Shown in pieces: positions 1 through 57,699 of a DNA stretch of 57,699 nucleotides. The stretch's first letter is position 1. Each line of letters opens with the position of its first letter. This stretch comes from Deltaproteobacteria bacterium. Its GTDB lineage: Bacteria > Desulfobacterota > Desulfobacteria > Desulfobacterales > Desulfobacteraceae. The notes below the pieces were generated by a model, which ran no database searches, was not told where the DNA came from, and was given only the letters and a program-made list of their open reading frames with translations. Both the position numbers and the translations under genes were made by a program. The DNA lies in the NCBI GenBank assembly GCA_027858995.1, contig JAQIBP010000009.1:1-57699 (forward strand). Reading direction: 5' to 3'.

Positions 1-12
1 TATTTTTCTCAT
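1..12 (-). CDS. start of an unidentified gene, cut by the window edge
   Basis: Only four codons are inside the window (ATG at 12-10, reading M-R-K-I). The start is supported by a strong Shine-Dalgarno GGGAGG (19-24 on the minus strand) six bases upstream. It follows the PEP-CTERM gene in the same direction and lies beyond that gene's terminator, so it probably has its own promoter between about 13 and 170. A basic start of this kind would fit a signal peptide, but nothing more can be said of its product. Confidence 0.55.
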
Positions 13-92
13 GACCTGCCTCCCTTTTGGTTATGGCTCTGAATTGCAGCCTTGTTGCATTTTAATCCATGTTTGCAAAAAAGGCAGGTCAT
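11..92 (-). promoter_or_regulatory. leader hairpin able to mask the ribosome binding site
   Basis: On the minus strand the leader contains ATGACCTGCC (92-83), the exact complement of GGCAGGTCAT (20-11), which covers the space between the GGGAGG ribosome binding site and the start codon of the edge gene. If the 10-bp helix forms, the start is closed. About 62 bases lie between the arms and contain a smaller stem (GGCT...AGCC). This looks like a translational switch, but no known riboswitch class was recognised. Confidence 0.5.
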
Positions 93-170
93 TTCTACGT
101 GGCAACCATAATATCTAAATCACTATTTGAGATTGGTAGACAATGGTACTATTTATCGATAAAAAACAAA

Positions 171-208
171 AAACAACCGGACTTTCAATAACGAAAATCC
201 GGTTGTTT
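171..208 (-). terminator. intrinsic terminator of the PEP-CTERM gene
   Basis: AAACAACCGGA (171-181) pairs with TCCGGTTGTTT (198-208), and the stem continues inward for about 16 bp with one mismatch around a six-base loop. On the minus strand the stem is followed by a T-rich run (170-161). It lies 33 bases after the stop codon of the PEP-CTERM gene. Confidence 0.85.
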
Positions 209-241
209 AATTTCAGCTTATTTTAAAGGTAATTAAAATAT

Positions 242-754
242 TCAGTTTGTTTTTTTACGGGTAATTCCTGCAAGACCTAAAAGACCTATTCCAAAAAGAA
301 CCATAGTACCCGGCTCAGGAATGGGATTAGTCCCTTCACCATTGAGTGTAGCTGATTCGAAAATGAAATCCCCACGAGTTGCAGACAAAGTCGCTTCAAT
401 CATGCCAGTATCACTTAATACTAATAAGTCTGGGTCTGTCAGGTAATATGACATAACCCCAGTATCTACTTCCCATATTTCATCAATACTACCCATAACA
501 AATCTCATGTCTTCGCCACTATAATCGTCACCAGCTGGATCTGAAAAATATAGTGATACGGATGCTGAAGTGACATCCTGTAGGTCTGGATCAAAACCAC
601 CAGGAATGATGAATGAAAATGTCCAAGTGTCTGAATCACCAGAAGACATAAAACCTCCCCCACCATATTGACTTTGGTAAGGAATAGCGCTTGCACTTCC
701 GGTAACCATAAATACTAAAAATAATCCGACTGTTAAACTCAATAATTTTTTCAT
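242..754 (-). CDS. PEP-CTERM exported surface protein
   Basis: A 170-residue exported protein. Residues 1-23 are a typical signal peptide (basic start, hydrophobic core, A-S-A cleavage context). The body is rich in Ser, Asp and Gly with no recognised enzyme motif. The C-terminus carries the PEP-CTERM signal: Pro-Glu-Pro-Gly near residue 146, a hydrophobic helix and a terminal Arg-Lys-Lys. In the known system an exosortase recognises this tag and the proteins are often tied to exopolysaccharide or biofilm matrix. No exosortase gene is in this window. The start at 754 has a good AAGGAG site. The gene lies behind a c-di-GMP-I riboswitch and ends at a clear terminator, so it is probably a single-gene unit controlled by c-di-GMP. 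Confidence 0.85.
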   Translation of the reverse strand: MKKLLSLTVGLFLVFMVTGSASAIPYQSQYGGGGFMSSGDSDTWTFSFIIPGGFDPDLQDVTSASVSLYFSDPAGDDYSGEDMRFVMGSIDEIWEVDTGVMSYYLTDPDLLVLSDTGMIEATLSATRGDFIFESATLNGEGTNPIPEPGTMVLFGIGLLGLAGITRKKTN

Positions 755-775
755 AAATAAATCTCCTTAGTTTTT

Positions 776-858
776 CCAAGGTAGCCCAGCCATCTTCCGA
801 TAAGATCTGTTGGTTTTCCGTCCCTGATTCACATCAGGTTTGGCTTTTGCATGGGTAA
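776..858 (-). promoter_or_regulatory. GEMM-I (cyclic di-GMP-I) riboswitch
   Basis: The minus-strand leader of the PEP-CTERM gene shows the GEMM-I core in order: GCCAAACC, the P2 stem CCTGAT/ATCAGG closed by a GNRA tetraloop (GTGA), GGGACGGAAAACC, a P3 hairpin (ATCTT/AAGAT), and GGCTGGGCTACC as receptor strand. Aligned from memory with the Vibrio Vc2 RNA, the residue at position 20 is G, as in c-di-GMP-binding members and unlike the A of cyclic AMP-GMP variants; the usual G21-C46 pair appears swapped to C-G. The element ends seven bases before the AAGGAG site, so translation is the likely output. Confidence 0.82.
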
Positions 859-982
859 TTATATTCTGTTATTTGGGTAAATTGCAATTCGGGTGCCACA
901 TCTATAGAAATTTTGATTTTTCTATTATTTTCCTTCACAATAATTAAATACCATGGATGGAATCACTACTATATCCTTACTA
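859..982. other. intergenic region between divergent units
   Basis: This AT-rich stretch separates the GEMM-I leader (minus) from the secretion operon promoter (plus). It must hold the promoter for the riboswitch transcript. No convincing -35/-10 pair, open reading frame or further RNA structure was seen in it. Confidence 0.4.
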
Positions 983-1011
983 TTGACACTTTAAATAAAA
1001 TAAAATAAATT
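983..1011 (+). promoter_or_regulatory. candidate sigma-70 promoter of the secretion operon
   Basis: A perfect TTGACA (983-988) is followed after 17 bases by TAAATT (1006-1011, four of six matches to the -10 consensus). It is the best promoter-like pair upstream of gspF and lies 50 bases before the phased repeats at 1061-1124. The predicted leader would be about 250 bases long. Confidence 0.45.
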
Positions 1012-1060
1012 AATTTTTTATATTTAAGTTGAATCACCAAACAAGCTTTAGGGTTACTAA

Positions 1061-1124
1061 TTGTGAAATTAATTACATATTATTGTGAAATAATTTACAC
1101 ATTATTGTGAAATTAATTTCACAA
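1061..1124. repeat. three 22-bp-phased operator-like repeats
   Basis: TTGTGAAAT starts at 1061, 1083 and 1105, an exact 22-base period of about two helical turns. The third copy (1105-1124) is a perfect 20-bp palindrome, TTGTGAAATT/AATTTCACAA. The first two copies keep the left half and part of the right half. The spacing between TGTGA and TCACA is eight bases, not the six of CRP/FNR-family sites such as HcpR. The array lies between the candidate promoter and gspF and probably binds a dimeric regulator cooperatively. Confidence 0.65.
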
Positions 1125-1268
1125 TAAGAAAAATAAAACGCTTTCATTTTTTCTGTTTTTTCATCAAGAATAATACTGCCATTGTGATTAGCTCTCTAAA
1201 TCGCTCTGGAATCATCATGCAATAAGTGGTATGGTTAATTTTATATGAATTTTGGAGGATGTTTCCTT
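1125..1268 (+). other. leader of the secretion operon
   Basis: This is untranslated sequence between the operator repeats and the chosen gspF start. No riboswitch core, hairpin or open frame of note was found. Confidence 0.4.
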
Positions 1269-2453
1269 ATGCCAGCGTATAAATGTAAAATTGCTGTCAG
1301 TGGTGGTGAAGTGGTTGAAAAGGTTATTACATCTAATTCTGCCTCCTCTTTAAAAAAAACAATTGCCCGGGATGGCGGGTTTCTTGTTCATGTAAAAAAA
1401 AATTCATATTTACAGCAGAAGATTAAACCAAAGGAATTCTACTCTTTTAACCAGGAATTTTTAACACTGCTGCGGGCAGGGCTTCCCGTTGTTATTGCTT
1501 TTGATACCATTATTGCCAAACAGGATAAAACCTCTTTTATCAAGATTTTGAAAAATATCAGGGAAGATATTTCTCAAGGAGAATCCATTGCAAATGCCTT
1601 TGAAAAATATGAGACTGTTTTCTCTGCTCTTTATATTGCAAGCTTGAGATCTGGTGAGGCAAGTGGAAATGTTTCAGATGCCATTGAAGAGTATCTTGAA
1701 TATTTTGAGCGTTCCCAGCAGATCAGGCAGAAAATCAAGTCTGCTTCTGTCTATCCTGCCATACTAACAATATGTTCTGTGTTTGTGGTGGCTTTTCTTA
1801 TAGTTTTTGTTGTTCCTGCAATAACCGGCACTTTTGTGGAAGCAGGTGCTGAACTGCCTATTTCTACCAGCATTTTACTTGGTTTCAGTGCTTTTATCCG
1901 ATCATATCTTCTGGCGATTATAATGGGTATTATATTAATGATCTGGGGAGTATCTTTTTATTTAAAAACTGATAAGGGCAGACTGCTTTTTGACACATAT
2001 TATTTAAAACTGCCTTTCCTCGGGGATCTGTCGGTTATTTATTCAACAGCATTGTTTGCCTCTTCTCTTTCAACTGTTCTGACAGGTGGAATACCTCTGA
2101 ATAAGGCATTGGAGATCTCAAAAGGTCTTATTAAAAATATGTTTTTCCAGGCTGAAATTCAAAATGTTGTAAAATCTGTTGAACAGGGCAGGGGATTTAC
2201 CCAAAGTTTAAATGAGCTTGATATATTTCCGGATATGGCCTTGAGAATGATTGCTGCAGGAGAAGAAGGTGGAGCTCTTGAAAAAGTATTAAAGGATATT
2301 GCAAGATTTTACGAAAAAGAAGTAGAGGCAAAATTAACAATAATGACATCCACCATTGAACCTCTGCTCATGGTTTTGATGGGGTTTGTGATTGGATTTA
2401 TCATGCTGGCCATGTATATGCCTATTTTTCAAATGGCAGGAACTATTGGATAA
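1269..2453 (+). CDS. gspF: type II secretion inner-membrane platform protein GspF
   Basis: A polytopic inner-membrane platform protein of the GspF/PilC family, the docking site of the assembly ATPase in type II secretion and type IV pilus machines. The product from the chosen start is 394 residues, normal for the family. Two T2SSF cytoplasmic domains are visible, each followed by membrane segments (a long one near residue 160 and the last at the C-terminus). An earlier in-frame ATG at 1245 would give eight more residues, but GGAGG at 1254-1258 is correctly spaced for 1269, and M-P-A-Y-K is the usual GspF start. It is the first gene of the operon, three bases before gspE. Confidence 0.9.
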   Translation: MPAYKCKIAVSGGEVVEKVITSNSASSLKKTIARDGGFLVHVKKNSYLQQKIKPKEFYSFNQEFLTLLRAGLPVVIAFDTIIAKQDKTSFIKILKNIREDISQGESIANAFEKYETVFSALYIASLRSGEASGNVSDAIEEYLEYFERSQQIRQKIKSASVYPAILTICSVFVVAFLIVFVVPAITGTFVEAGAELPISTSILLGFSAFIRSYLLAIIMGIILMIWGVSFYLKTDKGRLLFDTYYLKLPFLGDLSVIYSTALFASSLSTVLTGGIPLNKALEISKGLIKNMFFQAEIQNVVKSVEQGRGFTQSLNELDIFPDMALRMIAAGEEGGALEKVLKDIARFYEKEVEAKLTIMTSTIEPLLMVLMGFVIGFIMLAMYMPIFQMAGTIG

Positions 2454-2456
2454 AAT

Positions 2457-4226
2457 ATGTTTAATCTGAAAAAGAAGAAAAGAATTGGTGAGCTTGCTGT
2501 TGAGCTGGGGTTTATGACTGAAGAGCAAAAAAACAGTATTCTTGCTCAAAAAAATATTTCTGGAAGATTGATGGGCCAGCTTTGCGTTGAACAGGGATTT
2601 ATTAGTGATGAACAGCTTGCTCAATTAATTGCAAAGCAGTACTCCTGCAAATATGCCAGAATTGACAGCATGAATGAGCCTGAGCTGTTAAAGCTGTTAG
2701 ATATAGATTTTATTGTAAAAAACAAAATAGTACCATTTAATTTTTATGATAATCATCTTGTTTTTGCCGTGGCTGATCCCATTAATTATTTCAAGGTTAT
2801 AGAAGAGATTGAAATTCTTCTGGAATATGATTTCTCATTTGTTATTGTAAGTTCCCGGAAACTTGATAAATTTTTAAAAAAACTCGAGGCATCCAAAGAT
2901 CTTGTTGATGTTTCCGAGGAGATGCGTCTTTCTGTGGTAAAGGAATCTGACAAGGGAGAGTATGAAATATCAACGGAAAAAGTTGATTCAGAAGAGAGCC
3001 CGGTTGTAAAGCTAATTGATTCCACTATTCTTGATGCAATTAATAAAAATGCCAGTGATATACATTTTGAAGGTTCAGGCAGGGGTTTGATCATAAGATA
3101 TCGAATTGATGGTATGCTTCATCAGATTACCGATCCTATGGATATGGGTGGTACAAATCCTGTAATTTCAAGACTAAAAGTGATGTCTGAGCTGGATATT
3201 TCAGAAAAAAGAATACCACAGGACGGCAGGTTTAAATTAAAGATCAAGGATCGATTTGTTGATTTCAGGATATCTGTTCTTCCTACAATTTTTGGTGAAG
3301 ATGCAGTGGTCAGAATTTTAGATCAACAACGAATGGCTCCTGTTAAGGGAGATCTAAACCTTGGTGACATGGAGCTTGAAAAAATAGAACTGTTTCGGCT
3401 GAGAAGGCAGATCAAGGCTCCATATGGTATGTTTTTGATGACAGGGCCCACTGGAAGCGGCAAAACAACCACTTTGTACAGGGCATTGTCAGAAGTCAAT
3501 AGAAAAAACAGTAAAATAATTACAATTGAGGATCCAGTTGAATACCAGCTTCAAGGAATTACACAAATTCCAGTCAATGAAAAAAAAGGGCTGACATTTT
3601 CCCGTGGGTTAAGGTCTATTTTGCGTCATGATCCTGACAGAATTCTGGTGGGTGAGATCCGGGACAGTGAAACAGCTCAAATTGCACTTCAATCTGCATT
3701 AACCGGTCACCAGGTTTTTGCAACTGTCCATGCAAATTCATCATTTGAGGTTATAAACAGGTTTGTCCACATGGGCATAGAGCCCTATAACCTTGTAACG
3801 GCACTTAATTGCATCGTTGCCCAGCGTTTGATCAGAAAACTCTGCAGGTGTAAGGTAAAGAGGAAAATGTCTGAAAAAATGCTTGTTGAATCAGGGTTGA
3901 ACCCGAAAAAATTTCAACATATTACATTCTACGATGCCTATGGGTGTGAAAATTGCAAGGGAACTGGGTATGATGGGCGAAAGGCCATTATTGAGCATGT
4001 TGAATTGGATGGAGATATAAGAGAAATGTTTATAAAACAGGTTTCCACTCTTGTGTTAAAAAAGCATGCTTTAGACAAAGGGGTTGTATTTTTAAGGGAC
4101 GCAGCCATTAATGAAGTTATAAAAGGTGTGACAACCTTAGAGGAAGCAAATAGGGTAACATTTATAGATAGTGCCCGGCCGGAAACCGCTAATTTGTCCA
4201 ATTACGGCGTTGGGAAAAAATTTTAA
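2457..4226 (+). CDS. gspE: secretion/pilus assembly ATPase GspE (PilB type)
   Basis: The hexameric cytoplasmic ATPase that drives pseudopilus assembly. The 589-residue product has an N-terminal MshEN/T2SSE-N region (residues 9-60), a linker, and the GspE ATPase core: Walker A GPTGSGKTT (330-338), Asp box, the Walker B/His-box region around GEIRDSETAQIALQSALTGH, and a four-cysteine zinc motif (C-R-C and C-E-N-C) near the C-terminus. The N-terminal repeats resemble the c-di-GMP-binding MshEN motif R-x-G...G...L, but several consensus residues are changed and the second repeat lacks the Arg, so ligand binding is uncertain. It lies directly behind gspF. Confidence 0.92.
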   Translation: MFNLKKKKRIGELAVELGFMTEEQKNSILAQKNISGRLMGQLCVEQGFISDEQLAQLIAKQYSCKYARIDSMNEPELLKLLDIDFIVKNKIVPFNFYDNHLVFAVADPINYFKVIEEIEILLEYDFSFVIVSSRKLDKFLKKLEASKDLVDVSEEMRLSVVKESDKGEYEISTEKVDSEESPVVKLIDSTILDAINKNASDIHFEGSGRGLIIRYRIDGMLHQITDPMDMGGTNPVISRLKVMSELDISEKRIPQDGRFKLKIKDRFVDFRISVLPTIFGEDAVVRILDQQRMAPVKGDLNLGDMELEKIELFRLRRQIKAPYGMFLMTGPTGSGKTTTLYRALSEVNRKNSKIITIEDPVEYQLQGITQIPVNEKKGLTFSRGLRSILRHDPDRILVGEIRDSETAQIALQSALTGHQVFATVHANSSFEVINRFVHMGIEPYNLVTALNCIVAQRLIRKLCRCKVKRKMSEKMLVESGLNPKKFQHITFYDAYGCENCKGTGYDGRKAIIEHVELDGDIREMFIKQVSTLVLKKHALDKGVVFLRDAAINEVIKGVTTLEEANRVTFIDSARPETANLSNYGVGKKF

Positions 4227-4331
4227 TCCTCGGAACAGACTTGTATGTCGGTGGTTAAAATTTTTTCCCGCCTTGTACTTGAACAAATTATCTGGTTTCC
4301 GGTCAGACACTATATAACAGAGGAACTTGAG

Positions 4332-5264
4332 ATGAGTTTTTTCCCCATGAAAAGGTTACTTGCAGGAGTTGAACTTGCATCTGACAATATTAAATCTGCT
4401 TTAATCTTTAAAAATGGGAATAATTTTTCCATCAAACAATTGACAGATGTCAAAATGCCGCCGCAAACCTTAAAGCCATCCTTTAAAAAAGAGAATATTA
4501 TTAACCTGGAGTTTTTCCATGACTGCCTTCAAAAAAGCTGCAGAGATATAAAAGTTAAAAATATTGGTGTTGCTTTGCCTGATTCCTGTGTCAAAGTTCT
4601 TGTTAAAACTTTTAAAGAGCTGCCAAAAGAGACTTCCAAAATTGATGAAATGATTTCATGGGATATCGCAACCTCTCTGAAATTTAATGCCAAAGAATTG
4701 AGAATTGGCTGGGAGAATATAGGTAAAAATTTTGACAATGCCCATGTGCTTCTTATTGTGCTTGGCATGGAAAATATCATAACTCAATATGAAGAGGTTT
4801 TTATAAAAATTGGTATCAAACCTGTGATGCTTGCTCCTGCAGGGTTAAACCAGTTTAATTTTTACAGCACTGTTCTTCCTTCAAAAGGCACTATTGCCTA
4901 TCTTGGTTTGTTCGATGATTTTTTAAACCTGTTTGTATTCAGTGACACTGTTCCTTTGTTTTATAAAATGATTAAAAAGGGTTTCATAAATGATGATGAT
5001 ACAAGCGCAGTAAATGATGTTGATTTGTTAATACAATATTATAACAGTGAAAACCCTGATATTGAGATTGAACATTTTTTTATTGCGTCAAATACAAAAT
5101 CAGAGATTCAGATAAAGTATATACTACAGGATATAAATGCTGTTGAGTTTACTATAATTGATGAAAAACAGCTCATAAGCTTTGATAAAAGCTTTAAGCA
5201 TAACCATAACTATAATCTTTTACCATTTTATACAAGTGTAATAGGTGCAGCTCAGAGCTTATAG
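4332..5264 (+). CDS. PilM/GspL-like actin-fold assembly protein
   Basis: A PilM-like cytoplasmic protein (310 residues) that in pilus and secretion machines binds the N-terminal tail of PilN and links the ATPase to the inner-membrane ring. The start G-V-E-L-A-S-x-N-I-K-S-A fits the first phosphate-binding strand of the ASKHA fold, and the C-terminal V-I-G-A-A-Q is the family ending. An in-frame ATG at 4245 would add 29 residues unlike the family, while AGAGGA at 4318-4323 fits the ATG at 4332. Sequence similarity is low, so the assignment rests on gene order (E, M, N, O, P, D) as much as on motifs. Confidence 0.7.
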   Translation: MSFFPMKRLLAGVELASDNIKSALIFKNGNNFSIKQLTDVKMPPQTLKPSFKKENIINLEFFHDCLQKSCRDIKVKNIGVALPDSCVKVLVKTFKELPKETSKIDEMISWDIATSLKFNAKELRIGWENIGKNFDNAHVLLIVLGMENIITQYEEVFIKIGIKPVMLAPAGLNQFNFYSTVLPSKGTIAYLGLFDDFLNLFVFSDTVPLFYKMIKKGFINDDDTSAVNDVDLLIQYYNSENPDIEIEHFFIASNTKSEIQIKYILQDINAVEFTIIDEKQLISFDKSFKHNHNYNLLPFYTSVIGAAQSL

Positions 5265-5275
5265 GGAATCTTAGT

Positions 5276-5818
5276 ATGAAACCTGTAAACATAAATCTTG
5301 CTGTTAAAAAAAATATTCAGGGGAAGATATCCCTGGGGCTTGCTGCTGTATTTATATTAGCCGCCTGCGGGTTTATCATGGTAAACATCTATGATTATAA
5401 TACAAATACAAAAGCAATCAAAATCTATGAAGCACGGCTTAAAACAATTAATAAAAGATCTGAGCAACAAAGAGTAAATGCCCGGAAGACAAATATAAAT
5501 AGAGAGGACGATAAAAAAAACAGACAGGATTTAAATTATCTGAAAGCTATTATTAAAAAGAATATGTTTCCCTTGTCTGAATTATTAACGCAGATTGAAA
5601 GAGTTAAACCAGATAAAATTGATATTAAGGCATTGATTTTTTCTGATAATCTCAAAACAGTTATTATTTCAGGGGCATCAGGCCATGTAGCGGAGGTTTC
5701 TGACTTCATTGCTGGAATGGACAGGTCAAAATCTTTTACCATTGAATTGTCCAAAGAGGAGATTAATGAAAACTCAAGGATAATTTTTGAATTAACAGCA
5801 AAATGGATAGCAATATAA
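5276..5818 (+). CDS. PilN-like inner-membrane assembly protein
   Basis: A 180-residue bitopic protein with a short cytoplasmic N-terminus (residues 1-18, M-K-P-V-N-I-N-L, the PilN-type peptide that docks on PilM), one membrane helix (about 19-41), a coiled-coil stretch and a small ferredoxin-like periplasmic domain. It begins 11 bases after the PilM-like gene. The equivalent role in type II secretion belongs to the C-terminal half of GspL. The call rests on topology and operon position. Confidence 0.65.
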   Translation: MKPVNINLAVKKNIQGKISLGLAAVFILAACGFIMVNIYDYNTNTKAIKIYEARLKTINKRSEQQRVNARKTNINREDDKKNRQDLNYLKAIIKKNMFPLSELLTQIERVKPDKIDIKALIFSDNLKTVIISGASGHVAEVSDFIAGMDRSKSFTIELSKEEINENSRIIFELTAKWIAI

Positions 5819-5839
5819 TATGAAGGTATCAACTTTATA

Positions 5840-6355
5840 ATGATCAAACAGTATAAAATAATCATAATTGCCTGTGCTGTTGCTATATTGTGTAATATTG
5901 CTGTAAAATACTATTTGATCAGTGAACAGAATAAAAATATTATCGCTCTTCAAAAGATTATTGCAGCTGCAAGGAGCGGCAGTCATCTAAAAGCAGACAC
6001 TGGGTCCACCAGTCGGGAGGATATAAGCAGGATTATGCATAAAATTCCCAGGGAGTTTTCATTTACTCAATATGCAGCAGAACTCAGGGATCTCATAGAT
6101 ATAAATGATCTTCATGTTGAAAAAACTATGGTTTTTAAACCTGAAAAGATAAAAAAATCTGATTTGTTAAAATACAATACCAATATTGTTGTTACAGGAG
6201 ATTATAGAAAAATTAAGAAACTTATTGCAGATATTTTAAACCTTCCAGGGGTTGTCTATTTTAATTCTATTAATTTTACAAGAGTCAAAGATAGTCAAGA
6301 TAAAGTGGAACTCAAATTTGAATTATCTCTGTTTTTTAAACGAGGGACAGCGTGA
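5840..6355 (+). CDS. PilO/GspM-like inner-membrane assembly protein
   Basis: A 171-residue protein with one N-terminal membrane helix (about residues 7-26), a coiled-coil segment and a periplasmic domain of ferredoxin-like length. This is the arrangement of PilO/GspM, which pairs with PilN/GspL. It lies 21 bases after the PilN-like gene, and its stop overlaps the GTG start of the next gene by four bases (GTGA), implying coupled translation. No catalytic motif is expected or seen. Confidence 0.6.
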   Translation: MIKQYKIIIIACAVAILCNIAVKYYLISEQNKNIIALQKIIAAARSGSHLKADTGSTSREDISRIMHKIPREFSFTQYAAELRDLIDINDLHVEKTMVFKPEKIKKSDLLKYNTNIVVTGDYRKIKKLIADILNLPGVVYFNSINFTRVKDSQDKVELKFELSLFFKRGTA

Positions 6356-6945
6356 AATTAAGTAAAAAACATATTATATTTATCATAGTTGTTTTTTTTC
6401 TTATGATTGCAATAATCTATCGTATACTCAACCCATTTGTGCAGCAAGAAGTTAATACTCTTACTTTTACAGGAGAAAAAAAAAGTGTTAAAACAGACAA
6501 AGCTGAACATGCTATATTGCAGGCAGAAAAGGTTGAATCTCAAACTCTTGTTTCAAAATTTTTAAACAAACCAGAGGTATCTGCTAAGGTCTATAATGAT
6601 CTGTTTTCCACATATAAACCTCCAAATAAGCTTGCTAAAAAAAAGAAGGTTAATATTCCTGCAGACAGAGATATTCAAAACAGGCAAAAGTTAGATATCA
6701 AAAAAGACTCTTTACAGGAGATTAAAGAGTATATCACCTCATACAGGGTTTACGGGATATATAAAAGTGAAAATACAAAAGCTATTTTCCTGGCAAAAAA
6801 CAAGCTTGTGCTTGTTGCACAAACTGGCGACCGTCTTGACGGAAAGTATTTAATAGATGATATTCAAGATAATTATATAAAGATCAAAGCATTGGAATTC
6901 AATGAGACAATACGCCTTGACATGAGGGAGTTTAATAATGAATAG
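6352..6945 (+). CDS. GspC/PilP-like secretin-linking protein
   Basis: A 197-residue protein with an N-terminal membrane helix (about residues 7-25), a long polar linker and a C-terminal beta-rich domain (about 125-197) containing Y-R-V-Y-G-I-Y-K and later V-A-Q-T-G-D-R-L. This resembles the homology-region domain of GspC/PilP that contacts the secretin N-domains. It starts with GTG overlapping the PilO-like stop and overlaps the secretin gene by eight bases. The identification is by architecture and position. Confidence 0.6.
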   Translation: MKLSKKHIIFIIVVFFLMIAIIYRILNPFVQQEVNTLTFTGEKKSVKTDKAEHAILQAEKVESQTLVSKFLNKPEVSAKVYNDLFSTYKPPNKLAKKKKVNIPADRDIQNRQKLDIKKDSLQEIKEYITSYRVYGIYKSENTKAIFLAKNKLVLVAQTGDRLDGKYLIDDIQDNYIKIKALEFNETIRLDMREFNNE

Positions 6946-9100
6946 TCGGATTTTGTTCACAAATATTATTTTAATTTTTCTGTTTCTGTTTCAAGGGTGT
7001 GTTGCCGGAGATGGCGATGTAAGCAACTATGGGATCAAGGCTGAAAGATTTGCAAAAGAGAATAATTTCGATGCTGCTGTAGAGTATTATAATAAAGCTT
7101 ATAAAGAGAATCCTGATGATCTTGAATTAAAACTCAATCTTACACATGCAAAACAGAATGCATCCCTGCAGCATATGCGGAAAGCAGAGAGTCTTATCGA
7201 TAGAAAATACTTTAGAGAAGCCATAGAGGAACTTCAGTTGAGTATTGCCTTTTTTTCCAGTAATCACAGAGCTATAGAGCTTGTTGACAAGGTCAAGATG
7301 ATGAAAGAGGCATATTACTATACAAAAAAAGGACATAAGCAGATAAAAATCGGAAATTTTACAAATGCAAGGAAATCATTTCAAAGGGCTGTTGATCTTG
7401 ACCCTGACAATGAAGAGGCAAAAGTGGCTCTTGAGCAATTTAAAAAAAGAAGAGATGAGCTGCCTGAATACCGCCTTGATTTAAAATCCAATGCGCCCAT
7501 ATCATTGAAATTTAAACAAACCCCGGTATTGAATGTATTTGAAATTTTATCCAAACTTTCAGGGATTAATTTTATTTTTGATAAAGATATAAGACCCGGT
7601 AAAGTTACGCTCTTTATGACAGATGTGAAGTTTGACAGGTTTCTGGATGTTCTTTTAAAAACCAATGCTTTAAAAGCTAAGATGATTAACCGCAAAACCA
7701 TGCTGATTTATCCTGATACCCCTTCAAAGGCTAAAGAGTATGATGAGCTGTATGTTAAAACTTTTTATCTGTCATATTTAAAAGCCAAAAACGCTGTAAG
7801 TATTTTAACCAAGATTTTAAAAAGTAAAAATATTATTGCTAATGAAAAACTGAATTCGGTAACTATTCGGGGGCAAAAAGAGAATGTTGAAATGGCTGCA
7901 AAAATTATTGCTGCCAATGACAGGACTCCATCTGAAGTAATTTTAAATGTTGAAATTATGGAAGTATCCAGGACAAAAGAGAAAGATCTTGGTCTCTCCA
8001 TTTCTGATACAATCACTTTTGGTGTCAGTGAGACAAGTGACGGGATAAAATTTGACCCGGGTTTTGGGATACCAGGACAAGCAGCCTTTGCAGGAATGGC
8101 ATCTCTCAGCGATATAAGTAAGATCACAAGCAAGGAATTGTATCTCTCTTTGCCCACGGCAACACTGAAGCTGCTTAAAAAAGATGGGGATACAAAAATA
8201 CTTGCCAGGCCCCAGATAAGGGTGAGCAGTTCTGAAAAGGCATCTATTTTAATCGGTGAAAGGATACCCTTAAGATCAAATCGCAGAGTTCAAACCGATG
8301 GAACCGTAACCTATGATTTTCAATACACAGATGTGGGGGTGCAGCTTACAGTAGAACCTGTAATTAACATGTATGATCAGGTCACCTTAAAACTGGGTAT
8401 TGAAATAAGTGCTCTGGGTAATAATGTTGGAACACCGACCGATCCCCAGTTTGCTATTAAGACAAGAGCCACGAGTACTGTTTTGACAATTTATGATGGT
8501 GACAGTGTTATTATTGCCGGATTAATTGAAGACACTGAAAGATCAACAGTACAAAAAATCCCTCTGCTTGGGGAACTGCCTACTCTTGGAAAACTTTTTT
8601 CAACTGAAAACTCTGAAGTCATAAAAAATGATATACTAATGACAATAACTCCGGTCATTATAAGAACCCAGGATATTCCAGGGAAAAACCAGAACATTGC
8701 AGAATTCTGGTCGGGCAGTGAAAGACAAATTTCTCTGCAGGAACCAATGGAAGAAAAAATTATCAGAGAGACTGATTTCAATGATGCGCCCCATGAAGAT
8801 TATATAATGGTGGTTTCAGAAGATGAATTTCTTCCAAGTGATGAATATTTCAGTATACAGGTCTACTCTTCCAAAGATGAGGCAGCGGCAAAAGAAAATT
8901 CCAGAGAATTCAGAGAACTTGGATATAAAACCTGGATCAGACCGGTAGAGATAGAGGATAAGGGAACATTCCATCGTATTTTTGTGGGGCAGTATGAATC
9001 TTATCAAAAAGCCGAGAACAGGATTCAGGATATGCTGAAAAAGCAAATATTTCAAAAAGATATACATATAGTTGACAGAGCATATGTGTATGAAGAGTAA
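6938..9100 (+). CDS. gspD: outer-membrane secretin lipoprotein with TPR and SPOR domains
   Basis: A secretin of 720 residues forming the outer-membrane pore. Residues 1-21 are a lipoprotein signal with lipobox L-F-Q-G-C. Tetratricopeptide-like repeats follow (about 28-175), then an STN/secretin-N domain (about 190-240, N-V-F-E-I-L-S-K-L-S-G-I-N-F), an N1-like domain and the secretin beta domain (about 330-580, with V-P-L-L-G-E-L-P-type ending I-P-L-L-G-E-L-P-T-L-G-K-L-F). The last 85 residues resemble a SPOR domain, which in other proteins binds denuded peptidoglycan. TPR at the front and SPOR at the back are unusual for GspD. A GAGGGAG site precedes the start. Confidence 0.85.
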   Translation: MNSRILFTNIILIFLFLFQGCVAGDGDVSNYGIKAERFAKENNFDAAVEYYNKAYKENPDDLELKLNLTHAKQNASLQHMRKAESLIDRKYFREAIEELQLSIAFFSSNHRAIELVDKVKMMKEAYYYTKKGHKQIKIGNFTNARKSFQRAVDLDPDNEEAKVALEQFKKRRDELPEYRLDLKSNAPISLKFKQTPVLNVFEILSKLSGINFIFDKDIRPGKVTLFMTDVKFDRFLDVLLKTNALKAKMINRKTMLIYPDTPSKAKEYDELYVKTFYLSYLKAKNAVSILTKILKSKNIIANEKLNSVTIRGQKENVEMAAKIIAANDRTPSEVILNVEIMEVSRTKEKDLGLSISDTITFGVSETSDGIKFDPGFGIPGQAAFAGMASLSDISKITSKELYLSLPTATLKLLKKDGDTKILARPQIRVSSSEKASILIGERIPLRSNRRVQTDGTVTYDFQYTDVGVQLTVEPVINMYDQVTLKLGIEISALGNNVGTPTDPQFAIKTRATSTVLTIYDGDSVIIAGLIEDTERSTVQKIPLLGELPTLGKLFSTENSEVIKNDILMTITPVIIRTQDIPGKNQNIAEFWSGSERQISLQEPMEEKIIRETDFNDAPHEDYIMVVSEDEFLPSDEYFSIQVYSSKDEAAAKENSREFRELGYKTWIRPVEIEDKGTFHRIFVGQYESYQKAENRIQDMLKKQIFQKDIHIVDRAYVYEE

Positions 9101-9548
9101 AACCGGCGGATTTACACTCATAGAAATGATGGCCACCATGGCCATTATTTCTATTCTTGCCACAGGGGTTATTCCTCTCTCCCAGGTTGTATATAAAAGA
9201 ACAAAGGAGTTGGAATTAAGAAATAATCTGCGGGTTATAAGAACAGCCTTAGATGAATATAAAAAATTTGCGGATCAGGAGATAATACCCAAAAGTGCTG
9301 CAGACAGCGGATATCCAAAAACACTTGAAATCCTGGTTGCAGGAGTTGATTTGCAGACACAAACAGGTGAGAGAAAAAAATTTTTAAGAAGAATTCCCAG
9401 AGATCCTATTACAGAAGACGGGGAATGGGGGTTGAGGTCCTATGCTGACAGTCATGACAGTACAATATGGGGCGGTCAGGATGTGTATGATGTTTATTGT
9501 TTAAGTGACAGGCAGGCTCTTGATGGGACATACTATGCCGATTGGTAA
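9090..9548 (+). CDS. type II secretion pseudopilin (GspG-like) 1
   Basis: A pseudopilin precursor of about 152 residues with the prepilin peptidase site G-G|F-T-L-I-E after a seven-residue leader, Glu at +5, then a hydrophobic helix. The mature domain contains a G-D/E-W-G-L-R-S-Y motif of GspG-like proteins. The frame can start earlier at TTG 9072 or ATG 9084; 9090 gives the shortest normal leader. It overlaps the end of the secretin gene. No prepilin peptidase gene is present nearby. Confidence 0.82.
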   Translation: MKSKTGGFTLIEMMATMAIISILATGVIPLSQVVYKRTKELELRNNLRVIRTALDEYKKFADQEIIPKSAADSGYPKTLEILVAGVDLQTQTGERKKFLRRIPRDPITEDGEWGLRSYADSHDSTIWGGQDVYDVYCLSDRQALDGTYYADW

Positions 9549-9611
9549 AATTTAAATTCCGCAACAGCCTGTCGATAGATTGTTACAAAACAGGGTACAA
9601 CTGGTCAACAA

Positions 9612-9995
9612 ATGGATAAGATGAACAATAATAGAGGTTTTACAATAATAGAGATGATGACAGTGATTGCAATCATTGGGATTCTTGCAACCATTGCTGC
9701 CCCGAGCTTTCAACGATCTGTTATTCGAGCTAAAGAGGCATCCTTGAGAAATTCCCTGTTTGTATTAAGAGATGTTTTAGATCAATATTATGCAGATCAC
9801 GGAGATTATCCTGAATCTTTGGAAGTTCTTACCCAAAAAAAATATATCAGGAACGTTCCTGAAGATCCTTTTACAAGATCAGAAGAGACATGGATATTTA
9901 TTCCGCCCGAAGGTGAAGGCCTTTCCGGAATATATGATATTCACAGCGGCAGTAACAAGATAAGTCTTTATGGAACTCCATATAATGAGTGGTGA
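9612..9995 (+). CDS. type II secretion pseudopilin (GspG-like) 2
   Basis: A 127-residue pseudopilin with leader M-D-K-M-N-N-N-R-G and cleavage before F-T-I-I-E (Glu at +5), then a hydrophobic helix ending in A-P-S-F. The mature part has the GspG-type pattern Y-x-x-D-x-G-x-Y-P and ends in N-E-W, much like pseudopilin 1, suggesting duplication. A 63-base gap separates the two. The alternative start at 9621 has no better ribosome site. Confidence 0.83.
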   Translation: MDKMNNNRGFTIIEMMTVIAIIGILATIAAPSFQRSVIRAKEASLRNSLFVLRDVLDQYYADHGDYPESLEVLTQKKYIRNVPEDPFTRSEETWIFIPPEGEGLSGIYDIHSGSNKISLYGTPYNEW

Positions 9996-10455
9996 AAAAG
10001 GATTTACATATCCGGCAGCACTGGCTATGATTATTATTGTCTCTGTCTCTTTAATGGTGGTTCAAAAGCAGTGGAGCACAATAGTGAAAAGGGATAAAGA
10101 GAAAGAGCTTTTTTTCAGGGCAGACCAGATTGTGCAGGCGATAGAGTCTTTTTATCACAGCTCTTCAAAAGGATCTCAACAATATCCAAGAAGGTTGAAA
10201 GTGCTTTTAAAAGATAGCAGATTCCTTAGTTTAAAGAGGCATTTGCGAAAAATATATAAGGATCCCATGACAGAGGATGGTAAGTGGGGAATCATATATG
10301 ATGGAAAGGGCGGTATCAAAGGTGTTTTTTCTAAAAGCCAGGCAGAACCAATTAAAACGGGTAATTTCCCGGAAATTTACAAATCCTTTGAAAATAAAAA
10401 AAAATATAATAACTGGAAATTTGTATATGAGCCGGAAAAGGAGGCACCGTCATGA
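9985..10455 (+). CDS. atypical minor pseudopilin lacking Glu+5
   Basis: A pseudopilin-like protein of 156 residues. The leader M-S-G-E-K-G is followed by F-T-Y-P-A-A-L-A-M and a hydrophobic helix, so the prepilin cleavage context is present but the Glu at +5 is replaced by Ala. In type II secretion, lack of Glu+5 is a trait of the tip subunit GspK, though this protein is shorter than GspK. The mature region again holds the D-P-M-T-E-D-G-x-W-G motif seen in pseudopilin 1. The start at 9985 overlaps the previous stop; an earlier ATG at 9970 would lengthen the leader by five residues. Confidence 0.75.
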   Translation: MSGEKGFTYPAALAMIIIVSVSLMVVQKQWSTIVKRDKEKELFFRADQIVQAIESFYHSSSKGSQQYPRRLKVLLKDSRFLSLKRHLRKIYKDPMTEDGKWGIIYDGKGGIKGVFSKSQAEPIKTGNFPEIYKSFENKKKYNNWKFVYEPEKEAPS

Positions 10456-10790
10456 AAAAAGCAGTAATTCTTATTTTAATTATATGTTGTTCATCTTTTG
10501 TGCATGCGTCTGATATTTCAGACAGTTTTACACAAAAGTATAACTCCCTCTTCCCTCTGGAAAACAGTTCTGTTGATTCAGATTATCTTTATGAGCAGAT
10601 TGCCCTTGGCAGTCAATATACAATTATACTGCTGGATCAACTCAATACTAATAATGACACTCTTAATGAAAAAGTTGACACTCTGAATGAAAAAGTTGAT
10701 ATTATGATTGAAAAATTCAGTATTCTTATTGAGCAGAACAGAAAAATTATTTATCTTCTTGAAAAGAGTAAAAAGGATTCTGATTCCTGA
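10452..10790 (+). CDS. small exported coiled-coil protein of unknown function
   Basis: A 112-residue protein with a signal peptide (residues 1-19, cleavage after V-H-A) and a C-terminal half built of heptad-like repeats, including two direct copies of L-N-E-K-V-D. It probably forms a periplasmic coiled coil. It overlaps the last pseudopilin gene by four bases, so it belongs to the secretion operon. No family was recognised; a periplasmic scaffold or substrate of the secretion machine is possible. Confidence 0.6.
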   Translation: MKKAVILILIICCSSFVHASDISDSFTQKYNSLFPLENSSVDSDYLYEQIALGSQYTIILLDQLNTNNDTLNEKVDTLNEKVDIMIEKFSILIEQNRKIIYLLEKSKKDSDS

Positions 10791-10814
10791 AAAGTCCGGA
10801 GATACTTTTTTTGT

Positions 10815-11624
10815 ATGGTGAAATATTTAATTATCAGTTTAATCGCTGGCTTGCTGGTTTATGGTAGATTTGTTGAGCCTGACATGGTTCAAATCAGAAC
10901 AATAGACATTAAAACTGATTTTATAAACAAAGCTTTAAAGGGCAGAAAAATTGTTCATCTTTCAGATCTGCATCTGTCAAAGTTTGGAAAAGCAGAAATC
11001 AAGATATTAAAAACCATTGATCAAATCAATCCTGATCTGATATTTTTAACCGGTGATTATATAAAGTGGAAAGGCGATATCAAGCCTGCTTTAAATTTTT
11101 TATCCCGTTTAAAGGCAAAACATGGTGTCTTTGCTGTAATGGGAGATTATGACTACTCCAATTCAAGAACCAGCTGTCTATTCTGTCATGAAAAAGGAAC
11201 AAAAGAATCCACAAAACAGCATAATATCATCATGTTGAGAAATTCTTCCTATAAAATTAATATCAATAATTATATAATAGAGATTGCCGGTTTGGATGAG
11301 GGATATGATGATTCAAGATTTTCTCAAGAGAATTATAAACTTGATAATAATTCTTTATTGCTGGTATTAAGCCACACTCCTCTAGCTTTTGATAAATTTT
11401 CAGACAGGGATAAAATTTTCATGTTTGCAGGTGACACCCATGGTGGTCAGGTAAAATTTCCTGTGTGGCTGTTTAAACTTCTGGGTTATAAAAAGAATGT
11501 AATGTATAATTATGGATTGTTTCACAAAGGAAATAAAACAATGTATGTAACAAGGGGTACTGGTACAAGCCATTTTAAGTTCAGATTTCTCTGCCCTCCG
11601 GAAATAGCAGTGTTTGAGTTCTAA
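10815..11624 (+). CDS. membrane-anchored calcineurin-like metallophosphoesterase with altered active site
   Basis: A 269-residue metallophosphoesterase with an N-terminal hydrophobic anchor (residues 3-17). Family blocks are visible: S-D-L-H-L (D51, H53), G-D-Y (D81), S-H-T-P (H187) and G-D-T-H-G-G-Q (H209). This set resembles the YaeI/LpxG-like branch. The block that is normally G-N-H-D/E reads G-D-Y-D (110-113), so the metal-bridging Asn is Asp and the catalytic-acid His is Tyr. Residues 120-130 add a C-x-x-C pair. It follows the small coiled-coil gene by 24 bases and is probably co-transcribed. The substrate is unknown. Confidence 0.75.
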   Translation: MVKYLIISLIAGLLVYGRFVEPDMVQIRTIDIKTDFINKALKGRKIVHLSDLHLSKFGKAEIKILKTIDQINPDLIFLTGDYIKWKGDIKPALNFLSRLKAKHGVFAVMGDYDYSNSRTSCLFCHEKGTKESTKQHNIIMLRNSSYKININNYIIEIAGLDEGYDDSRFSQENYKLDNNSLLLVLSHTPLAFDKFSDRDKIFMFAGDTHGGQVKFPVWLFKLLGYKKNVMYNYGLFHKGNKTMYVTRGTGTSHFKFRFLCPPEIAVFEF

Positions 11625-11626
11625 CC

Positions 11627-12178
11627 ATGGGCAGAAAGGTGAAAAATATAATTATTCTGGCTCTTGGTTTATCTCTCCTCATTTCCTGTACAAAGACAAC
11701 ACCTCATGAATTTATACTCTATGATTTTGAATCAGAATCTGTGTTGGATGATATTCATTGGAAATGTCATACACTTTACAGCCTCTCCAACCTGCATGCA
11801 GTTCATGGTAAGAAATCTTTGAAACTTGAGATGTTTCCATCTTCTTACCCTGGGCTCTCCCCCTCTTTGAAATATCACGACTGGGAAGGTTACAAGAGTT
11901 TTTGCTTTGAAGTTTACAACCCACTCTCTGAGAACATTAGCCTTGTACTAAGAGTTGATGATAAAAAACAGGCTCAAGAGTATAGTGAGAGGTACAATAA
12001 AAGTTTTACAATAGTTCCGGGGCCCAACAGTGTGAGAATTCCTTTTAACACATTGAAAACATCAAAAACAGGCAGACCCCTTGAATTAGAAAATATAGAC
12101 AGATTTCTGGTTTTTATGTCCCATCCAGATAAAAAACATGTTTTATACCTGGATTATTTCAGGCTTTTAAAGCATTGA
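11627..12178 (+). CDS. exported lipoprotein with possible carbohydrate-binding-like fold
   Basis: A 183-residue lipoprotein: signal peptide with lipobox L-L-I-S-C (Cys21). The mature region has features of a beta-sandwich galactose-binding or CIA30-like domain: an early Y-D-F-E-S, a G-K-K-S-L-K-L-E strand, W-E-G-Y-K-S-F-C-F-E-V-Y-N and a terminal L-Y-L-D-Y-F-R. Such domains often bind sugars. It starts two bases after the phosphoesterase gene and is the last gene of the plus-strand run. Function is not established. Confidence 0.6.
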   Translation: MGRKVKNIIILALGLSLLISCTKTTPHEFILYDFESESVLDDIHWKCHTLYSLSNLHAVHGKKSLKLEMFPSSYPGLSPSLKYHDWEGYKSFCFEVYNPLSENISLVLRVDDKKQAQEYSERYNKSFTIVPGPNSVRIPFNTLKTSKTGRPLELENIDRFLVFMSHPDKKHVLYLDYFRLLKH

Positions 12179-12197
12179 TGCTCATCTGTTGTAAACT

Positions 12198-13139
12198 TTA
12201 ATTCTCCTTTTCTTCTTTTTTTTCTATGCCAAGAAGTTTTTCTATATTTTCAACAATCCTGCTGCCATCAGATTCACTTAGAGAGAAGAGATAGTCATTC
12301 ATTGATGAAATTCCAATGATGTTGTCCTGTTTGTCGTTTTTATAGAGAGTCAACTCTATTGTGTTTTTATTTTCAAGTTGTATTCTGCACAAAGATTTTT
12401 TATTTTTAAGGCTGTTTTTATCAGGAGTATTGGGGTATTTTTCACACTCCAGAAATGAGATATTGGACAAAAGATCTGAAACAGCTTCTTTGTCAACTGA
12501 TGTCCCATCTTCAGAACTCCAGGTGATGTTATTTTCCTTCTCTTCACTCTTCTCCTCTTTTGAAATCAGAGTTTTTGATTTTCCATCTTTTTCAATGGAA
12601 AACTGTTTTATGGATTCTTCATGGAATTCAAGAATTTTTTTATCCCTGAAATCATCCAGCGATTGATTAAAATCACCTCTGAAACTGCCATTGGCATGGT
12701 AGATATTTTTATCATTGGCCAGCATTACAAAGGTGTGATTAAAACTTGGAGCTGGTTTGCCTATGGTAAATTCAAAAATGGTTTTGCTGTTTTCCAGTAA
12801 CTTGACGTGAACATGTTTTTTTTCATCAAGTTCATATCTTTGCAGATCTTTTTTCTGGGATACAAGGGCAGTAAGCTTAAATGTTTTCAAGGTGTCAAAC
12901 ATATCCTGCACAGATGAAGAGTCTGCAGGAAATTCTTTGTCTGTTAATATCCAGTTTTCCCCTTTTTTTATAAATTTTATATTTCCATTACTGCTTTTTA
13001 TGATAATTCCTGTTAGTTTTGAAGTATTAATATCTTCAATTTCAGGCAGTTTGTAATTATCCCGGTTTTCTTTATGCAGCAGAAGATAGCTGCCTGCAAA
13101 GATAATGACAACAATCAATATCAGGTACTCTTTTTTCAT
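12198..13139 (-). CDS. DUF4340-type membrane-anchored protein of the Gld-like ABC operon
   Basis: A 313-residue protein with an N-terminal membrane helix (residues 4-20) and a soluble domain with L-T-G-I-I-I-K-S-S-N-G and G-E-N-W-I-L-T-D motifs typical of DUF4340 proteins. These are almost always encoded after a GldG-like gene, as here, with stop and start adjacent. The role is unknown; it is probably an extracytoplasmic accessory of the exporter. The coding strand is convergent with the lipoprotein gene and the 19-base gap holds no clear terminator. Confidence 0.75.
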   Translation of the reverse strand: MKKEYLILIVVIIFAGSYLLLHKENRDNYKLPEIEDINTSKLTGIIIKSSNGNIKFIKKGENWILTDKEFPADSSSVQDMFDTLKTFKLTALVSQKKDLQRYELDEKKHVHVKLLENSKTIFEFTIGKPAPSFNHTFVMLANDKNIYHANGSFRGDFNQSLDDFRDKKILEFHEESIKQFSIEKDGKSKTLISKEEKSEEKENNITWSSEDGTSVDKEAVSDLLSNISFLECEKYPNTPDKNSLKNKKSLCRIQLENKNTIELTLYKNDKQDNIIGISSMNDYLFSLSESDGSRIVENIEKLLGIEKKEEKEN

Positions 13140-15353
13140 CTATCTGCCCCCCTGTGTGTTAAACCAATTGGCGATTTTCTTTTTTCTTGATGTTCTTTTT
13201 GCAAGGATCAGAAGTCCGAACAAAATAACCAGGACGGGCAGGGCAATAATATTCAATGCCTTGAACACGCCTCTTGTAAAAGCCGTGGTCTGGGCTATGG
13301 GATTCAGTGTCTGCTGTTTGCTTCTTAAACTTGCAATTTCATCTTCATCATTGAGATGATCAATGATATTGAAAATAAATGTGGAATTGGTTGATCTGCC
13401 CTGTGGATCAAGCATATTGTCCTGGAGCATTTGAGAGCATGGAAGAACAAAGAGTTTTGCAGGTTTTGATGTCTCTAAGAAAGGGTTTTCAGCTTTGAAA
13501 CCCTGAAGTCTCTCTTTGTTATTTTTCTGGCCGGTCTCTTTTTTGCTCTTCTCTTTATCCTCTCCCTTAATATCCTTTTTTCCCATATCTTTCTGGGGTA
13601 TTGTCTTACCTTTAAAATAACTTGTGAATTCCCCCGAGAGAATATAGGCAAGGTCATAGGATTCCATCTCATTTTGCTCTTTTGGAGGGGTTATAAACAT
13701 GGGATTGAGATTGATTCTATCTTTCATGAGCCATGATTCATCAGAGGAAGAGAGAAGTTTTGTTGCAGTGATTTTATCTCTGTCAATATTTTTTTCCACA
13801 AGATTGACAGGTGATATCTGCATGGCAATAAGCCCCTTGATGTTATCCATGAACAAGGGAGTATTATTTATTGTTTTCTCTTTTAGCATAGGGGCAAAAT
13901 ATATGTTTTGTTCACCGCCGCCCGCGCTTTGTGGTGCCTGATGTTTATAGGACTGTTTATCCAATACATAGGCTTTTTGTATATTAACCCCATAATGGTT
14001 TAAAAGTTTTTCAAGACCTGTATCAACGGGTTCAAATCCTGGAGGCATACCCATTGGAGTTCCCTGCTGGGGTTTGATCTCTTGAAATGAATCTGAAATA
14101 AAAGCAATGCTGGTCCCTTTCATCAGAGCCTGGTCAATCTGAAACAGTTCATAGTCTGAAAATTGTTGTGTCGGCCTTGCAATGATCAGGCAGCTTAGAC
14201 CATCCGGTATTGATCCATCTTTTAAGTTAATCTGTTTAATTGAATATCGGGATGATAAAAGACTGTTAAATACCTGCATGCTCTGGGAAGGTCTTCCCTG
14301 CATCATTGCCATTCTGTCGGGCATAAGGGAATGAGTGCCGTGATCTGCCAGAAATCCGATATCCTTGTTAATACCTATGAGTTTTTCCACAATCGCATTG
14401 ACCTCTTCTTCAAGAATTTCTGGGTCAGCCATTTGATATGTTGTTCCTATTATGGGAAGTTCTATTGCACTGATCAGGGGCAGTGTGGTTGTCCTGTCTT
14501 TGAATTCAATAACAAGTCCGGCAGCTCCATGTCCCGGAGCAATATTATTCTCGGGAAAGGCCGGCCAGGAGAGAGACATGAGGTCATATTTTTTCCCGAT
14601 CAAATCAAGTTTTGCCTTGTCTGCAATATCTATATGTTTGAATGCAAGAATACCAAGGCTTTTACTGTTCAGCTTTTCTATAGTGTCTTCAACAGCGCCT
14701 GCCAGCAGTGGAAGCTGGTCCAGACCAATGAGAGGGGCAATTTTATTCAGAGAAGAGGATAAATACATATTGATTTTTACTTTTTCATCAATGCGCAGCA
14801 AAGCACTCACTTTATTGTTAAGCTTCTGGATGGTGGTTGTAAGCTGATATTCAAGACCGTCTGTGGAGGTGATGGCCGGTATTTTTTTAATGAGATCTCC
14901 ATGGATGATGACCATTCCCATATAGGCATTCTTGAATTTTAGTTCATCATTTTCCATTATTCTGATCTGGACAGGCTGTATACCATAATTTCCTGCCATG
15001 TTACGGTTCTCATCACTGTTTTGATTCAGTGAACCATCTTCCTGTGAAACATTATAAAAAGTATAATTAAAATATTTTCCTGCCTTTGCAGAGTATTCTT
15101 CCAAAAGATCCTTTAAATACCGCTCTGTATTATTGTGCGGTGCAGGAAGATTTTTTGAGAAAAAGACTTTTATGGTCAAAGGTTCTGACAGCGTTGCCAC
15201 AACATCGCTGCTGGCAGGTGAGAGGGAGTAGATTCTATCCCTTGTCAGATCTGCTCTGAAAAATAGAGTAACACCCACTATATTTACAAGGATAATTACT
15301 GCAATATATAAAATAAATTTGAAATATTTCTCTTTTGTTGAAAACTTGCCCAT
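13140..15353 (-). CDS. GldG-like auxiliary component of an ABC exporter
   Basis: A 737-residue membrane protein: one N-terminal helix (about residues 13-31), a large extracytoplasmic domain beginning with Y-S-L-S-P-A-S (ABC-type auxiliary / GldG family), and a C-terminal helix (about 703-722) with a basic tail. A low-complexity Lys/Glu-rich insert lies around residues 585-610. In Bacteroidetes GldG works with GldA and GldF; in Desulfobacterota and others the same trio occurs without gliding, with an unknown substrate. It is flanked by the permease and the DUF4340 gene in the order expected for this operon. Confidence 0.8.
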   Translation of the reverse strand: MGKFSTKEKYFKFILYIAVIILVNIVGVTLFFRADLTRDRIYSLSPASSDVVATLSEPLTIKVFFSKNLPAPHNNTERYLKDLLEEYSAKAGKYFNYTFYNVSQEDGSLNQNSDENRNMAGNYGIQPVQIRIMENDELKFKNAYMGMVIIHGDLIKKIPAITSTDGLEYQLTTTIQKLNNKVSALLRIDEKVKINMYLSSSLNKIAPLIGLDQLPLLAGAVEDTIEKLNSKSLGILAFKHIDIADKAKLDLIGKKYDLMSLSWPAFPENNIAPGHGAAGLVIEFKDRTTTLPLISAIELPIIGTTYQMADPEILEEEVNAIVEKLIGINKDIGFLADHGTHSLMPDRMAMMQGRPSQSMQVFNSLLSSRYSIKQINLKDGSIPDGLSCLIIARPTQQFSDYELFQIDQALMKGTSIAFISDSFQEIKPQQGTPMGMPPGFEPVDTGLEKLLNHYGVNIQKAYVLDKQSYKHQAPQSAGGGEQNIYFAPMLKEKTINNTPLFMDNIKGLIAMQISPVNLVEKNIDRDKITATKLLSSSDESWLMKDRINLNPMFITPPKEQNEMESYDLAYILSGEFTSYFKGKTIPQKDMGKKDIKGEDKEKSKKETGQKNNKERLQGFKAENPFLETSKPAKLFVLPCSQMLQDNMLDPQGRSTNSTFIFNIIDHLNDEDEIASLRSKQQTLNPIAQTTAFTRGVFKALNIIALPVLVILFGLLILAKRTSRKKKIANWFNTQGGR

Positions 15354-15362
15354 TGTTACTCC

Positions 15363-16067
15363 TTAGTTCTTTTCATGCATGACAATATAGGTTGAAAAAA
15401 TGAAGATCACCACCACACTTATAAAGTAAAGAATATCCCTTGAATCAATAACTCCTCTGGAAATATTGGAAAAGTGTGAACTGGCGCTGATGAATTCTAT
15501 GACAGAAATTATTTTTTCAGGTATAAAAAACAGAAGCTTGTCAAGAATTGTTAATATAAAGCAGAGGGCGCAGCCGATAATAAAGGCAATGATCTGGTTG
15601 CGGGTAAGCGATGAGGCAAAAAGTCCCATAGAACAGTAGGCTGCAGCAAGAAAAATTGCTCCGATATATCCTCCAATTACAGGCCCTGGATCAATTTCAC
15701 CAATAAATGATATAAAAACAGGATAGGCGATAGTTGGAATAAGCATGGATGCTGTGAAAAGGGTGGCAGCAAAAAATTTACCCAGGGCAATATCTGTAAA
15801 AGATACCGGCATGGTCAAAAGGGTTTCATAGGAGCCCACATTTTTTTCTTCGGAAAAAAGCCGCATGGTAATGGCTGGAATAATAAAAGAGAAGGTAATG
15901 GGGAGCAGGGAAAAGAAATCCCTTAAATCTGCCCGTCCATAGATAAAAAATGTGGAAAAGAAAAACCAGCCCGTGACAATTAGAAACAGCGAGATTACAA
16001 TATATGCAATGGGTGATATGAAATAATCCTTAAACTCTTTTATGGCAATTATTTTAATTTGTCTCAT
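15363..16067 (-). CDS. GldF-like ABC exporter permease
   Basis: A 234-residue ABC-2-type permease with six hydrophobic segments, the typical start (I-A-I-K-E-F-K-D-Y-F-x-S-P-I-A-Y) and the L-F-S-E-E-K-N-V-G-S-Y-E-T-L-L-T-M-P motif of the GldF/ABC-2 family. Its start overlaps the end of the ATPase gene by 14 bases, implying coupled translation. Together with the ATPase it forms the membrane core of the exporter. Confidence 0.87.
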   Translation of the reverse strand: MRQIKIIAIKEFKDYFISPIAYIVISLFLIVTGWFFFSTFFIYGRADLRDFFSLLPITFSFIIPAITMRLFSEEKNVGSYETLLTMPVSFTDIALGKFFAATLFTASMLIPTIAYPVFISFIGEIDPGPVIGGYIGAIFLAAAYCSMGLFASSLTRNQIIAFIIGCALCFILTILDKLLFFIPEKIISVIEFISASSHFSNISRGVIDSRDILYFISVVVIFIFSTYIVMHEKN

Positions 16068-17028
16068 CTCTAACCTCCCTTGTCAGTTCCTGGAATATTT
16101 TTTCAAGGGCCTGGGATTCTTTTGCAAGTTCAATAATTATCCAGTCAGTCTCTTTTATTTTAAGATAGATGTCTGATCTGAAATCTTCATCATCAGCACT
16201 TGATATCTCAAAAGAGACAATATCTTTTTCAGAAGTTTCAATATTTTTAACATCACCAATGTTCTTGACTTTAATTGCCGGATCAATGTTTTCCAGCAAA
16301 GCCTTCGCATCATCCAGCAAAGTCCCTTTAAGGGAAAGTTTGATAAGAGAGCTCTGCTTGGCACTGAGTTTAAGACTGGCAGTTGTATCATCTGCAACCA
16401 TTCTTCCTTTGTTTATGATGGCAATTCTGTCACAGGTTGCTTCAGCTTCACTTAAAATATGGGTTGAAAAAATTATAGTTTTTTCCTTACCTATTGTTTT
16501 AATGATATTTCGTATCTCAGCAATTTGATTGGGATCAAGACCTGAAGTCGGTTCATCAAGGATCAGAATTTCAGGATCTGTCATCATTGCATGGGCAAGG
16601 CCGACTCTCTGTTTCAAACCTTTGGAGAGATCTGCAATTGGCTGTGCCATGATAGAAGAGAGCCCGCAAAGATCAGAGAGCTGCAAAAATCTGTCATGGC
16701 GGGCCTCTTTATCATGAAGCCCTTTTATTTTTGCAATATATTCAAGGTAATCATAAACCAGCATATTATGATAAAGCGGGGCAGATTCAGGCAGATAACC
16801 AATCAGTGATTTTATCTTAATGATATCCCGGGGCATTTGAAAATCTTCTATCTTTATTGTGCCTGAATCAGGTCTGAAATATCCTGTTAACATGCGTAAA
16901 GTGGTTGTCTTTCCGGCACCATTGGGACCAAGCAGGCCGAGAATTTCACCTTTTCGGATTGTCATGCTGATATTATCAACAGCACAAAAATCTTTAAAAT
17001 ACTTGGTCAGATTCTGAAATTCAATCAA
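16054..17028 (-). CDS. ABC exporter ATP-binding protein (GldA-like)
   Basis: A 324-residue nucleotide-binding protein: Walker A GPNGAGKTT (residues 34-42), Q-loop region Y-L-P-E, signature L-S-K-G-L-K-Q-R, Walker B I-L-I-L-D-E-P-T-S-G-L-D and the switch His in I-F-S-T-H. The C-terminal 100 residues form the extra domain found in ABC-2 exporter ATPases. The start is taken as TTG at 17028, which has a perfect AGGAGG six bases before it; the frame extends to an ATG at 17091 without family similarity. It is the first gene of the four-gene operon. Confidence 0.9.
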   Translation of the reverse strand: MIEFQNLTKYFKDFCAVDNISMTIRKGEILGLLGPNGAGKTTTLRMLTGYFRPDSGTIKIEDFQMPRDIIKIKSLIGYLPESAPLYHNMLVYDYLEYIAKIKGLHDKEARHDRFLQLSDLCGLSSIMAQPIADLSKGLKQRVGLAHAMMTDPEILILDEPTSGLDPNQIAEIRNIIKTIGKEKTIIFSTHILSEAEATCDRIAIINKGRMVADDTTASLKLSAKQSSLIKLSLKGTLLDDAKALLENIDPAIKVKNIGDVKNIETSEKDIVSFEISSADDEDFRSDIYLKIKETDWIIIELAKESQALEKIFQELTREVRDETN

Positions 17029-17058
17029 GGTTTCCTCCTGTAATAGTATATATAGATG

Positions 17059-17094
17059 TGAGATTTGAGTGTTGAGATTTGAGATGTTCAAATC
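17059..17094. repeat. direct and inverted repeats upstream of the ABC operon
   Basis: TGAGATTTGAG occurs twice (17059-17069 and 17073-17083). The second copy begins a perfect inverted repeat, GATTTGA (17076-17082) and TCAAATC (17088-17094), with a five-base spacer. It lies 30 to 65 bases upstream of the TTG start of the ABC ATPase gene, a suitable place for an operator or a small leader hairpin. Confidence 0.4.
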
Positions 17095-17114
17095 TTAAAT
17101 TAGATTTTGAGATA

Positions 17115-17690
17115 TTAAAACTCCTCGAGAACCCTGCTTTTTTTTAAAAATTCAGTCAGCTCTTCCTGGGTTTTTTCACAAGCCAACACAGCTTTTTCCA
17201 TCTGTTTGCAAAAAGGATCATTTTTACCAAGAAGATTTGTTGCCTTTTTATAGAGTATTTTCCCCTGGTTAAAATGGTCAATAATGTTTTTCTGCAATAT
17301 TTTTCTCTCCTTATGCCTTGCTTTTTCAGCAGTGATTATGGATTCAAGCTTTTTTATGGAGTATTCAACAAGGGCATCCCTTGGCGTGTCATATGCCTGG
17401 GAAATAGCTTCAAGTGCTTCTATTGTTTTACGGCTCAATACATATGTTTTCTGTGTTCTCTGGATTTTTTGAAATTGTCTCAATTTAATGGTTTTTGCAA
17501 GGGTATCCAAAGCATCAAGGTCGTCTATAATATGATCAAAAAGAGATTTCTGCTTAATTCCAAGATGAATAGCAACAAGCCCTATGGAGTCAATGGCTTT
17601 CTGGGAAAGCTTGAATGTTGCCCTGACAGATTGTTTTCCTCTTAAATCAAACATTGTTGAACTAAGGGATTGTTCATCTATTTTTGGCAT
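17115..17690 (-). CDS. protein with two ribbon-helix-helix-like repeats
   Basis: A 191-residue protein without a recognised family name. Two similar segments can be aligned: residues about 22-60 (V-R-A-T-F-K-L-S-Q-K-A-I-D-S-I) and about 82-118 (K-T-Y-V-L-S-R-K-T-I-E-A-L), each a short strand followed by two helices, as in MetJ/Arc repressors. The C-terminal third is helical and charged. The start at 17690 has AAGGAG six bases before it; starts at 17696 and 17717 are less well placed. The ribosome site adjoins two inverted repeats that could be its own operator. It is probably a DNA-binding regulator. Confidence 0.55.
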   Translation of the reverse strand: MPKIDEQSLSSTMFDLRGKQSVRATFKLSQKAIDSIGLVAIHLGIKQKSLFDHIIDDLDALDTLAKTIKLRQFQKIQRTQKTYVLSRKTIEALEAISQAYDTPRDALVEYSIKKLESIITAEKARHKERKILQKNIIDHFNQGKILYKKATNLLGKNDPFCKQMEKAVLACEKTQEELTEFLKKSRVLEEF

Positions 17691-17709
17691 AATCATCTCC
17701 TTTTCAAAA

Positions 17710-17768
17710 TTGATCATTGCTCAAATGGTTTATGATCAAATTTGTTTCATTCAAAATAGTAATGAAAC
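17710..17768. promoter_or_regulatory. two inverted repeats upstream of the RHH-like gene
   Basis: TTGATCAT (17710-17717) is mirrored by ATGATCAA (17732-17739), and GTTTCATT (17744-17751) by AATGAAAC (17761-17768). Both are perfect 8-bp inverted repeats. They directly precede the ribosome binding site of the ribbon-helix-helix-like protein, so autoregulation is a reasonable guess. Confidence 0.5.
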
Positions 17769-17880
17769 CATATTTTGATTTAAATTTTACAATAAAACAA
17801 TATGATAATCAATAAGAAATTGAGGTAAATTAGAAAGATGACTGAAAAATAATCTTTGAGGATATGGAGAGACGGGAAGA

Positions 17881-18753
17881 CTATAGTGCCATGCTCCTCT
17901 GGGACCTTTCAATAATAATTTTGTGGATGTAGAGAGCAGCTATTATCAGTCCTCCACCTATGATGAGGTTGGTGTAATTAATATTTTGGCCCCAGAGCAG
18001 AAAATTGACGATGAGCCCTAAAGGGACTACGGCGTTGTTCATGATAGCAAGAATTCCAGAATCTACCTGTGTGGCTCCTCTGTTCCAGAGGAAATATCCT
18101 AATCCTGAAGCCACCACTCCCAACCATATCAGTACTGCCCACTGTGTGACGTCAGGTGTGATCTTGGCTGTGTTGCCAAAGAGCAGGAATGCCACCGCAG
18201 AGATTGCCAGAGCCCCAAAGTGAAAGTAGCCAAAGATCGTGGATTGTTTGATATCCTTGAGTTCGTCATTCTCCAACAGTTTTTTGTAGAGTACCTGCCC
18301 TGAAGCAAAGCATATATTGGCTCCCTGTACCATCATGAATCCAGTGAAGAATCCTTCATTGATATGTGAGGATTTGATCACATAAGCCCCTGTTACAGCA
18401 AGACCTGCTGTGAGGAGATAAAGGGGGTTGAACTTACCTTTTAGCAGGTCATAGATGACAGTCACATACAGAGGGGTAAAGATCGTAAAGAGCAATACTT
18501 CCGGCACAGAGAGGAAGAGAAAGGATTTGTAGAAAAAGATATACATCATCCCGATTTGGACGATACCGATACCCATGATTTTAAGCTTAAATCTGTTGGG
18601 CAGTCTGAAGTTGGTAAAAGGGATAAATATCAACGAAGCGAATGCCACACGGATCAGTACTGCAAAGTAGCTATCAAGCTTGCCAGCAAGATATACACCG
18701 ATAAAAGAAAACGAAAATGCCCATATAAATGTCACCAGAGATAAAAGTCTCAT
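17881..18753 (-). CDS. EamA-family (DMT superfamily) transporter
   Basis: A 290-residue inner-membrane transporter with about ten hydrophobic segments in two EamA repeats (first half ending near L-Y-L-L-T-A-G-L-A-V-T-G-A-Y, second half ending G-G-G-L-I-I-A-A-L-Y). Members export amino acids or other metabolites; the substrate cannot be told from sequence. The start is taken at 18753, with AAAGGA on its upstream side; the frame extends 19 codons further without similarity. It lies 41 bases after birA on the same strand. Confidence 0.82.
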   Translation of the reverse strand: MRLLSLVTFIWAFSFSFIGVYLAGKLDSYFAVLIRVAFASLIFIPFTNFRLPNRFKLKIMGIGIVQIGMMYIFFYKSFLFLSVPEVLLFTIFTPLYVTVIYDLLKGKFNPLYLLTAGLAVTGAYVIKSSHINEGFFTGFMMVQGANICFASGQVLYKKLLENDELKDIKQSTIFGYFHFGALAISAVAFLLFGNTAKITPDVTQWAVLIWLGVVASGLGYFLWNRGATQVDSGILAIMNNAVVPLGLIVNFLLWGQNINYTNLIIGGGLIIAALYIHKIIIERSQRSMAL

Positions 18754-18794
18754 TTTTATCCTTTTTTTTTCTAAATTAATCGTTAATTGAATTT

Positions 18795-19742
18795 TTATGT
18801 ATGAAAACAATCTCCATAGATTATTTTTTGTGTTTCTCCTGTCTTATCTTTAATAATTAAAGTACCGGTCTCATCAACATCAATGGCAGTCCCTTCAAAA
18901 ACTTCTGTCAAAGTCTCAATTCTTACCCGGCTGCCAATGGTTGAGGTCATTGTTTTCCACTCTTTGATGATTTTTTTACACTCTATGGTTTGAATCCGGG
19001 TTTCAAAATCATCAAGAAAGGTTTCTAAAAGCAATTTCCTTGAAAGATTTTTATTTAAAACATCCTTTAAAGAGATAGCTTTTGGTTCATATTTTTGAGG
19101 TCTGTTATTAATATTTATTCCAATACCAATATTAATATACTCCACCATATCTGCCCTGGTGGCCATTTCAGAGAGAAGCCCTGCAAGCTTGTTCCCATTT
19201 AATAAAAGGTCGTTGGGCCATTTAACATAGACCTCTATATCATAAAGCTGCCTTAAAGATTTTGAAAGACTTAGGGATGCTGCAAAATTATAAATATAGG
19301 CAAGTGGAGGAGGGATCTGCGGTTTTAAGATCAAAGTAAACCACAACCCGCCCTTTGATGAGAACCACTCCCTGTTCATCCGGCCCCTGCCAATGGTCTG
19401 GTTTTCTGCAATAACAACACTTAAATGGGGAGCACTGTCTTTTGCCAGGATTTTAGCCCTGTCCATGGTGGTTTCAAGTTCCTGGAAATGGAAGATTCTG
19501 TTTTGAAATTTTTTATTAAAACAAAAAGGCAGTAAAAGGTCATCATGGTTTAAAAGGACATATCCCTTTGATCTGGATTCAATATCATATCCATCTTTTT
19601 TCAAGGATGTAATGTGCTTCCATATTGCTGTCCTGGAAATCTTAAAAATATCACTTAAGTTTATGCCGGAAACAATCTTACCCTTTGCAAGATATAGATG
19701 CTTTATGATATCTTCTTTTATATTTCTATTTTCGTTAACCAT
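18795..19742 (-). CDS. birA: bifunctional biotin-protein ligase / biotin repressor BirA
   Basis: A 315-residue BirA. Residues 1-65 form a winged helix (I-S-R-T-A-I-W-K-H-I recognition helix), the feature of repressor-type BirA. The catalytic domain shows the biotinyl-AMP loop G-R-G-R-x-x-R near residue 117 and K-W-P-N-D-L-L-L near 173, followed by the SH3-like C-terminal domain (from about residue 270). It activates biotin to biotinyl-AMP and attaches it to carboxyl carrier proteins, and may repress biotin genes. No biotin synthesis genes lie in the window. A GTTAAC pair spans its start codon. Confidence 0.93.
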   Translation of the reverse strand: MVNENRNIKEDIIKHLYLAKGKIVSGINLSDIFKISRTAIWKHITSLKKDGYDIESRSKGYVLLNHDDLLLPFCFNKKFQNRIFHFQELETTMDRAKILAKDSAPHLSVVIAENQTIGRGRMNREWFSSKGGLWFTLILKPQIPPPLAYIYNFAASLSLSKSLRQLYDIEVYVKWPNDLLLNGNKLAGLLSEMATRADMVEYINIGIGININNRPQKYEPKAISLKDVLNKNLSRKLLLETFLDDFETRIQTIECKKIIKEWKTMTSTIGSRVRIETLTEVFEGTAIDVDETGTLIIKDKTGETQKIIYGDCFHT

Positions 19743-19762
19743 GTCAGGATGATATAGTTAAC
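19734..19762. promoter_or_regulatory. candidate BirA operator over the birA start
   Basis: GTTAAC (19734-19739) and GTTAAC (19757-19762) are separated by 17 bases, and the outer flanks are T-rich on the left and AACAAAA-like on the right. This resembles the BirA site type TTGTTAAC-N(about 15)-GTTAACAA known from several bacterial groups, though the spacer is slightly long and the left half is imperfect. It overlaps the birA initiation codon, consistent with autoregulation. Confidence 0.45.
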
Positions 19763-20015
19763 AAAATAGCAGTTTCAGGTCAAGCATAAATCAAACAGGC
19801 TATAAAATATTTTGATTTTTGTCCTAAAGTTTTCTGCTCTGACCCGTTCCAGGATGATTACCTTCCATTAGATGTTATAGTAAATATTCAAAAAATATTT
19901 TGGACATCTTGAATGTTTATGATTACTATGTTTTAAATTGGTTTTTGAGCTTTTAAAAATTAGACAGTGTATAAGCACCTGAAATAATATTATCGACATT
20001 AAAAGAGGTTTTATT

Positions 20016-20537
20016 ATGTTTATTGAACTATTAAAAAAGAGAAGAAGTATAAGAAAATTCAAGGATAAGACTGTTGAAAAAGAGAAAATTGATCTTTTAA
20101 TTGAAGCAGCTTTGAGAAGTCCATCTTCAAGAAGTCTTAATCCATGGGAATTTATTGTGATAACAGACAAGTCGACACTTTATGAACTCTCCTGTTCCAA
20201 ACCCCACGGGGCATCGTTTTTGAAAAATGCTGCCCTTGGCATTGCCATTATTGCAGATCCTGAAAAATGTGATGTCTGGATTGAAGACTCTTCCATTGCC
20301 TCCACATATATACAGCTTGCAGCAGAATCCATTGGGCTCAAATCCTGTTGGATTCAGATCAGGAAAAGGTTTTATAAAGACGATATCACTGCTGAAAAGA
20401 GGGCAGCCCAGATTTTAGATGTTCCTGAAAATTATAGAGTTGAATCTATAATAGCAATCGGCTATCCAGATGAGACAAAACAGGGGCATAAAAAAGAGAG
20501 CCTTTTATACGATAAGGTTCACTATGAAAAATATTGA
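20016..20537 (+). CDS. nitroreductase-family FMN flavoprotein
   Basis: A 173-residue single-domain nitroreductase. The N-terminal R-R-S-I-R-K-F motif binds the FMN phosphate, S-P-S-S-R-S-L-N-P-W-E-F follows, and the C-terminal I-A-I-G-Y-P motif closes the flavin site. Members reduce nitro groups, quinones or flavins with NAD(P)H. The short length resembles the anaerobe-type subfamily, whose substrates are mostly unknown. AAGAGG precedes the ATG. It stands alone, divergent from birA with a 273-base gap in which only the BirA-like site was noted. Confidence 0.85.
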   Translation: MFIELLKKRRSIRKFKDKTVEKEKIDLLIEAALRSPSSRSLNPWEFIVITDKSTLYELSCSKPHGASFLKNAALGIAIIADPEKCDVWIEDSSIASTYIQLAAESIGLKSCWIQIRKRFYKDDITAEKRAAQILDVPENYRVESIIAIGYPDETKQGHKKESLLYDKVHYEKY

Positions 20538-20573
20538 CAGGCTGTTTTTAGATAGTGCCTGATGGTAATCCAT

Positions 20574-20695
20574 GTTTGGATGAAAAATTGCCCATATGTT
20601 AGGCGCAAGAAATATTGAAACCGGAGTGTACTTAAGTACATGAGGATTTCAAAATTTTGAAGCAACGAAGCAGATGGGTGAGTTTTCGTTCAAAC
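20574..20695. repeat. dispersed palindromic element, copy 1
   Basis: A 122-bp element homologous to 43498-43620. Its ends form an imperfect inverted repeat (GTTTGGATGAAAA, 20574-20586, against TTTTCGTTCAAAC, 20683-20695, two mismatches). The centre holds TGTACTTAAGTACA, a perfect 14-bp palindrome, between ATTGAAA and TTTCAAA arms. The right end abuts the stop codon of the PfkB-family gene at 20697-20699. It contains no convincing open frame. It may be a non-autonomous mobile element or a REP-like structure that also serves as a transcript end. Confidence 0.75.
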
Positions 20696-20696
20696 A

Positions 20697-21671
20697 TTAA
20701 ATAAGCTTTTTGATCCTTGACCAGGCTTTTTGGTCAAGGTGGGCTCCCATAACCTGACAGACCTCATAGCCGCAGGCAGATGCAATCTGTCCGCTTTTTT
20801 CAATGGAAAATCCATTGGCAAGTCCGAACAAGAAGCCGGCAGCCCAGAGATCGCCGGCACCGGTTGTGTCTTTGGGGGCTTCTCCTGTTTGAGGTGTGAT
20901 CTGGATAATCTTATTGTTGTAAGAAACAAAACTGCCGCGGCTGCCAACTTTCAGCACAGCATAGGTAACGTTTAAAGCCATTTTTTCAATGGATTTGCGC
21001 TCATCATCAAGTCCTGTATATGACTTTGCCTCATCTTCATTGGCAATAAGGATATCAACATACTCTTTTACAATGTTGTCTAAAATCTCCTTTGAAGCAT
21101 TGACCACCTCAAAGCTTGCAAGGTCAAGGGCAATAAGAGAGCCTGCGTTTTTAGCAGCTTTTAAGGAAGCCATCATTAAATCTTTGTTAAATAGAAGATA
21201 TCCCTCAATCATGGTGATGGCAGTATCTTTAAACATGTCAGATGTAATTGATGCAGGATCAAGTTCTGTGGATGCACCAAGAAAGGTAAACATGGAGCGC
21301 TGGGCATCCGGAGTGATAATAGAGAGTACTTTACCTGTAGGAGAGCTGGATGTTGAAACAAGTGGTTCAACAGTGCTTGTAACAAGTGCCTGTTCAAAGT
21401 TTTTGCCATAGTCATCTGAGCCCCTTTTCCCTATAAATCTTGCATCCCCGCCAAGGCTTGCAACCCCAACGATTGTATTACATGCAGCACCACCCGGAAC
21501 AACAATGGGCTTTTGTTCTGAGGTAGATAAAATCTTTTGAATATCCCTGTCTTCTACAAGAGTCATCCCGCCCTTTTTTTTTCCAAGTGAAAATAAAAAT
21601 TCATCAGATTCATTGATTAAGATATCAACAAGAGCAGAGCCTATTCCAGTAATTTTACTGTTTTTTTGCAT
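20697..21671 (-). CDS. PfkB-family kinase, probably adenosine kinase
   Basis: A 324-residue PfkB carbohydrate/nucleoside kinase with the substrate motif P-G-G-A-A-C-N near residue 58 and the anion-hole/catalytic motif D-T-T-G-A-G-D near residue 270. Adenosine kinase is favoured over sugar kinase because metK and ahcY are adjacent: AhcY releases adenosine, and phosphorylation to AMP pulls that reaction forward. The start at 21671 (M-Q-K-N-S) has GGAGA four bases upstream; the frame extends five codons further. It is divergent from metK. Specificity is inferred from context. Confidence 0.75.
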   Translation of the reverse strand: MQKNSKITGIGSALVDILINESDEFLFSLGKKKGGMTLVEDRDIQKILSTSEQKPIVVPGGAACNTIVGVASLGGDARFIGKRGSDDYGKNFEQALVTSTVEPLVSTSSSPTGKVLSIITPDAQRSMFTFLGASTELDPASITSDMFKDTAITMIEGYLLFNKDLMMASLKAAKNAGSLIALDLASFEVVNASKEILDNIVKEYVDILIANEDEAKSYTGLDDERKSIEKMALNVTYAVLKVGSRGSFVSYNNKIIQITPQTGEAPKDTTGAGDLWAAGFLFGLANGFSIEKSGQIASACGYEVCQVMGAHLDQKAWSRIKKLI

Positions 21672-21769
21672 ATTTTCTCCAAGCATGTTTTTAAATTTAA
21701 AGAATTACATTAAACCATAAAAACTGTGATGCAATTGTCAAGTTGTTTTTCTTTTTACAATCACTTTTA

Positions 21770-21798
21770 TTGACAAAAAGAGAATAAAAATCTATTAA
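21770..21798 (+). promoter_or_regulatory. candidate metK promoter
   Basis: TTGACA (21770-21775) and TATTAA (21793-21798) are separated by 17 bases. The pair lies about 80 bases upstream of metK in a very AT-rich region. No SAM riboswitch core was found in the leader. Confidence 0.5.
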
Positions 21799-21824
21799 TT
21801 AGAATAATAAAATATAAATTATTT

Positions 21825-21848
21825 GATTAATAGATTAATAGATTAATA
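21825..21848. repeat. three tandem GATTAATA units in the metK leader
   Basis: GATTAATA is repeated three times without interruption (21825-21832, 21833-21840, 21841-21848), between the metK promoter and its AAAGGAGG ribosome binding site (21867-21874). The 8-base period is not helical, so slipped-strand expansion or an AT-rich translation enhancer is as likely as a protein site. Confidence 0.6.
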
Positions 21849-21879
21849 TAAAATTTACCCCAAATAAAAGGAGGTTGTA

Positions 21880-23052
21880 ATGCAAGCAGATCAATCTATA
21901 TTGTTTACATCTGAGTCAGTAACAGAAGGTCATCCTGATAAAGTCGCAGATGCAATATCCGATGGCATCCTTGATGCTATAATGTCTGAAGATAAAAGAT
22001 GCAGGGTCGCCTGTGAGACATTGGTAACAACAGGTCTTGCAATGGTTGCAGGGGAAATTACCACTGATTGCTATGTGGATATTCCTGAAGTGGTTAGAAA
22101 TACAATTAAAGATATTGGCTATAACTCTTCAAATATGGGATTTGACTGGCAGACCTGTTCTGTTGTCACAAGTATTGATCAGCAATCTGCTGATATTGCC
22201 CAGGGAGTTGATGAGGGAGCAGGGCTTTATAAAGAGCAGGGTGCTGGAGATCAGGGTTTTATGTTCGGGTTTGCAAGCAATGAAACTCCCGAGCTTATGC
22301 CCATGCCTATTATTTATGCCCATAAGCTTACTAAGCGTCTTGCCCAGGTCAGAAAAAACGGTGCATTGGATTTTTTAAGGCCTGATGGAAAATCCCAGGT
22401 AACCATTGAATATATAGGAGGGCGGCCGACAAGAGTGGATACTATTGTGGTTTCCACCCAGCATTCTCCGGATGTATCATATGGTGATCTGAAAACTGCC
22501 ATTATTAAAGAGGTTATCAAAAAGGTTGTTCCTGCAGAGATGATGGATGGCGACACAAAATTTTTTATTAATCCCACTGGACGGTTTGTTATAGGTGGTC
22601 CCATGGGAGACTGCGGTGTTACCGGCAGAAAAATTATTGTTGATACCTATGGAGGTCAGGGCAGCCATGGAGGAGGATGCTTTTCAGGAAAAGATCCTTC
22701 AAAGGTTGATAGAAGTGCGGCCTATATGGGAAGATATGTGGCAAAGAATCTTGTTGCATCAGGTGTCGCAGATAAATGCGAGATTCAAGTGGCATATGCC
22801 ATAGGTGTTGCTCAGCCTGTATCTCTTCTTGTTGATTTCATGGGCACCGGTAAAATACCTGAGTCAAAAGCAGTTGATATTGTAAAAGAGGTATTTGATT
22901 TAAGACCTGCTGCAATCATTGAAACCCTTGATCTTCTCCGCCCGATTTATAGGAAAACATCAGCTTATGGTCATTTTGGAAGAAAAGATCCTGATTTTTA
23001 CTGGGAAAGGGTTGATAAGGTTGATCAAATAAAAGATCTGGCCGGGATCTGA
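21880..23052 (+). CDS. metK: S-adenosylmethionine synthetase MetK
   Basis: Methionine adenosyltransferase makes S-adenosylmethionine from methionine and ATP. The 390-residue product has normal length and all family hallmarks: [11 protein letters not shown] near the start, the flexible-loop region ([10 protein letters not shown], about residues 121-130), and the P-loop-like G-G-P[18 protein letters not shown]. It has a perfect AAAGGAGG site. It is transcribed away from the adenosine-kinase-like gene and is followed by a stable hairpin, so it is likely monocistronic. Confidence 0.96.
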
Positions 23053-23081
23053 TTCCTCTCCTTAAGTTGGTTTTCTGAAAA

Positions 23082-23115
23082 GCTGTCTGAATTTTAATAT
23101 TTAAATTCAGACAGC
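23082..23115 (+). terminator. metK 3' hairpin
   Basis: GCTGTCTGAATTT (23082-23094) pairs perfectly with AAATTCAGACAGC (23103-23115). The stem is 13 bp with an eight-base loop, 30 bases after the metK stop. There is no U-tract after it, so it may be an RNA 3'-end stabiliser or a weak terminator. Confidence 0.6.
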
Positions 23116-23238
23116 AACCTTAGCACTTCTGTCATAAATAACTTGTGAGCAAATATCTAAAATGCTCTCTCTACTCAATCATCATTCCTATATAAGTTCA
23201 TAAGGCAAGGAAGTTAATTTATCCCTTCAAGTTCAGCA

Positions 23239-23290
23239 CAGCAGACGCATCCAGGGAGTTTAGGTTGCAGCCTCACCTTCCTGGCTGCTG
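23239..23290. other. structured intergenic hairpin between metK and ahcY
   Basis: CAGCAG (23239-23244) and CCAGG (23251-23255) pair with CCTGG (23280-23284) and CTGCTG (23285-23290). The six bases ACGCAT bulge on the 5' side, and the loop contains a further AGG/CCT pairing. The stretch is richer in G and C than its surroundings. It lies upstream of the ahcY promoter, so it is probably not in the ahcY transcript. It does not match the SAH riboswitch core. Confidence 0.45.
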
Positions 23291-23347
23291 GAATATGAAA
23301 AATCTTATAACACAAGTTCAGTGCAGTATATTAGTATATTTTTTTTA

Positions 23348-23376
23348 TTGACATTTAGTATCATTCTCTGTATTGT
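23348..23376 (+). promoter_or_regulatory. candidate ahcY promoter
   Basis: TTGACA (23348-23353) and TATTGT (23371-23376) are separated by exactly 17 bases. They lie 66 bases before the ahcY start codon. The operator-like inverted repeat at 23391-23410 is just downstream. Confidence 0.6.
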
Positions 23377-23390
23377 TAGCACAAATCAAC

Positions 23391-23410
23391 ATATCAACAT
23401 GTTTTGATAT
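23391..23410. promoter_or_regulatory. operator-like inverted repeat upstream of ahcY
   Basis: ATATCAA (23391-23397) and TTGATAT (23404-23410) form a perfect 7-bp inverted repeat with a six-base spacer. ATCAACAT is also directly repeated at 23385-23400. The ATCAA-N-TTGAT pattern is typical of ArsR-family sites. SahR, an ArsR-family regulator that senses S-adenosylhomocysteine, is known to control ahcY and other methionine-cycle genes in Proteobacteria, so a SahR-like site is a specific hypothesis. Confidence 0.5.
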
Positions 23411-23441
23411 ATTTTTTAATTTAACTATCAAGGAGTATTAA

Positions 23442-24887
23442 ATGTTACAAACAAAAAAAGATCCATCGTATATAGATCTTGATCTTAGTTTGAAATACAA
23501 GATTAAAGATATTGCCCTTGCAGAAGAAGGGCTTAAGGATATGCAGCTTTCAGAAAAGGAAATGCCTGGTTTAATGGCTATCAGGGAAAAATATGGTCAA
23601 AAAAAACCTTTTAAAGGTTTGCAAATCATGGGAAGTCTTCATATGACTATTCAAACAGCCATGCTCATTGATACCCTTTATGAACTTGGAGCTGATATCC
23701 GCTGGGCATCATGTAATATTTTTTCCACCCAGGATCATGCAGCAGCGGCAATTGTAAAAAAAGGTTCTGCCGCAGTTTTTGCCTGGAAAGGTGAAACCCT
23801 TGAAGAATTCTGGTGGTGTACTGAACAGGCACTGTTGTGGCCGGATGGTTCAGGCCCTGATCTTATTGTTGATGATGGAGGCGATGCAACCCTCTATGTT
23901 CATCAGGGGGTAAAAGTTGAAAAAGATCCCTCTCTGCTTGATATTAAACCCGGCAGCACAGATGAAAAATGCTTGATGGACAGAATGAGAGTAAGTCAGT
24001 ATGAAGATTCTGAAAAATGGACAAATATTGCAAAAAAAATCAGGGGGGTTTCAGAAGAGACAACAACCGGAGTTCATAGATTGTATCAGCTTGCTGAAAA
24101 AAAAGAGCTGCTTTTCCCTGCCATTAATGTCAATGATTCTGTAACTAAATCCAAATTTGACAATCTTTATGGGTGTCGTGAATCACTTGCAGATGGAATC
24201 AAGAGAGCAACTGATGTCATGCTTGCCGGTAAAACAATTGTTGTGGCAGGTTATGGTGATGTGGGTAAAGGTTGTGCTGCATCCATGCGAGGATATGGAG
24301 CCATTGTATGGGTTACTGAAATTGATCCTATCTGTGCACTGCAGGCAGCCATGGAAGGCTTTAAAGTTGTGACAATGGAAGAGGCTGCTCCCCAGGGGGA
24401 TATCTTTGTAACTGCCACTGGTAATTATCATGTTATTACTGGCAAACATATTGATGAAATGAAAGATGAATCCATAATCTGCAATATTGGACATTTTGAT
24501 AATGAGATCGAAATGAGCCATCTTGACAGCAACCCAAAAGCTGTAAAAACAAATATCAAACCACAGGTGGACAAATGGACATTGGAGTCCGGCCGGTCTG
24601 TCATTGTTCTTGCAGAGGGAAGACTTGTAAATCTTGGCTGTGCCACAGGACATCCAAGCTTTGTAATGAGCAACAGCTTTTCCAACCAGACCATGGCACA
24701 GATCAAACTTTCTAAGGAAAATCTTGAGAACAAAGTCTACACACTTCCCAAGGAACTTGATGAAGAGGTGGCAAGATTCCATCTGAAAAATCTCTCTGTA
24801 AACCTGACAAAGATGACCCAGGAACAGTCTGATTACCTTGGAATTCCAGTTAATGGTCCCTATAAAGCTGATATTTACAGATATTAA
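23442..24887 (+). CDS. ahcY: adenosylhomocysteinase AhcY
   Basis: S-adenosyl-L-homocysteine hydrolase splits SAH to adenosine and homocysteine with tightly bound NAD. The 481-residue product shows S-L-H-M-T-I-Q-T-A (substrate site), D-D-G-G-D, the Rossmann motif [11 protein letters not shown] (near residue 266), N-I-G-H-F-D-N-E-I, and the C-terminal K-A-D-I-Y-R-Y, in which Lys and Tyr reach the NAD of the neighbouring subunit. AAGGAG precedes the ATG. With metK and the adenosine-kinase-like protein it makes the core of the methyl cycle. Confidence 0.96.
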
Positions 24888-25232
24888 TAAATTTGCAGGG
24901 ATTTTAAATATATAGTGCCTGCGAGTTTAATTTTGTGTACATCTCTTAATATGAATTTTTATTTTTTATTTCAGTTACTTATGGTTTGCTTGACTGTTTT
25001 GGGAGTTTCAGGGTTCAAGATTTTGAACTTTTATCAGGATTAATGATGAAAAAAATTATAGAGATTTAAATTCTATACAGACATAAAAAGAAAATCAAGG
25101 ATAATTATCTAATTAAATAAGGATGTTATAAATTAAATCAAATATGTTTTATGACCATGGCATGCTAATTGCTATAACTTAACTATAATAAACATAACAA
25201 AGATTAATTTTTTTATCTTTTTTTCCTTTTTC
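24888..25232. other. gene-free region after ahcY
   Basis: About 345 AT-rich bases between ahcY and the terminator of the minus-strand block. A weak GCAGG/CCTGC hairpin soon after the ahcY stop could end that transcript. No plausible gene, conserved RNA or repeat was found in the rest. Confidence 0.5.
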
Positions 25233-25267
25233 AAAAAAGGCTGTCCTAAACCAAGGCAGCCTTTTTT
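25233..25267. terminator. strong bidirectional intrinsic terminator
   Basis: AAAAAAGGCTG (25233-25243) pairs perfectly with CAGCCTTTTTT (25257-25267), giving a G/C core flanked by A and T runs on both sides. It lies 36 bases after the end of the selenoprotein gene on the minus strand and can also stop readthrough from ahcY on the plus strand. It is the only convincing terminator of the whole minus-strand catabolic block. Confidence 0.9.
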
Positions 25268-25303
25268 GGTTTTAATGGAAGGATGGATATAAGAAAACTT
25301 CTA

Positions 25304-25522
25304 TTACTGTTTGATAAGTTTTATGATTTCATCATTATCAGGAAAGTGTTTTGTTTGATGTTTGGAATAAATAAGGTTCCCATCCACAACAATATCATAA
25401 ACACCTTTTGAACCAGGAATCACCTGTGCTGTAATACCCAGCTCATCTCTTATTTTTTCTGCCAGCCCGGCAGCCCTTGGTTCATAATTTCAAACAGAAC
25501 AGTAATTGATTTTAATTTCCAC
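25304..25522 (-). CDS. SelW/Rdx-family selenoprotein with in-frame TGA (Sec)
   Basis: A 72-residue thioredoxin-like protein of the SelW/SelT/SelH (Rdx) family, read through a TGA at 25490-25492 as selenocysteine. The N-terminus reads V-E-I-K-I-N-Y-C-S-V-U-N-Y-E-P-R-A-A-G-L, giving the redox motif C8-x-x-U11. After the TGA the frame stays open with the family pattern G-S-K-G-V-Y-D-I-V-V-D-G-N-L-I-Y-S-K and F-P-D-N-D-E-I. It starts with GTG behind AAGGAG (seven-base spacer). A compact hairpin follows the TGA. Function is probably thiol/selenol redox chemistry. Ordinary gene finding would split or miss it. It lies 55 bases after the aminotransferase gene, before the terminator. Confidence 0.9.
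25459..25473 (-). promoter_or_regulatory. candidate bacterial SECIS hairpin
   Basis: On the mRNA, CTGCC (25473-25469) pairs with GGCAG (25463-25459) around the loop GGGCT. The stem starts 17 bases after the TGA and the loop is 22-26 bases after it, within the distance required for SelB-dependent readthrough. The loop carries G residues as in known bacterial SECIS elements. Confidence 0.65.
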
Positions 25523-25577
25523 TGTATTTCTCCTTTTGAATGAATATTGCTGTATTCTTAGCAATATCCCACCTGGT

Positions 25578-26831
25578 TTATTGATATTTATCCTTTATAA
25601 AGTGTAAAGATTCATCAATTGCCTTTAAGGAGAGTTCTAACTCTTCCTTAGTGTGCCTGTAACTTATATAGGCATGGTGAAATGGAGTAAAAAAGAAGCC
25701 TTTGCGGATAAGCTGGGTGTAAAAATCCGTTCGTTTGCCTTTATATGCACCTGTGTCATCTTTTTTAAAGGTAATGTAAAACATTGGGGCAACGCCTGTA
25801 AGTTCTGCTCCAACATTATGTTTATCAATGGTTTGCTGGATTTTTTCCATGAACCATTTACCCTTTTCCCAGATGTTTTCAAGGACATTGTCCCTTTCCA
25901 TAATTTCAATGGTTTTAAGAGCAGCTATAAATGCTTCACTGTTAGGAAAAAATGTGGAAGAGATAAAAAGTTTGCTTTCAGCTGCCATCATTACATCTTT
26001 TTTCCCAGTTACAACAGAGATTGGATATCCATTGCCCATGGCCTTTCCAAGCACAGTAAGGTCAGGTGTTACTCCATACAGCTCCTGGGCACCGCCCATG
26101 GCAAGTCTGAAACAGGTACGAATTTCATCATAAATCAGTACAACACCGTATTTATCAGCAATTTCTCTTGCCCCTTCAAGGAAACCGGGTTCAGGGATCT
26201 CCATTTTTTTATGGTTGGGATGTCCAAAGGGTGTCATGATAATAGCAGCAGTATCATCGCCATGTTCAGCCATTAATTCTTCAAGCTGATCAAGTTTGTT
26301 ATATTGAAATTCATAAACATCTTCATAAAATTTTTTGGGGATTCCACCTTTCATTTCAATACACCAGTCATGCCAGCCATGATAGCCGCACCGCATAACC
26401 TTTAATTTTTCTGTATGGGCTCTTGCAATACGAATGGCTGCAGTGGTGGCATCTGATCCGGTTTTAAGGAAGATACTCATTTCAGAGCAGGGTACAATTT
26501 GAGTAAGCTTTTTTGCAAGTTGATTTTGAAACTTCTGGGTTAGAGTAAAGCAAAAACCTTTGTCTCTAATCTGTTTATAAACAGCTTCATCCACTTCATC
26601 TTCACGGTATCCCAGGATAATGGGGCCATATCCGCAGAGAAAATCAATAAATTCATTGCCGTCAACATCAACAAGTTTTGCACCTTTGCCGGTATCAAGA
26701 AAAATCGGGTATTCCCCATTAATAAAATCCCCTGGTTTTCTTGCGCCAAGCACTCCTCCCGGGATCAGTGTAATTGCCTCTTCATACAATGCCAGGCTTT
26801 TGGAAATATTGAGTTTTGCTGTTTCTTTCAT
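25578..26831 (-). CDS. class III PLP-dependent aminotransferase (GSA-aminomutase-like)
   Basis: A 417-residue class III aminotransferase, closest in pattern to the glutamate-1-semialdehyde aminomutase-like group. The PLP lysine is K263 in L-G-K-A-M-G-N-G-Y-P; the cofactor Asp is D235 in L-I-Y-D-E-I-R-T; the phosphate site is T-G-S-D-A-T. It is unlikely to be the haem enzyme HemL, because it sits in a catabolic block next to a saccharopine-dehydrogenase-like gene. That pairing suggests transfer or removal of an amino group from an unusual amino acid. AAGGAG precedes the start. Substrate unknown. Confidence 0.82.
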   Translation of the reverse strand: MKETAKLNISKSLALYEEAITLIPGGVLGARKPGDFINGEYPIFLDTGKGAKLVDVDGNEFIDFLCGYGPIILGYREDEVDEAVYKQIRDKGFCFTLTQKFQNQLAKKLTQIVPCSEMSIFLKTGSDATTAAIRIARAHTEKLKVMRCGYHGWHDWCIEMKGGIPKKFYEDVYEFQYNKLDQLEELMAEHGDDTAAIIMTPFGHPNHKKMEIPEPGFLEGAREIADKYGVVLIYDEIRTCFRLAMGGAQELYGVTPDLTVLGKAMGNGYPISVVTGKKDVMMAAESKLFISSTFFPNSEAFIAALKTIEIMERDNVLENIWEKGKWFMEKIQQTIDKHNVGAELTGVAPMFYITFKKDDTGAYKGKRTDFYTQLIRKGFFFTPFHHAYISYRHTKEELELSLKAIDESLHFIKDKYQ

Positions 26832-26867
26832 GTGGATCTCCTTAACAACATATATAATTGGTACTTT

Positions 26868-28016
26868 TTAATTATTGGTTTCAAACATTGATTCAATGGT
26901 CTGACTCTGATGAATTCTTGCACCTCTTTTTAAGAAAGCGCCCAGGAATTTATCTGGATCAATACAGCCTTCAGGAGCTACAACACCTTTGACAGTGACA
27001 TCACCTGCATCCATCATAAGCGAGGCAATAGAAGCTGGAAGGCCGGTTCCAGGTGCCATTCTTCCCACCATATCAGCTGTATAGGTGATTTTTTTACCAT
27101 TTTTTTCGCCTTTGACAATTACTTTGAGCCCGGAAGACTGGGGGCCGTTATCTCTTCCTTCAGGAATTGTTTTCCAAAGTTTTAGAGCAAGGTCATAGGG
27201 TGTTACTTTTGTTCCATTAATGTCTATTGGTTCTGTTCCAAGAAGTCCTGTCTGTTTCTGCTCCTGGATCAGCTCATCCACCCATAATGGAATAAGAGCA
27301 CCCTTGATAATAATATTTTTAACTCCTTTGATATACTTTGGCAGGGTCAGAGGCTGTGGATGTCCAACATAGCGGACATCGCAGATGCCAAGGGGTTCAA
27401 GAAATTTTTCTGACACAGCTTCAGTGCCGCCTTCCACACTGACAATTTTTCCATCAATATATTGCGGGATTTTTCCAAGGGTCATATGCAGGCTGTGATC
27501 CCAGGCAGCTCCTTCAAGTTCTGCAATACTGACCACCCAGTAAAGATAAATCTCGTCAACTTTATCGAGTCTATCTGCATACCATTTAACAAGAACATTG
27601 TTGGTTCCCGGATCAGAACCCATACCTGTCAGAACTGTGATGTCTGCCTCTTTTGCAAGTTTATCAATATCTGAATTAAATAGAATTTCAGTGCCTTCAT
27701 AATCATCGCAGATATCAATATAATTAACTTTTGCTTCCACAGCTGCCTTGGCAACAGGTACGGCAGTTTTATAAAATGGACCTGCTGTGTTGATGACTAC
27801 ATCCACTTCCTTAAAAGCATTGACCATTGTTTCATGATCATTAACATCCATTTTTATCAGTGTAGATTTTTCACTTTCACGCAATTTTGTGGACAATCTT
27901 TCAGGGTCTGGATACAAATCAGCAAGAATCACACTTGTAACCTGTTCCTGTTTTATCAGATCCCTTGCAACTCCCTGTCCCATTCCTCCAACTCCGCCTA
28001 TTATCAATGCTTTCAT
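26868..28016 (-). CDS. saccharopine-dehydrogenase-family oxidoreductase
   Basis: A 382-residue protein with an N-terminal Rossmann motif (G-G-V-G-G-M-G-Q-G-V) and the saccharopine dehydrogenase NADP domain pattern (V-V-I-N-T-A-G-P-F, Y-I-D-I-C-D-D, L-T-G-M-G-S-D-P-G-T-N-N). The family includes enzymes that form or break secondary amines between amino acids and oxoacids. The middle domain G-I-C-D-V-R-Y-V-G-H-P-Q-P lacks clear functional markers. AAGGAG precedes the start. The 36-base gap to the aminotransferase gene implies a shared amino acid pathway, but the substrate is not evident. Confidence 0.8.
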   Translation of the reverse strand: MKALIIGGVGGMGQGVARDLIKQEQVTSVILADLYPDPERLSTKLRESEKSTLIKMDVNDHETMVNAFKEVDVVINTAGPFYKTAVPVAKAAVEAKVNYIDICDDYEGTEILFNSDIDKLAKEADITVLTGMGSDPGTNNVLVKWYADRLDKVDEIYLYWVVSIAELEGAAWDHSLHMTLGKIPQYIDGKIVSVEGGTEAVSEKFLEPLGICDVRYVGHPQPLTLPKYIKGVKNIIIKGALIPLWVDELIQEQKQTGLLGTEPIDINGTKVTPYDLALKLWKTIPEGRDNGPQSSGLKVIVKGEKNGKKITYTADMVGRMAPGTGLPASIASLMMDAGDVTVKGVVAPEGCIDPDKFLGAFLKRGARIHQSQTIESMFETNN

Positions 28017-28121
28017 ATCTTCTCCTTTTTAAAATTTATTATATTTTATACTTTTAATTTCTGGTTTTATATTTGAGCAGTTAGGTTAACAGGTCATTTT
28101 TCACACCTTACAACTTACACC

Positions 28122-28931
28122 TTAAAAATTATATCTGCTCAAAACAGCTTCAAGTACACTGCCCCCAATGGCGCGGGCCTTTTCCGAGATTGTGGAGCAG
28201 TATTCTACTTTTCCTCTTGGGTCTATGTCACCAATTTTAAGCCTGATGTCAACTTCTGTGTTATTTCTTATTTGACCTCTTAAAACACCGTCAATTCCGG
28301 CAATAACATCATTACCATTAACATTGGCCATTACCTGGCCTTTTTTGACAACTACACCTATATCAAGATCAGATCTGAATGTTCCAGTGCTTGGGGATCT
28401 TAAAACCCTTTCATGGGTAAAACCATTGGTGGAGCCTGGAATGCCTGTGTTTGGCTCAGGACAGCCCTTTAAAATAATTCTTCCAAGGTTATGTCCCCTG
28501 TTTGTCTCAACTGCAATGTGGACATTTTTGCCTGCTTCAAAACCTGGGCCAAGTCCGATAGTAAGGGGGGCTTCAGACATGCTGGTCCCAAGATTTTTTT
28601 TGGCAATAATTGCATCCACCACCACGTCGGGATTGAGAGTTTTTATACATTTCCAATCAGGATCAACAATCACAGGAATTTTATTTTCATCCCAACTTTG
28701 ATGAATCTGGTCACAGGATGTAATTTTTATTGCCTCAACCCCTTCCACAATTATTTTGCCATCGTGGACAGCTTCGCAGAATGAGACCTGCCGTCTCACA
28801 GCAAGGGGATTATCTATCTCCATCATAAAGATATGTTTAATGTTGGATTTAAAAAGGCGGCATGCAATTCCTGATGCAAGTTCTCCTGCTCCTTTCACAC
28901 CAATTATAAGTTCATTTAGTTTTAAGTTCAT
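28122..28931 (-). CDS. yqeB: YqeB-type selenium-dependent molybdenum hydroxylase maturation protein
   Basis: A 269-residue protein of the EF2563/YqeB family, which in many genomes travels with SelD and Mo hydroxylases that carry a labile selenium ligand. Visible features are the N-terminal G-V-K-G-A-G-E-L-A-S-G-I-A (Rossmann-like), the central G-L-G-P-G-F-E-A-G and E-T-N-R-G-H-N-L-G-R, and the C-terminal D-I-D-P-R-G. It directly follows two Mo hydroxylase operons on the same strand, suggesting that at least one is selenium-dependent. The start at 28931 has no strong ribosome site. Partner genes (yqeC, selD) are not in the window. Confidence 0.82.
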   Translation of the reverse strand: MNLKLNELIIGVKGAGELASGIACRLFKSNIKHIFMMEIDNPLAVRRQVSFCEAVHDGKIIVEGVEAIKITSCDQIHQSWDENKIPVIVDPDWKCIKTLNPDVVVDAIIAKKNLGTSMSEAPLTIGLGPGFEAGKNVHIAVETNRGHNLGRIILKGCPEPNTGIPGSTNGFTHERVLRSPSTGTFRSDLDIGVVVKKGQVMANVNGNDVIAGIDGVLRGQIRNNTEVDIRLKIGDIDPRGKVEYCSTISEKARAIGGSVLEAVLSRYNF

Positions 28932-28955
28932 TTGTTTAAATTTTCAGTTTCTAAT

Positions 28956-28989
28956 AAAAGTTGCACTATCCTTTAAAAGTTACACTATC
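28956..28989. repeat. 15-bp direct repeat upstream of yqeB
   Basis: AAAAGTTGCACTATC (28956-28970) recurs as AAAAGTTACACTATC (28975-28989) with one change and a 19-base period. It lies 25 to 60 bases upstream of yqeB in the only sizeable gap (157 bases) of the lower part of the block, so an internal promoter or regulator site is possible. Confidence 0.45.
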
Positions 28990-29088
28990 TTCCAGTGGAA
29001 CGGGTTAAACAATTTTTTATATTATAATTAATATCCAGTTGATCAAGGACAAAACCTGGAGTCAAATAGAGCTTATGCCCAAAAGCTA

Positions 29089-31377
29089 TCATTTGGCAGT
29101 ATCCTGTTGTTTTTTGTTTTTAATTGCCGTAAGAATTTTATCCGGAGTCAGAGGAAAAGAATCCATATGAACACCAATGGCATTGCTTACAGCAGCGCTG
29201 TAGCCCTGGGCTGCTGACATGGCAATGGACATGCCGGCTTCTTTAGCACCATAAGGTCCTTTTGGCTCAATTGATTCAACAATTATGTTATTGATTTTGG
29301 GCATGTCGCAGGCAAGGGGCAGTTTATAATCAAGCATGGTTGGATTTACACATCTGCCTTCATGCCACTCATGGTACTCTGTGAGCATTCCTCCCTGGCC
29401 TCCCATGGCAATGGAGCCTTCAAACTGACCTTCAAGAACAAGTGGGTTCAAGGCTTTGCCAACATCCTGGGAAGCAGTGACTTCAAGCACTTCAACCTCT
29501 CCTGTATCAGGGTCAACCTTGACTTCAACAATGGTGGTCCCAAAAGAGAAGGCTTCACACATCTGACCGTAGGGATTGGATACCCACTCTCGTTTCATGT
29601 CAACTTTTGGCCAGTAACCGCCTTCGGCATTAACAGAATTAAAGTTTAAAAGACTTATTCGAACCACTTTTTTAATGGGAATTGATTTTTCAGGATCATC
29701 TTTTACAAAGATAAGACGGTTTTCTGCCTTAAGCGTATCAGGTTCAACTTTTAATACTTTTGCTGCCACATCAAACAGCTTTTTCTTGCAGTTTGAAGCA
29801 GCATTTTTAACAGCCTGACCGCCCACAAAGGTTGATACCTGGGAGTATGAACCAGGGTCAGAAGAGGTGGTCTCAGTATCTGCTGAAACAAGATGAATAT
29901 CTTCTGGAAGCAGTCCTAATTCCTGTGCTGCAATTTGGACCACCATATTATCATTGCCCTGACCATTGTCTACGACGCCTGTCATGACAGTGGCTTCACC
30001 ATCTTCATTGAATTTGATAAAACTCTGGGATCCGCCTCTTATACCCATGGGAAAACCTGTCTGAACAGAATTGGTTCCTATTCCAATACCATGAAATGGC
30101 GGCAGCTTGCCCCATTTTTCCTTGAACCCTGATTTCTCAACTGCCTTGTGAATGGTTTCATCCATGGCACATGAGCTGACAAGGGATTTAGTATTGGTAT
30201 ATTCACCTGGCTGTCTTGAGTTTCTCAATCTCATCTCCACGGGATCAATGCCAAGATGCTCTGCAATCATGTCAAGCTGGGTGTCAAGACCGCATGCAAA
30301 GCCACGACCGTGAACCCTTATCATTCCACGGATGGGTTTGTTGGTGTAGACTCTGTATCCGTTGTAGCGGACACTTTCCATCCTGTATGCCTGTTCCATG
30401 GAAAGAAAGGGTACAGTTGTGGCAATGGGACCTGTGGAAGAGTAAGCCCCACCATCCATATAGCATGTGGTATCCCTTGCAAGGACGCGTCCTTCTTTAT
30501 CCACACCTGTTTTATGGGTGGTGATCATGGCATGTCCCTGGCGGGTAGCAATAGTGTTTTCTTCCCTTGTAAATATTATTTTCACAGGGGCGCTGGTTTT
30601 TTTTGCAAGCAGGGCGCAGATATAATCAGCAGGGCAGATTTCAGATCTTCCGCCAAATGCACCGCCAATGGCAATTTTTTTAATTTTGACTTTATGAAGA
30701 GGGAGTTTAAAAGAGTTGGAAAGGGGTTTGGATTTCATGTGTGGCCCGCCATTAGGGCACCACACTTCAAGACACTCATCTTCATCAAACCTTGCAACCA
30801 CAGCATAGGGTTCTGCCTGAAAATATGACTCTTCCGGTGCTGTAAAAGTGTCTTCCCTTATATAGTGAGCCTTTTTAAAATTTTCATCCACTTCACCAGT
30901 ATCAATGTTTACATGGATATTGATATTATTTGGAAAATCTTCATGGATTAACTCACTATCTGATGCCATGGCATCCATGGGTTCAAATACAGCAGGCAGC
31001 TGTTCATATTCCACTTGAATAAGATCAAGAGCTTTTAGAGCAGTGTCTTCATCAACAGCAGCAACACCTGCTACCTCATCTCCTATGTATCTTGCCTTGT
31101 CAGTCTGGATAAACTGCTGATCACGGGTATAACCGAAAACTCCCCATTTTACGCCTTCAGTATCCTTGCCTGTAACAACAGCTTTTACTCCGGGCAGATT
31201 TTCAGCTTTTGATGTGTCAATACTGAGGATTCGGGCATGGGCATAGGGACTTCTTTTAATTTTTCCCACAAGCATGCCATGGAGCTTGATGTCAGCTGAG
31301 TATCTTACTTTTCCCATGACTTTGGCCCTGGAATCAACTCTTGGCATTCTTTTTCCGATAATATTGTAATCAGACAT
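29089..31377 (-). CDS. molybdenum hydroxylase large (Mo-pterin) subunit, set A
   Basis: A 762-residue xanthine-oxidase-family catalytic subunit carrying the molybdopterin cofactor. It has the N-terminal hammerhead domain (G-K-V-R-Y-S-A-D-I), G-G-A-F-G-G-R near residue 250, and the C-terminal P-Y-G-A-K-E-A-G with the base-catalyst Glu. It forms a three-gene set with the 2Fe-2S subunit (31381) and the FAD subunit (31887), which carries the extra cysteine loop of 4-hydroxybenzoyl-CoA reductase. It therefore either hydroxylates an aromatic or N-heterocyclic ring or reductively removes a hydroxyl from an aryl-CoA. Context favours an aryl-acid pathway. Confidence 0.88.
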   Translation of the reverse strand: MSDYNIIGKRMPRVDSRAKVMGKVRYSADIKLHGMLVGKIKRSPYAHARILSIDTSKAENLPGVKAVVTGKDTEGVKWGVFGYTRDQQFIQTDKARYIGDEVAGVAAVDEDTALKALDLIQVEYEQLPAVFEPMDAMASDSELIHEDFPNNINIHVNIDTGEVDENFKKAHYIREDTFTAPEESYFQAEPYAVVARFDEDECLEVWCPNGGPHMKSKPLSNSFKLPLHKVKIKKIAIGGAFGGRSEICPADYICALLAKKTSAPVKIIFTREENTIATRQGHAMITTHKTGVDKEGRVLARDTTCYMDGGAYSSTGPIATTVPFLSMEQAYRMESVRYNGYRVYTNKPIRGMIRVHGRGFACGLDTQLDMIAEHLGIDPVEMRLRNSRQPGEYTNTKSLVSSCAMDETIHKAVEKSGFKEKWGKLPPFHGIGIGTNSVQTGFPMGIRGGSQSFIKFNEDGEATVMTGVVDNGQGNDNMVVQIAAQELGLLPEDIHLVSADTETTSSDPGSYSQVSTFVGGQAVKNAASNCKKKLFDVAAKVLKVEPDTLKAENRLIFVKDDPEKSIPIKKVVRISLLNFNSVNAEGGYWPKVDMKREWVSNPYGQMCEAFSFGTTIVEVKVDPDTGEVEVLEVTASQDVGKALNPLVLEGQFEGSIAMGGQGGMLTEYHEWHEGRCVNPTMLDYKLPLACDMPKINNIIVESIEPKGPYGAKEAGMSIAMSAAQGYSAAVSNAIGVHMDSFPLTPDKILTAIKNKKQQDTAK

Positions 31378-31380
31378 AAT

Positions 31381-31878
31381 TTACTCCTTTGTTTGACAGT
31401 CTGGACAGGATTTTTCAGGTTTGCCGGCGTGGGCAACAGCTTCAACAATTTTTGAGTATCCAGTGCATCTGCAGATATTGCCGGAAAGAGCTTGGCGTAT
31501 TGTTGTATCATCAGGGTTAAGGGTTTCACTGAGCAGGGCATCGGCAGACATTAGCATGCCGGGAGTACAGATTCCGCACTGGACTGCACCATGATCAATA
31601 AAGGACTGCTGGAGATTTGATAATTCATCTCCGTTTGCAAGACCTTCCACGGTTTTTATCTTTGTGCCCTGTGCTTCCATGGCAAGTGTCAGGCATGATC
31701 TGACAGGTTTGCCATCCATCTGAATTGTACATGATCCGCAGATGCCTTCTGAGCAGCTTTCCTTTGATCCTGTTAGATCAAGTTCATCCCGTAATACTTC
31801 GAGAAGTGTGTCGTTGGGCTGTACCAGGAGTGCCTGATCTTTTCCATTTATATTTAAGGTAATTTGTAATTTTTCCAT
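31381..31878 (-). CDS. molybdenum hydroxylase 2Fe-2S subunit, set A
   Basis: A small iron-sulfur subunit of 165 residues. The plant-ferredoxin-type cluster is bound by C-S-E-G-I-C-G-S-C and a later Cys; the second cluster by C-G-I-C and C-R-C-T-G-Y. Both blocks are complete. A C-terminal C-P-D-C is an unusual addition. The start at 31878 (M-E-K-L-Q) has GAGG six bases before it; an ATG at 31890 overlaps the FAD subunit stop. It moves electrons between the Mo centre and FAD. Confidence 0.92.
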   Translation of the reverse strand: MEKLQITLNINGKDQALLVQPNDTLLEVLRDELDLTGSKESCSEGICGSCTIQMDGKPVRSCLTLAMEAQGTKIKTVEGLANGDELSNLQQSFIDHGAVQCGICTPGMLMSADALLSETLNPDDTTIRQALSGNICRCTGYSKIVEAVAHAGKPEKSCPDCQTKE

Positions 31879-31886
31879 TTTTGACC

Positions 31887-32867
31887 TCATATCTCTTTAA
31901 GTGCCTGTAAAACCATCTCTTCAACCATGGCACATCTGTATTCAAGTGTGGAGCCAACATTGTGAACTGCAAAAGCGGCAGCGCTGCTCATGGCAGCGGT
32001 AGCTGCATCTTTGAAGGTAGCTTGATCGTTCATGTCTTTTCCTTTTAATTTAGATGCTGCATTTGCAAGCAGAAGGGGTGCTCTGCCCATGGCACCCACA
32101 ACAATGCGTGCCCGGACTATTTTATCTGAATTATCAGATTCTAAAAGAACCCCGGCACAAACTATTGGATAATCAATGGCAGAACGGTATGCAAGGCGTT
32201 TATAAGCACTTTCCCCATTTGTTTTTGGTATGCTGATTTCAGTCAAAAGCTCTTGAGATTCCATGGCAAAGGGCATGATTCCGTCTGTGGTGTAAAAGTT
32301 GGCAAGCTCAACCTCTCTTTTATTATCTTTGCCTGCAAGGGTTAAACCTGCACCAAGTGCCATAAGAGCTGTGGCTCCATCAGACTGGCATGTGGAATTG
32401 CACCTGTCTGCCTCTTCACGGGCATAACAGATTTTACCACCGTCTTTATGACATGCCTGTCTGCCTGAACGGTAAAAATCCGACTGGTTATAGTGGTGGC
32501 ATCTGTTATTCTGGAGGATATTACCGCCAATAGTTCCCTTATAATGCTGGATGGAAACCGCTCCGATTTTTTCACATGCCTGGAAAAGAGCCCTGGCATG
32601 TTTTTGAACAGGTTTGGAAGCAATAATGTCAGCTATGGGTGTCCTTGTACCAATTTTTATACAATCAGATTCATCTTTAATATAAGAGAGTGAATCCAAG
32701 GCTTTAAGGCTTATAATATACTTAGGTGCCAGAAGCCCTTTTTTCATCCTCACAAGAAGATCAGTTCCACCTGCAAGAATTTTTGCTTCATCTTTATGCT
32801 CTGCAAGCATATCAAGAGTCTGATCAAGATTTTGCGGGTTTAAATATTCAAATCCTGGTAATCGCAC
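31887..32867 (-). CDS. FAD subunit with extra 4Fe-4S loop, 4-hydroxybenzoyl-CoA-reductase type, set A
   Basis: A 326-residue FAD-binding subunit (CO dehydrogenase M family) with L-A-G-G-T-D-L-L and G-T-I-G-G-N-I-L for FAD. After the second motif there is an insertion of about 40 residues holding Cys123, 139, 147, 156 and 160. Such an insertion, binding a 4Fe-4S cluster, is the mark of HcrB of 4-hydroxybenzoyl-CoA reductase, a Mo enzyme that runs reductively. Its presence suggests that set A uses low-potential electrons or a CoA thioester. The GTG start at 32867 has AAAGGAGA well placed. Confidence 0.87.
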   Translation of the reverse strand: MRLPGFEYLNPQNLDQTLDMLAEHKDEAKILAGGTDLLVRMKKGLLAPKYIISLKALDSLSYIKDESDCIKIGTRTPIADIIASKPVQKHARALFQACEKIGAVSIQHYKGTIGGNILQNNRCHHYNQSDFYRSGRQACHKDGGKICYAREEADRCNSTCQSDGATALMALGAGLTLAGKDNKREVELANFYTTDGIMPFAMESQELLTEISIPKTNGESAYKRLAYRSAIDYPIVCAGVLLESDNSDKIVRARIVVGAMGRAPLLLANAASKLKGKDMNDQATFKDAATAAMSSAAAFAVHNVGSTLEYRCAMVEEMVLQALKEI

Positions 32868-32968
32868 GTGTATCTCCTTTTTTTTATGAAAACCATTTTA
32901 ATTATAATTTATCGATTTTCATTTTACGTTATAGCAACTTGGTTAAAGACCAAGACTGCCCGGGGCAG

Positions 32969-35272
32969 TTAATCTCCTTTTTTTTCTTTTAATGCAGCCA
33001 AAACTTTTTCAGGGGTAATGGGAAGATCCTTAATTCTGACTCCAACAGCATCATAGATCGCGTTTGCAACAGCAGGAGCTGTGGGAACACAACCTGGTTC
33101 TCCTATGCCTTTTGCACCGAATGGACCATCTTTATCAATGGTTTCAATTACAGGTGCTTTTATTTTAACAGCATCTTTGGCAGTGAACAGTTTATAGTCC
33201 CGAAAATTGGCATTCATGTTTTTACCGTTTTGATGCACAACCTCTTCGGTAAGAGCATAGCCAAGTCCCATGACTACACCGCCATAGACCTGTCCTTCAA
33301 GAAGCAGAGGATTTATGGCACGCCCAACATCATGGGCAGCAACATATTCAAGCACTTCGACCTTGCCTGTCTCTTCATCTACTTTGACTTTCACTCCATG
33401 TGCACCAAAAGAGTACGTCATTGACATATTACCTTTAAGATCCTTTCCCATGTTTCTATTATCAGGATCATAAAAGTTCTCTGCCATTAGCATTGTGCCA
33501 TTGGGTGAAAAATGGGCTTTTCTTAAAAGTTTTCCAATGGGCATGCTTTTTTCAGGATCACCCGGGAAAAAGACATTTCTATCCTTGAATTTAATATCTT
33601 TGGCAGGTACATCAAGAATTTTGGATGCAAATTCCTGGATTTTTTTCTTAACTTTTTTTGCAGCACCAAGGGCGGCATTTCCTGCAACAAAGGTACTGCG
33701 GCTTGCATGGGCGCCAACATCCCAGGGGCAGACATCAGTATCTGAATGCACTACATTGATATCTTCAGCAAGAAGTCCCAGCTCTTCTGCAACAATCTGG
33801 GCAGTAATATTGTCAAGCCCCTGACCCATGTCAGTACCGCCGGTAAAGATATCCACCTTGCCGTAGTCATCCATTTTTAGAATAGCGCCGCATCCGTCAG
33901 AACCGTAAATCCTGGCGCCGCCTCCCACATGAATTAAAGAAGCAATACCTGTCCCGACACCTTTTTCACTATTATTGTCAAACTTGAGCTCTTCCTTTAC
34001 TGCATCAATACACTCTTCAAGACCGCAGGATGTTATTTTCAAACCCTGGGGTGTCTCATCTCCACTTTGGTTTTTATTGATTTTTCTGAATTCAATACGA
34101 TCCATGCCGGCTTTCTCAGCCAATATGTCCATGCTGCTTTCAATGGCAAAGGTTGCCTGGGGGTTTCCATAGCCTCTCATGGCCTGGGAGTAGGTATTGT
34201 TTGTGTATACACATTTGGCATTATATTTTACATTTTCAACTTTATAAAGAGAGCTTATGGGCATCAACATGACAGAAGGCGTAGTAGCTCCCCATGAAGT
34301 ATGAGCACCGTTATCCAGCACCATTCTCATATCCCTGAATGTAAGTCTGCCGTTTTTGTCACACCCCTGTTTTATATAGATGACAGTGGGCTGTCTTGTG
34401 GAAGTTGCATTGAATTCTTCCACACGGTCAAACATAATTTTTACAGGTTTTTTGCATTTGTGTGCCAGAAGGATTGCTATATGTTCATAGGCATAGGTAT
34501 CGAGTTTGCTTCCAAAACCACCGCCGATAATAGGTTTAATAACCCGGGCACGTTTGTTTTCAAGCCCCATTGCTTTTAAGGATTCAAGAAAATCCTTCTG
34601 GGCAAGGGAAGGAATCTGCGTGTTGGAGTATATGGTCAAGTTGTCTGCTGCATCAAACAGGGCAATAGCGCCACTTGTTCCCATGCAGCAGTGTGTGACC
34701 CATGTTGTGGTAAATTTATCTTCTACAACAAAAGCTGACTCTTTTTCAGCTTTTTCCACATCGCCGTAATGAATGTTCCATGGCATTTTAAGTACATTTG
34801 ATTTAAGGTGTTCATGCACCAGTGGAGAATCTTTTTCCATGGCTTTTTCAGGATCAAAAATGCCTTCAAGCTCTTCATACTCAATTTCAATAAGATCCAG
34901 GGCTTTTTTTGCAATATCCAGGCTTATGGCTGCCACTGCAGCTACCTCATCTCTAAAAGAACTGACTCTGCCCTTTTTTATTGGAGGATTGTCCTTGATA
35001 AATCCCATTTTCATTTTTTTTGGCACATCTTCGCCTGTGAGAACTGCGTGCACGCCAGCCAGGGCTTTTGCTTTTGAGGTATCAATTTTAACAATATTTG
35101 CATTGGCAAATTTACTGTATAAAATTTTTCCGTACAGCATTCCAGGCAGTTTGATATCCTGGATATATTCTGCTCTTCCCATGGCTTTCTGCGCTGCATC
35201 CAATTTGGGAATCGGTTTTCCAACCACACTTAATTCCCTGTCCTGGTTAGGTGTGACCTCTATGTTATCCAT
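32969..35272 (-). CDS. molybdenum hydroxylase large (Mo-pterin) subunit, set B
   Basis: A 767-residue catalytic subunit of the xanthine oxidase family: hammerhead domain (G-R-A-E-Y-I-Q-D-I-K), G-G-G-F-G-S-K near residue 249, R-G-Y-G-N-P substrate-loop motif, and F-G-A-K-G-I-G-E-P-G with the catalytic Glu. The sequence differs clearly from set A, so this is a second enzyme rather than a recent duplicate. It overlaps the 2Fe-2S gene by eight bases. A likely job is hydroxylation of a heteroaromatic carbon next to nitrogen, such as C2 of the indole ring in indoleacetate. Confidence 0.88.
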   Translation of the reverse strand: MDNIEVTPNQDRELSVVGKPIPKLDAAQKAMGRAEYIQDIKLPGMLYGKILYSKFANANIVKIDTSKAKALAGVHAVLTGEDVPKKMKMGFIKDNPPIKKGRVSSFRDEVAAVAAISLDIAKKALDLIEIEYEELEGIFDPEKAMEKDSPLVHEHLKSNVLKMPWNIHYGDVEKAEKESAFVVEDKFTTTWVTHCCMGTSGAIALFDAADNLTIYSNTQIPSLAQKDFLESLKAMGLENKRARVIKPIIGGGFGSKLDTYAYEHIAILLAHKCKKPVKIMFDRVEEFNATSTRQPTVIYIKQGCDKNGRLTFRDMRMVLDNGAHTSWGATTPSVMLMPISSLYKVENVKYNAKCVYTNNTYSQAMRGYGNPQATFAIESSMDILAEKAGMDRIEFRKINKNQSGDETPQGLKITSCGLEECIDAVKEELKFDNNSEKGVGTGIASLIHVGGGARIYGSDGCGAILKMDDYGKVDIFTGGTDMGQGLDNITAQIVAEELGLLAEDINVVHSDTDVCPWDVGAHASRSTFVAGNAALGAAKKVKKKIQEFASKILDVPAKDIKFKDRNVFFPGDPEKSMPIGKLLRKAHFSPNGTMLMAENFYDPDNRNMGKDLKGNMSMTYSFGAHGVKVKVDEETGKVEVLEYVAAHDVGRAINPLLLEGQVYGGVVMGLGYALTEEVVHQNGKNMNANFRDYKLFTAKDAVKIKAPVIETIDKDGPFGAKGIGEPGCVPTAPAVANAIYDAVGVRIKDLPITPEKVLAALKEKKGD

Positions 35273-35759
35273 TTTTTCCTCCCTTATCTTCTACTGCAAG
35301 CTCTTTGGCAGCTTCTACTGATTCAAAAATCTGAATATATCCTGTACATCTGCATATATTGCCGGCAAGGGCATGTTTTATCTCTTCTCTGTCTGCATCA
35401 GGGTTTTCATCCAACAGTGCTTTGGAAGACATTATCATTCCAGGAGAGCAGAATCCGCATTGTATGCCGCCATTGTCCACAAAAGATTGTTGCAGCGGAT
35501 GCAGGGTTCCATCTGTTGAAGCTAACCCTTCTATGGTTTCAACAATTTTGTCATCAATATCAATTGCAAGATAGAGACATGAATTTACAGCAAGTTTATC
35601 TACAATCACAGTGCATGCACCACACTCTCCATTACCGCAGCCTTCTTTTGTTCCAATCAGTCCCATCTCTTCGCGTAAAAGATATGACAGAGTCCAGTGA
35701 TCTTTAATCTCGTAAGAGATTTTATCACCATTTAATATAAAAGATATTTTTGTTGCCAT
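35265..35759 (-). CDS. molybdenum hydroxylase 2Fe-2S subunit, set B
   Basis: A 164-residue small iron-sulfur subunit. The first cluster motif is C-G-N-G-E-C-G-A-C plus a later Cys, and the second C-G-F-C with C-R-C-T-G-Y. All eight ligands are present. It overlaps the set B large subunit gene by eight bases and lies 13 bases after the FAD subunit gene, giving the order FAD, 2Fe-2S, Mo, the same as in set A. Confidence 0.92.
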   Translation of the reverse strand: MATKISFILNGDKISYEIKDHWTLSYLLREEMGLIGTKEGCGNGECGACTVIVDKLAVNSCLYLAIDIDDKIVETIEGLASTDGTLHPLQQSFVDNGGIQCGFCSPGMIMSSKALLDENPDADREEIKHALAGNICRCTGYIQIFESVEAAKELAVEDKGGKNG

Positions 35760-35772
35760 GGTCTATTTCTCC

Positions 35773-36654
35773 TTAAGACTGTTTTTTTATTATATCAAGA
35801 CATTTAAGACCCATCCTTCTTACATGGACTTTTATCATCTCTTTTCTGTGCCAGGCCTTACCTCTGACGCTGTCTCTTACCTTTGATTCATCAGCTGCAA
35901 TCTGACCTGCCTTGACAAGGATTTCTTCATTGATTTTCTGCCCCACAAGAGATTTTTCTGCCTCAAATGCTCTCATGGGAGTGGGAGCTGCGACTCCAAG
36001 AACAATCCTTGCCTTTGTACAGGTTTTTTGGTCTGTATCAAGCGTTAAAAGAACTCCAATACCAATAAGGGGCAGCTCCATGGCAGCTCTTCTGCCAAAT
36101 TTAATATAAGCACTTCCTGTATTGGCTTCCTGGGGTGGAATAGTTATTTTTTTAAGAATTTCACCTGGTTTTAAAACAGTTACATAGGGTTTGATAAACA
36201 GATCCTTGACCTCAACAGATCTCTCTCCATCAGGACCATGTAAAAGGGCCACACCGTCAAGGGCAATCATGGGGACAGCACCATCAGCAGATGGTACAGC
36301 ATTAATAAGATTACCGCCGATAGTACCCACATTTCTCACCTGCAGAGAACCAATATTGGAAACAGCATCATAAATGATGGGATACCTGTTTTGAATCATT
36401 AAAGATTTTTCAAGAGTAGCATGGGTGACAAGAGCCCCTATGGAAAGCTCTTTTGTCGCTTCATTTTTATGAAGGTCACTTAACTCTTTGATTTTTTTAA
36501 GGGAAATCAAAAAGTCAGGCTCCATCCATCCTTCCTTAAGCTTGACAATGACATCTGTTCCCCCTGCAACAAATTTTGAAGTCTCGCTGTGCTGACCGTA
36601 AAGGGATATGGCATCCTCAACACTTTCAGGTGACAGGTATTTAAATTCCTTCAT
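35773..36654 (-). CDS. molybdenum hydroxylase FAD subunit, set B
   Basis: A 293-residue FAD-binding subunit of normal length, with V-A-G-G-T-D-V-I and N-V-G-T-I-G-G-N-L for FAD binding. It lacks the cysteine-rich insertion of the set A homologue. It lies 32 bases after the CoA-ligase gene on the same strand, so it is probably co-transcribed with the ligase. Confidence 0.9.
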   Translation of the reverse strand: MKEFKYLSPESVEDAISLYGQHSETSKFVAGGTDVIVKLKEGWMEPDFLISLKKIKELSDLHKNEATKELSIGALVTHATLEKSLMIQNRYPIIYDAVSNIGSLQVRNVGTIGGNLINAVPSADGAVPMIALDGVALLHGPDGERSVEVKDLFIKPYVTVLKPGEILKKITIPPQEANTGSAYIKFGRRAAMELPLIGIGVLLTLDTDQKTCTKARIVLGVAAPTPMRAFEAEKSLVGQKINEEILVKAGQIAADESKVRDSVRGKAWHRKEMIKVHVRRMGLKCLDIIKKQS

Positions 36655-36686
36655 TTTTTTTCCTTTTTATTTTTAATATTTTTATT

Positions 36687-37976
36687 CTAATCTCTATTGT
36701 CAAAGATACGTTTGGATTTGCCTGCAACCCTTGGCAGTTGGCCATATTCACAGATCTTAACATCACAGCTCACCATAATCTTAGTTTTTACATTTCTCTT
36801 TATCATATTTATAATATTCTGAGCATTATTTAAAGAAAATCCATCTTTTATTTCCGATTTTATTGTCATATAATCCTTGCCGTCATCTTTTCTTTCAAGA
36901 TGCAGCTGATATTCACTTCCCACTTCATCAATACTGGACAGGACCTCATCAATCTGACCGGGATAAATATTAACTCCGCGTAAAATAATCATATCATCTG
37001 AACGACCCATGATTTTGTCATGCATGGGAAGAATGGATCCGCAGGAGCATTGTTTGGTGATTTTTCGAGTCAGATCCCTTGTTCTATAGCGTATCAGGGG
37101 AGCAGCTTCTTTGCTGAGCGTTGTGACCACCATTTCACCTATTTCACCATCTTTAACAGGCTCAAGGGTGTCTGGGTCTAAAATTTCAAGAATATATTTG
37201 TCAGCCCAGTAATGAATGCCCTCATGCTTATAGCAGTCAAGTCCTGTGCCAGGTCCGTAAAGTTCAGTCATGCCTGTAATATCAAACATATCTTCCAGTC
37301 CGAGAAGCTCTTTGATTTTTATCCTCATGGCAGTTGAGCATCTTTCTGAACCCAGTATGATCTTTTTAAGATTTATTTTATCTTTAATTCCACGTTTGTT
37401 GACTTCTTCTGCCATGAGAAGTGCCATGGAAGCAGTGCAGCAGAAAACAGTGGACTGTAGATCAACAAGAAATTGGCATTGCATATCAATGTTACCAGGA
37501 CCCACTGGAATTGCCATGGCGCCAAGTCTTTCACAGCCAAGCTGAAAACCCATGCCTGCAGTCCATACACCATATCCAACTGCAATCTGGACTCGGTCAT
37601 CCTTAGTCAGGCCTGCCATCTCATAACACCTTGCAAACATGTCAAACCACACATCCAGGTCTTTTTGTGTATAGGAGAGAATTTTTCGTTTTCCTGTGGT
37701 ACCCGAAGATGCATGTATGCGGACAACATCCTTTTCCGGGACAGATAACAGTGGCAGGGGATAACCCTCTTTCAAGTCCTTTCCAGTTGTAAAGGCAAGT
37801 TTGGATATATCATTCAATGACTTAATATCTGATGGCTTAACACCTGCTTTGTCAAATTGTGTCTTATAAAATTTTGATCCATTATAAACATGGTTGACAC
37901 TCCATTTAAGCCCTTCAAGCTGATGATGATGCAATTGTTCCAAATTCTTGAATTGTGGCATAAAAGTATTTTTCAT
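36687..37976 (-). CDS. phenylacetate-CoA-ligase-family acyl-CoA synthetase
   Basis: A 429-residue AMP-forming CoA ligase of the PaaK family. The P-loop-like motif is S-S-G-T-T-G-K (near residue 90), followed by T-G-M-T-E-L-Y-G-P-G, Y-R-T-R-D-L-T and the C-terminal G-R-S-D-D-M-I-I-L-R-G-V-N-I-Y-P. PaaK-type enzymes activate phenylacetate, and a relative activates indoleacetate in the known anaerobic indoleacetate pathway. The start at 37976 has TAGGAG nine bases upstream; an earlier ATG at 37997 lacks one. It probably feeds the CoA-bound steps of the block; the exact acid is unknown. Confidence 0.88.
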   Translation of the reverse strand: MKNTFMPQFKNLEQLHHHQLEGLKWSVNHVYNGSKFYKTQFDKAGVKPSDIKSLNDISKLAFTTGKDLKEGYPLPLLSVPEKDVVRIHASSGTTGKRKILSYTQKDLDVWFDMFARCYEMAGLTKDDRVQIAVGYGVWTAGMGFQLGCERLGAMAIPVGPGNIDMQCQFLVDLQSTVFCCTASMALLMAEEVNKRGIKDKINLKKIILGSERCSTAMRIKIKELLGLEDMFDITGMTELYGPGTGLDCYKHEGIHYWADKYILEILDPDTLEPVKDGEIGEMVVTTLSKEAAPLIRYRTRDLTRKITKQCSCGSILPMHDKIMGRSDDMIILRGVNIYPGQIDEVLSSIDEVGSEYQLHLERKDDGKDYMTIKSEIKDGFSLNNAQNIINMIKRNVKTKIMVSCDVKICEYGQLPRVAGKSKRIFDNRD

Positions 37977-38162
37977 GTTGTTGCTCCTATGTTGCATGGC
38001 TCATAATTATCCACTGATTTTCCAATACCCTCCTTTGTTCGGATTAACTCTTTTTCAGTCATCTGTTTTGTTTCTAAGTCCTCGACCTTTAAATTCAATA
38101 TTGCATAATATTAACTTATACACCTAAACTTATTTTTTTATCGTTCACCATTCTAATACTTG

Positions 38163-38191
38163 TTCGGCCAATTCGGCCAATTAATGGCCAA
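38163..38191. repeat. short tandem repeat after the AlbA_2 gene
   Basis: TTCGGCCAA occurs twice in tandem (38163-38171, 38172-38180), followed by a related TTAATGGCCAA (38181-38191) that touches the stop codon of the AlbA_2 gene. It could mark an insertion junction or replication slippage; it does not look like a terminator. Confidence 0.4.
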
Positions 38192-39511
38192 TTATTTAAT
38201 AGTATATTTTGCTCCTCTTCCTTTTGAATGAGGGCTGTTAAATATTCCTAATTCAACTAGTTTTGATAACTCAATAGTTGCCGTAGTTTTTCCTATGCTA
38301 TTCAAAGATTGGTAGTCTTTATTTGTAATAACTCCATTAGTTTTGGTATATTCCACCGCCTTAATCTGCCGTTCATTTAATCTAAGTATTTTTAGTTGTT
38401 CAACAGAATGTCGATTTTTAAAAAATACAACAAGTAGACCCCCGGTCATTTCTTTGAATTCTGGTTCAGGAAGTTCAGCAACTTTACACTCTTGAATGAC
38501 TTTTAATGTTCCTCTTCCCCAGGATTCAATTAATCCACCCTTAAAGAACACATCTGCTAATATTGGATTTCTTGGATGCGAAGCATGTTTATGCTTTAAA
38601 TCATCGATTGTAATGGATTCAGGTAGTGCTCCATAGTTCCAGACCATGAGTTTGTCATCGTAAATGCTAATTTGTATTGGTGCACCTGAATATTGTCTAT
38701 GGACAATTGCATTCAATAACACTTCGCGAATGGCATCATAAGGATATTCAGGGGTTTCTATTCGGTGCAAACTATTATAGGAGATGGCTTTTTTAAAATA
38801 CTTTTTATCCAATATATCAAGGGTTTGATCAGCTAACTCAAAAGCGTTACCCTCTACTACTTCCTGTGACAATAGTTCATCATCTGATTTGCCAAATCTT
38901 CCAATTTTAATAAATGCATTGATAAAAAATTTTCTTGGATCTTTTCCAAATAATAATACAGCTGCTCGTTTTAAATTTTCATCATCAAGAAGTCGAAGGT
39001 TTTTAAAAATCTGATTGGTATCCTTTTCATTTTCCACCTGCGGTAACCGACTGCTTCTGATCGCATTTTTTTTAAAAACTTCAATAGCTTTTTTATCAAT
39101 ATCTTCTAAAGTTGCTTTTGGCTCTATTACATCATCCCATGTTTTTCCAGCCTTGCTCAGTAAGAATTCATTAAGGGGCGCTCCTTGTAACACTTGCGTG
39201 GTACTACCACTGCGGAAATAATACTTCCCGTGATAAGAAATAGGCACACCGTAGGGATAAACTATGATTTCAATATATTGTATGCCTGATTTTTTCTTAA
39301 GATTCACATCACATATAATTCCTAAATAATTGATTATTTTGTTGGGAATATCTTCCATTAATTTTTGAAAATTTTTAAGCCCAACCACGCTGCCATTATC
39401 ATCTTTGCCAATTACAAGTGTTCCCCCTTTTGCATTGGCAAATCCGCAAATCCACTTTAAGTAGTCATCATGCCAACTTTGTTTCCATTCTATGTTTTGA
39501 CTTTCGTTCAT
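38192..39511 (-). CDS. AlbA_2/Schlafen-type ATP-binding regulator with winged helix
   Basis: A 439-residue protein with an N-terminal AlbA_2 domain (E-W-K-Q-S-W and G-F-A-N-A-K-G-G-T-L-V-I-G-K-D-D-N-G), a central HATPase_c_4-like region (E-V-L-L-N-A-I-V-H-R-Q-Y, near residue 265) and a C-terminal winged helix (from about residue 385). Such proteins are widespread, often on mobile or defence islands, and may be transcription regulators; their biochemistry is unclear. It sits between hyuB (42 bases) and the ligase gene (215 bases) in the same orientation but has no metabolic link to them, so it looks like an insertion into the operon. Confidence 0.75.
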   Translation of the reverse strand: MNESQNIEWKQSWHDDYLKWICGFANAKGGTLVIGKDDNGSVVGLKNFQKLMEDIPNKIINYLGIICDVNLKKKSGIQYIEIIVYPYGVPISYHGKYYFRSGSTTQVLQGAPLNEFLLSKAGKTWDDVIEPKATLEDIDKKAIEVFKKNAIRSSRLPQVENEKDTNQIFKNLRLLDDENLKRAAVLLFGKDPRKFFINAFIKIGRFGKSDDELLSQEVVEGNAFELADQTLDILDKKYFKKAISYNSLHRIETPEYPYDAIREVLLNAIVHRQYSGAPIQISIYDDKLMVWNYGALPESITIDDLKHKHASHPRNPILADVFFKGGLIESWGRGTLKVIQECKVAELPEPEFKEMTGGLLVVFFKNRHSVEQLKILRLNERQIKAVEYTKTNGVITNKDYQSLNSIGKTTATIELSKLVELGIFNSPHSKGRGAKYTIK

Positions 39512-39553
39512 CTATTTTAGCCTACAGATATTGATTTAAAATATCTAAAGTTA

Positions 39554-41302
39554 TTATTTACTATTGTGCAGTTTTTGTGTTGCATCAAGATCAAGTTGTA
39601 AAGAATCAGGTTCAATAACAACACCATAATCTGTTTTTGCTTTTTCAATACTGACATATTCATATTGTACATCTCTTTCCACAGCTTTTGGATCTCGTTC
39701 AAAAGGGTCGCCGTAACCGCCGCCGCCTGCACTGACAAATGAGATCCGATCACCTGGATCACAAAAAGTAAGAGTGCTTGGATCTGCATTTTCACCATTT
39801 TTAAGAAACTGGGCTAATGAGCCTTCTTTTCCGCCAAACATACCTTCGGGCGGATAAATATAACGCCCTGCCTGGACTGAAATGGAAGTTGTTCCAGGGG
39901 AATTTTCAGTATCTTCCCCATCTCCACCCCCATTTCCACCAGGGGACCGTATGATCATCTGTCTGCCAATACCGCCGCGTTGTCTCCCTGGCCCGCCCGA
40001 ATCATTAATCAGGCTTCTTGATTCAACAATCATACTGGTATCACTTTCAATAATTTCAACAGGTGTGTTAGCACCGTTAGCCGGGAAAATAGCACAGTGA
40101 TGGCCGTCAAATCTGGAAGAAGCACCCATTCCGCCGCCACGGATAATCATGGTGTGCCACGGGTTGCCATTTGCAAAAGTGCCGTGAAAGATATTTGTCT
40201 GGGCAGGTGTTCCGCCGGAACCTGCGATAATGTTGTCAGGAGCAGCAATAGCCAGAGCATTGAAAACCATTTCAGTCATAAAATGGCCAACTACCATTCT
40301 TGCTGCCACAGCTGCCGGAAAGTTACAATTGACAATAGAACCTTTTGGAGCTGTCATTGTTATGGGGCGGATAGCACCCTCGTTAATAGGTACTCCAGGA
40401 TCAAAACCTGATTTGATGGCCATGAATACATAGGCATATGTAAAATTATAAACAACATTTACACCCCAGTCTACCTGTTTGGATGTACCGTCAAAATCAA
40501 CATGAATTTTTGAACCGTCTACTTTAACGCTGAGCTTGATGGGAATGTCGGGCTTGCTTCCCGCACCTTCAATAATGCCTTCGTGTCCATATATCCCGTC
40601 CTTTATTTGCTCAATTGAGTTACGCATGCTCATTTCAGTTCTGTCGATAATTTCATCAGCCAGATCATCAAGATTATCAAGCCCCTCATCTCCCATCATT
40701 TCAATGACTTTTTGAGAGCAGACATGATTTGCTGCCACCTGGGAACGGATATCTCCGTCAAACTCTTTGGGTGTTCTTACATTCCAGCGGATTAAGTTTA
40801 CAATATCTTTATTGAGTTTTCCTGCATCATAGAGCTTTGTTAAAGGGATATAAAGGCCTTCTGCATATACATCACGGTTGTCAGAAGCTGTTCTGCCTCC
40901 AATATCAGTGTGATGGAATATGCATGCTGTAAATGCCACAGGTCTGCCCGTAAAAAAGATAGGACTCCAGACGCAGACATCATTTAAATGGCCGGCGAGA
41001 AGCCAGGGGTCATTGACAATAAATACATCGCCATCCTTGTAATCTTCATGGGGGATGGATTTGACAATCTTTTTCATACCCAGTGCCATGGCTCCTGCCA
41101 TGCCCGGTGTACATAAAGTCCCCTGGACAAGTTCCTGTCCGCGGCTGTCTGTAAACATGCATGTATAATCATGGGCATCCCGCAAAAGGCTTGAAAATGC
41201 AGTCCTTATAACAGATGCGTCAGCTTCGTCCACAATGGAGACAAGACGTTTCCATAAGATTTCAAGAGTAATCGGGTCGAATTTGTTTTTTGCAGTAGTC
41301 AT
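39554..41302 (-). CDS. hyuB: hydantoinase B / oxoprolinase beta-type subunit
   Basis: A 582-residue HyuB-family protein, showing D-P-I-T-L-E-I-L-W at the start, H-D-Y-T-C-M, D-V-F-I-V-N-D-P-W, and a late G-G-G-G-Y-G-D-P-F. HyuA/HyuB pairs use ATP to open cyclic amides (5-oxoproline, hydantoins) or carboxylate ketones. The pair here is of two-subunit type with no acetone-carboxylase gamma subunit nearby, which favours amide ring opening. In anaerobic indoleacetate breakdown a HyuAB-like enzyme opens the oxindole lactam. Its start codon shares one base with the stop of hyuA (TAATG). Confidence 0.88.
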   Translation of the reverse strand: MTTAKNKFDPITLEILWKRLVSIVDEADASVIRTAFSSLLRDAHDYTCMFTDSRGQELVQGTLCTPGMAGAMALGMKKIVKSIPHEDYKDGDVFIVNDPWLLAGHLNDVCVWSPIFFTGRPVAFTACIFHHTDIGGRTASDNRDVYAEGLYIPLTKLYDAGKLNKDIVNLIRWNVRTPKEFDGDIRSQVAANHVCSQKVIEMMGDEGLDNLDDLADEIIDRTEMSMRNSIEQIKDGIYGHEGIIEGAGSKPDIPIKLSVKVDGSKIHVDFDGTSKQVDWGVNVVYNFTYAYVFMAIKSGFDPGVPINEGAIRPITMTAPKGSIVNCNFPAAVAARMVVGHFMTEMVFNALAIAAPDNIIAGSGGTPAQTNIFHGTFANGNPWHTMIIRGGGMGASSRFDGHHCAIFPANGANTPVEIIESDTSMIVESRSLINDSGGPGRQRGGIGRQMIIRSPGGNGGGDGEDTENSPGTTSISVQAGRYIYPPEGMFGGKEGSLAQFLKNGENADPSTLTFCDPGDRISFVSAGGGGYGDPFERDPKAVERDVQYEYVSIEKAKTDYGVVIEPDSLQLDLDATQKLHNSK

Positions 41303-43425
41303 TATTTGTCCCTCCTGTCAGCTTCAGCCCCGGCAGCCTTAACAATATCAATCCAGATAAATCCGAATTCATCGACACGGGCTTTAGTATCCTCGCCTAT
41401 AACAATTGTGGATTCACGTTCTTCAATAATGGCAGGCCCTTCAAACTGTGCATGGGCAAATAGTTTGGATCGGTCATAAACCGTAAAGGGGATATAATCT
41501 TTTTTTATAACGGAAAATGCCTGGCGCTGACCCTTGATACAGGTTTGAATATCCCGGGTTTGGGTTGTAAGTTTTGAAATTGAAAAAGGTTTTTTAGGAA
41601 GGCTTGCCCGAACCTTGAATGTTACAAACTCCACATGTGATTCTGCAGAAGCTCTGCCATAGAGCCGTTTATACTCTTCATCAAACATGGTTCTGATTTC
41701 TTCTCTGGAAAATTCTGTAAAATCCTTGTTGTCAATTGAAAGATCAATTTCTGCACCCTGGCCTACAAAACGCATTAGAAGAGTTCTTTGAAAAATGATT
41801 TCATCGCCACTTTGGGCGCCCTCAAGAATTTTTGAACTCTCTTGTTCAAGCTCACTAAACAGCAGCTCAATCTCTTTTAAATCAGCTTCTTCAAGTACTC
41901 TTCTATGGCTTCTTGAAAGATCAAATGCTACAGGTGCAGTAAAAAAACCAAGTGCTGATCCAACTCCTGCAAGAGGAGGTACAAGAATGGCAGAAGCACC
42001 GATTTTTTTAGCAAGCCCGTAGGTGTGAACTGGTCCTGCACCACCAAAGGCTGTTACTGTAACAATATTGGGATTGCCGCCTTTTTCCGCAATATGGGTT
42101 TTGGCTGCAGATGCCATGGTCTCATTTATAAGGTCATGGATTCCAAAAGCTGCTTCGACCATTGTTGTGCCCAGCGGCTTTGCAATTTTCTCTTCAATTG
42201 CTTTTTTGGAAAGCTCTATATCAAGCTCCATGGTGCCACCAAGGAAAAAATCAGGATCAAGATATCCTAAGACAAGGTCGGCATCTGTGACAGTTGGACT
42301 CTCTCCGCCCTGTTTATAACATGCAGGTCCTGGATCAGCGCCTGCACTTTCAGGGCCGACCTGTAACAATCCAAGATTGCTTATTTTAGCAATACTTCCT
42401 CCACCTGCACCAATTTCCATAAGATCTACGACAGGTACCTGGATTGGAAGTCCGGAACCTTTTTGAAAACGCTGCACACGTCCTACTTCAAAGGTTGATA
42501 CAAGCCCTGCATGTCCATCCTGTATCAGGCATGATTTGGCTGTTGTTCCGCCCATATCAAAACAGAACATATCCTTGATATTAAACATCTGTCCATAATA
42601 CTGGGAAGCAATTACAGCAGCAGTCGGTCCTGACTCAATGATCCTGACAGGAAAATCCTTTGCTGTTTCAACAGAAGTGATCCCGCCCGAAGAGAGCATG
42701 ATAAAAAGCTTGCCGTCAAAGCCGATTGTTCCAAGTCTTTTTACCAGTTTATTCAAGTACCAGTAAGTTATGGGTTTTACATAGGCATTGACAGCAGTTG
42801 TGCAGGTTCTTTCATACTCTTTTATTTCTGGAAGCACCTCAAATGATGTGGATAAAAACATTTCCGGCGCTTCTCTTTCAATTATCTCTTTTATCTTTTT
42901 TTCATTAATGGAGTTTTCATAGGAGTTGATAAAACAGACAGCAATCGATTCTATGCCATCTTTTTTAAATTTTTCAAGGAGAGTTACAACCTCTTTTTCA
43001 TCCACACTTTTCAGCACTCTGCCGTCAAAGGTCAACCGCTCATCAATCTCTGCCCTGTCTGATCTGGGAACGATTGGTTCCGGGTATTCGCTGAAAATAT
43101 CATAGGCGTCATAGCGTTTTTCCCTACCCAGCTCCAGGATGTCCCTGAATCCCTTTGTTGTTATCAGGGCAGTTCTGGCTCCTTTTCTCTCAATAATGGC
43201 ATTGATAACCAGGGTGGTTCCGTGAATGATCTCTTCAACACTGTCCATAAATCCGGGGAGAGTCTCGGCAAGTTCCCTGACACCCTGTTCAATAGCATCT
43301 GACGGATCAGAAGGTGTGGTCAGGCATTTATTTGTATGAAATTCTCCTGTTATATTATTCACAAGAACAAAATCTGTAAAAGTTCCGCCTATATCACACC
43401 CGAGGCGGTATGTCGGCTGTTCCAA
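41302..43425 (-). CDS. hyuA: hydantoinase A / oxoprolinase alpha-type ATP-dependent subunit
   Basis: A 707-residue HyuA-family protein with the ASKHA ATPase fold: G-C-D-I-G-G-T-F-T-D-F at the start, H-G-T-T-L-V-I-N-A, F-D-M-G-G-T-T-A-K-S near residue 295 and a C-terminal domain with A-I-I-E-E-R-E-S-T. It phosphorylates and so activates the amide for hydrolysis with HyuB. The start is TTG at 43425, preceded by AGGAGG. The gene follows the mutase gene after a 195-base gap that holds the second copy of the dispersed palindromic element. Confidence 0.9.
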   Translation of the reverse strand: MEQPTYRLGCDIGGTFTDFVLVNNITGEFHTNKCLTTPSDPSDAIEQGVRELAETLPGFMDSVEEIIHGTTLVINAIIERKGARTALITTKGFRDILELGREKRYDAYDIFSEYPEPIVPRSDRAEIDERLTFDGRVLKSVDEKEVVTLLEKFKKDGIESIAVCFINSYENSINEKKIKEIIEREAPEMFLSTSFEVLPEIKEYERTCTTAVNAYVKPITYWYLNKLVKRLGTIGFDGKLFIMLSSGGITSVETAKDFPVRIIESGPTAAVIASQYYGQMFNIKDMFCFDMGGTTAKSCLIQDGHAGLVSTFEVGRVQRFQKGSGLPIQVPVVDLMEIGAGGGSIAKISNLGLLQVGPESAGADPGPACYKQGGESPTVTDADLVLGYLDPDFFLGGTMELDIELSKKAIEEKIAKPLGTTMVEAAFGIHDLINETMASAAKTHIAEKGGNPNIVTVTAFGGAGPVHTYGLAKKIGASAILVPPLAGVGSALGFFTAPVAFDLSRSHRRVLEEADLKEIELLFSELEQESSKILEGAQSGDEIIFQRTLLMRFVGQGAEIDLSIDNKDFTEFSREEIRTMFDEEYKRLYGRASAESHVEFVTFKVRASLPKKPFSISKLTTQTRDIQTCIKGQRQAFSVIKKDYIPFTVYDRSKLFAHAQFEGPAIIEERESTIVIGEDTKARVDEFGFIWIDIVKAAGAEADRRDK

Positions 43426-43497
43426 AATATCTTCCTCCTAATGAAGTTATATTAATGTTTGTCTATCTAAATATTAATATTTTGATTGCAAGCTCAG

Positions 43498-43620
43498 ATT
43501 TGGATGGAAAGTTTGCCCATATGTGAGGCGCAAGAAGTTTTGCAACCGGAGCGTACTAAAGTACGTGAGGATTGCAAAACTTTGCAGCAACGAAGCAGAT
43601 GGGTGAATATTCATCTAAAT
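43498..43620. repeat. dispersed palindromic element, copy 2
   Basis: A 123-bp relative of 20574-20695. End repeats: ATTTGGATGGAAA (43498-43510) against TATTCATCTAAAT (43608-43620), imperfect. Core: AGTTTTGCAA ... TTGCAAAACT, with CGTACT-AA-AGTACG inside. Blocks shared almost exactly with copy 1 include GCCCATATGT, AGGCGCAAGAA, and GCAACGAAGCAGATGGGTGA. As in copy 1, the right end touches the stop codon of a minus-strand gene (the mutase, 43621-43623). It lies between the mutase and hyuA genes and could attenuate the operon. Confidence 0.78.
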
Positions 43621-45258
43621 TTAGTAGAAATCGGGTTCGTTCCATTCTCCGAAGACCTCCCTGAATACTCCGGCCATCTCACCTACCGTGGCATAAGCAT
43701 GGCAGCATTTAACAAGGTGAGGCATGACATTATCACTGCCTCTGGCTGCTTTTTCAAGGGCTGCAAGGCTCTGGCTTACTTCTTGATCATTTCTTGTCCG
43801 TTTAAGTTCCTTTAAATTAGCCTTTGATTTTTCTGCCCACTCCTCATTATATTCATGGAGTTCCACATCTGTTTTTTCAGCTTCACCATCTTCTGTGCTC
43901 TGGTTGAGACCAACCTTTTTATATTCTCCTGACTGAAGACCTTTTTCATATTTATAGGCCTGGGCTGAAATCTTTCTCTGGATAAATCCGCTGGAGATAG
44001 CTTTAGTCATGCCGCCCCATTTTTCAACATCTTTCATTTCCTCAAGGATTTTTTCTTCCATCTCAAGGGTCAGGGTTTCAATAAAATATGAACCTGCAAG
44101 GGGATCAACAGTGTCTCTCAGTCCTACTTCATCCATAAGCATTTCAAGGGTGCGCAAAGAGAGCAGGGCAGAGCGTGGGGTAGGGATGGTATATGCTTCA
44201 TCAAAGGAGCACAGAGCCGTAGTCTGGGCGCCTGAAAGTGCTGCACCAAGAGCATAGTAAGCACTCCTCATAATATTGTTTTCAGGCTGTTCCTTGGTAA
44301 GGCCGGAACCACCGCCTCCGAAAAGTCCTCTCAGAAACAATTTCTTTTTATCTGTAACCCCATATTCTTCTTTAAGCATTATTGCCCATAGTTTTCTTGC
44401 TGCCCTGAACTTGGCAATCTGTTCCCACAGGTTGCCGTAAACATTGAAATTAAAGGAGAAACGCCCAACAAAATCTTCAGGTTTGATGCCCCTTTGCGTC
44501 ACATTTGCAATATAGTCTTTTGCAATGGAAAAAGCATAGGCAATTTCCTGGGCAGGAGTGGCTCCTGATTCCCTTATATGATATCCGCATAAACTCACTG
44601 GGTTTGATCTTGGCAGCTCCTTGACTGCATATTCAATGGAGTCACCCACAAGTCTTACTCCATGTTCCACAGGGAATATCCAGGCGCCTCTGCCTATCAT
44701 CTCCTTTAAAATATCATTCTGGGGAGTTGTGGAGATCTGGTTTTTTGAATACCCGAATTTTTCAGCCGTTGCCTGGTACATTGCCATCATAATGGTTGCA
44801 ACAGCATTAATGGTCAGGCCTGAACCTATTTTATCAAGGGGAATTCCAGCAAAAGCAGTTTCAAAATCCTTAAGAGAGTCAATTGCCATGCCAACACGTC
44901 CAACCTCGCCCTGGGCAAGCGGATGGTCAGAGTCATACCCCATCTGGGTTGGAAGATCAAAAGCAACGTTAAGACCATTCTGCCCATTTTTTATCATGAG
45001 TTTAAAACGCTCATTGGTCTCTGCAGGAGTTCCAAATCCTGTATACTGCCTTGTTGTCCAGGCACGACTTCTATAACTCAAGGGATGAAGGCTACGGGTA
45101 AAAGGATATTCCCCGGGTTGTCCCAGATCTTTATCATATTCAAACCCTGCCTTTTCAAGATCTTCAGGTCCATATGATGATTTTACTTTTATACCGGACT
45201 GGTAGGTTACCTCTTGTATAGCGCCTTTTTCATCTTTGATATATTTTGCAACACCCAT
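43621..45258 (-). CDS. B12-dependent acyl-CoA mutase, large subunit (divergent pocket)
   Basis: A 545-residue methylmalonyl-CoA-mutase-type alpha subunit (TIM barrel; the B12 domain is a separate protein). Shared with the family: W-T-T-R-Q-Y-T-G-F (Y72 matches the methylmalonyl-CoA mutase Tyr89), V-A-F-D-L-P-T-Q-M-G-Y-D-S-D, Q-N-D-I-L-K-E and G-Y-H-I-R-E-S-G-A-T (H227). The usual L-R-x-H-x-Q-T-S-G reads L-R-G-L-F-G-G-G-G-S-G (309-319), and Q-S-L-H-T-N-x-x-D-E-A reads T-T-A-L-C-S-F-D-E-A (346-355). Those segments contact CoA and acyl group, so the substrate is probably not methylmalonyl-CoA. A bulky acid such as (2-aminophenyl)succinyl-CoA would fit the context. Confidence 0.88.
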   Translation of the reverse strand: MGVAKYIKDEKGAIQEVTYQSGIKVKSSYGPEDLEKAGFEYDKDLGQPGEYPFTRSLHPLSYRSRAWTTRQYTGFGTPAETNERFKLMIKNGQNGLNVAFDLPTQMGYDSDHPLAQGEVGRVGMAIDSLKDFETAFAGIPLDKIGSGLTINAVATIMMAMYQATAEKFGYSKNQISTTPQNDILKEMIGRGAWIFPVEHGVRLVGDSIEYAVKELPRSNPVSLCGYHIRESGATPAQEIAYAFSIAKDYIANVTQRGIKPEDFVGRFSFNFNVYGNLWEQIAKFRAARKLWAIMLKEEYGVTDKKKLFLRGLFGGGGSGLTKEQPENNIMRSAYYALGAALSGAQTTALCSFDEAYTIPTPRSALLSLRTLEMLMDEVGLRDTVDPLAGSYFIETLTLEMEEKILEEMKDVEKWGGMTKAISSGFIQRKISAQAYKYEKGLQSGEYKKVGLNQSTEDGEAEKTDVELHEYNEEWAEKSKANLKELKRTRNDQEVSQSLAALEKAARGSDNVMPHLVKCCHAYATVGEMAGVFREVFGEWNEPDFY

Positions 45259-45259
45259 T

Positions 45260-45667
45260 TTATTTTTCTCCAGTCTCTAATGCATTAATACCTGTAACAA
45301 TATGTTCAAATGATACTCCACCCGGAAAAACCTGAGCTACTCCCATCTCTTTGAGTTGAGGAATATCCTGGTATGGAATAACTCCTCCAACAGTAAGATG
45401 GATATCATCAAGCCCTTTTTCCTTCATCATGGCAAGCAGTTTTTCACATATGGGCAGATGTGCCCCTGACATTATGCTTAACCCGATAACATCTACAGCT
45501 TCCTCGGTAGCAGTCTGTATGATCTGGTCAAGGGTCTGGTGAAGGCCTGAGTAGATTACTTCCATTCCTGCATCTCTTAAGGCAAGACAGACAATTTTAG
45601 CGCCCTTGTCATGCCCGTCCAACCCTGGTTTTGCAATTAAAACCCTAATTTTTTTTGTGGTTTTCAT
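45260..45667 (-). CDS. B12-binding small subunit of acyl-CoA mutase
   Basis: A 135-residue cobalamin-binding protein. The lower-ligand motif D-x-H-x-x-G is D-G-H-D-K-G near residue 18, followed by L-S-x-x-S-G-A-H (S-I-M-S-G-A-H) and G-G-V-I-P. It pairs with the large subunit, which starts one base after its stop. The small stand-alone B12 subunit is the arrangement of 2-hydroxyisobutyryl-CoA-mutase-type and archaeal-type mutases. AAAGGAA precedes the start. Confidence 0.93.
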   Translation of the reverse strand: MKTTKKIRVLIAKPGLDGHDKGAKIVCLALRDAGMEVIYSGLHQTLDQIIQTATEEAVDVIGLSIMSGAHLPICEKLLAMMKEKGLDDIHLTVGGVIPYQDIPQLKEMGVAQVFPGGVSFEHIVTGINALETGEK

Positions 45668-45678
45668 AGAATGTTCCT

Positions 45679-46704
45679 TTATCGTTCAATTAATTTATCT
45701 GTTAAAAGTTCTGCTGCACTTAAAGGGTCAATTTTACATGACTGGATTTCTTTTATTGTTTCCACATATCTATCTGAAGTTTTTATGTATTTGAGAAGTT
45801 TCTCCAGAGCTAAATCTTTTAAAAGCGCATTAAAATATAATATTTCCATTTCATCTTTTTTTGTATCAAATGTGTTGTTTTTTTCCATAAAATCAAAATG
45901 AGATAAAAAAGTATCCACAACCTCTTTTACACCATTCCCATTTTGTGCAGAGGTTTTAAGCACTTTTGGTGTCCAGTCGGTTCCAGTGGTGGTTTGAAAA
46001 TCAGTTCTCGAACTGTTTCTCATTTCAAGCATCATGTTAAGCTGGTGCAGGGTTTGATCCACATCAGGTTTATCACTTTTATTGACTATAAATATATCAC
46101 CTTTTTCAAGGATACCGGCTTTCACAGCCTGCATGCCGTCTCCAGCTCCAGGAATAGTGACAATTCCAATTGAGTGGGCAAGGTTTGCAATTTCAAATTC
46201 TCCCTGACCTGCACCCACTGTTTCAATAATGATAATTTCATAACCCATTGTATCCAGAACAATAACAGCATCTTTTGCTGCCCTTGAAAGCCCGCCTTTT
46301 TCTCCCCTTGATGCCATGGATCTTATAAATACATTTTCATCTGTAGCATGTTTTTGCATGCGAATACGATCTCCGAGAATTGCACCTCCTGAAACAGGGC
46401 TCGAAGGATCCACAGCAACAACAGCTGTTTTTTTATCAAGTTTGCGAAATTCCTGGATCATGGAATTAATCAACGTGGATTTACCAACACCGGGTGATCC
46501 TGTAATACCAATGATAAAAGCCTTTCCCGAATAAGGATACAGTTGTTTGAGCAGTTCAAACGCTTGAGGATCATTCTCTTCAATGAGCCGGATCACTCTT
46601 GCTCCTGCAAGCTTGTTTCCTGATAATATCTCTTTAACTGACAATATGTTTTCAATATTAGGATTAAGCACTGATTTTCTCTTCTTTTTCATGTGCCAGT
46701 TCAT
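45679..46704 (-). CDS. meaB: MeaB/ArgK-type GTPase chaperone of the B12 mutase
   Basis: A G3E-family GTPase (341 residues as an open frame) that loads and protects B12-dependent mutases. Walker A is G-S-P-G-V-G-K-S-T near residue 70; then D-P-S-S-P-V-S-G-G-A-I-L-G-D-R-I-R-M, the E-T-V-G-A-G-Q-G-E switch and N-K-S-D for guanine. It overlaps the GntR gene by 41 bases from this start. In-frame starts at 46692 (ATG) or about 46671 (GTG in the last gntR codons) are also possible and would give normal N-termini. It lies 11 bases before the small mutase subunit. Confidence 0.9.
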   Translation of the reverse strand: MNWHMKKKRKSVLNPNIENILSVKEILSGNKLAGARVIRLIEENDPQAFELLKQLYPYSGKAFIIGITGSPGVGKSTLINSMIQEFRKLDKKTAVVAVDPSSPVSGGAILGDRIRMQKHATDENVFIRSMASRGEKGGLSRAAKDAVIVLDTMGYEIIIIETVGAGQGEFEIANLAHSIGIVTIPGAGDGMQAVKAGILEKGDIFIVNKSDKPDVDQTLHQLNMMLEMRNSSRTDFQTTTGTDWTPKVLKTSAQNGNGVKEVVDTFLSHFDFMEKNNTFDTKKDEMEILYFNALLKDLALEKLLKYIKTSDRYVETIKEIQSCKIDPLSAAELLTDKLIER

Positions 46705-47353
46705 TTAAAACAGCATTTTTCCCTTTTAAAATATGTGTTCTTACAAGCTGTTCAACAGCTACGCCATCCCTCTTTTTAATGGCAGCAACCATCTTGATAT
46801 GATCATCATTGCTTTTTTGGGCATACTCTTTTTGTTTTAAGATAATCTGCCTGAATCTTGAGATATGTGCACGCAGCTGGTTAATCATTTTGATTAATTT
46901 CTGGCTTTTGCTCAAAGCATATAAATAATCATGAAACTGAGTATTTATTTTCTGGAGTTTGACATAATCATACTCTTTTTCAAGGCATTGCTGAAACTCT
47001 TTCATCTTTTTCTCAAGAGGTTCAAGATCTCTGGTGTTGTAATTTTCAGCGGCAAGCCTTGCAGCATACGCTTCAAGAACACTTCTGATTCCAAAAGTCT
47101 GTTCAATATCTTCTTTTGTCAGGGTGACGACCTGGAATCCACCCGAGGGCGTTTTTTCAATCCAGTCTTCTCTTTCAAGCTTGTGCAGGGCTTCTCTCAA
47201 TGGTGTCCTGCTGATACCCAGCATGTCTGCAATCCTGCTTTCCACAAGCCTTGATCCGGGCTCAATGTCCTGATCAATGATGGCTTTTTTCAGGTAATCA
47301 AATACATCCTGGCCAAGAGATTTCCTTTCCTTGAATTTGTTATTTAGTTTCAT
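46664..47353 (-). CDS. GntR-family (FCD domain) transcription regulator
   Basis: A 229-residue regulator with an N-terminal GntR winged helix (L-V-E-S-R-I-A-D-M-L-G-I-S-R-T-P-L-R-E-A, residues about 38-57) and an all-helical FCD effector domain with the metal/ligand pattern around F-H-D-Y-L-Y and a late H-I-K-M. FCD regulators usually sense a carboxylic acid or acyl-CoA intermediate and repress a catabolic operon. It is the second gene of the block, 25 bases after the CoA-transferase gene. The 23-bp palindrome at 48611-48633 is its likely operator. Confidence 0.9.
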   Translation of the reverse strand: MKLNNKFKERKSLGQDVFDYLKKAIIDQDIEPGSRLVESRIADMLGISRTPLREALHKLEREDWIEKTPSGGFQVVTLTKEDIEQTFGIRSVLEAYAARLAAENYNTRDLEPLEKKMKEFQQCLEKEYDYVKLQKINTQFHDYLYALSKSQKLIKMINQLRAHISRFRQIILKQKEYAQKSNDDHIKMVAAIKKRDGVAVEQLVRTHILKGKNAVLNELAHEKEEKISA

Positions 47354-47378
47354 GAATTCATACCCTTTTGTTTAAACA

Positions 47379-48569
47379 TCAGATGATGCCTTTTCCCTTG
47401 AGATCTGCAAGAGCTGCATCGTCATACCCAAGCAGGTTTCCGTAAATTTCCTTGTTCTGCTCGCCAAATCTTGGAGGAAAGCTAAGTTCCTGATTATTCT
47501 CTTTTAGAAAAGGTGTCATGTTTGGCGGAGGTGCAAGGGTAACTTTTGTTCCTGTTTTGGGATCAGTCGAAGTTAAAATCCGTTTAGCAACCAAAGGATC
47601 TTCCACCACCTCATTCACATTTTTGATTTTTGAAATGGGAACTGTAATGGAGTTGAACAATTCAATGAGATCTTCAGAAGTGTATTGTTCTGTAATGGCA
47701 TTAATGGCCTTGTTCAGGTTTGCAACATCTTTGATCCTGCCCTTGTTGTTTTGATATTCTTCCTTTGCAAGGGATTTGAACATATCCTGAGATACCATGG
47801 AGTTCCACTGTTTATCATTTCCCACAGCAAGATAAACAAAACCGGTACTGGTTTTATAGACTGATACAGGGCTGAAAAATTCATGGGTGTTGCCGCGTCT
47901 TGAAATATTGCCCCCAAAGCTTTTTGAAAGGGTAATGGGAACCGTCATCCATGATACGCTTGATTCAAACATGGAAAGATCAATACGTGTGCCTTCCCCT
48001 GTTGCCGCCCGTTTAAAAAGAGCTTTCATTAAAAGTCCATAACCATGTTCGCTTGTTCCCATGTCAGGAAGAGGGATGCCCAGAACCTGGGGATCGCCTT
48101 TGGCCTCTCCTGTAAGTTCCATCAACCCGGATCTTGCCTGCAGGATTGGATCATAGGCCCCTTCATTTGAATCAGGACCAAATCCGGTAAGACCCAGCCA
48201 GATAATATCAGGTTTGACCTCTTTTATTATTTCATATGCCATTCCAAGTTTTTCATAATTTTTCGGCAATTGATTTGTTATAAAAATATCAACATCAAGC
48301 TCTTTAATCAGTTTTTTAAATATCTCCTGACCTTCAGGGTCAGCCATGTTCAAAGAGAGAGCTTTTTTCCCCGAGTTAATGCACAAAAAATAGGAATTCA
48401 TTCTTTTTTCATCAAGAACATTGTCACCTATAAAACGATTGGGATCTCCATATACAGGGTGTTCAAGACGGATGACATTCATCCCGTCCTGGGCAAGTCT
48501 ATAGGTAAGATATGGGGCAACAGTTGCCTGTTCAAGGGATAGTACGGTAAGATTTTTGAAAATTTCCAT
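47379..48569 (-). CDS. class III (CaiB/BaiF-type) CoA-transferase
   Basis: A 396-residue family III CoA-transferase. Hallmarks are A-P-Y-L-T-Y-R-L-A-Q-D-G near the start, the family segment Y-D-P-I-L-Q-A-R-S-G, and the putative catalytic Asp169 in P-L-P-D-M-G-T-S-E-H-G, the same position as in formyl-CoA transferase. Family III enzymes in anaerobic aromatic pathways move CoA from succinyl-CoA or a pathway CoA ester to benzylsuccinate or similar acids. It could activate an aryl-succinate for the B12 mutase. The start at 48569 has GGAG six bases upstream; an earlier ATG at 48581 is also in frame. It is the first gene of the block. Confidence 0.88.
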   Translation of the reverse strand: MEIFKNLTVLSLEQATVAPYLTYRLAQDGMNVIRLEHPVYGDPNRFIGDNVLDEKRMNSYFLCINSGKKALSLNMADPEGQEIFKKLIKELDVDIFITNQLPKNYEKLGMAYEIIKEVKPDIIWLGLTGFGPDSNEGAYDPILQARSGLMELTGEAKGDPQVLGIPLPDMGTSEHGYGLLMKALFKRAATGEGTRIDLSMFESSVSWMTVPITLSKSFGGNISRRGNTHEFFSPVSVYKTSTGFVYLAVGNDKQWNSMVSQDMFKSLAKEEYQNNKGRIKDVANLNKAINAITEQYTSEDLIELFNSITVPISKIKNVNEVVEDPLVAKRILTSTDPKTGTKVTLAPPPNMTPFLKENNQELSFPPRFGEQNKEIYGNLLGYDDAALADLKGKGII

Positions 48570-48610
48570 AAATATCTCCATTTATCATTATATATAAGAG
48601 TAAAACTTAA

Positions 48611-48633
48611 TAATTGTATACAGTATACAATTA
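48611..48633. promoter_or_regulatory. perfect 23-bp palindrome, likely GntR/FCD operator
   Basis: TAATTGTATAC (48611-48621), a central A (48622), and GTATACAATTA (48623-48633) form a perfect palindrome. The TGTATAC-A-GTATACA core is typical for FCD-type GntR regulators, one of which is encoded two genes into the block. It overlaps the -10 element of the block promoter, so binding would repress. Confidence 0.8.
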
Positions 48634-48644
48634 TTTGATGTCAA
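48615..48644 (-). promoter_or_regulatory. promoter of the catabolic block
   Basis: On the minus strand a perfect TTGACA (48644-48639) is followed after 18 bases by TATACA (48620-48615, four of six matches). It is 46 bases upstream of the CoA-transferase start. The -10 element lies inside the 23-bp palindrome. Confidence 0.65.
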
Positions 48645-48775
48645 GGCATTTTTTAACAGGTTTAAGGTTTTGTGAATCATCAAATTAAAACCCCAGATAC
48701 CTAAACGTAGACACCTTGTAAAAAGTCAAAGTTGGTGCTGTTTTAATCTATGAAAAAATCAAAAAAGGTGATAAA

Positions 48776-49921
48776 CTACGATTTTTTGTCTGGCATCATT
48801 GCTCTTAAAATTACAGTATTGGCAGTATATTTGCTTCCCACCTTTTTTAATAAATTTAAATTCTGAAATTCCCTCAAATCTCTTAAAGCAGTGGTTCTTC
48901 CTATCGTTGCATATTTTTTTGCAACATCTGGAGAAATTTCTAACAATTCATCTACAGTAAACAGCCCGTTAATTGGTATTTGAAGCATTAACGCTCTTTT
49001 ACGTTTAAAAGTGGTTTTTTTAGTATATTTTAAATCTGCAAATGTCTCATAAATATAATGCTGCCAAAAAATAGAGAATTGACTTTTTTGAATATAATCC
49101 AGATTTTCTTTTAATCCGTCCCGGAAACCCTGCAATGCATATTGAATAAATTTTGTTAAATCTCTATGCTTTCTTGCCCTGTCAAGCTGTCTGTAATATT
49201 CAGAGCGGGTCAGGTTGTAATGGTTCGATAAAATATGGGAAACAATGTTTGGCAAACCAGTTCTTAATAAAATATAGAATTCCAATAAACGTCCTGTACG
49301 TCCATTGCCATCGCCGAACGGGTGAATCCATTCAATATAAACATGGGTTACTATTGCTTCAATGACAGCAGTTTTAAAATTTTGACCATTACTATAGTGG
49401 AACTCTCGTTTAATCCATTCACATAATTTTCCAATAAGTTCCGGGACATATCTGTGTTCCGGCGCAAGGTAAGGGCCTACATATCGTCTATCCTCTCTGA
49501 ATCTGCCCGGAATGGCATCAAAATGATCTCCCAAATCCTTGCCAATCATGTAATGAAATCTTTTTATAAGTGCAGGGGAAATAATTTCAACTTTATCTTC
49601 ATCAACTATTTCACGAAGCAAAGTATTAAAGGCTTCAAGAATATTAGTAACTTCAATTTCCAAATACTCCTTGCTTGGAGGCAGGTGCCACCCCTCTTGT
49701 ATTTTTTCAATATCTTCTTCGCTTAGGGTGTTACCTTCAATTGCAGTGGTAGCCTGCGCTCCTTTTCTTAGAGAAACCCCTAACATTCTTGTCCAGTCTT
49801 TGGGAGGTATGGGGATATTGGTTAGGGCCTGCACAAACGCATGACATTCGCCAAGCAAATACCCTGAATCTTGTGTTATTTCCCAGGCTTTCCTAAAAGA
49901 AATATGATTGTATTCATTCAT
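48776..49921 (-). CDS. Fic-domain protein with C-terminal winged helix
   Basis: A 381-residue Fic protein. The catalytic motif H-P-F-G-D-G-N-G-R-T-G-R is complete (H200), and an N-terminal inhibitory motif T-x-x-x-E-G (T58, E62, G63) marks it as class II, with the inhibitory helix in the same chain. A C-terminal winged helix (from about residue 310) suggests DNA binding. Fic enzymes usually transfer AMP to a target hydroxyl. The start at 49921 has AAAGGTG upstream; the frame extends ten codons further. A 12-bp inverted repeat upstream may be its operator. It stands between the catabolic block and the dnd genes. Confidence 0.88.
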   Translation of the reverse strand: MNEYNHISFRKAWEITQDSGYLLGECHAFVQALTNIPIPPKDWTRMLGVSLRKGAQATTAIEGNTLSEEDIEKIQEGWHLPPSKEYLEIEVTNILEAFNTLLREIVDEDKVEIISPALIKRFHYMIGKDLGDHFDAIPGRFREDRRYVGPYLAPEHRYVPELIGKLCEWIKREFHYSNGQNFKTAVIEAIVTHVYIEWIHPFGDGNGRTGRLLEFYILLRTGLPNIVSHILSNHYNLTRSEYYRQLDRARKHRDLTKFIQYALQGFRDGLKENLDYIQKSQFSIFWQHYIYETFADLKYTKKTTFKRKRALMLQIPINGLFTVDELLEISPDVAKKYATIGRTTALRDLREFQNLNLLKKVGSKYTANTVILRAMMPDKKS

Positions 49922-49952
49922 TCTATCACCTTTTTGTCGTTTTTTTATCAAA

Positions 49953-49986
49953 AAAAGAACAAATAATCTATACCATTTGTTCTTTT
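49953..49986. promoter_or_regulatory. 12-bp inverted repeat upstream of fic
   Basis: AAAAGAACAAAT (49953-49964) and ATTTGTTCTTTT (49975-49986) are exact complements with a ten-base spacer, 32 bases upstream of the fic start. Because the Fic protein has a winged helix, autoregulation is plausible. On the minus strand a run of T follows, so a leader attenuator is the alternative. Confidence 0.6.
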
Positions 49987-50479
49987 ATAGTACAACAAAA
50001 ATAACAAAAAAACTATCAAAAGGTCAATTTTTTGATAATCAGATAATAAAAATTAAGCCACCACAGGCTCATAAAGATGCTTTTGAAATCCGATAAAGAC
50101 ATCTTTGACTATGCTGATATTTTTTGAATGATTAAGTATTCGAATAATTTACCTGCATGCAATTAGTCTTGGCTTTAAGGTTTGGGAAAAACAGCATGGG
50201 TCAAAGACTGACTTATAGACATAGTCCGGGGTTTTGATGATGTCTCATTTTCCTAAAATCGACATTATCCAATCCAAAAAAATTTAATGGAATCAATAGA
50301 ATGAAATTTTTCAACTTAAGAAAAATTCATACCATATATAGGGAATTCAATAATCCTTTAAATTTATCATAGTAATAATAGTCAACGGTTTTTAAGTTTG
50401 TAACAAGTGTAGCTTTTGATAAAAATTGTCCTCGGCATGTGTGACGGATTTTAACTGTAAAAAAAATAATTCGACGCTA
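49987..50479. other. gene-free region between fic and dndB
   Basis: About 490 AT-rich bases separating two divergent units. It holds an inverted repeat ATCAAAA/TTTTGAT (50015-50021, 50030-50036) and another, AAAGATG/CATCTTT (50073-50079, 50100-50106). No gene longer than about 16 codons, transposase remnant or tRNA was recognised. It probably marks the edge of the dnd island. Confidence 0.5.
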
Positions 50480-50524
50480 TGGAAGTTTTATATTGGCACA
50501 TGGAAGTTTTTATGTTAACTTCCA
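50480..50524. promoter_or_regulatory. direct and inverted repeats in the dnd leader
   Basis: TGGAAGTTTTAT (50480-50491) is repeated as TGGAAGTTTTTAT (50501-50513) with a 21-base offset. The second copy is mirrored by AACTTCCA (50517-50524), making an 8-bp perfect inverted repeat. The array lies 40 to 84 bases before dndB. DndB proteins are known to repress dnd transcription, so this is the first place to look for its site. Confidence 0.6.
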
Positions 50525-50563
50525 AATCAAGTTGAACTTTTACCCGATTTGGAGCAATAATTT

Positions 50564-51679
50564 ATGCCTCAGAAAAAATTAACCGAGGATTTTTCATTGT
50601 CTTTTCCTGCAATAAGAGGGATTCAAGCAGAGAGAGAATATTATGTGTCAATGTGTCCTCTCAAACTATTAACGGTCATGTTTCGAGAAGATATCAAATA
50701 TTTACCCCCTGAATTAAAAGCACAACGCGAGTTGAACAAGGGTAGGGCTCTTCCAATTAAAAGATATATTATTGAAAACAAAGATAATTATGTTTTTTCA
50801 TCTATCACTGCATCTATTGATAGGGAGATTAAATTTGATGCATATGGCGAGAATCCAATCGGGCGCAAAATCGGGACACTAAGTGTGCCAATGGATGCAA
50901 AATTTATTATTAATGATGGGCAACATCGTTTAGCCGCAATTAAAGAAGCCCTCAAAGAAGATCCATCCATTGAAAATGAGACTATATCTATTGTTCTTTT
51001 TATTGACTTAGGATTAACCAATAGCCAACAAATGTTTGCAGATTTGAACAGATATGCCGTTCGTCCTACTAAATCTTTAGGTATTTTATATGATCACCGT
51101 GATCCTTTATCACGGCTCACAAATAAATTAATAAACGAAGTTACTGTGTTTAAAGGGATGACAGAGAAAGCCAAAAGCTCAATTTCTAATCGATCACGCA
51201 AATTGTTTACACTAAGTGGTATTTATCAAGCAACCAAGCGTCTTCTTCAAAAGGGAGAAAGACAAGATCTTTCTCAAAAAGAAAAAAAATTAGCAATTGA
51301 ATTTTGGAATACCGTGGGGAATAACATGCCTGATTGGATGGCCGCCGTGGACAAGAAGGTTGCTACTTGTGAGTTAAGAAGTGATTATATCCATGCACAT
51401 GGCATTACCTTACAAGCCTTAGCAATCGCAGGTAACTGCCTAATTAAAGCCCACCCAACCAGCTGGAAAACAAAGCTATCAAAAATCAAAAAAATTGATT
51501 GGGCTAGAGAAAATGCATTTCTTTGGGAAGGAAGAGCCCTAGTCGGAGGTAGCTTAAATAAATCTCAAAAAAATGTGACTTTAACTGCCAATTATATAAA
51601 ACAGGAACTTGAGCTACCTTTGGACCCAAGAGAAGAAGAGGTGGAAAGGAACTATGTCAATGGTCGAAGCGATATCTAA
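50564..51679 (+). CDS. dndB: DNA phosphorothioation regulator DndB
   Basis: A 371-residue DndB with the DGQHR motif (D118-R122, in I-I-N-D-G-Q-H-R-L-A-A-I) and the following Q-Q-M-F-A-D-L-N-R segment of the family. DndB binds the dnd promoter and lowers modification; it is not needed for the chemistry itself. It is the first gene of dndBCDE here, divergent from fic. The ribosome site (TTTGGAGC) is nine bases before the ATG. dndA, a cysteine desulfurase, is absent, as in many genomes where IscS replaces it. Confidence 0.92.
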   Translation: MPQKKLTEDFSLSFPAIRGIQAEREYYVSMCPLKLLTVMFREDIKYLPPELKAQRELNKGRALPIKRYIIENKDNYVFSSITASIDREIKFDAYGENPIGRKIGTLSVPMDAKFIINDGQHRLAAIKEALKEDPSIENETISIVLFIDLGLTNSQQMFADLNRYAVRPTKSLGILYDHRDPLSRLTNKLINEVTVFKGMTEKAKSSISNRSRKLFTLSGIYQATKRLLQKGERQDLSQKEKKLAIEFWNTVGNNMPDWMAAVDKKVATCELRSDYIHAHGITLQALAIAGNCLIKAHPTSWKTKLSKIKKIDWARENAFLWEGRALVGGSLNKSQKNVTLTANYIKQELELPLDPREEEVERNYVNGRSDI

Positions 51680-53084
51680 GATGAAAACTATTCAAAATGA
51701 AGTTGATGCTGAAGAATACTATGAAAAACTTTATCAAAAAGTCCAAAACATTTACCTTGCTGACAACAGGCCCTGGGTCATTGGCTACAGTGGAGGCAAA
51801 GATTCTACCGCTACATTACAATTGGTTTGGTCAAGTCTAAAAAAATTACCCAGAGAAAAACTCAAAAAAAAAATTTATGTTATATCCTCTGATACTTTCG
51901 TTGAAACACCAGTTATAGTAGATTACATCGATTGTATTCATGACAGTATTAACGAAGCCGCAAGAGAACAAAATTTGCCATTTGAAGCGGTCAAAGTTAC
52001 ACCAAAGTTTGAAGACACTTTTTGGGTTAATTTGATTGGGAAAGGGTATCCAGCACCATACAGTAAATTTAGGTGGTGTACTGACAGATTAAAAATTGAA
52101 CCTGCAAATCGATTTATAACAACAAAAATTGCCCACTATGGAGAAGTTATTGTTGTTTTAGGAGCAAGATTTTCAGAGAGTCCTTCTCGTTCAGGATCAA
52201 TGAAAAAACGAAGAAAAGTTGGTAATGATTTAACACGGCACTCTTCCCTTGCAAATGCATGGGTGTACACCCCTATCGAAGATTGGTATACAGAGGAAGT
52301 CTGGGAATACCTTATTTCAGTTCCCTCCCCATGGGGAAGCAATAATAATGATCTATTGAACATGTACAAAAATGCACAAGAAGGCGAATGTCCATTGGTA
52401 ATTGATAAAAGCAGCCCACCATGCGGAAATAGCCGATTTGGATGCTGGACATGTACTGTTGTGCAACGGGATGTCTCCATGGAGTCAATGATTAATAGTG
52501 GAGAGCAATGGTTAAAACCCCTACTTGATTACCGTAACTGGTTAGTATCGATAGGAGATCCAGACTTTAAAAAGAATATTCGATCGATCCAACGTAGGAA
52601 TGGTAAAATACAATATATGGAAATTAACGGCAAAACTAAGCTTATTTGGGGACCATATACGCTTCAATTTCGTAGAAAAATTCTAAAAAAGCTACTCGAA
52701 ACTCAGCTTGCAATTCAAAAGAATAAACCTGAGGCTAATACTATTTTAATTTCAGAAAAAGAATTGTTAATAATCAGACAATTGTGGCTTTTTGAAGAAG
52801 GTGATTGGGAGGATTCACTACCATCAATTTACGAGAATGTAACAGGAAGTACCCTTGATTTACCAAAAGATGACTGGGCGGGTATGGGCGGACTTGAACT
52901 TAGTATACTCAAAAATATTTGCAAAGAAAATAATGTCCCGATAAAACTTTTAACCGAGTTATTTGATGCTGAGAGAAAACAACATGGCATGAGCAGAAGA
53001 TCTGAAATATTTAATGACATCGACCGCATCTTAAAAAAAGACTGGCTTTCACAAGAAGAGGTTTTTAAAAAGATTGGGATCTGA
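51654..53084 (+). CDS. dndC: DNA phosphorothioation sulfurtransferase DndC
   Basis: A PAPS-reductase-like ATP pyrophosphatase with an iron-sulfur cluster, which activates the DNA backbone for sulfur insertion. The P-loop S-G-G-K-D-S-T is at residues 46-52. Cluster cysteines are in F-R-W-C-T-D-R and in C-G-N-S-R-F-G-C-W-T-C. From 51654 the product is 476 residues. ATG codons at 51654 and 51660 both follow AAAGGA (51645-51650), while the longer frame from 51609 is less likely. It overlaps the end of dndB. Confidence 0.93.
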   Translation: MSMVEAISKMKTIQNEVDAEEYYEKLYQKVQNIYLADNRPWVIGYSGGKDSTATLQLVWSSLKKLPREKLKKKIYVISSDTFVETPVIVDYIDCIHDSINEAAREQNLPFEAVKVTPKFEDTFWVNLIGKGYPAPYSKFRWCTDRLKIEPANRFITTKIAHYGEVIVVLGARFSESPSRSGSMKKRRKVGNDLTRHSSLANAWVYTPIEDWYTEEVWEYLISVPSPWGSNNNDLLNMYKNAQEGECPLVIDKSSPPCGNSRFGCWTCTVVQRDVSMESMINSGEQWLKPLLDYRNWLVSIGDPDFKKNIRSIQRRNGKIQYMEINGKTKLIWGPYTLQFRRKILKKLLETQLAIQKNKPEANTILISEKELLIIRQLWLFEEGDWEDSLPSIYENVTGSTLDLPKDDWAGMGGLELSILKNICKENNVPIKLLTELFDAERKQHGMSRRSEIFNDIDRILKKDWLSQEEVFKKIGI

Positions 53085-53141
53085 TTATAAATATAAGATA
53101 AAAATTTACCTTATTTCTGAACAAGGTTTTACTTAAATAAA

Positions 53142-55166
53142 ATGTTAATTAAAAAAATTAGTCTTGAGAACTATGGTTTATATGCCGGAAAAGTCGATTT
53201 CGATTTAACCCCCAGATCGAAAAATGAACAGAAAAAAACAATTATACTTATGGGTGGTAAAAATGGCTCGGGAAAGACAACCCTTTTAGATGCACTGCGT
53301 TTAGCCTTTTATGGCAAATCAATTTTAGGAAACAGAGTCAGTAAAAATGATTATAAATCGTTTTTACAACAGCAAATACATCAAGGGAACAATTCTTTAC
53401 TCCCCAACACTTTTGCCAAAGTTGCCGTTGATTTTGATCACGTTTCTTTGGGGAAATATAACAATTATTTAGTAGAACGTTCTTGGACTTTTGATAATAA
53501 TACCCTAAGGGAATACCTAAAAATATATACAAATGGAAAGTTAAAAGAAAATGTAAATGATGAATTTTGGCGAGGTTTCATCGAGGAAATTATTCCTGAA
53601 CGTCTTTCCCAACTTTTTTTCTTTGATGGTGAAAAAATCAAAGATATTGCTGAAGATGAAAAAGGGAATAAAGTATTAGCAGATTCTATTAAAATACTTT
53701 TAGGTCTTGATACCGTTGATAGGCTCAAAGCTGATTTATCAATTTATACAACAAAAGAAATTAAAAATTCATCTCTTACCGATTATAAAAAAGATTGGGA
53801 TACAATAGAGGAAAAAATTAAAACCACTAAGGAAGAAATTTCAATAAAACTTGAAGATTTATCCCAAATCCGAACAAAAATTGATGGGAATATAGCAGAC
53901 ATAAAAGCATGGGAAGATCGTTTACATAGTGAAGGCGGTCTCTTCGCTTTAAACCGCGATACTTTAAACGACAAAAAAACAAGACTCTCGACCAGCATTA
54001 AAAGATTAGAAGAAAAAATCAAGGAAGAATGTGGAGATATTTATCCATTCTCATTATGCCCAAATATGAATTCTTTGCTGAAAGATCAAATAAAGAAAGA
54101 AATAGAACTCAAGCATCACTTAATCATTCAAAAAGAAATTAAAGATTTTGAATCTGAAATTATTTCTGCTTTTGAGGCAAGCGGCGAACTAATCGATTCA
54201 AGCAAGTTTGAGTTAAGTAAACTTGTTTCCTCCATAGCAAACACAAGACGAAAAGAGCCAGAACATCTTAAAGGAGTGGCAGAAATTTTAGGGTTCTCTG
54301 GAAACGCATCAAAGCAGTTTCTTTCAACGTTGGAAAATGCAGAAACTACTACCAGGGAAAAAGTAAAACAGCATAGTTTTGATCTTGATAATTGTTATGC
54401 ACAACTGAGAACAATAACAAAAGAGATTGGGAAAAGCCCCAAAGACACCCAATTACAACTTATTTTTAAAGAATTATCATTATTAAATCAACGCAGTGGG
54501 GAGCTTCAGCAAAAAGAACACCGCCTGAAAGAAGAGATAAATCAAAAGAAATACAAATTAAAAGAATTGCAAAGAAATTTGGTAAAATTAATTGATCAAC
54601 AAAAAGTAAAAAACAAAACCCAAGACCGATTATCAATGGTAAAAACTATTCAATCAATCCTGGATAAATATTACGACACTCTAAAGAAGGAAAAGATACA
54701 TCAACTAAATCTGAATTTTTCTGAAAGCTTTAATAGACTTACTCGAAAACAAAAGCTTATTAATAATATTGAAATAGACCCTGATACTTTTGCAGTAACT
54801 TTATTTGATAAAGCAAACAATCCTATTCCGAAAGTGACGCTTTCATCAGGAGAGAAGCAACTCTACGCCATAGCAATGCTTTGGAGTCTTGCAAAAACTT
54901 CAGGCCGACCATTGCCTGTAATTATAGATACACCTTTAGGAAGATTGGATAGCGACCACAGAAACAATTTAATCACAAACTATTTTCCAATGGCTTCTCA
55001 CCAAGTAATTCTGCTATCGACCGATACCGAAATTGACCAACAATTGTATAAAAAATTGAGTTCTCATGTTTCGCATTGTTTTAAACTCGATTATAACCAA
55101 CAAACACAGAGCACCACACCAGTAGAAGAATATTTTTGGAAGGAACCCAGTGTATGCCAGAGTTAG
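53142..55166 (+). CDS. dndD: DNA phosphorothioation ATPase DndD
   Basis: An SMC/RecF-like ATPase of 674 residues, thought to supply energy or alter DNA structure for phosphorothioation. Walker A is G-G-K-N-G-S-G-K-T-T (residues 38-47); long coiled coils occupy about 215-530; the signature is L-S-S-G-E-K-Q and the Walker B/D-loop region I-I-D-T-P-L-G-R-L-D-S-D-H. It lies 57 bases after dndC with a weak ribosome site and overlaps the start of dndE by 13 bases. Confidence 0.93.
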   Translation: MLIKKISLENYGLYAGKVDFDLTPRSKNEQKKTIILMGGKNGSGKTTLLDALRLAFYGKSILGNRVSKNDYKSFLQQQIHQGNNSLLPNTFAKVAVDFDHVSLGKYNNYLVERSWTFDNNTLREYLKIYTNGKLKENVNDEFWRGFIEEIIPERLSQLFFFDGEKIKDIAEDEKGNKVLADSIKILLGLDTVDRLKADLSIYTTKEIKNSSLTDYKKDWDTIEEKIKTTKEEISIKLEDLSQIRTKIDGNIADIKAWEDRLHSEGGLFALNRDTLNDKKTRLSTSIKRLEEKIKEECGDIYPFSLCPNMNSLLKDQIKKEIELKHHLIIQKEIKDFESEIISAFEASGELIDSSKFELSKLVSSIANTRRKEPEHLKGVAEILGFSGNASKQFLSTLENAETTTREKVKQHSFDLDNCYAQLRTITKEIGKSPKDTQLQLIFKELSLLNQRSGELQQKEHRLKEEINQKKYKLKELQRNLVKLIDQQKVKNKTQDRLSMVKTIQSILDKYYDTLKKEKIHQLNLNFSESFNRLTRKQKLINNIEIDPDTFAVTLFDKANNPIPKVTLSSGEKQLYAIAMLWSLAKTSGRPLPVIIDTPLGRLDSDHRNNLITNYFPMASHQVILLSTDTEIDQQLYKKLSSHVSHCFKLDYNQQTQSTTPVEEYFWKEPSVCQS

Positions 55167-55519
55167 GACTTCACAGAATTCCCTTTACGACTGAAGCAGA
55201 CAACAGGCTTCGATCATTAAAAGCGAAAACCGGAATGACCGCAAATATTCTTTGTCGGATAGGTTTTTGTCTGTCTCTTGAAGAACAAGGGATACCTTCA
55301 GAATTGCCTGAAAGGTTTACTCAGGATAAAGAAATCAATCGTTATACACTTCTAGGCAAGTATGACACTATTTATATTGCTTTACTCATAACTCGGATTT
55401 TAGAAGATAATTTATCTTTAAAATTGATTGATAATATGTTTTTAGCCCATCTTCATAGGGGAATTGAAATTTTATCTTCCCGAATAAAAACAATTGGTGA
55501 CTTTGGAGAACTCATATAG
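55154..55519 (+). CDS. dndE: DNA phosphorothioation protein DndE
   Basis: A 121-residue DndE. The family pattern is visible: a short N-terminal strand, F-T-T-E-A-D-N-R-L-R-S-L-K-A-K-T-G-M-T-A-N (a ribbon-helix-helix-like segment), R-I-G-F-C-L-S-L, and a helical C-terminus with H-R-G-I-E-I-L. DndE binds nicked DNA as a tetramer. The start at 55154 has GGAAGGA upstream; the frame extends six codons further. It ends five bases before a convergent minus-strand gene. Confidence 0.9.
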   Translation: MPELGLHRIPFTTEADNRLRSLKAKTGMTANILCRIGFCLSLEEQGIPSELPERFTQDKEINRYTLLGKYDTIYIALLITRILEDNLSLKLIDNMFLAHLHRGIEILSSRIKTIGDFGELI

Positions 55520-55524
55520 GCCTT

Positions 55525-56487
55525 TTATAGATTTGCTTCTGTAAAAGAAGGGAAATGCCTATAAATTTTCTCATAATTTTTAGCATCTGATGGTTTTACA
55601 GCAGGTGCTGAAGCTTCTTCCTGTCCCTTGGGAGGAAGTTGTTCGTTTAAATGCCTGATCTCTTTAAATGTTAAGTTTGGGACATCTATTCTATATTCTT
55701 GCTCACGTTGTCTTATAAATGACAAATCATCGAAAGAGCATTGGGCCAAATGATTAGCATCACCTTCCTCATAAATAATACCTCCGGTTGTAAGCATTTT
55801 CGCCCCATCCGAATAATGGAAGTTAAATAGCTGTCTATAATTTAATTTATTCCCTTTTTCATATTCAACATTTCGTGTATTTAGAATCTGCCTGATCTCA
55901 TTCTCAATAACATGCCTACATACTTTTGCAGTGCCCCAGCCAGCAAAACTTTTTCCTACCGTTCCTGTAGGAACTTTATTCTCACCTATTTCAGTTTTTA
56001 GTTGTTTGAGCCTATACTTAGGTAATTTTTCATAAGGAATTTCATTATTAGCGTCTGGAGTAGCATTCAACGAAACAATTACAATACTTCCGGATACAGC
56101 CTTTGTACAAAAAAAATCCAAATCCAACAAAATTTCTTTACTGAGTTTTCCCTCGTAATCGAGCCATAATATTTTTTTTGAATTCCAATTTAGAAGCGGA
56201 AGAACGTCTGTCGATTTTCCATATTTTATATCAATACAACTAAATGGTTTATTGAACTCAAATCTTTCTTTATTGAGTTCATCTTGTTCAATACTAGTCA
56301 TGTTACAAAGATTTAAAGATTTATGGAGCATTGAAAAATCTGAGAAATATGTGGAACCAAATCCAACATATCCATAGGACTCGATTTTTCCAAAGGCTGA
56401 AAGCCGCCTAAAAGCTTCGCAGAGCATCTTACGCTCTATACATTTCGCAGGTCGCAAATTATAGTTAATCTTTTCATAGCTTCCCAT
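55525..56487 (-). CDS. unrecognised protein of the dnd-adjacent two-gene module
   Basis: A 320-residue soluble protein with no family name I can give. Visible features are N-Y-N-L-R-P-A-K-C-I-E-R-K-M-L near the start, then Y-G-Y-V-G-F-G-S-T-Y-F-S-D-F, a possible Rossmann-type strand with D-I-K-Y-G-K-S, L-W-L-D-Y-E-G-K-L, and I-V-I-V-S-L-N-A-T-P-D. The order is compatible with a nucleotide- or SAM-binding fold, but catalytic residues cannot be assigned. Its ATG overlaps the stop of the ATPase gene (TAATG), so the two are translationally coupled and probably act together. A GTG 12 bases upstream is an alternative start. Confidence 0.6.
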   Translation of the reverse strand: MGSYEKINYNLRPAKCIERKMLCEAFRRLSAFGKIESYGYVGFGSTYFSDFSMLHKSLNLCNMTSIEQDELNKERFEFNKPFSCIDIKYGKSTDVLPLLNWNSKKILWLDYEGKLSKEILLDLDFFCTKAVSGSIVIVSLNATPDANNEIPYEKLPKYRLKQLKTEIGENKVPTGTVGKSFAGWGTAKVCRHVIENEIRQILNTRNVEYEKGNKLNYRQLFNFHYSDGAKMLTTGGIIYEEGDANHLAQCSFDDLSFIRQREQEYRIDVPNLTFKEIRHLNEQLPPKGQEEASAPAVKPSDAKNYEKIYRHFPSFTEANL

Positions 56488-57629
56488 TATTCCTCGCACT
56501 CCATTTCGACAAAATAATCAAATGTTTTTTCCCCTACGGCTTTATTAGAGGTGACTCTTAATATTTTTTTTAACTTATTAATGTCATCTAAAGGTTTATT
56601 ATATTGTATCCGCCCTATCCGCGGACCTCTTTTTATTTTAAATATTTCTGGTGCAATAAAGTTTCCTTTTTCTTTTAAGTCGCTATAGTCAATCTCTTTT
56701 GTTTCTTTATATGATTCTTCAAGGGGGCTTGTCTCAATTTCTTCATTTTTGACTAAGGCCCTTTCTGTTGCAAGATTTCTACAGAATTTCAATATTGGCC
56801 TAATTGTATTAATCATCTCTAAACGAATCAAATTATAAAAGGATGAATCTGCATCAATTCCCGTTTTTGTCGTTGTCCAAGGAAGCAACTCGGCATCATC
56901 TGAATCAAAAAAGACAAAACCTCTAAAAAAAGCATAATCAGGATGATATTTAACCATATTGTTGACACCCCACGTTGTTATACTTGTTTGATCCGCTTCT
57001 AGTACCATTCTGCCATTACAGAAGATATACCAACCACCTTTTGCATAATCCCGCTCCGAAATACCTGCATAAATTCTAGCGTTTATTACTGAATTACCAA
57101 ATTGTTTATAGCTTTTTTCATAAAATGCAGGCTTCAACTGATTTGATTCTAAAAAAGTAAGTGCCCGTTTTCCAAGAGGGCGACCGTTGAATGCTATTGA
57201 TAGTCCTTTATCAATTACGAGAGCATGTGCCATCTCAATTTCGGAAATAATTTCATTTAAATAATTATCAAGAAGAAAATTATTTGAAACATTTTCATAT
57301 AACTCTGTAATGCTTATTTTAGTTCCGACCTGCTCATTCTTAACTTGCGTCAAATTGTCAGCTTTTTCTTTAAATTGAAAATGCCAATTTGTAGAATCTT
57401 CTACCCATTCTCTTACATCATGTTCGACAATAAATTTTGAATGTTTCGTTGTAGATTCAACTCTAAACTTATGCCCTAATTTAAAAAAGGATCGCTTCAT
57501 ACCTACGCCAAACTTACCTATTGAGCCGGGAGTAACTTCCGTGTCTTTAGGCCGCCCGAATCTAAAAGCATAGTTGCGAGGTAAGCGCTCAATAAACCCC
57601 ATCTTAAAAAATTCATAACCGTGTGTCAT
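56487..57629 (-). CDS. GHKL/HSP90-like ATPase, N-terminally incomplete
   Basis: A 380-residue protein whose start resembles the later half of a GHKL ATP-binding domain: I-G-K-F-G-V-G-M-K-R-S-F-F-K-L-G (residues about 37-52) is the G2/lid motif of HSP90/MutL-like ATPases, followed by G-T-K-I-S-I-T-E-L. The earlier N-box (E...N) and D-x-G-x-G box are missing. The frame is closed eight codons upstream by TAA (57651-57653), and a divergent gene begins at 57670, so there is no room for the missing part. It is either 5'-truncated or an ATPase with a degenerate pocket. The C-terminal third is of unknown type. Confidence 0.6.
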   Translation of the reverse strand: MTHGYEFFKMGFIERLPRNYAFRFGRPKDTEVTPGSIGKFGVGMKRSFFKLGHKFRVESTTKHSKFIVEHDVREWVEDSTNWHFQFKEKADNLTQVKNEQVGTKISITELYENVSNNFLLDNYLNEIISEIEMAHALVIDKGLSIAFNGRPLGKRALTFLESNQLKPAFYEKSYKQFGNSVINARIYAGISERDYAKGGWYIFCNGRMVLEADQTSITTWGVNNMVKYHPDYAFFRGFVFFDSDDAELLPWTTTKTGIDADSSFYNLIRLEMINTIRPILKFCRNLATERALVKNEEIETSPLEESYKETKEIDYSDLKEKGNFIAPEIFKIKRGPRIGRIQYNKPLDDINKLKKILRVTSNKAVGEKTFDYFVEMECEE

Positions 57630-57669
57630 ATTGTGCTGACTGTAATTGTTTTATATAGGAGGCAAAATC

Positions 57670-57699
57670 ATGACAACAACATCAAGGCAAAATCAGCGA
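57670..57699 (+). CDS. start of a gene running off the right edge
   Basis: Ten codons only: ATG at 57670, reading M-T-T-T-S-R-Q-N-Q-R. A perfect AGGAGG (57657-57662) lies seven bases upstream. It diverges from the incomplete ATPase gene with a 40-base gap. The short Thr/Ser/Arg/Gln start is not enough to name a product; a mobile-element gene is possible. Confidence 0.6.
   Translation, partial: MTTTSRQNQR

Follow-up and report, generated by a model that had tools for sequence, protein, structure and literature searches.

A selW gene with an in-frame UGA codon predicted to specify selenocysteine in a member of the Desulfobacteraceae

The selW locus and its surroundings

The window (the whole stretch of DNA analysed here; 57 699 nt of contig JAQIBP010000009.1, assembly GCA_027858995.1, from a marine sulfate-reducing deltaproteobacterium of the family Desulfobacteraceae) contains a short selW reading frame on its minus strand. 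The frame starts with GTG at 25522, runs through nine codons to a TGA at 25490–25492 (codon 11) and continues for sixty-one codons to a TAA at 25304–25306. The features of the locus and of its flanks are as follows.

25304–25522, minus strand: selW, coding for a predicted 72-residue SelW/Rdx selenoprotein, GTG start and TAA stop (translation, PF10262 and TIGR02174 matches, 49 distinct relatives, purifying selection 3' of the TGA)
25490–25492, minus strand: UGA codon 11, with a predicted selenocysteine reading (C8-S-V-U11; TGA in all 50 distinct sequences, aligned with the second Cys of the 2fa8 CxxC)
25530–25534, minus strand: ribosome-binding site AGGAG, 7 nt 5' of the GTG (sequence)
25459–25473, minus strand: SECIS hairpin CUGCC-GGGCU-GGCAG within the coding sequence, loop at 25464–25468 (fold, frozen synonymous codons, pair changes, four-rule model)
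25232–25268, minus strand: intrinsic terminator-like hairpin with a U-run, 3' of selW (fold −20.4 kcal/mol, z −4.98)
25578–26831, minus strand: class-III aminotransferase gene lying 55 nt 5' of selW, context (PF00202)
28122–28931, minus strand: yqeB, selenium-dependent molybdenum cofactor biosynthesis protein, context (TIGR03309, 345.1 bits, cut-off 220)
23442–24887, plus strand: S-adenosylhomocysteine (SAH) hydrolase gene, convergent with selW, context (PF05221)

An earlier note, made from the letters of the window, had proposed a complete 72-residue SelW/Rdx protein with a CxxU motif if this TGA is read as selenocysteine, preceded by a good ribosome site and followed by a strong terminator. 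The translation yields such a protein and carries no disruption other than the TGA; the protein scored above the cut-offs of Pfam Rdx PF10262 (residues 2–71, 65.9 bits, cut-off 22.6) and of NCBIfam TIGR02174 CXXU_selWTH (SelT/SelW/SelH; 55.6 bits, cut-off 34.2). With the narrower NCBIfam model NF041051 SelTWH_Campy it reached 84.8 bits, slightly below the cut-off of 88, and was therefore not filed there. PF10262 matched once in the whole genome, at selW itself. Both flanking signals were likewise found, the terminator by folding; a simple terminator scan of the selW region returned 0 terminators and missed the hairpin at 25232–25268, probably because its stem has an unpaired base.

For comparison, the readthrough protein was searched in 86 genomes of the same family and gave selW matches in 49 of them. 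Exactly one in-frame TGA was carried by 49 of the 51 match rows; the remaining two are partial and end short of codon 11, one being interrupted by a run of N and the other beginning at base 3 of its contig. A named genome collection contributed 11 loci: three Desulfobacula MAGs, the isolate Desulfocicer vacuolatum DSM 3385 and seven other MAGs (four named Desulfobacterales, Deltaproteobacteria or Desulfobacteraceae and three named Calditrichota or 'bacterium'). The selW coding sequences of the three Desulfobacula loci are identical to those in family genomes of the window's genus, so that the window, too, probably belongs to a species of Desulfobacula. Pooling of both sources gave 50 distinct coding sequences, the window and 49 relatives, among which the distant sequences L098, L100–L102 and L113–L115 were retained. 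Left out were L099 and L103 (partial, short of codon 11), L104 (missed by tblastn, with an earlier match of E 4.3e-4 that has one TGA) and the duplicates L055, L056, L058, L059, L060, L061, L067, L070 and L089. The start codon, read in every sequence but L115, is ATG in 48 of the 50 and GTG in the window alone. Most relatives have, as judged by eye, a purine-rich site resembling AGGAG 5' of the selW start.

Upstream of selW in the window lies a block made up of two molybdenum hydroxylase subunit sets, yqeB, a saccharopine-dehydrogenase-like gene and the class-III aminotransferase gene. The earlier note had taken selW to be the end of this block and the whole to be a selenium locus. The block and its yqeB assignment stand; the link of selW to it is positional, and it is not a conserved unit. 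Neighbours were compared over loci spanning up to 10 kb upstream and up to 8 kb downstream of selW, using a simple ORF caller with a 70-residue minimum rather than annotation; since contig ends cut many of the loci, the counts are lower bounds. An aminotransferase gene occurs within 5 kb upstream in four of the 50 loci and is directly adjacent to selW in the window only, and yqeB lies upstream in three. The SAH hydrolase gene, downstream in 16 loci, is the neighbour most often shared, followed by a SAM synthetase gene (15 loci).

An alternative, which is very unlikely, is that selW is a functional member of a selenium-dependent molybdenum hydroxylase operon and takes part in maturing that enzyme. 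In the window it is encoded on the same strand and starts 55 nt after the aminotransferase gene that itself follows yqeB and the saccharopine-dehydrogenase-like gene; a search of the minus strand from 25750 to selW found no sigma-70-like site; and in three further loci (L062, L065 and L072) at least the aminotransferase gene of the block is again upstream on the same strand. In those three loci, however, other genes intervene, of which one or more run in the opposite direction, and yqeB precedes selW in so few loci (3/50, a lower bound) that a conserved yqeB–selW operon was rejected. In 29 of the 50 loci the first ORF upstream is encoded on the other strand, so that selW presumably has its own promoter there, and the commonest shared neighbour lies on the 3' side. 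It is very unlikely that selW moved beside the hydroxylase genes of the yqeB block in this lineage and now works with them, its selenol assisting in the loading or protection of the cofactor selenium. selW is thus probably a small unit of its own that in this genome happens to adjoin the yqeB block, and not a member of a conserved operon with yqeB.

In six of the 50 loci (L064, L066, L068, L082, L084 and L090) a conserved protein of 432–434 residues with an N-terminal hydrophobic stretch is encoded directly behind selW; it starts at the selW end, in some cases overlapping the selW stop, and the two copies scanned had no Pfam match over cut-off. It was considered as an obligate partner of SelW and rejected, being present in 24 of the 86 genomes, beside selW in 7 of those 24, and giving no match in the genome studied here.

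Elsewhere in the window, a c-di-GMP-I riboswitch was found at 777–854 on the minus strand (52.7 bits, gathering score 35), just upstream of a 170-residue ORF at 242–754 on the same strand; it was the single match when the window was compared with Rfam at gathering scores, and nothing was returned at selW. On the plus strand, 1245–9100 carries type II secretion genes or pilus-like ones (T2SSF, T2SSE and a secretin). The two hydroxylase subunit sets adjoin each other (MoCoBD, 2Fe–2S and FAD subunits; 28122–36654 including yqeB, minus strand) and resemble 4-hydroxybenzoyl-CoA reductase and xanthine dehydrogenase, scoring below the equivalog cut-offs of both. Further readthrough frames were sought among those that have a single TGA and overlap little with other ORFs; a second candidate at 10452–11624, with its TGA at 10788, was rejected, as it reads as two separate genes, for a small protein without a Pfam match and for a phosphoesterase.

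Selenocysteine machinery and the SECIS hairpin

The genome searched comprises 3.98 Mb at 97.1% completeness. All four of the selenocysteine genes named in the earlier note are present over cut-off: selA at C168 (601.2 bits), selB at C37 (350.2 bits), selD at C151 (366.3 bits) and the tRNA-Sec gene selC at C149 (75.6 bits with RF01852; anticodon TCA according to ARAGORN). One in-frame TGA is carried by selD itself, by FdhA and by two of the four FlpD matches of the same genome. Among the 86 family genomes selB was over cut-off in 76; at E ≤ 1e-40 the count was 81, which includes matches spanning approximately the first 270 of 581 positions with an EF-Tu-like score. As selW was found in 49 of these genomes against 76 for selB, SelW is optional where the machinery is common.

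The hairpin begins 16 nt 3' of the UGA, its loop lies 21 nt from it and its folding energy is −8.0 kcal/mol; a stem-loop at a suitable distance after the TGA, as the earlier note had it, is therefore present. The bSECIS model (PMC13188914) specifies a loop of 3–9 nt on a stem of 4–16 bp, a G in the first two loop positions, a UGA-to-loop distance of 16–37 nt and a minimum free energy of −7.5 or lower. When these four rules were applied by hand, the window hairpin agreed with all of them (loop 5 nt, stem 5 bp, GG, 21 nt, −8.0 kcal/mol). Its folding energy is ordinary when compared with shuffled sequences (z −0.47), and stability by itself gives no support.

It was the comparison of relatives that distinguished the hairpin. 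Synonymous variation was compared over the 19 codons that have four or more synonyms and a majority residue in at least 30 sequences, and the five lowest entropies fell on codons 17–21, which make up nearly the whole hairpin. These codons encode a conserved peptide, AAGLA, in which the three Ala codons are each fixed differently: GCT in 45 of 50 sequences, GCC in 46 of the 46 with Ala and GCA in 41 of the 47 with Ala. Because each of the three keeps a different codon, neither the peptide nor codon bias can explain the freezing. When a six-pair stem was scored over the alignment, 256 of 300 cells held standard pairs, against 55–195 in six slid controls. The outermost pair (columns 18–34) is standard in only nine of the 50 sequences, so the stem was taken as five pairs. 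Two-sided changes occur at three of the six pairs, and no more than five distant sequences (L088, L097, L098, L101 and L102) supply them. The case for a SECIS element is accordingly one of codon and pair comparison and not of folding energy, and as comparative sequence evidence it is strong.

These observations bear on the possibility that a near-cognate tRNA reads the UGA, independently of selenocysteine, and that the hairpin is nothing but conserved coding sequence. This is highly improbable: the position of the hairpin within the conserved AAGLA codons and its ordinary folding energy would fit such a reading, but the three Ala codons are held beyond what the peptide or a general codon bias would ask for, the five-pair stem is retained, although with few compensatory changes, and the genome has the full selenocysteine machinery.

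Of the 50 sequences, 41 have the loop GGUCU, which resembles that of E. coli fdhF, and GGGCU is found in the window and its nearest relative L105 only. For the E. coli-type element the bases U17, G23 and U24 have been named (PMC8659212). Compared with that element the window loop keeps the G, and the counterpart of U24 is a G in the window and in L105; folding placed no bulged U in the 5 bp stem of the window. Among the other elements of this genome, that of FdhA has a GGUCU loop and the one predicted for SelD a GGGCU loop; the loops of the two FlpD folds differ from both and consist of three bases. Since the predicted selD element also has GGGCU, the SelB of this genome probably accepts this loop.

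Conservation of codon 11 and of the downstream frame

Codon 11 is TGA in all 50 distinct sequences and a Cys codon in none, and codon 8 is Cys in all 50. The earlier note had held the frame to be open on both sides of the TGA, and it had named close relatives that stop at this codon without keeping the frame behind it as evidence to the contrary. In the window the translation is open throughout, and in every one of the 50 sequences the frame continues past the TGA, reaching its stop after 70–82 residues, while the other two frames 3' of the TGA are stop-free in eight and in none of the 50, respectively. Selection on the part 3' of the TGA was assessed by ungapped pairwise comparison of 43 of the 50 sequences (L080, L100–L102 and L113–L115 being set aside for gaps or distance); pN was smaller than pS in 902 of 903 pairs, which points to selection at the protein level. 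Between the window and its nearest relative L105, pN is 0.147 and pS is 0.387 over this part. Relatives thus do not stop at this codon; both the frame and the selection on it continue beyond.

That selW is a pseudogene, a former CxxC SelW in which TGC or TGT changed by chance to TGA, can hardly be credited: a single base does separate TGA from the Cys codons and the patchy presence of selW (49/86 family genomes) suggests that it can be lost, but the TGA is fixed over many genera without a single Cys codon in its place, protein-level selection persists 3' of it and the window copy is otherwise undisrupted.

A draw of 395 genomes from across the phylum gave matches in 56, with a TGA somewhere in 52 of the 57 rows (one of them also with a TAG). 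Because the other five rows, all weak, are stop-free and could represent Cys forms, SelW across the wider phylum is mostly, but not wholly, TGA-bearing. In one phylum genome (G409:C134, 8328–8540 and 8895–9113) two SelW-like matches are neighbours, one with a TGA and one stop-free (E 4.7e-4), possibly a Sec form beside a Cys form. An apparent 342-residue SelW fusion in genome G031 was rejected as the product of a run of N in the assembly.

The predicted protein and known SelW systems

A structural model of SelW was predicted by AlphaFold from an alignment of 27 of the 50 distinct sequences and had a mean pLDDT of 92.1. The CxxU motif, C8-S-V-U11, sits at the end of the strand formed by residues 3–8 in this model; positions 8 and 11 are invariant in the 27 aligned sequences and in all 50. 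In a Foldseek search with the model, SelW-family structures ranked first (2fa8, TM 0.91; mouse SelW 2npb, TM 0.70). The 23 matches at E ≤ 0.001 are chains from nine entries, eight of which are either hits of the sequence search for the SelW family or bear the name SelW-related, MIEN1 or SelW; thioredoxins come later and are weaker, with E values of 0.006 and up. The sequence itself matches 2fa8 with E 1.2e-6, the second Cys of the 2fa8 CxxC aligning with codon 11. The window protein is confidently predicted, on this model, to adopt the thioredoxin-like SelW fold.

Taken together, 25304–25522 on the minus strand is almost certainly a functional selW gene, probably forming its own unit, in which the UGA is decoded as selenocysteine through SelB and the SECIS to give a 72-residue redox protein of the SelW/Rdx family. 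A ribosome would initiate at the GTG at 25522; at the UGA (25490–25492) SelB, loaded with Sec-tRNA-Sec and anchored at the SECIS hairpin (25473–25459) on the same mRNA, would insert selenocysteine; and translation would then proceed to the TAA. The product would be a thioredoxin-like SelW/Rdx protein of 72 residues with the redox pair Cys8-x-x-Sec11. What the sequence establishes is the frame with its conservation, the hairpin and the selenocysteine machinery of the genome, and from these we infer the insertion of selenocysteine into SelW in this organism. The sequence tests that were run, among them the two refuting conditions named in the earlier note (a genome without Sec machinery, and relatives that stop at the codon), neither of which applies, support the core of the earlier interpretation, a SelW/Rdx selenoprotein with a CxxU motif whose in-frame TGA is read through; the selenium itself is predicted. 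In the SelW family the CxxU pair is a redox centre, and the most likely role of the window protein would be that of a small thiol/selenol oxidoreductase cycling via a Cys–Sec selenenylsulfide.

Bacterial SelW-like selenoproteins have been described from the Sargasso Sea, where the CxxU motif was reported, and from GOS sets (PMC1088965, PMC2398784, PMC1794560, PMC1242214). Among the deltaproteobacteria they are listed, with others, for Desulfotalea psychrophila and Geobacter sulfurreducens (PMC1794560), and SelW has been predicted in G. sulfurreducens and in C. jejuni (PMC1242214). According to PMC1794560, organisms that use selenocysteine have very few or no Cys homologues of SelW-like proteins, in line with the TGA in 50 of 50 sequences here. 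The function of SelW has been termed unclear, the CxxU motif being taken to suggest a redox function and an interaction with glutathione being cited (PMC1088965). Desulfobacterium autotrophicum HRM2, a marine sulfate reducer of the Desulfobacteraceae, has selA–selD and at least 31 Sec-containing proteins; the main text of the paper describing it does not contain the word SelW (PMC2702500). A literature search returned no paper recognisable by its title as treating SelW in Desulfobacula, and SelW is absent from the main text of PMC8318568.

The description of this gene as a hidden selenoprotein, given in the earlier note, holds in one respect: SelW genes are of a kind that annotation often misses, as reported for the Epsilonproteobacteria (PMC4607533), and the window provides a clean example of such a small gene. 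It does not hold for the family, which was catalogued in 2005–2006 (PMC1088965, PMC1794560), and the window selW is an ordinary further member of a family known for about two decades. Its value is in the testable set that it belongs to, 50 distinct SelW genes, mostly from one family of sulfate reducers, all with the TGA and with a SECIS readable from nearly frozen codons. The presence of selW in 49 of 86 genomes marks the Desulfobacteraceae as regular users of a protein whose bacterial role was called unclear (PMC1088965).

The window selW shares with the known bacterial SelW-like selenoproteins the family, the CxxU motif and a bacterial SECIS 3' of the UGA. A close parallel in kind is C. jejuni SelW (CJnc60), a small unannotated ORF for which Ribo-seq and proteomics support full-length translation through the UGA (PMC11955535). 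The C. jejuni protein has 80–81 residues, whereas the window protein has 72 and falls below the NF041051 cut-off. The solved structures of the SelW family, 2fa8 (Agrobacterium), 3dex, 2oka, 2obk, 2p0g, mouse SelW 2npb and MIEN1 2ljk, have a fold like that of the window model; in the alignments 2fa8 and 2ljk have Cys at the position for which the window gene carries its predicted selenocysteine codon.
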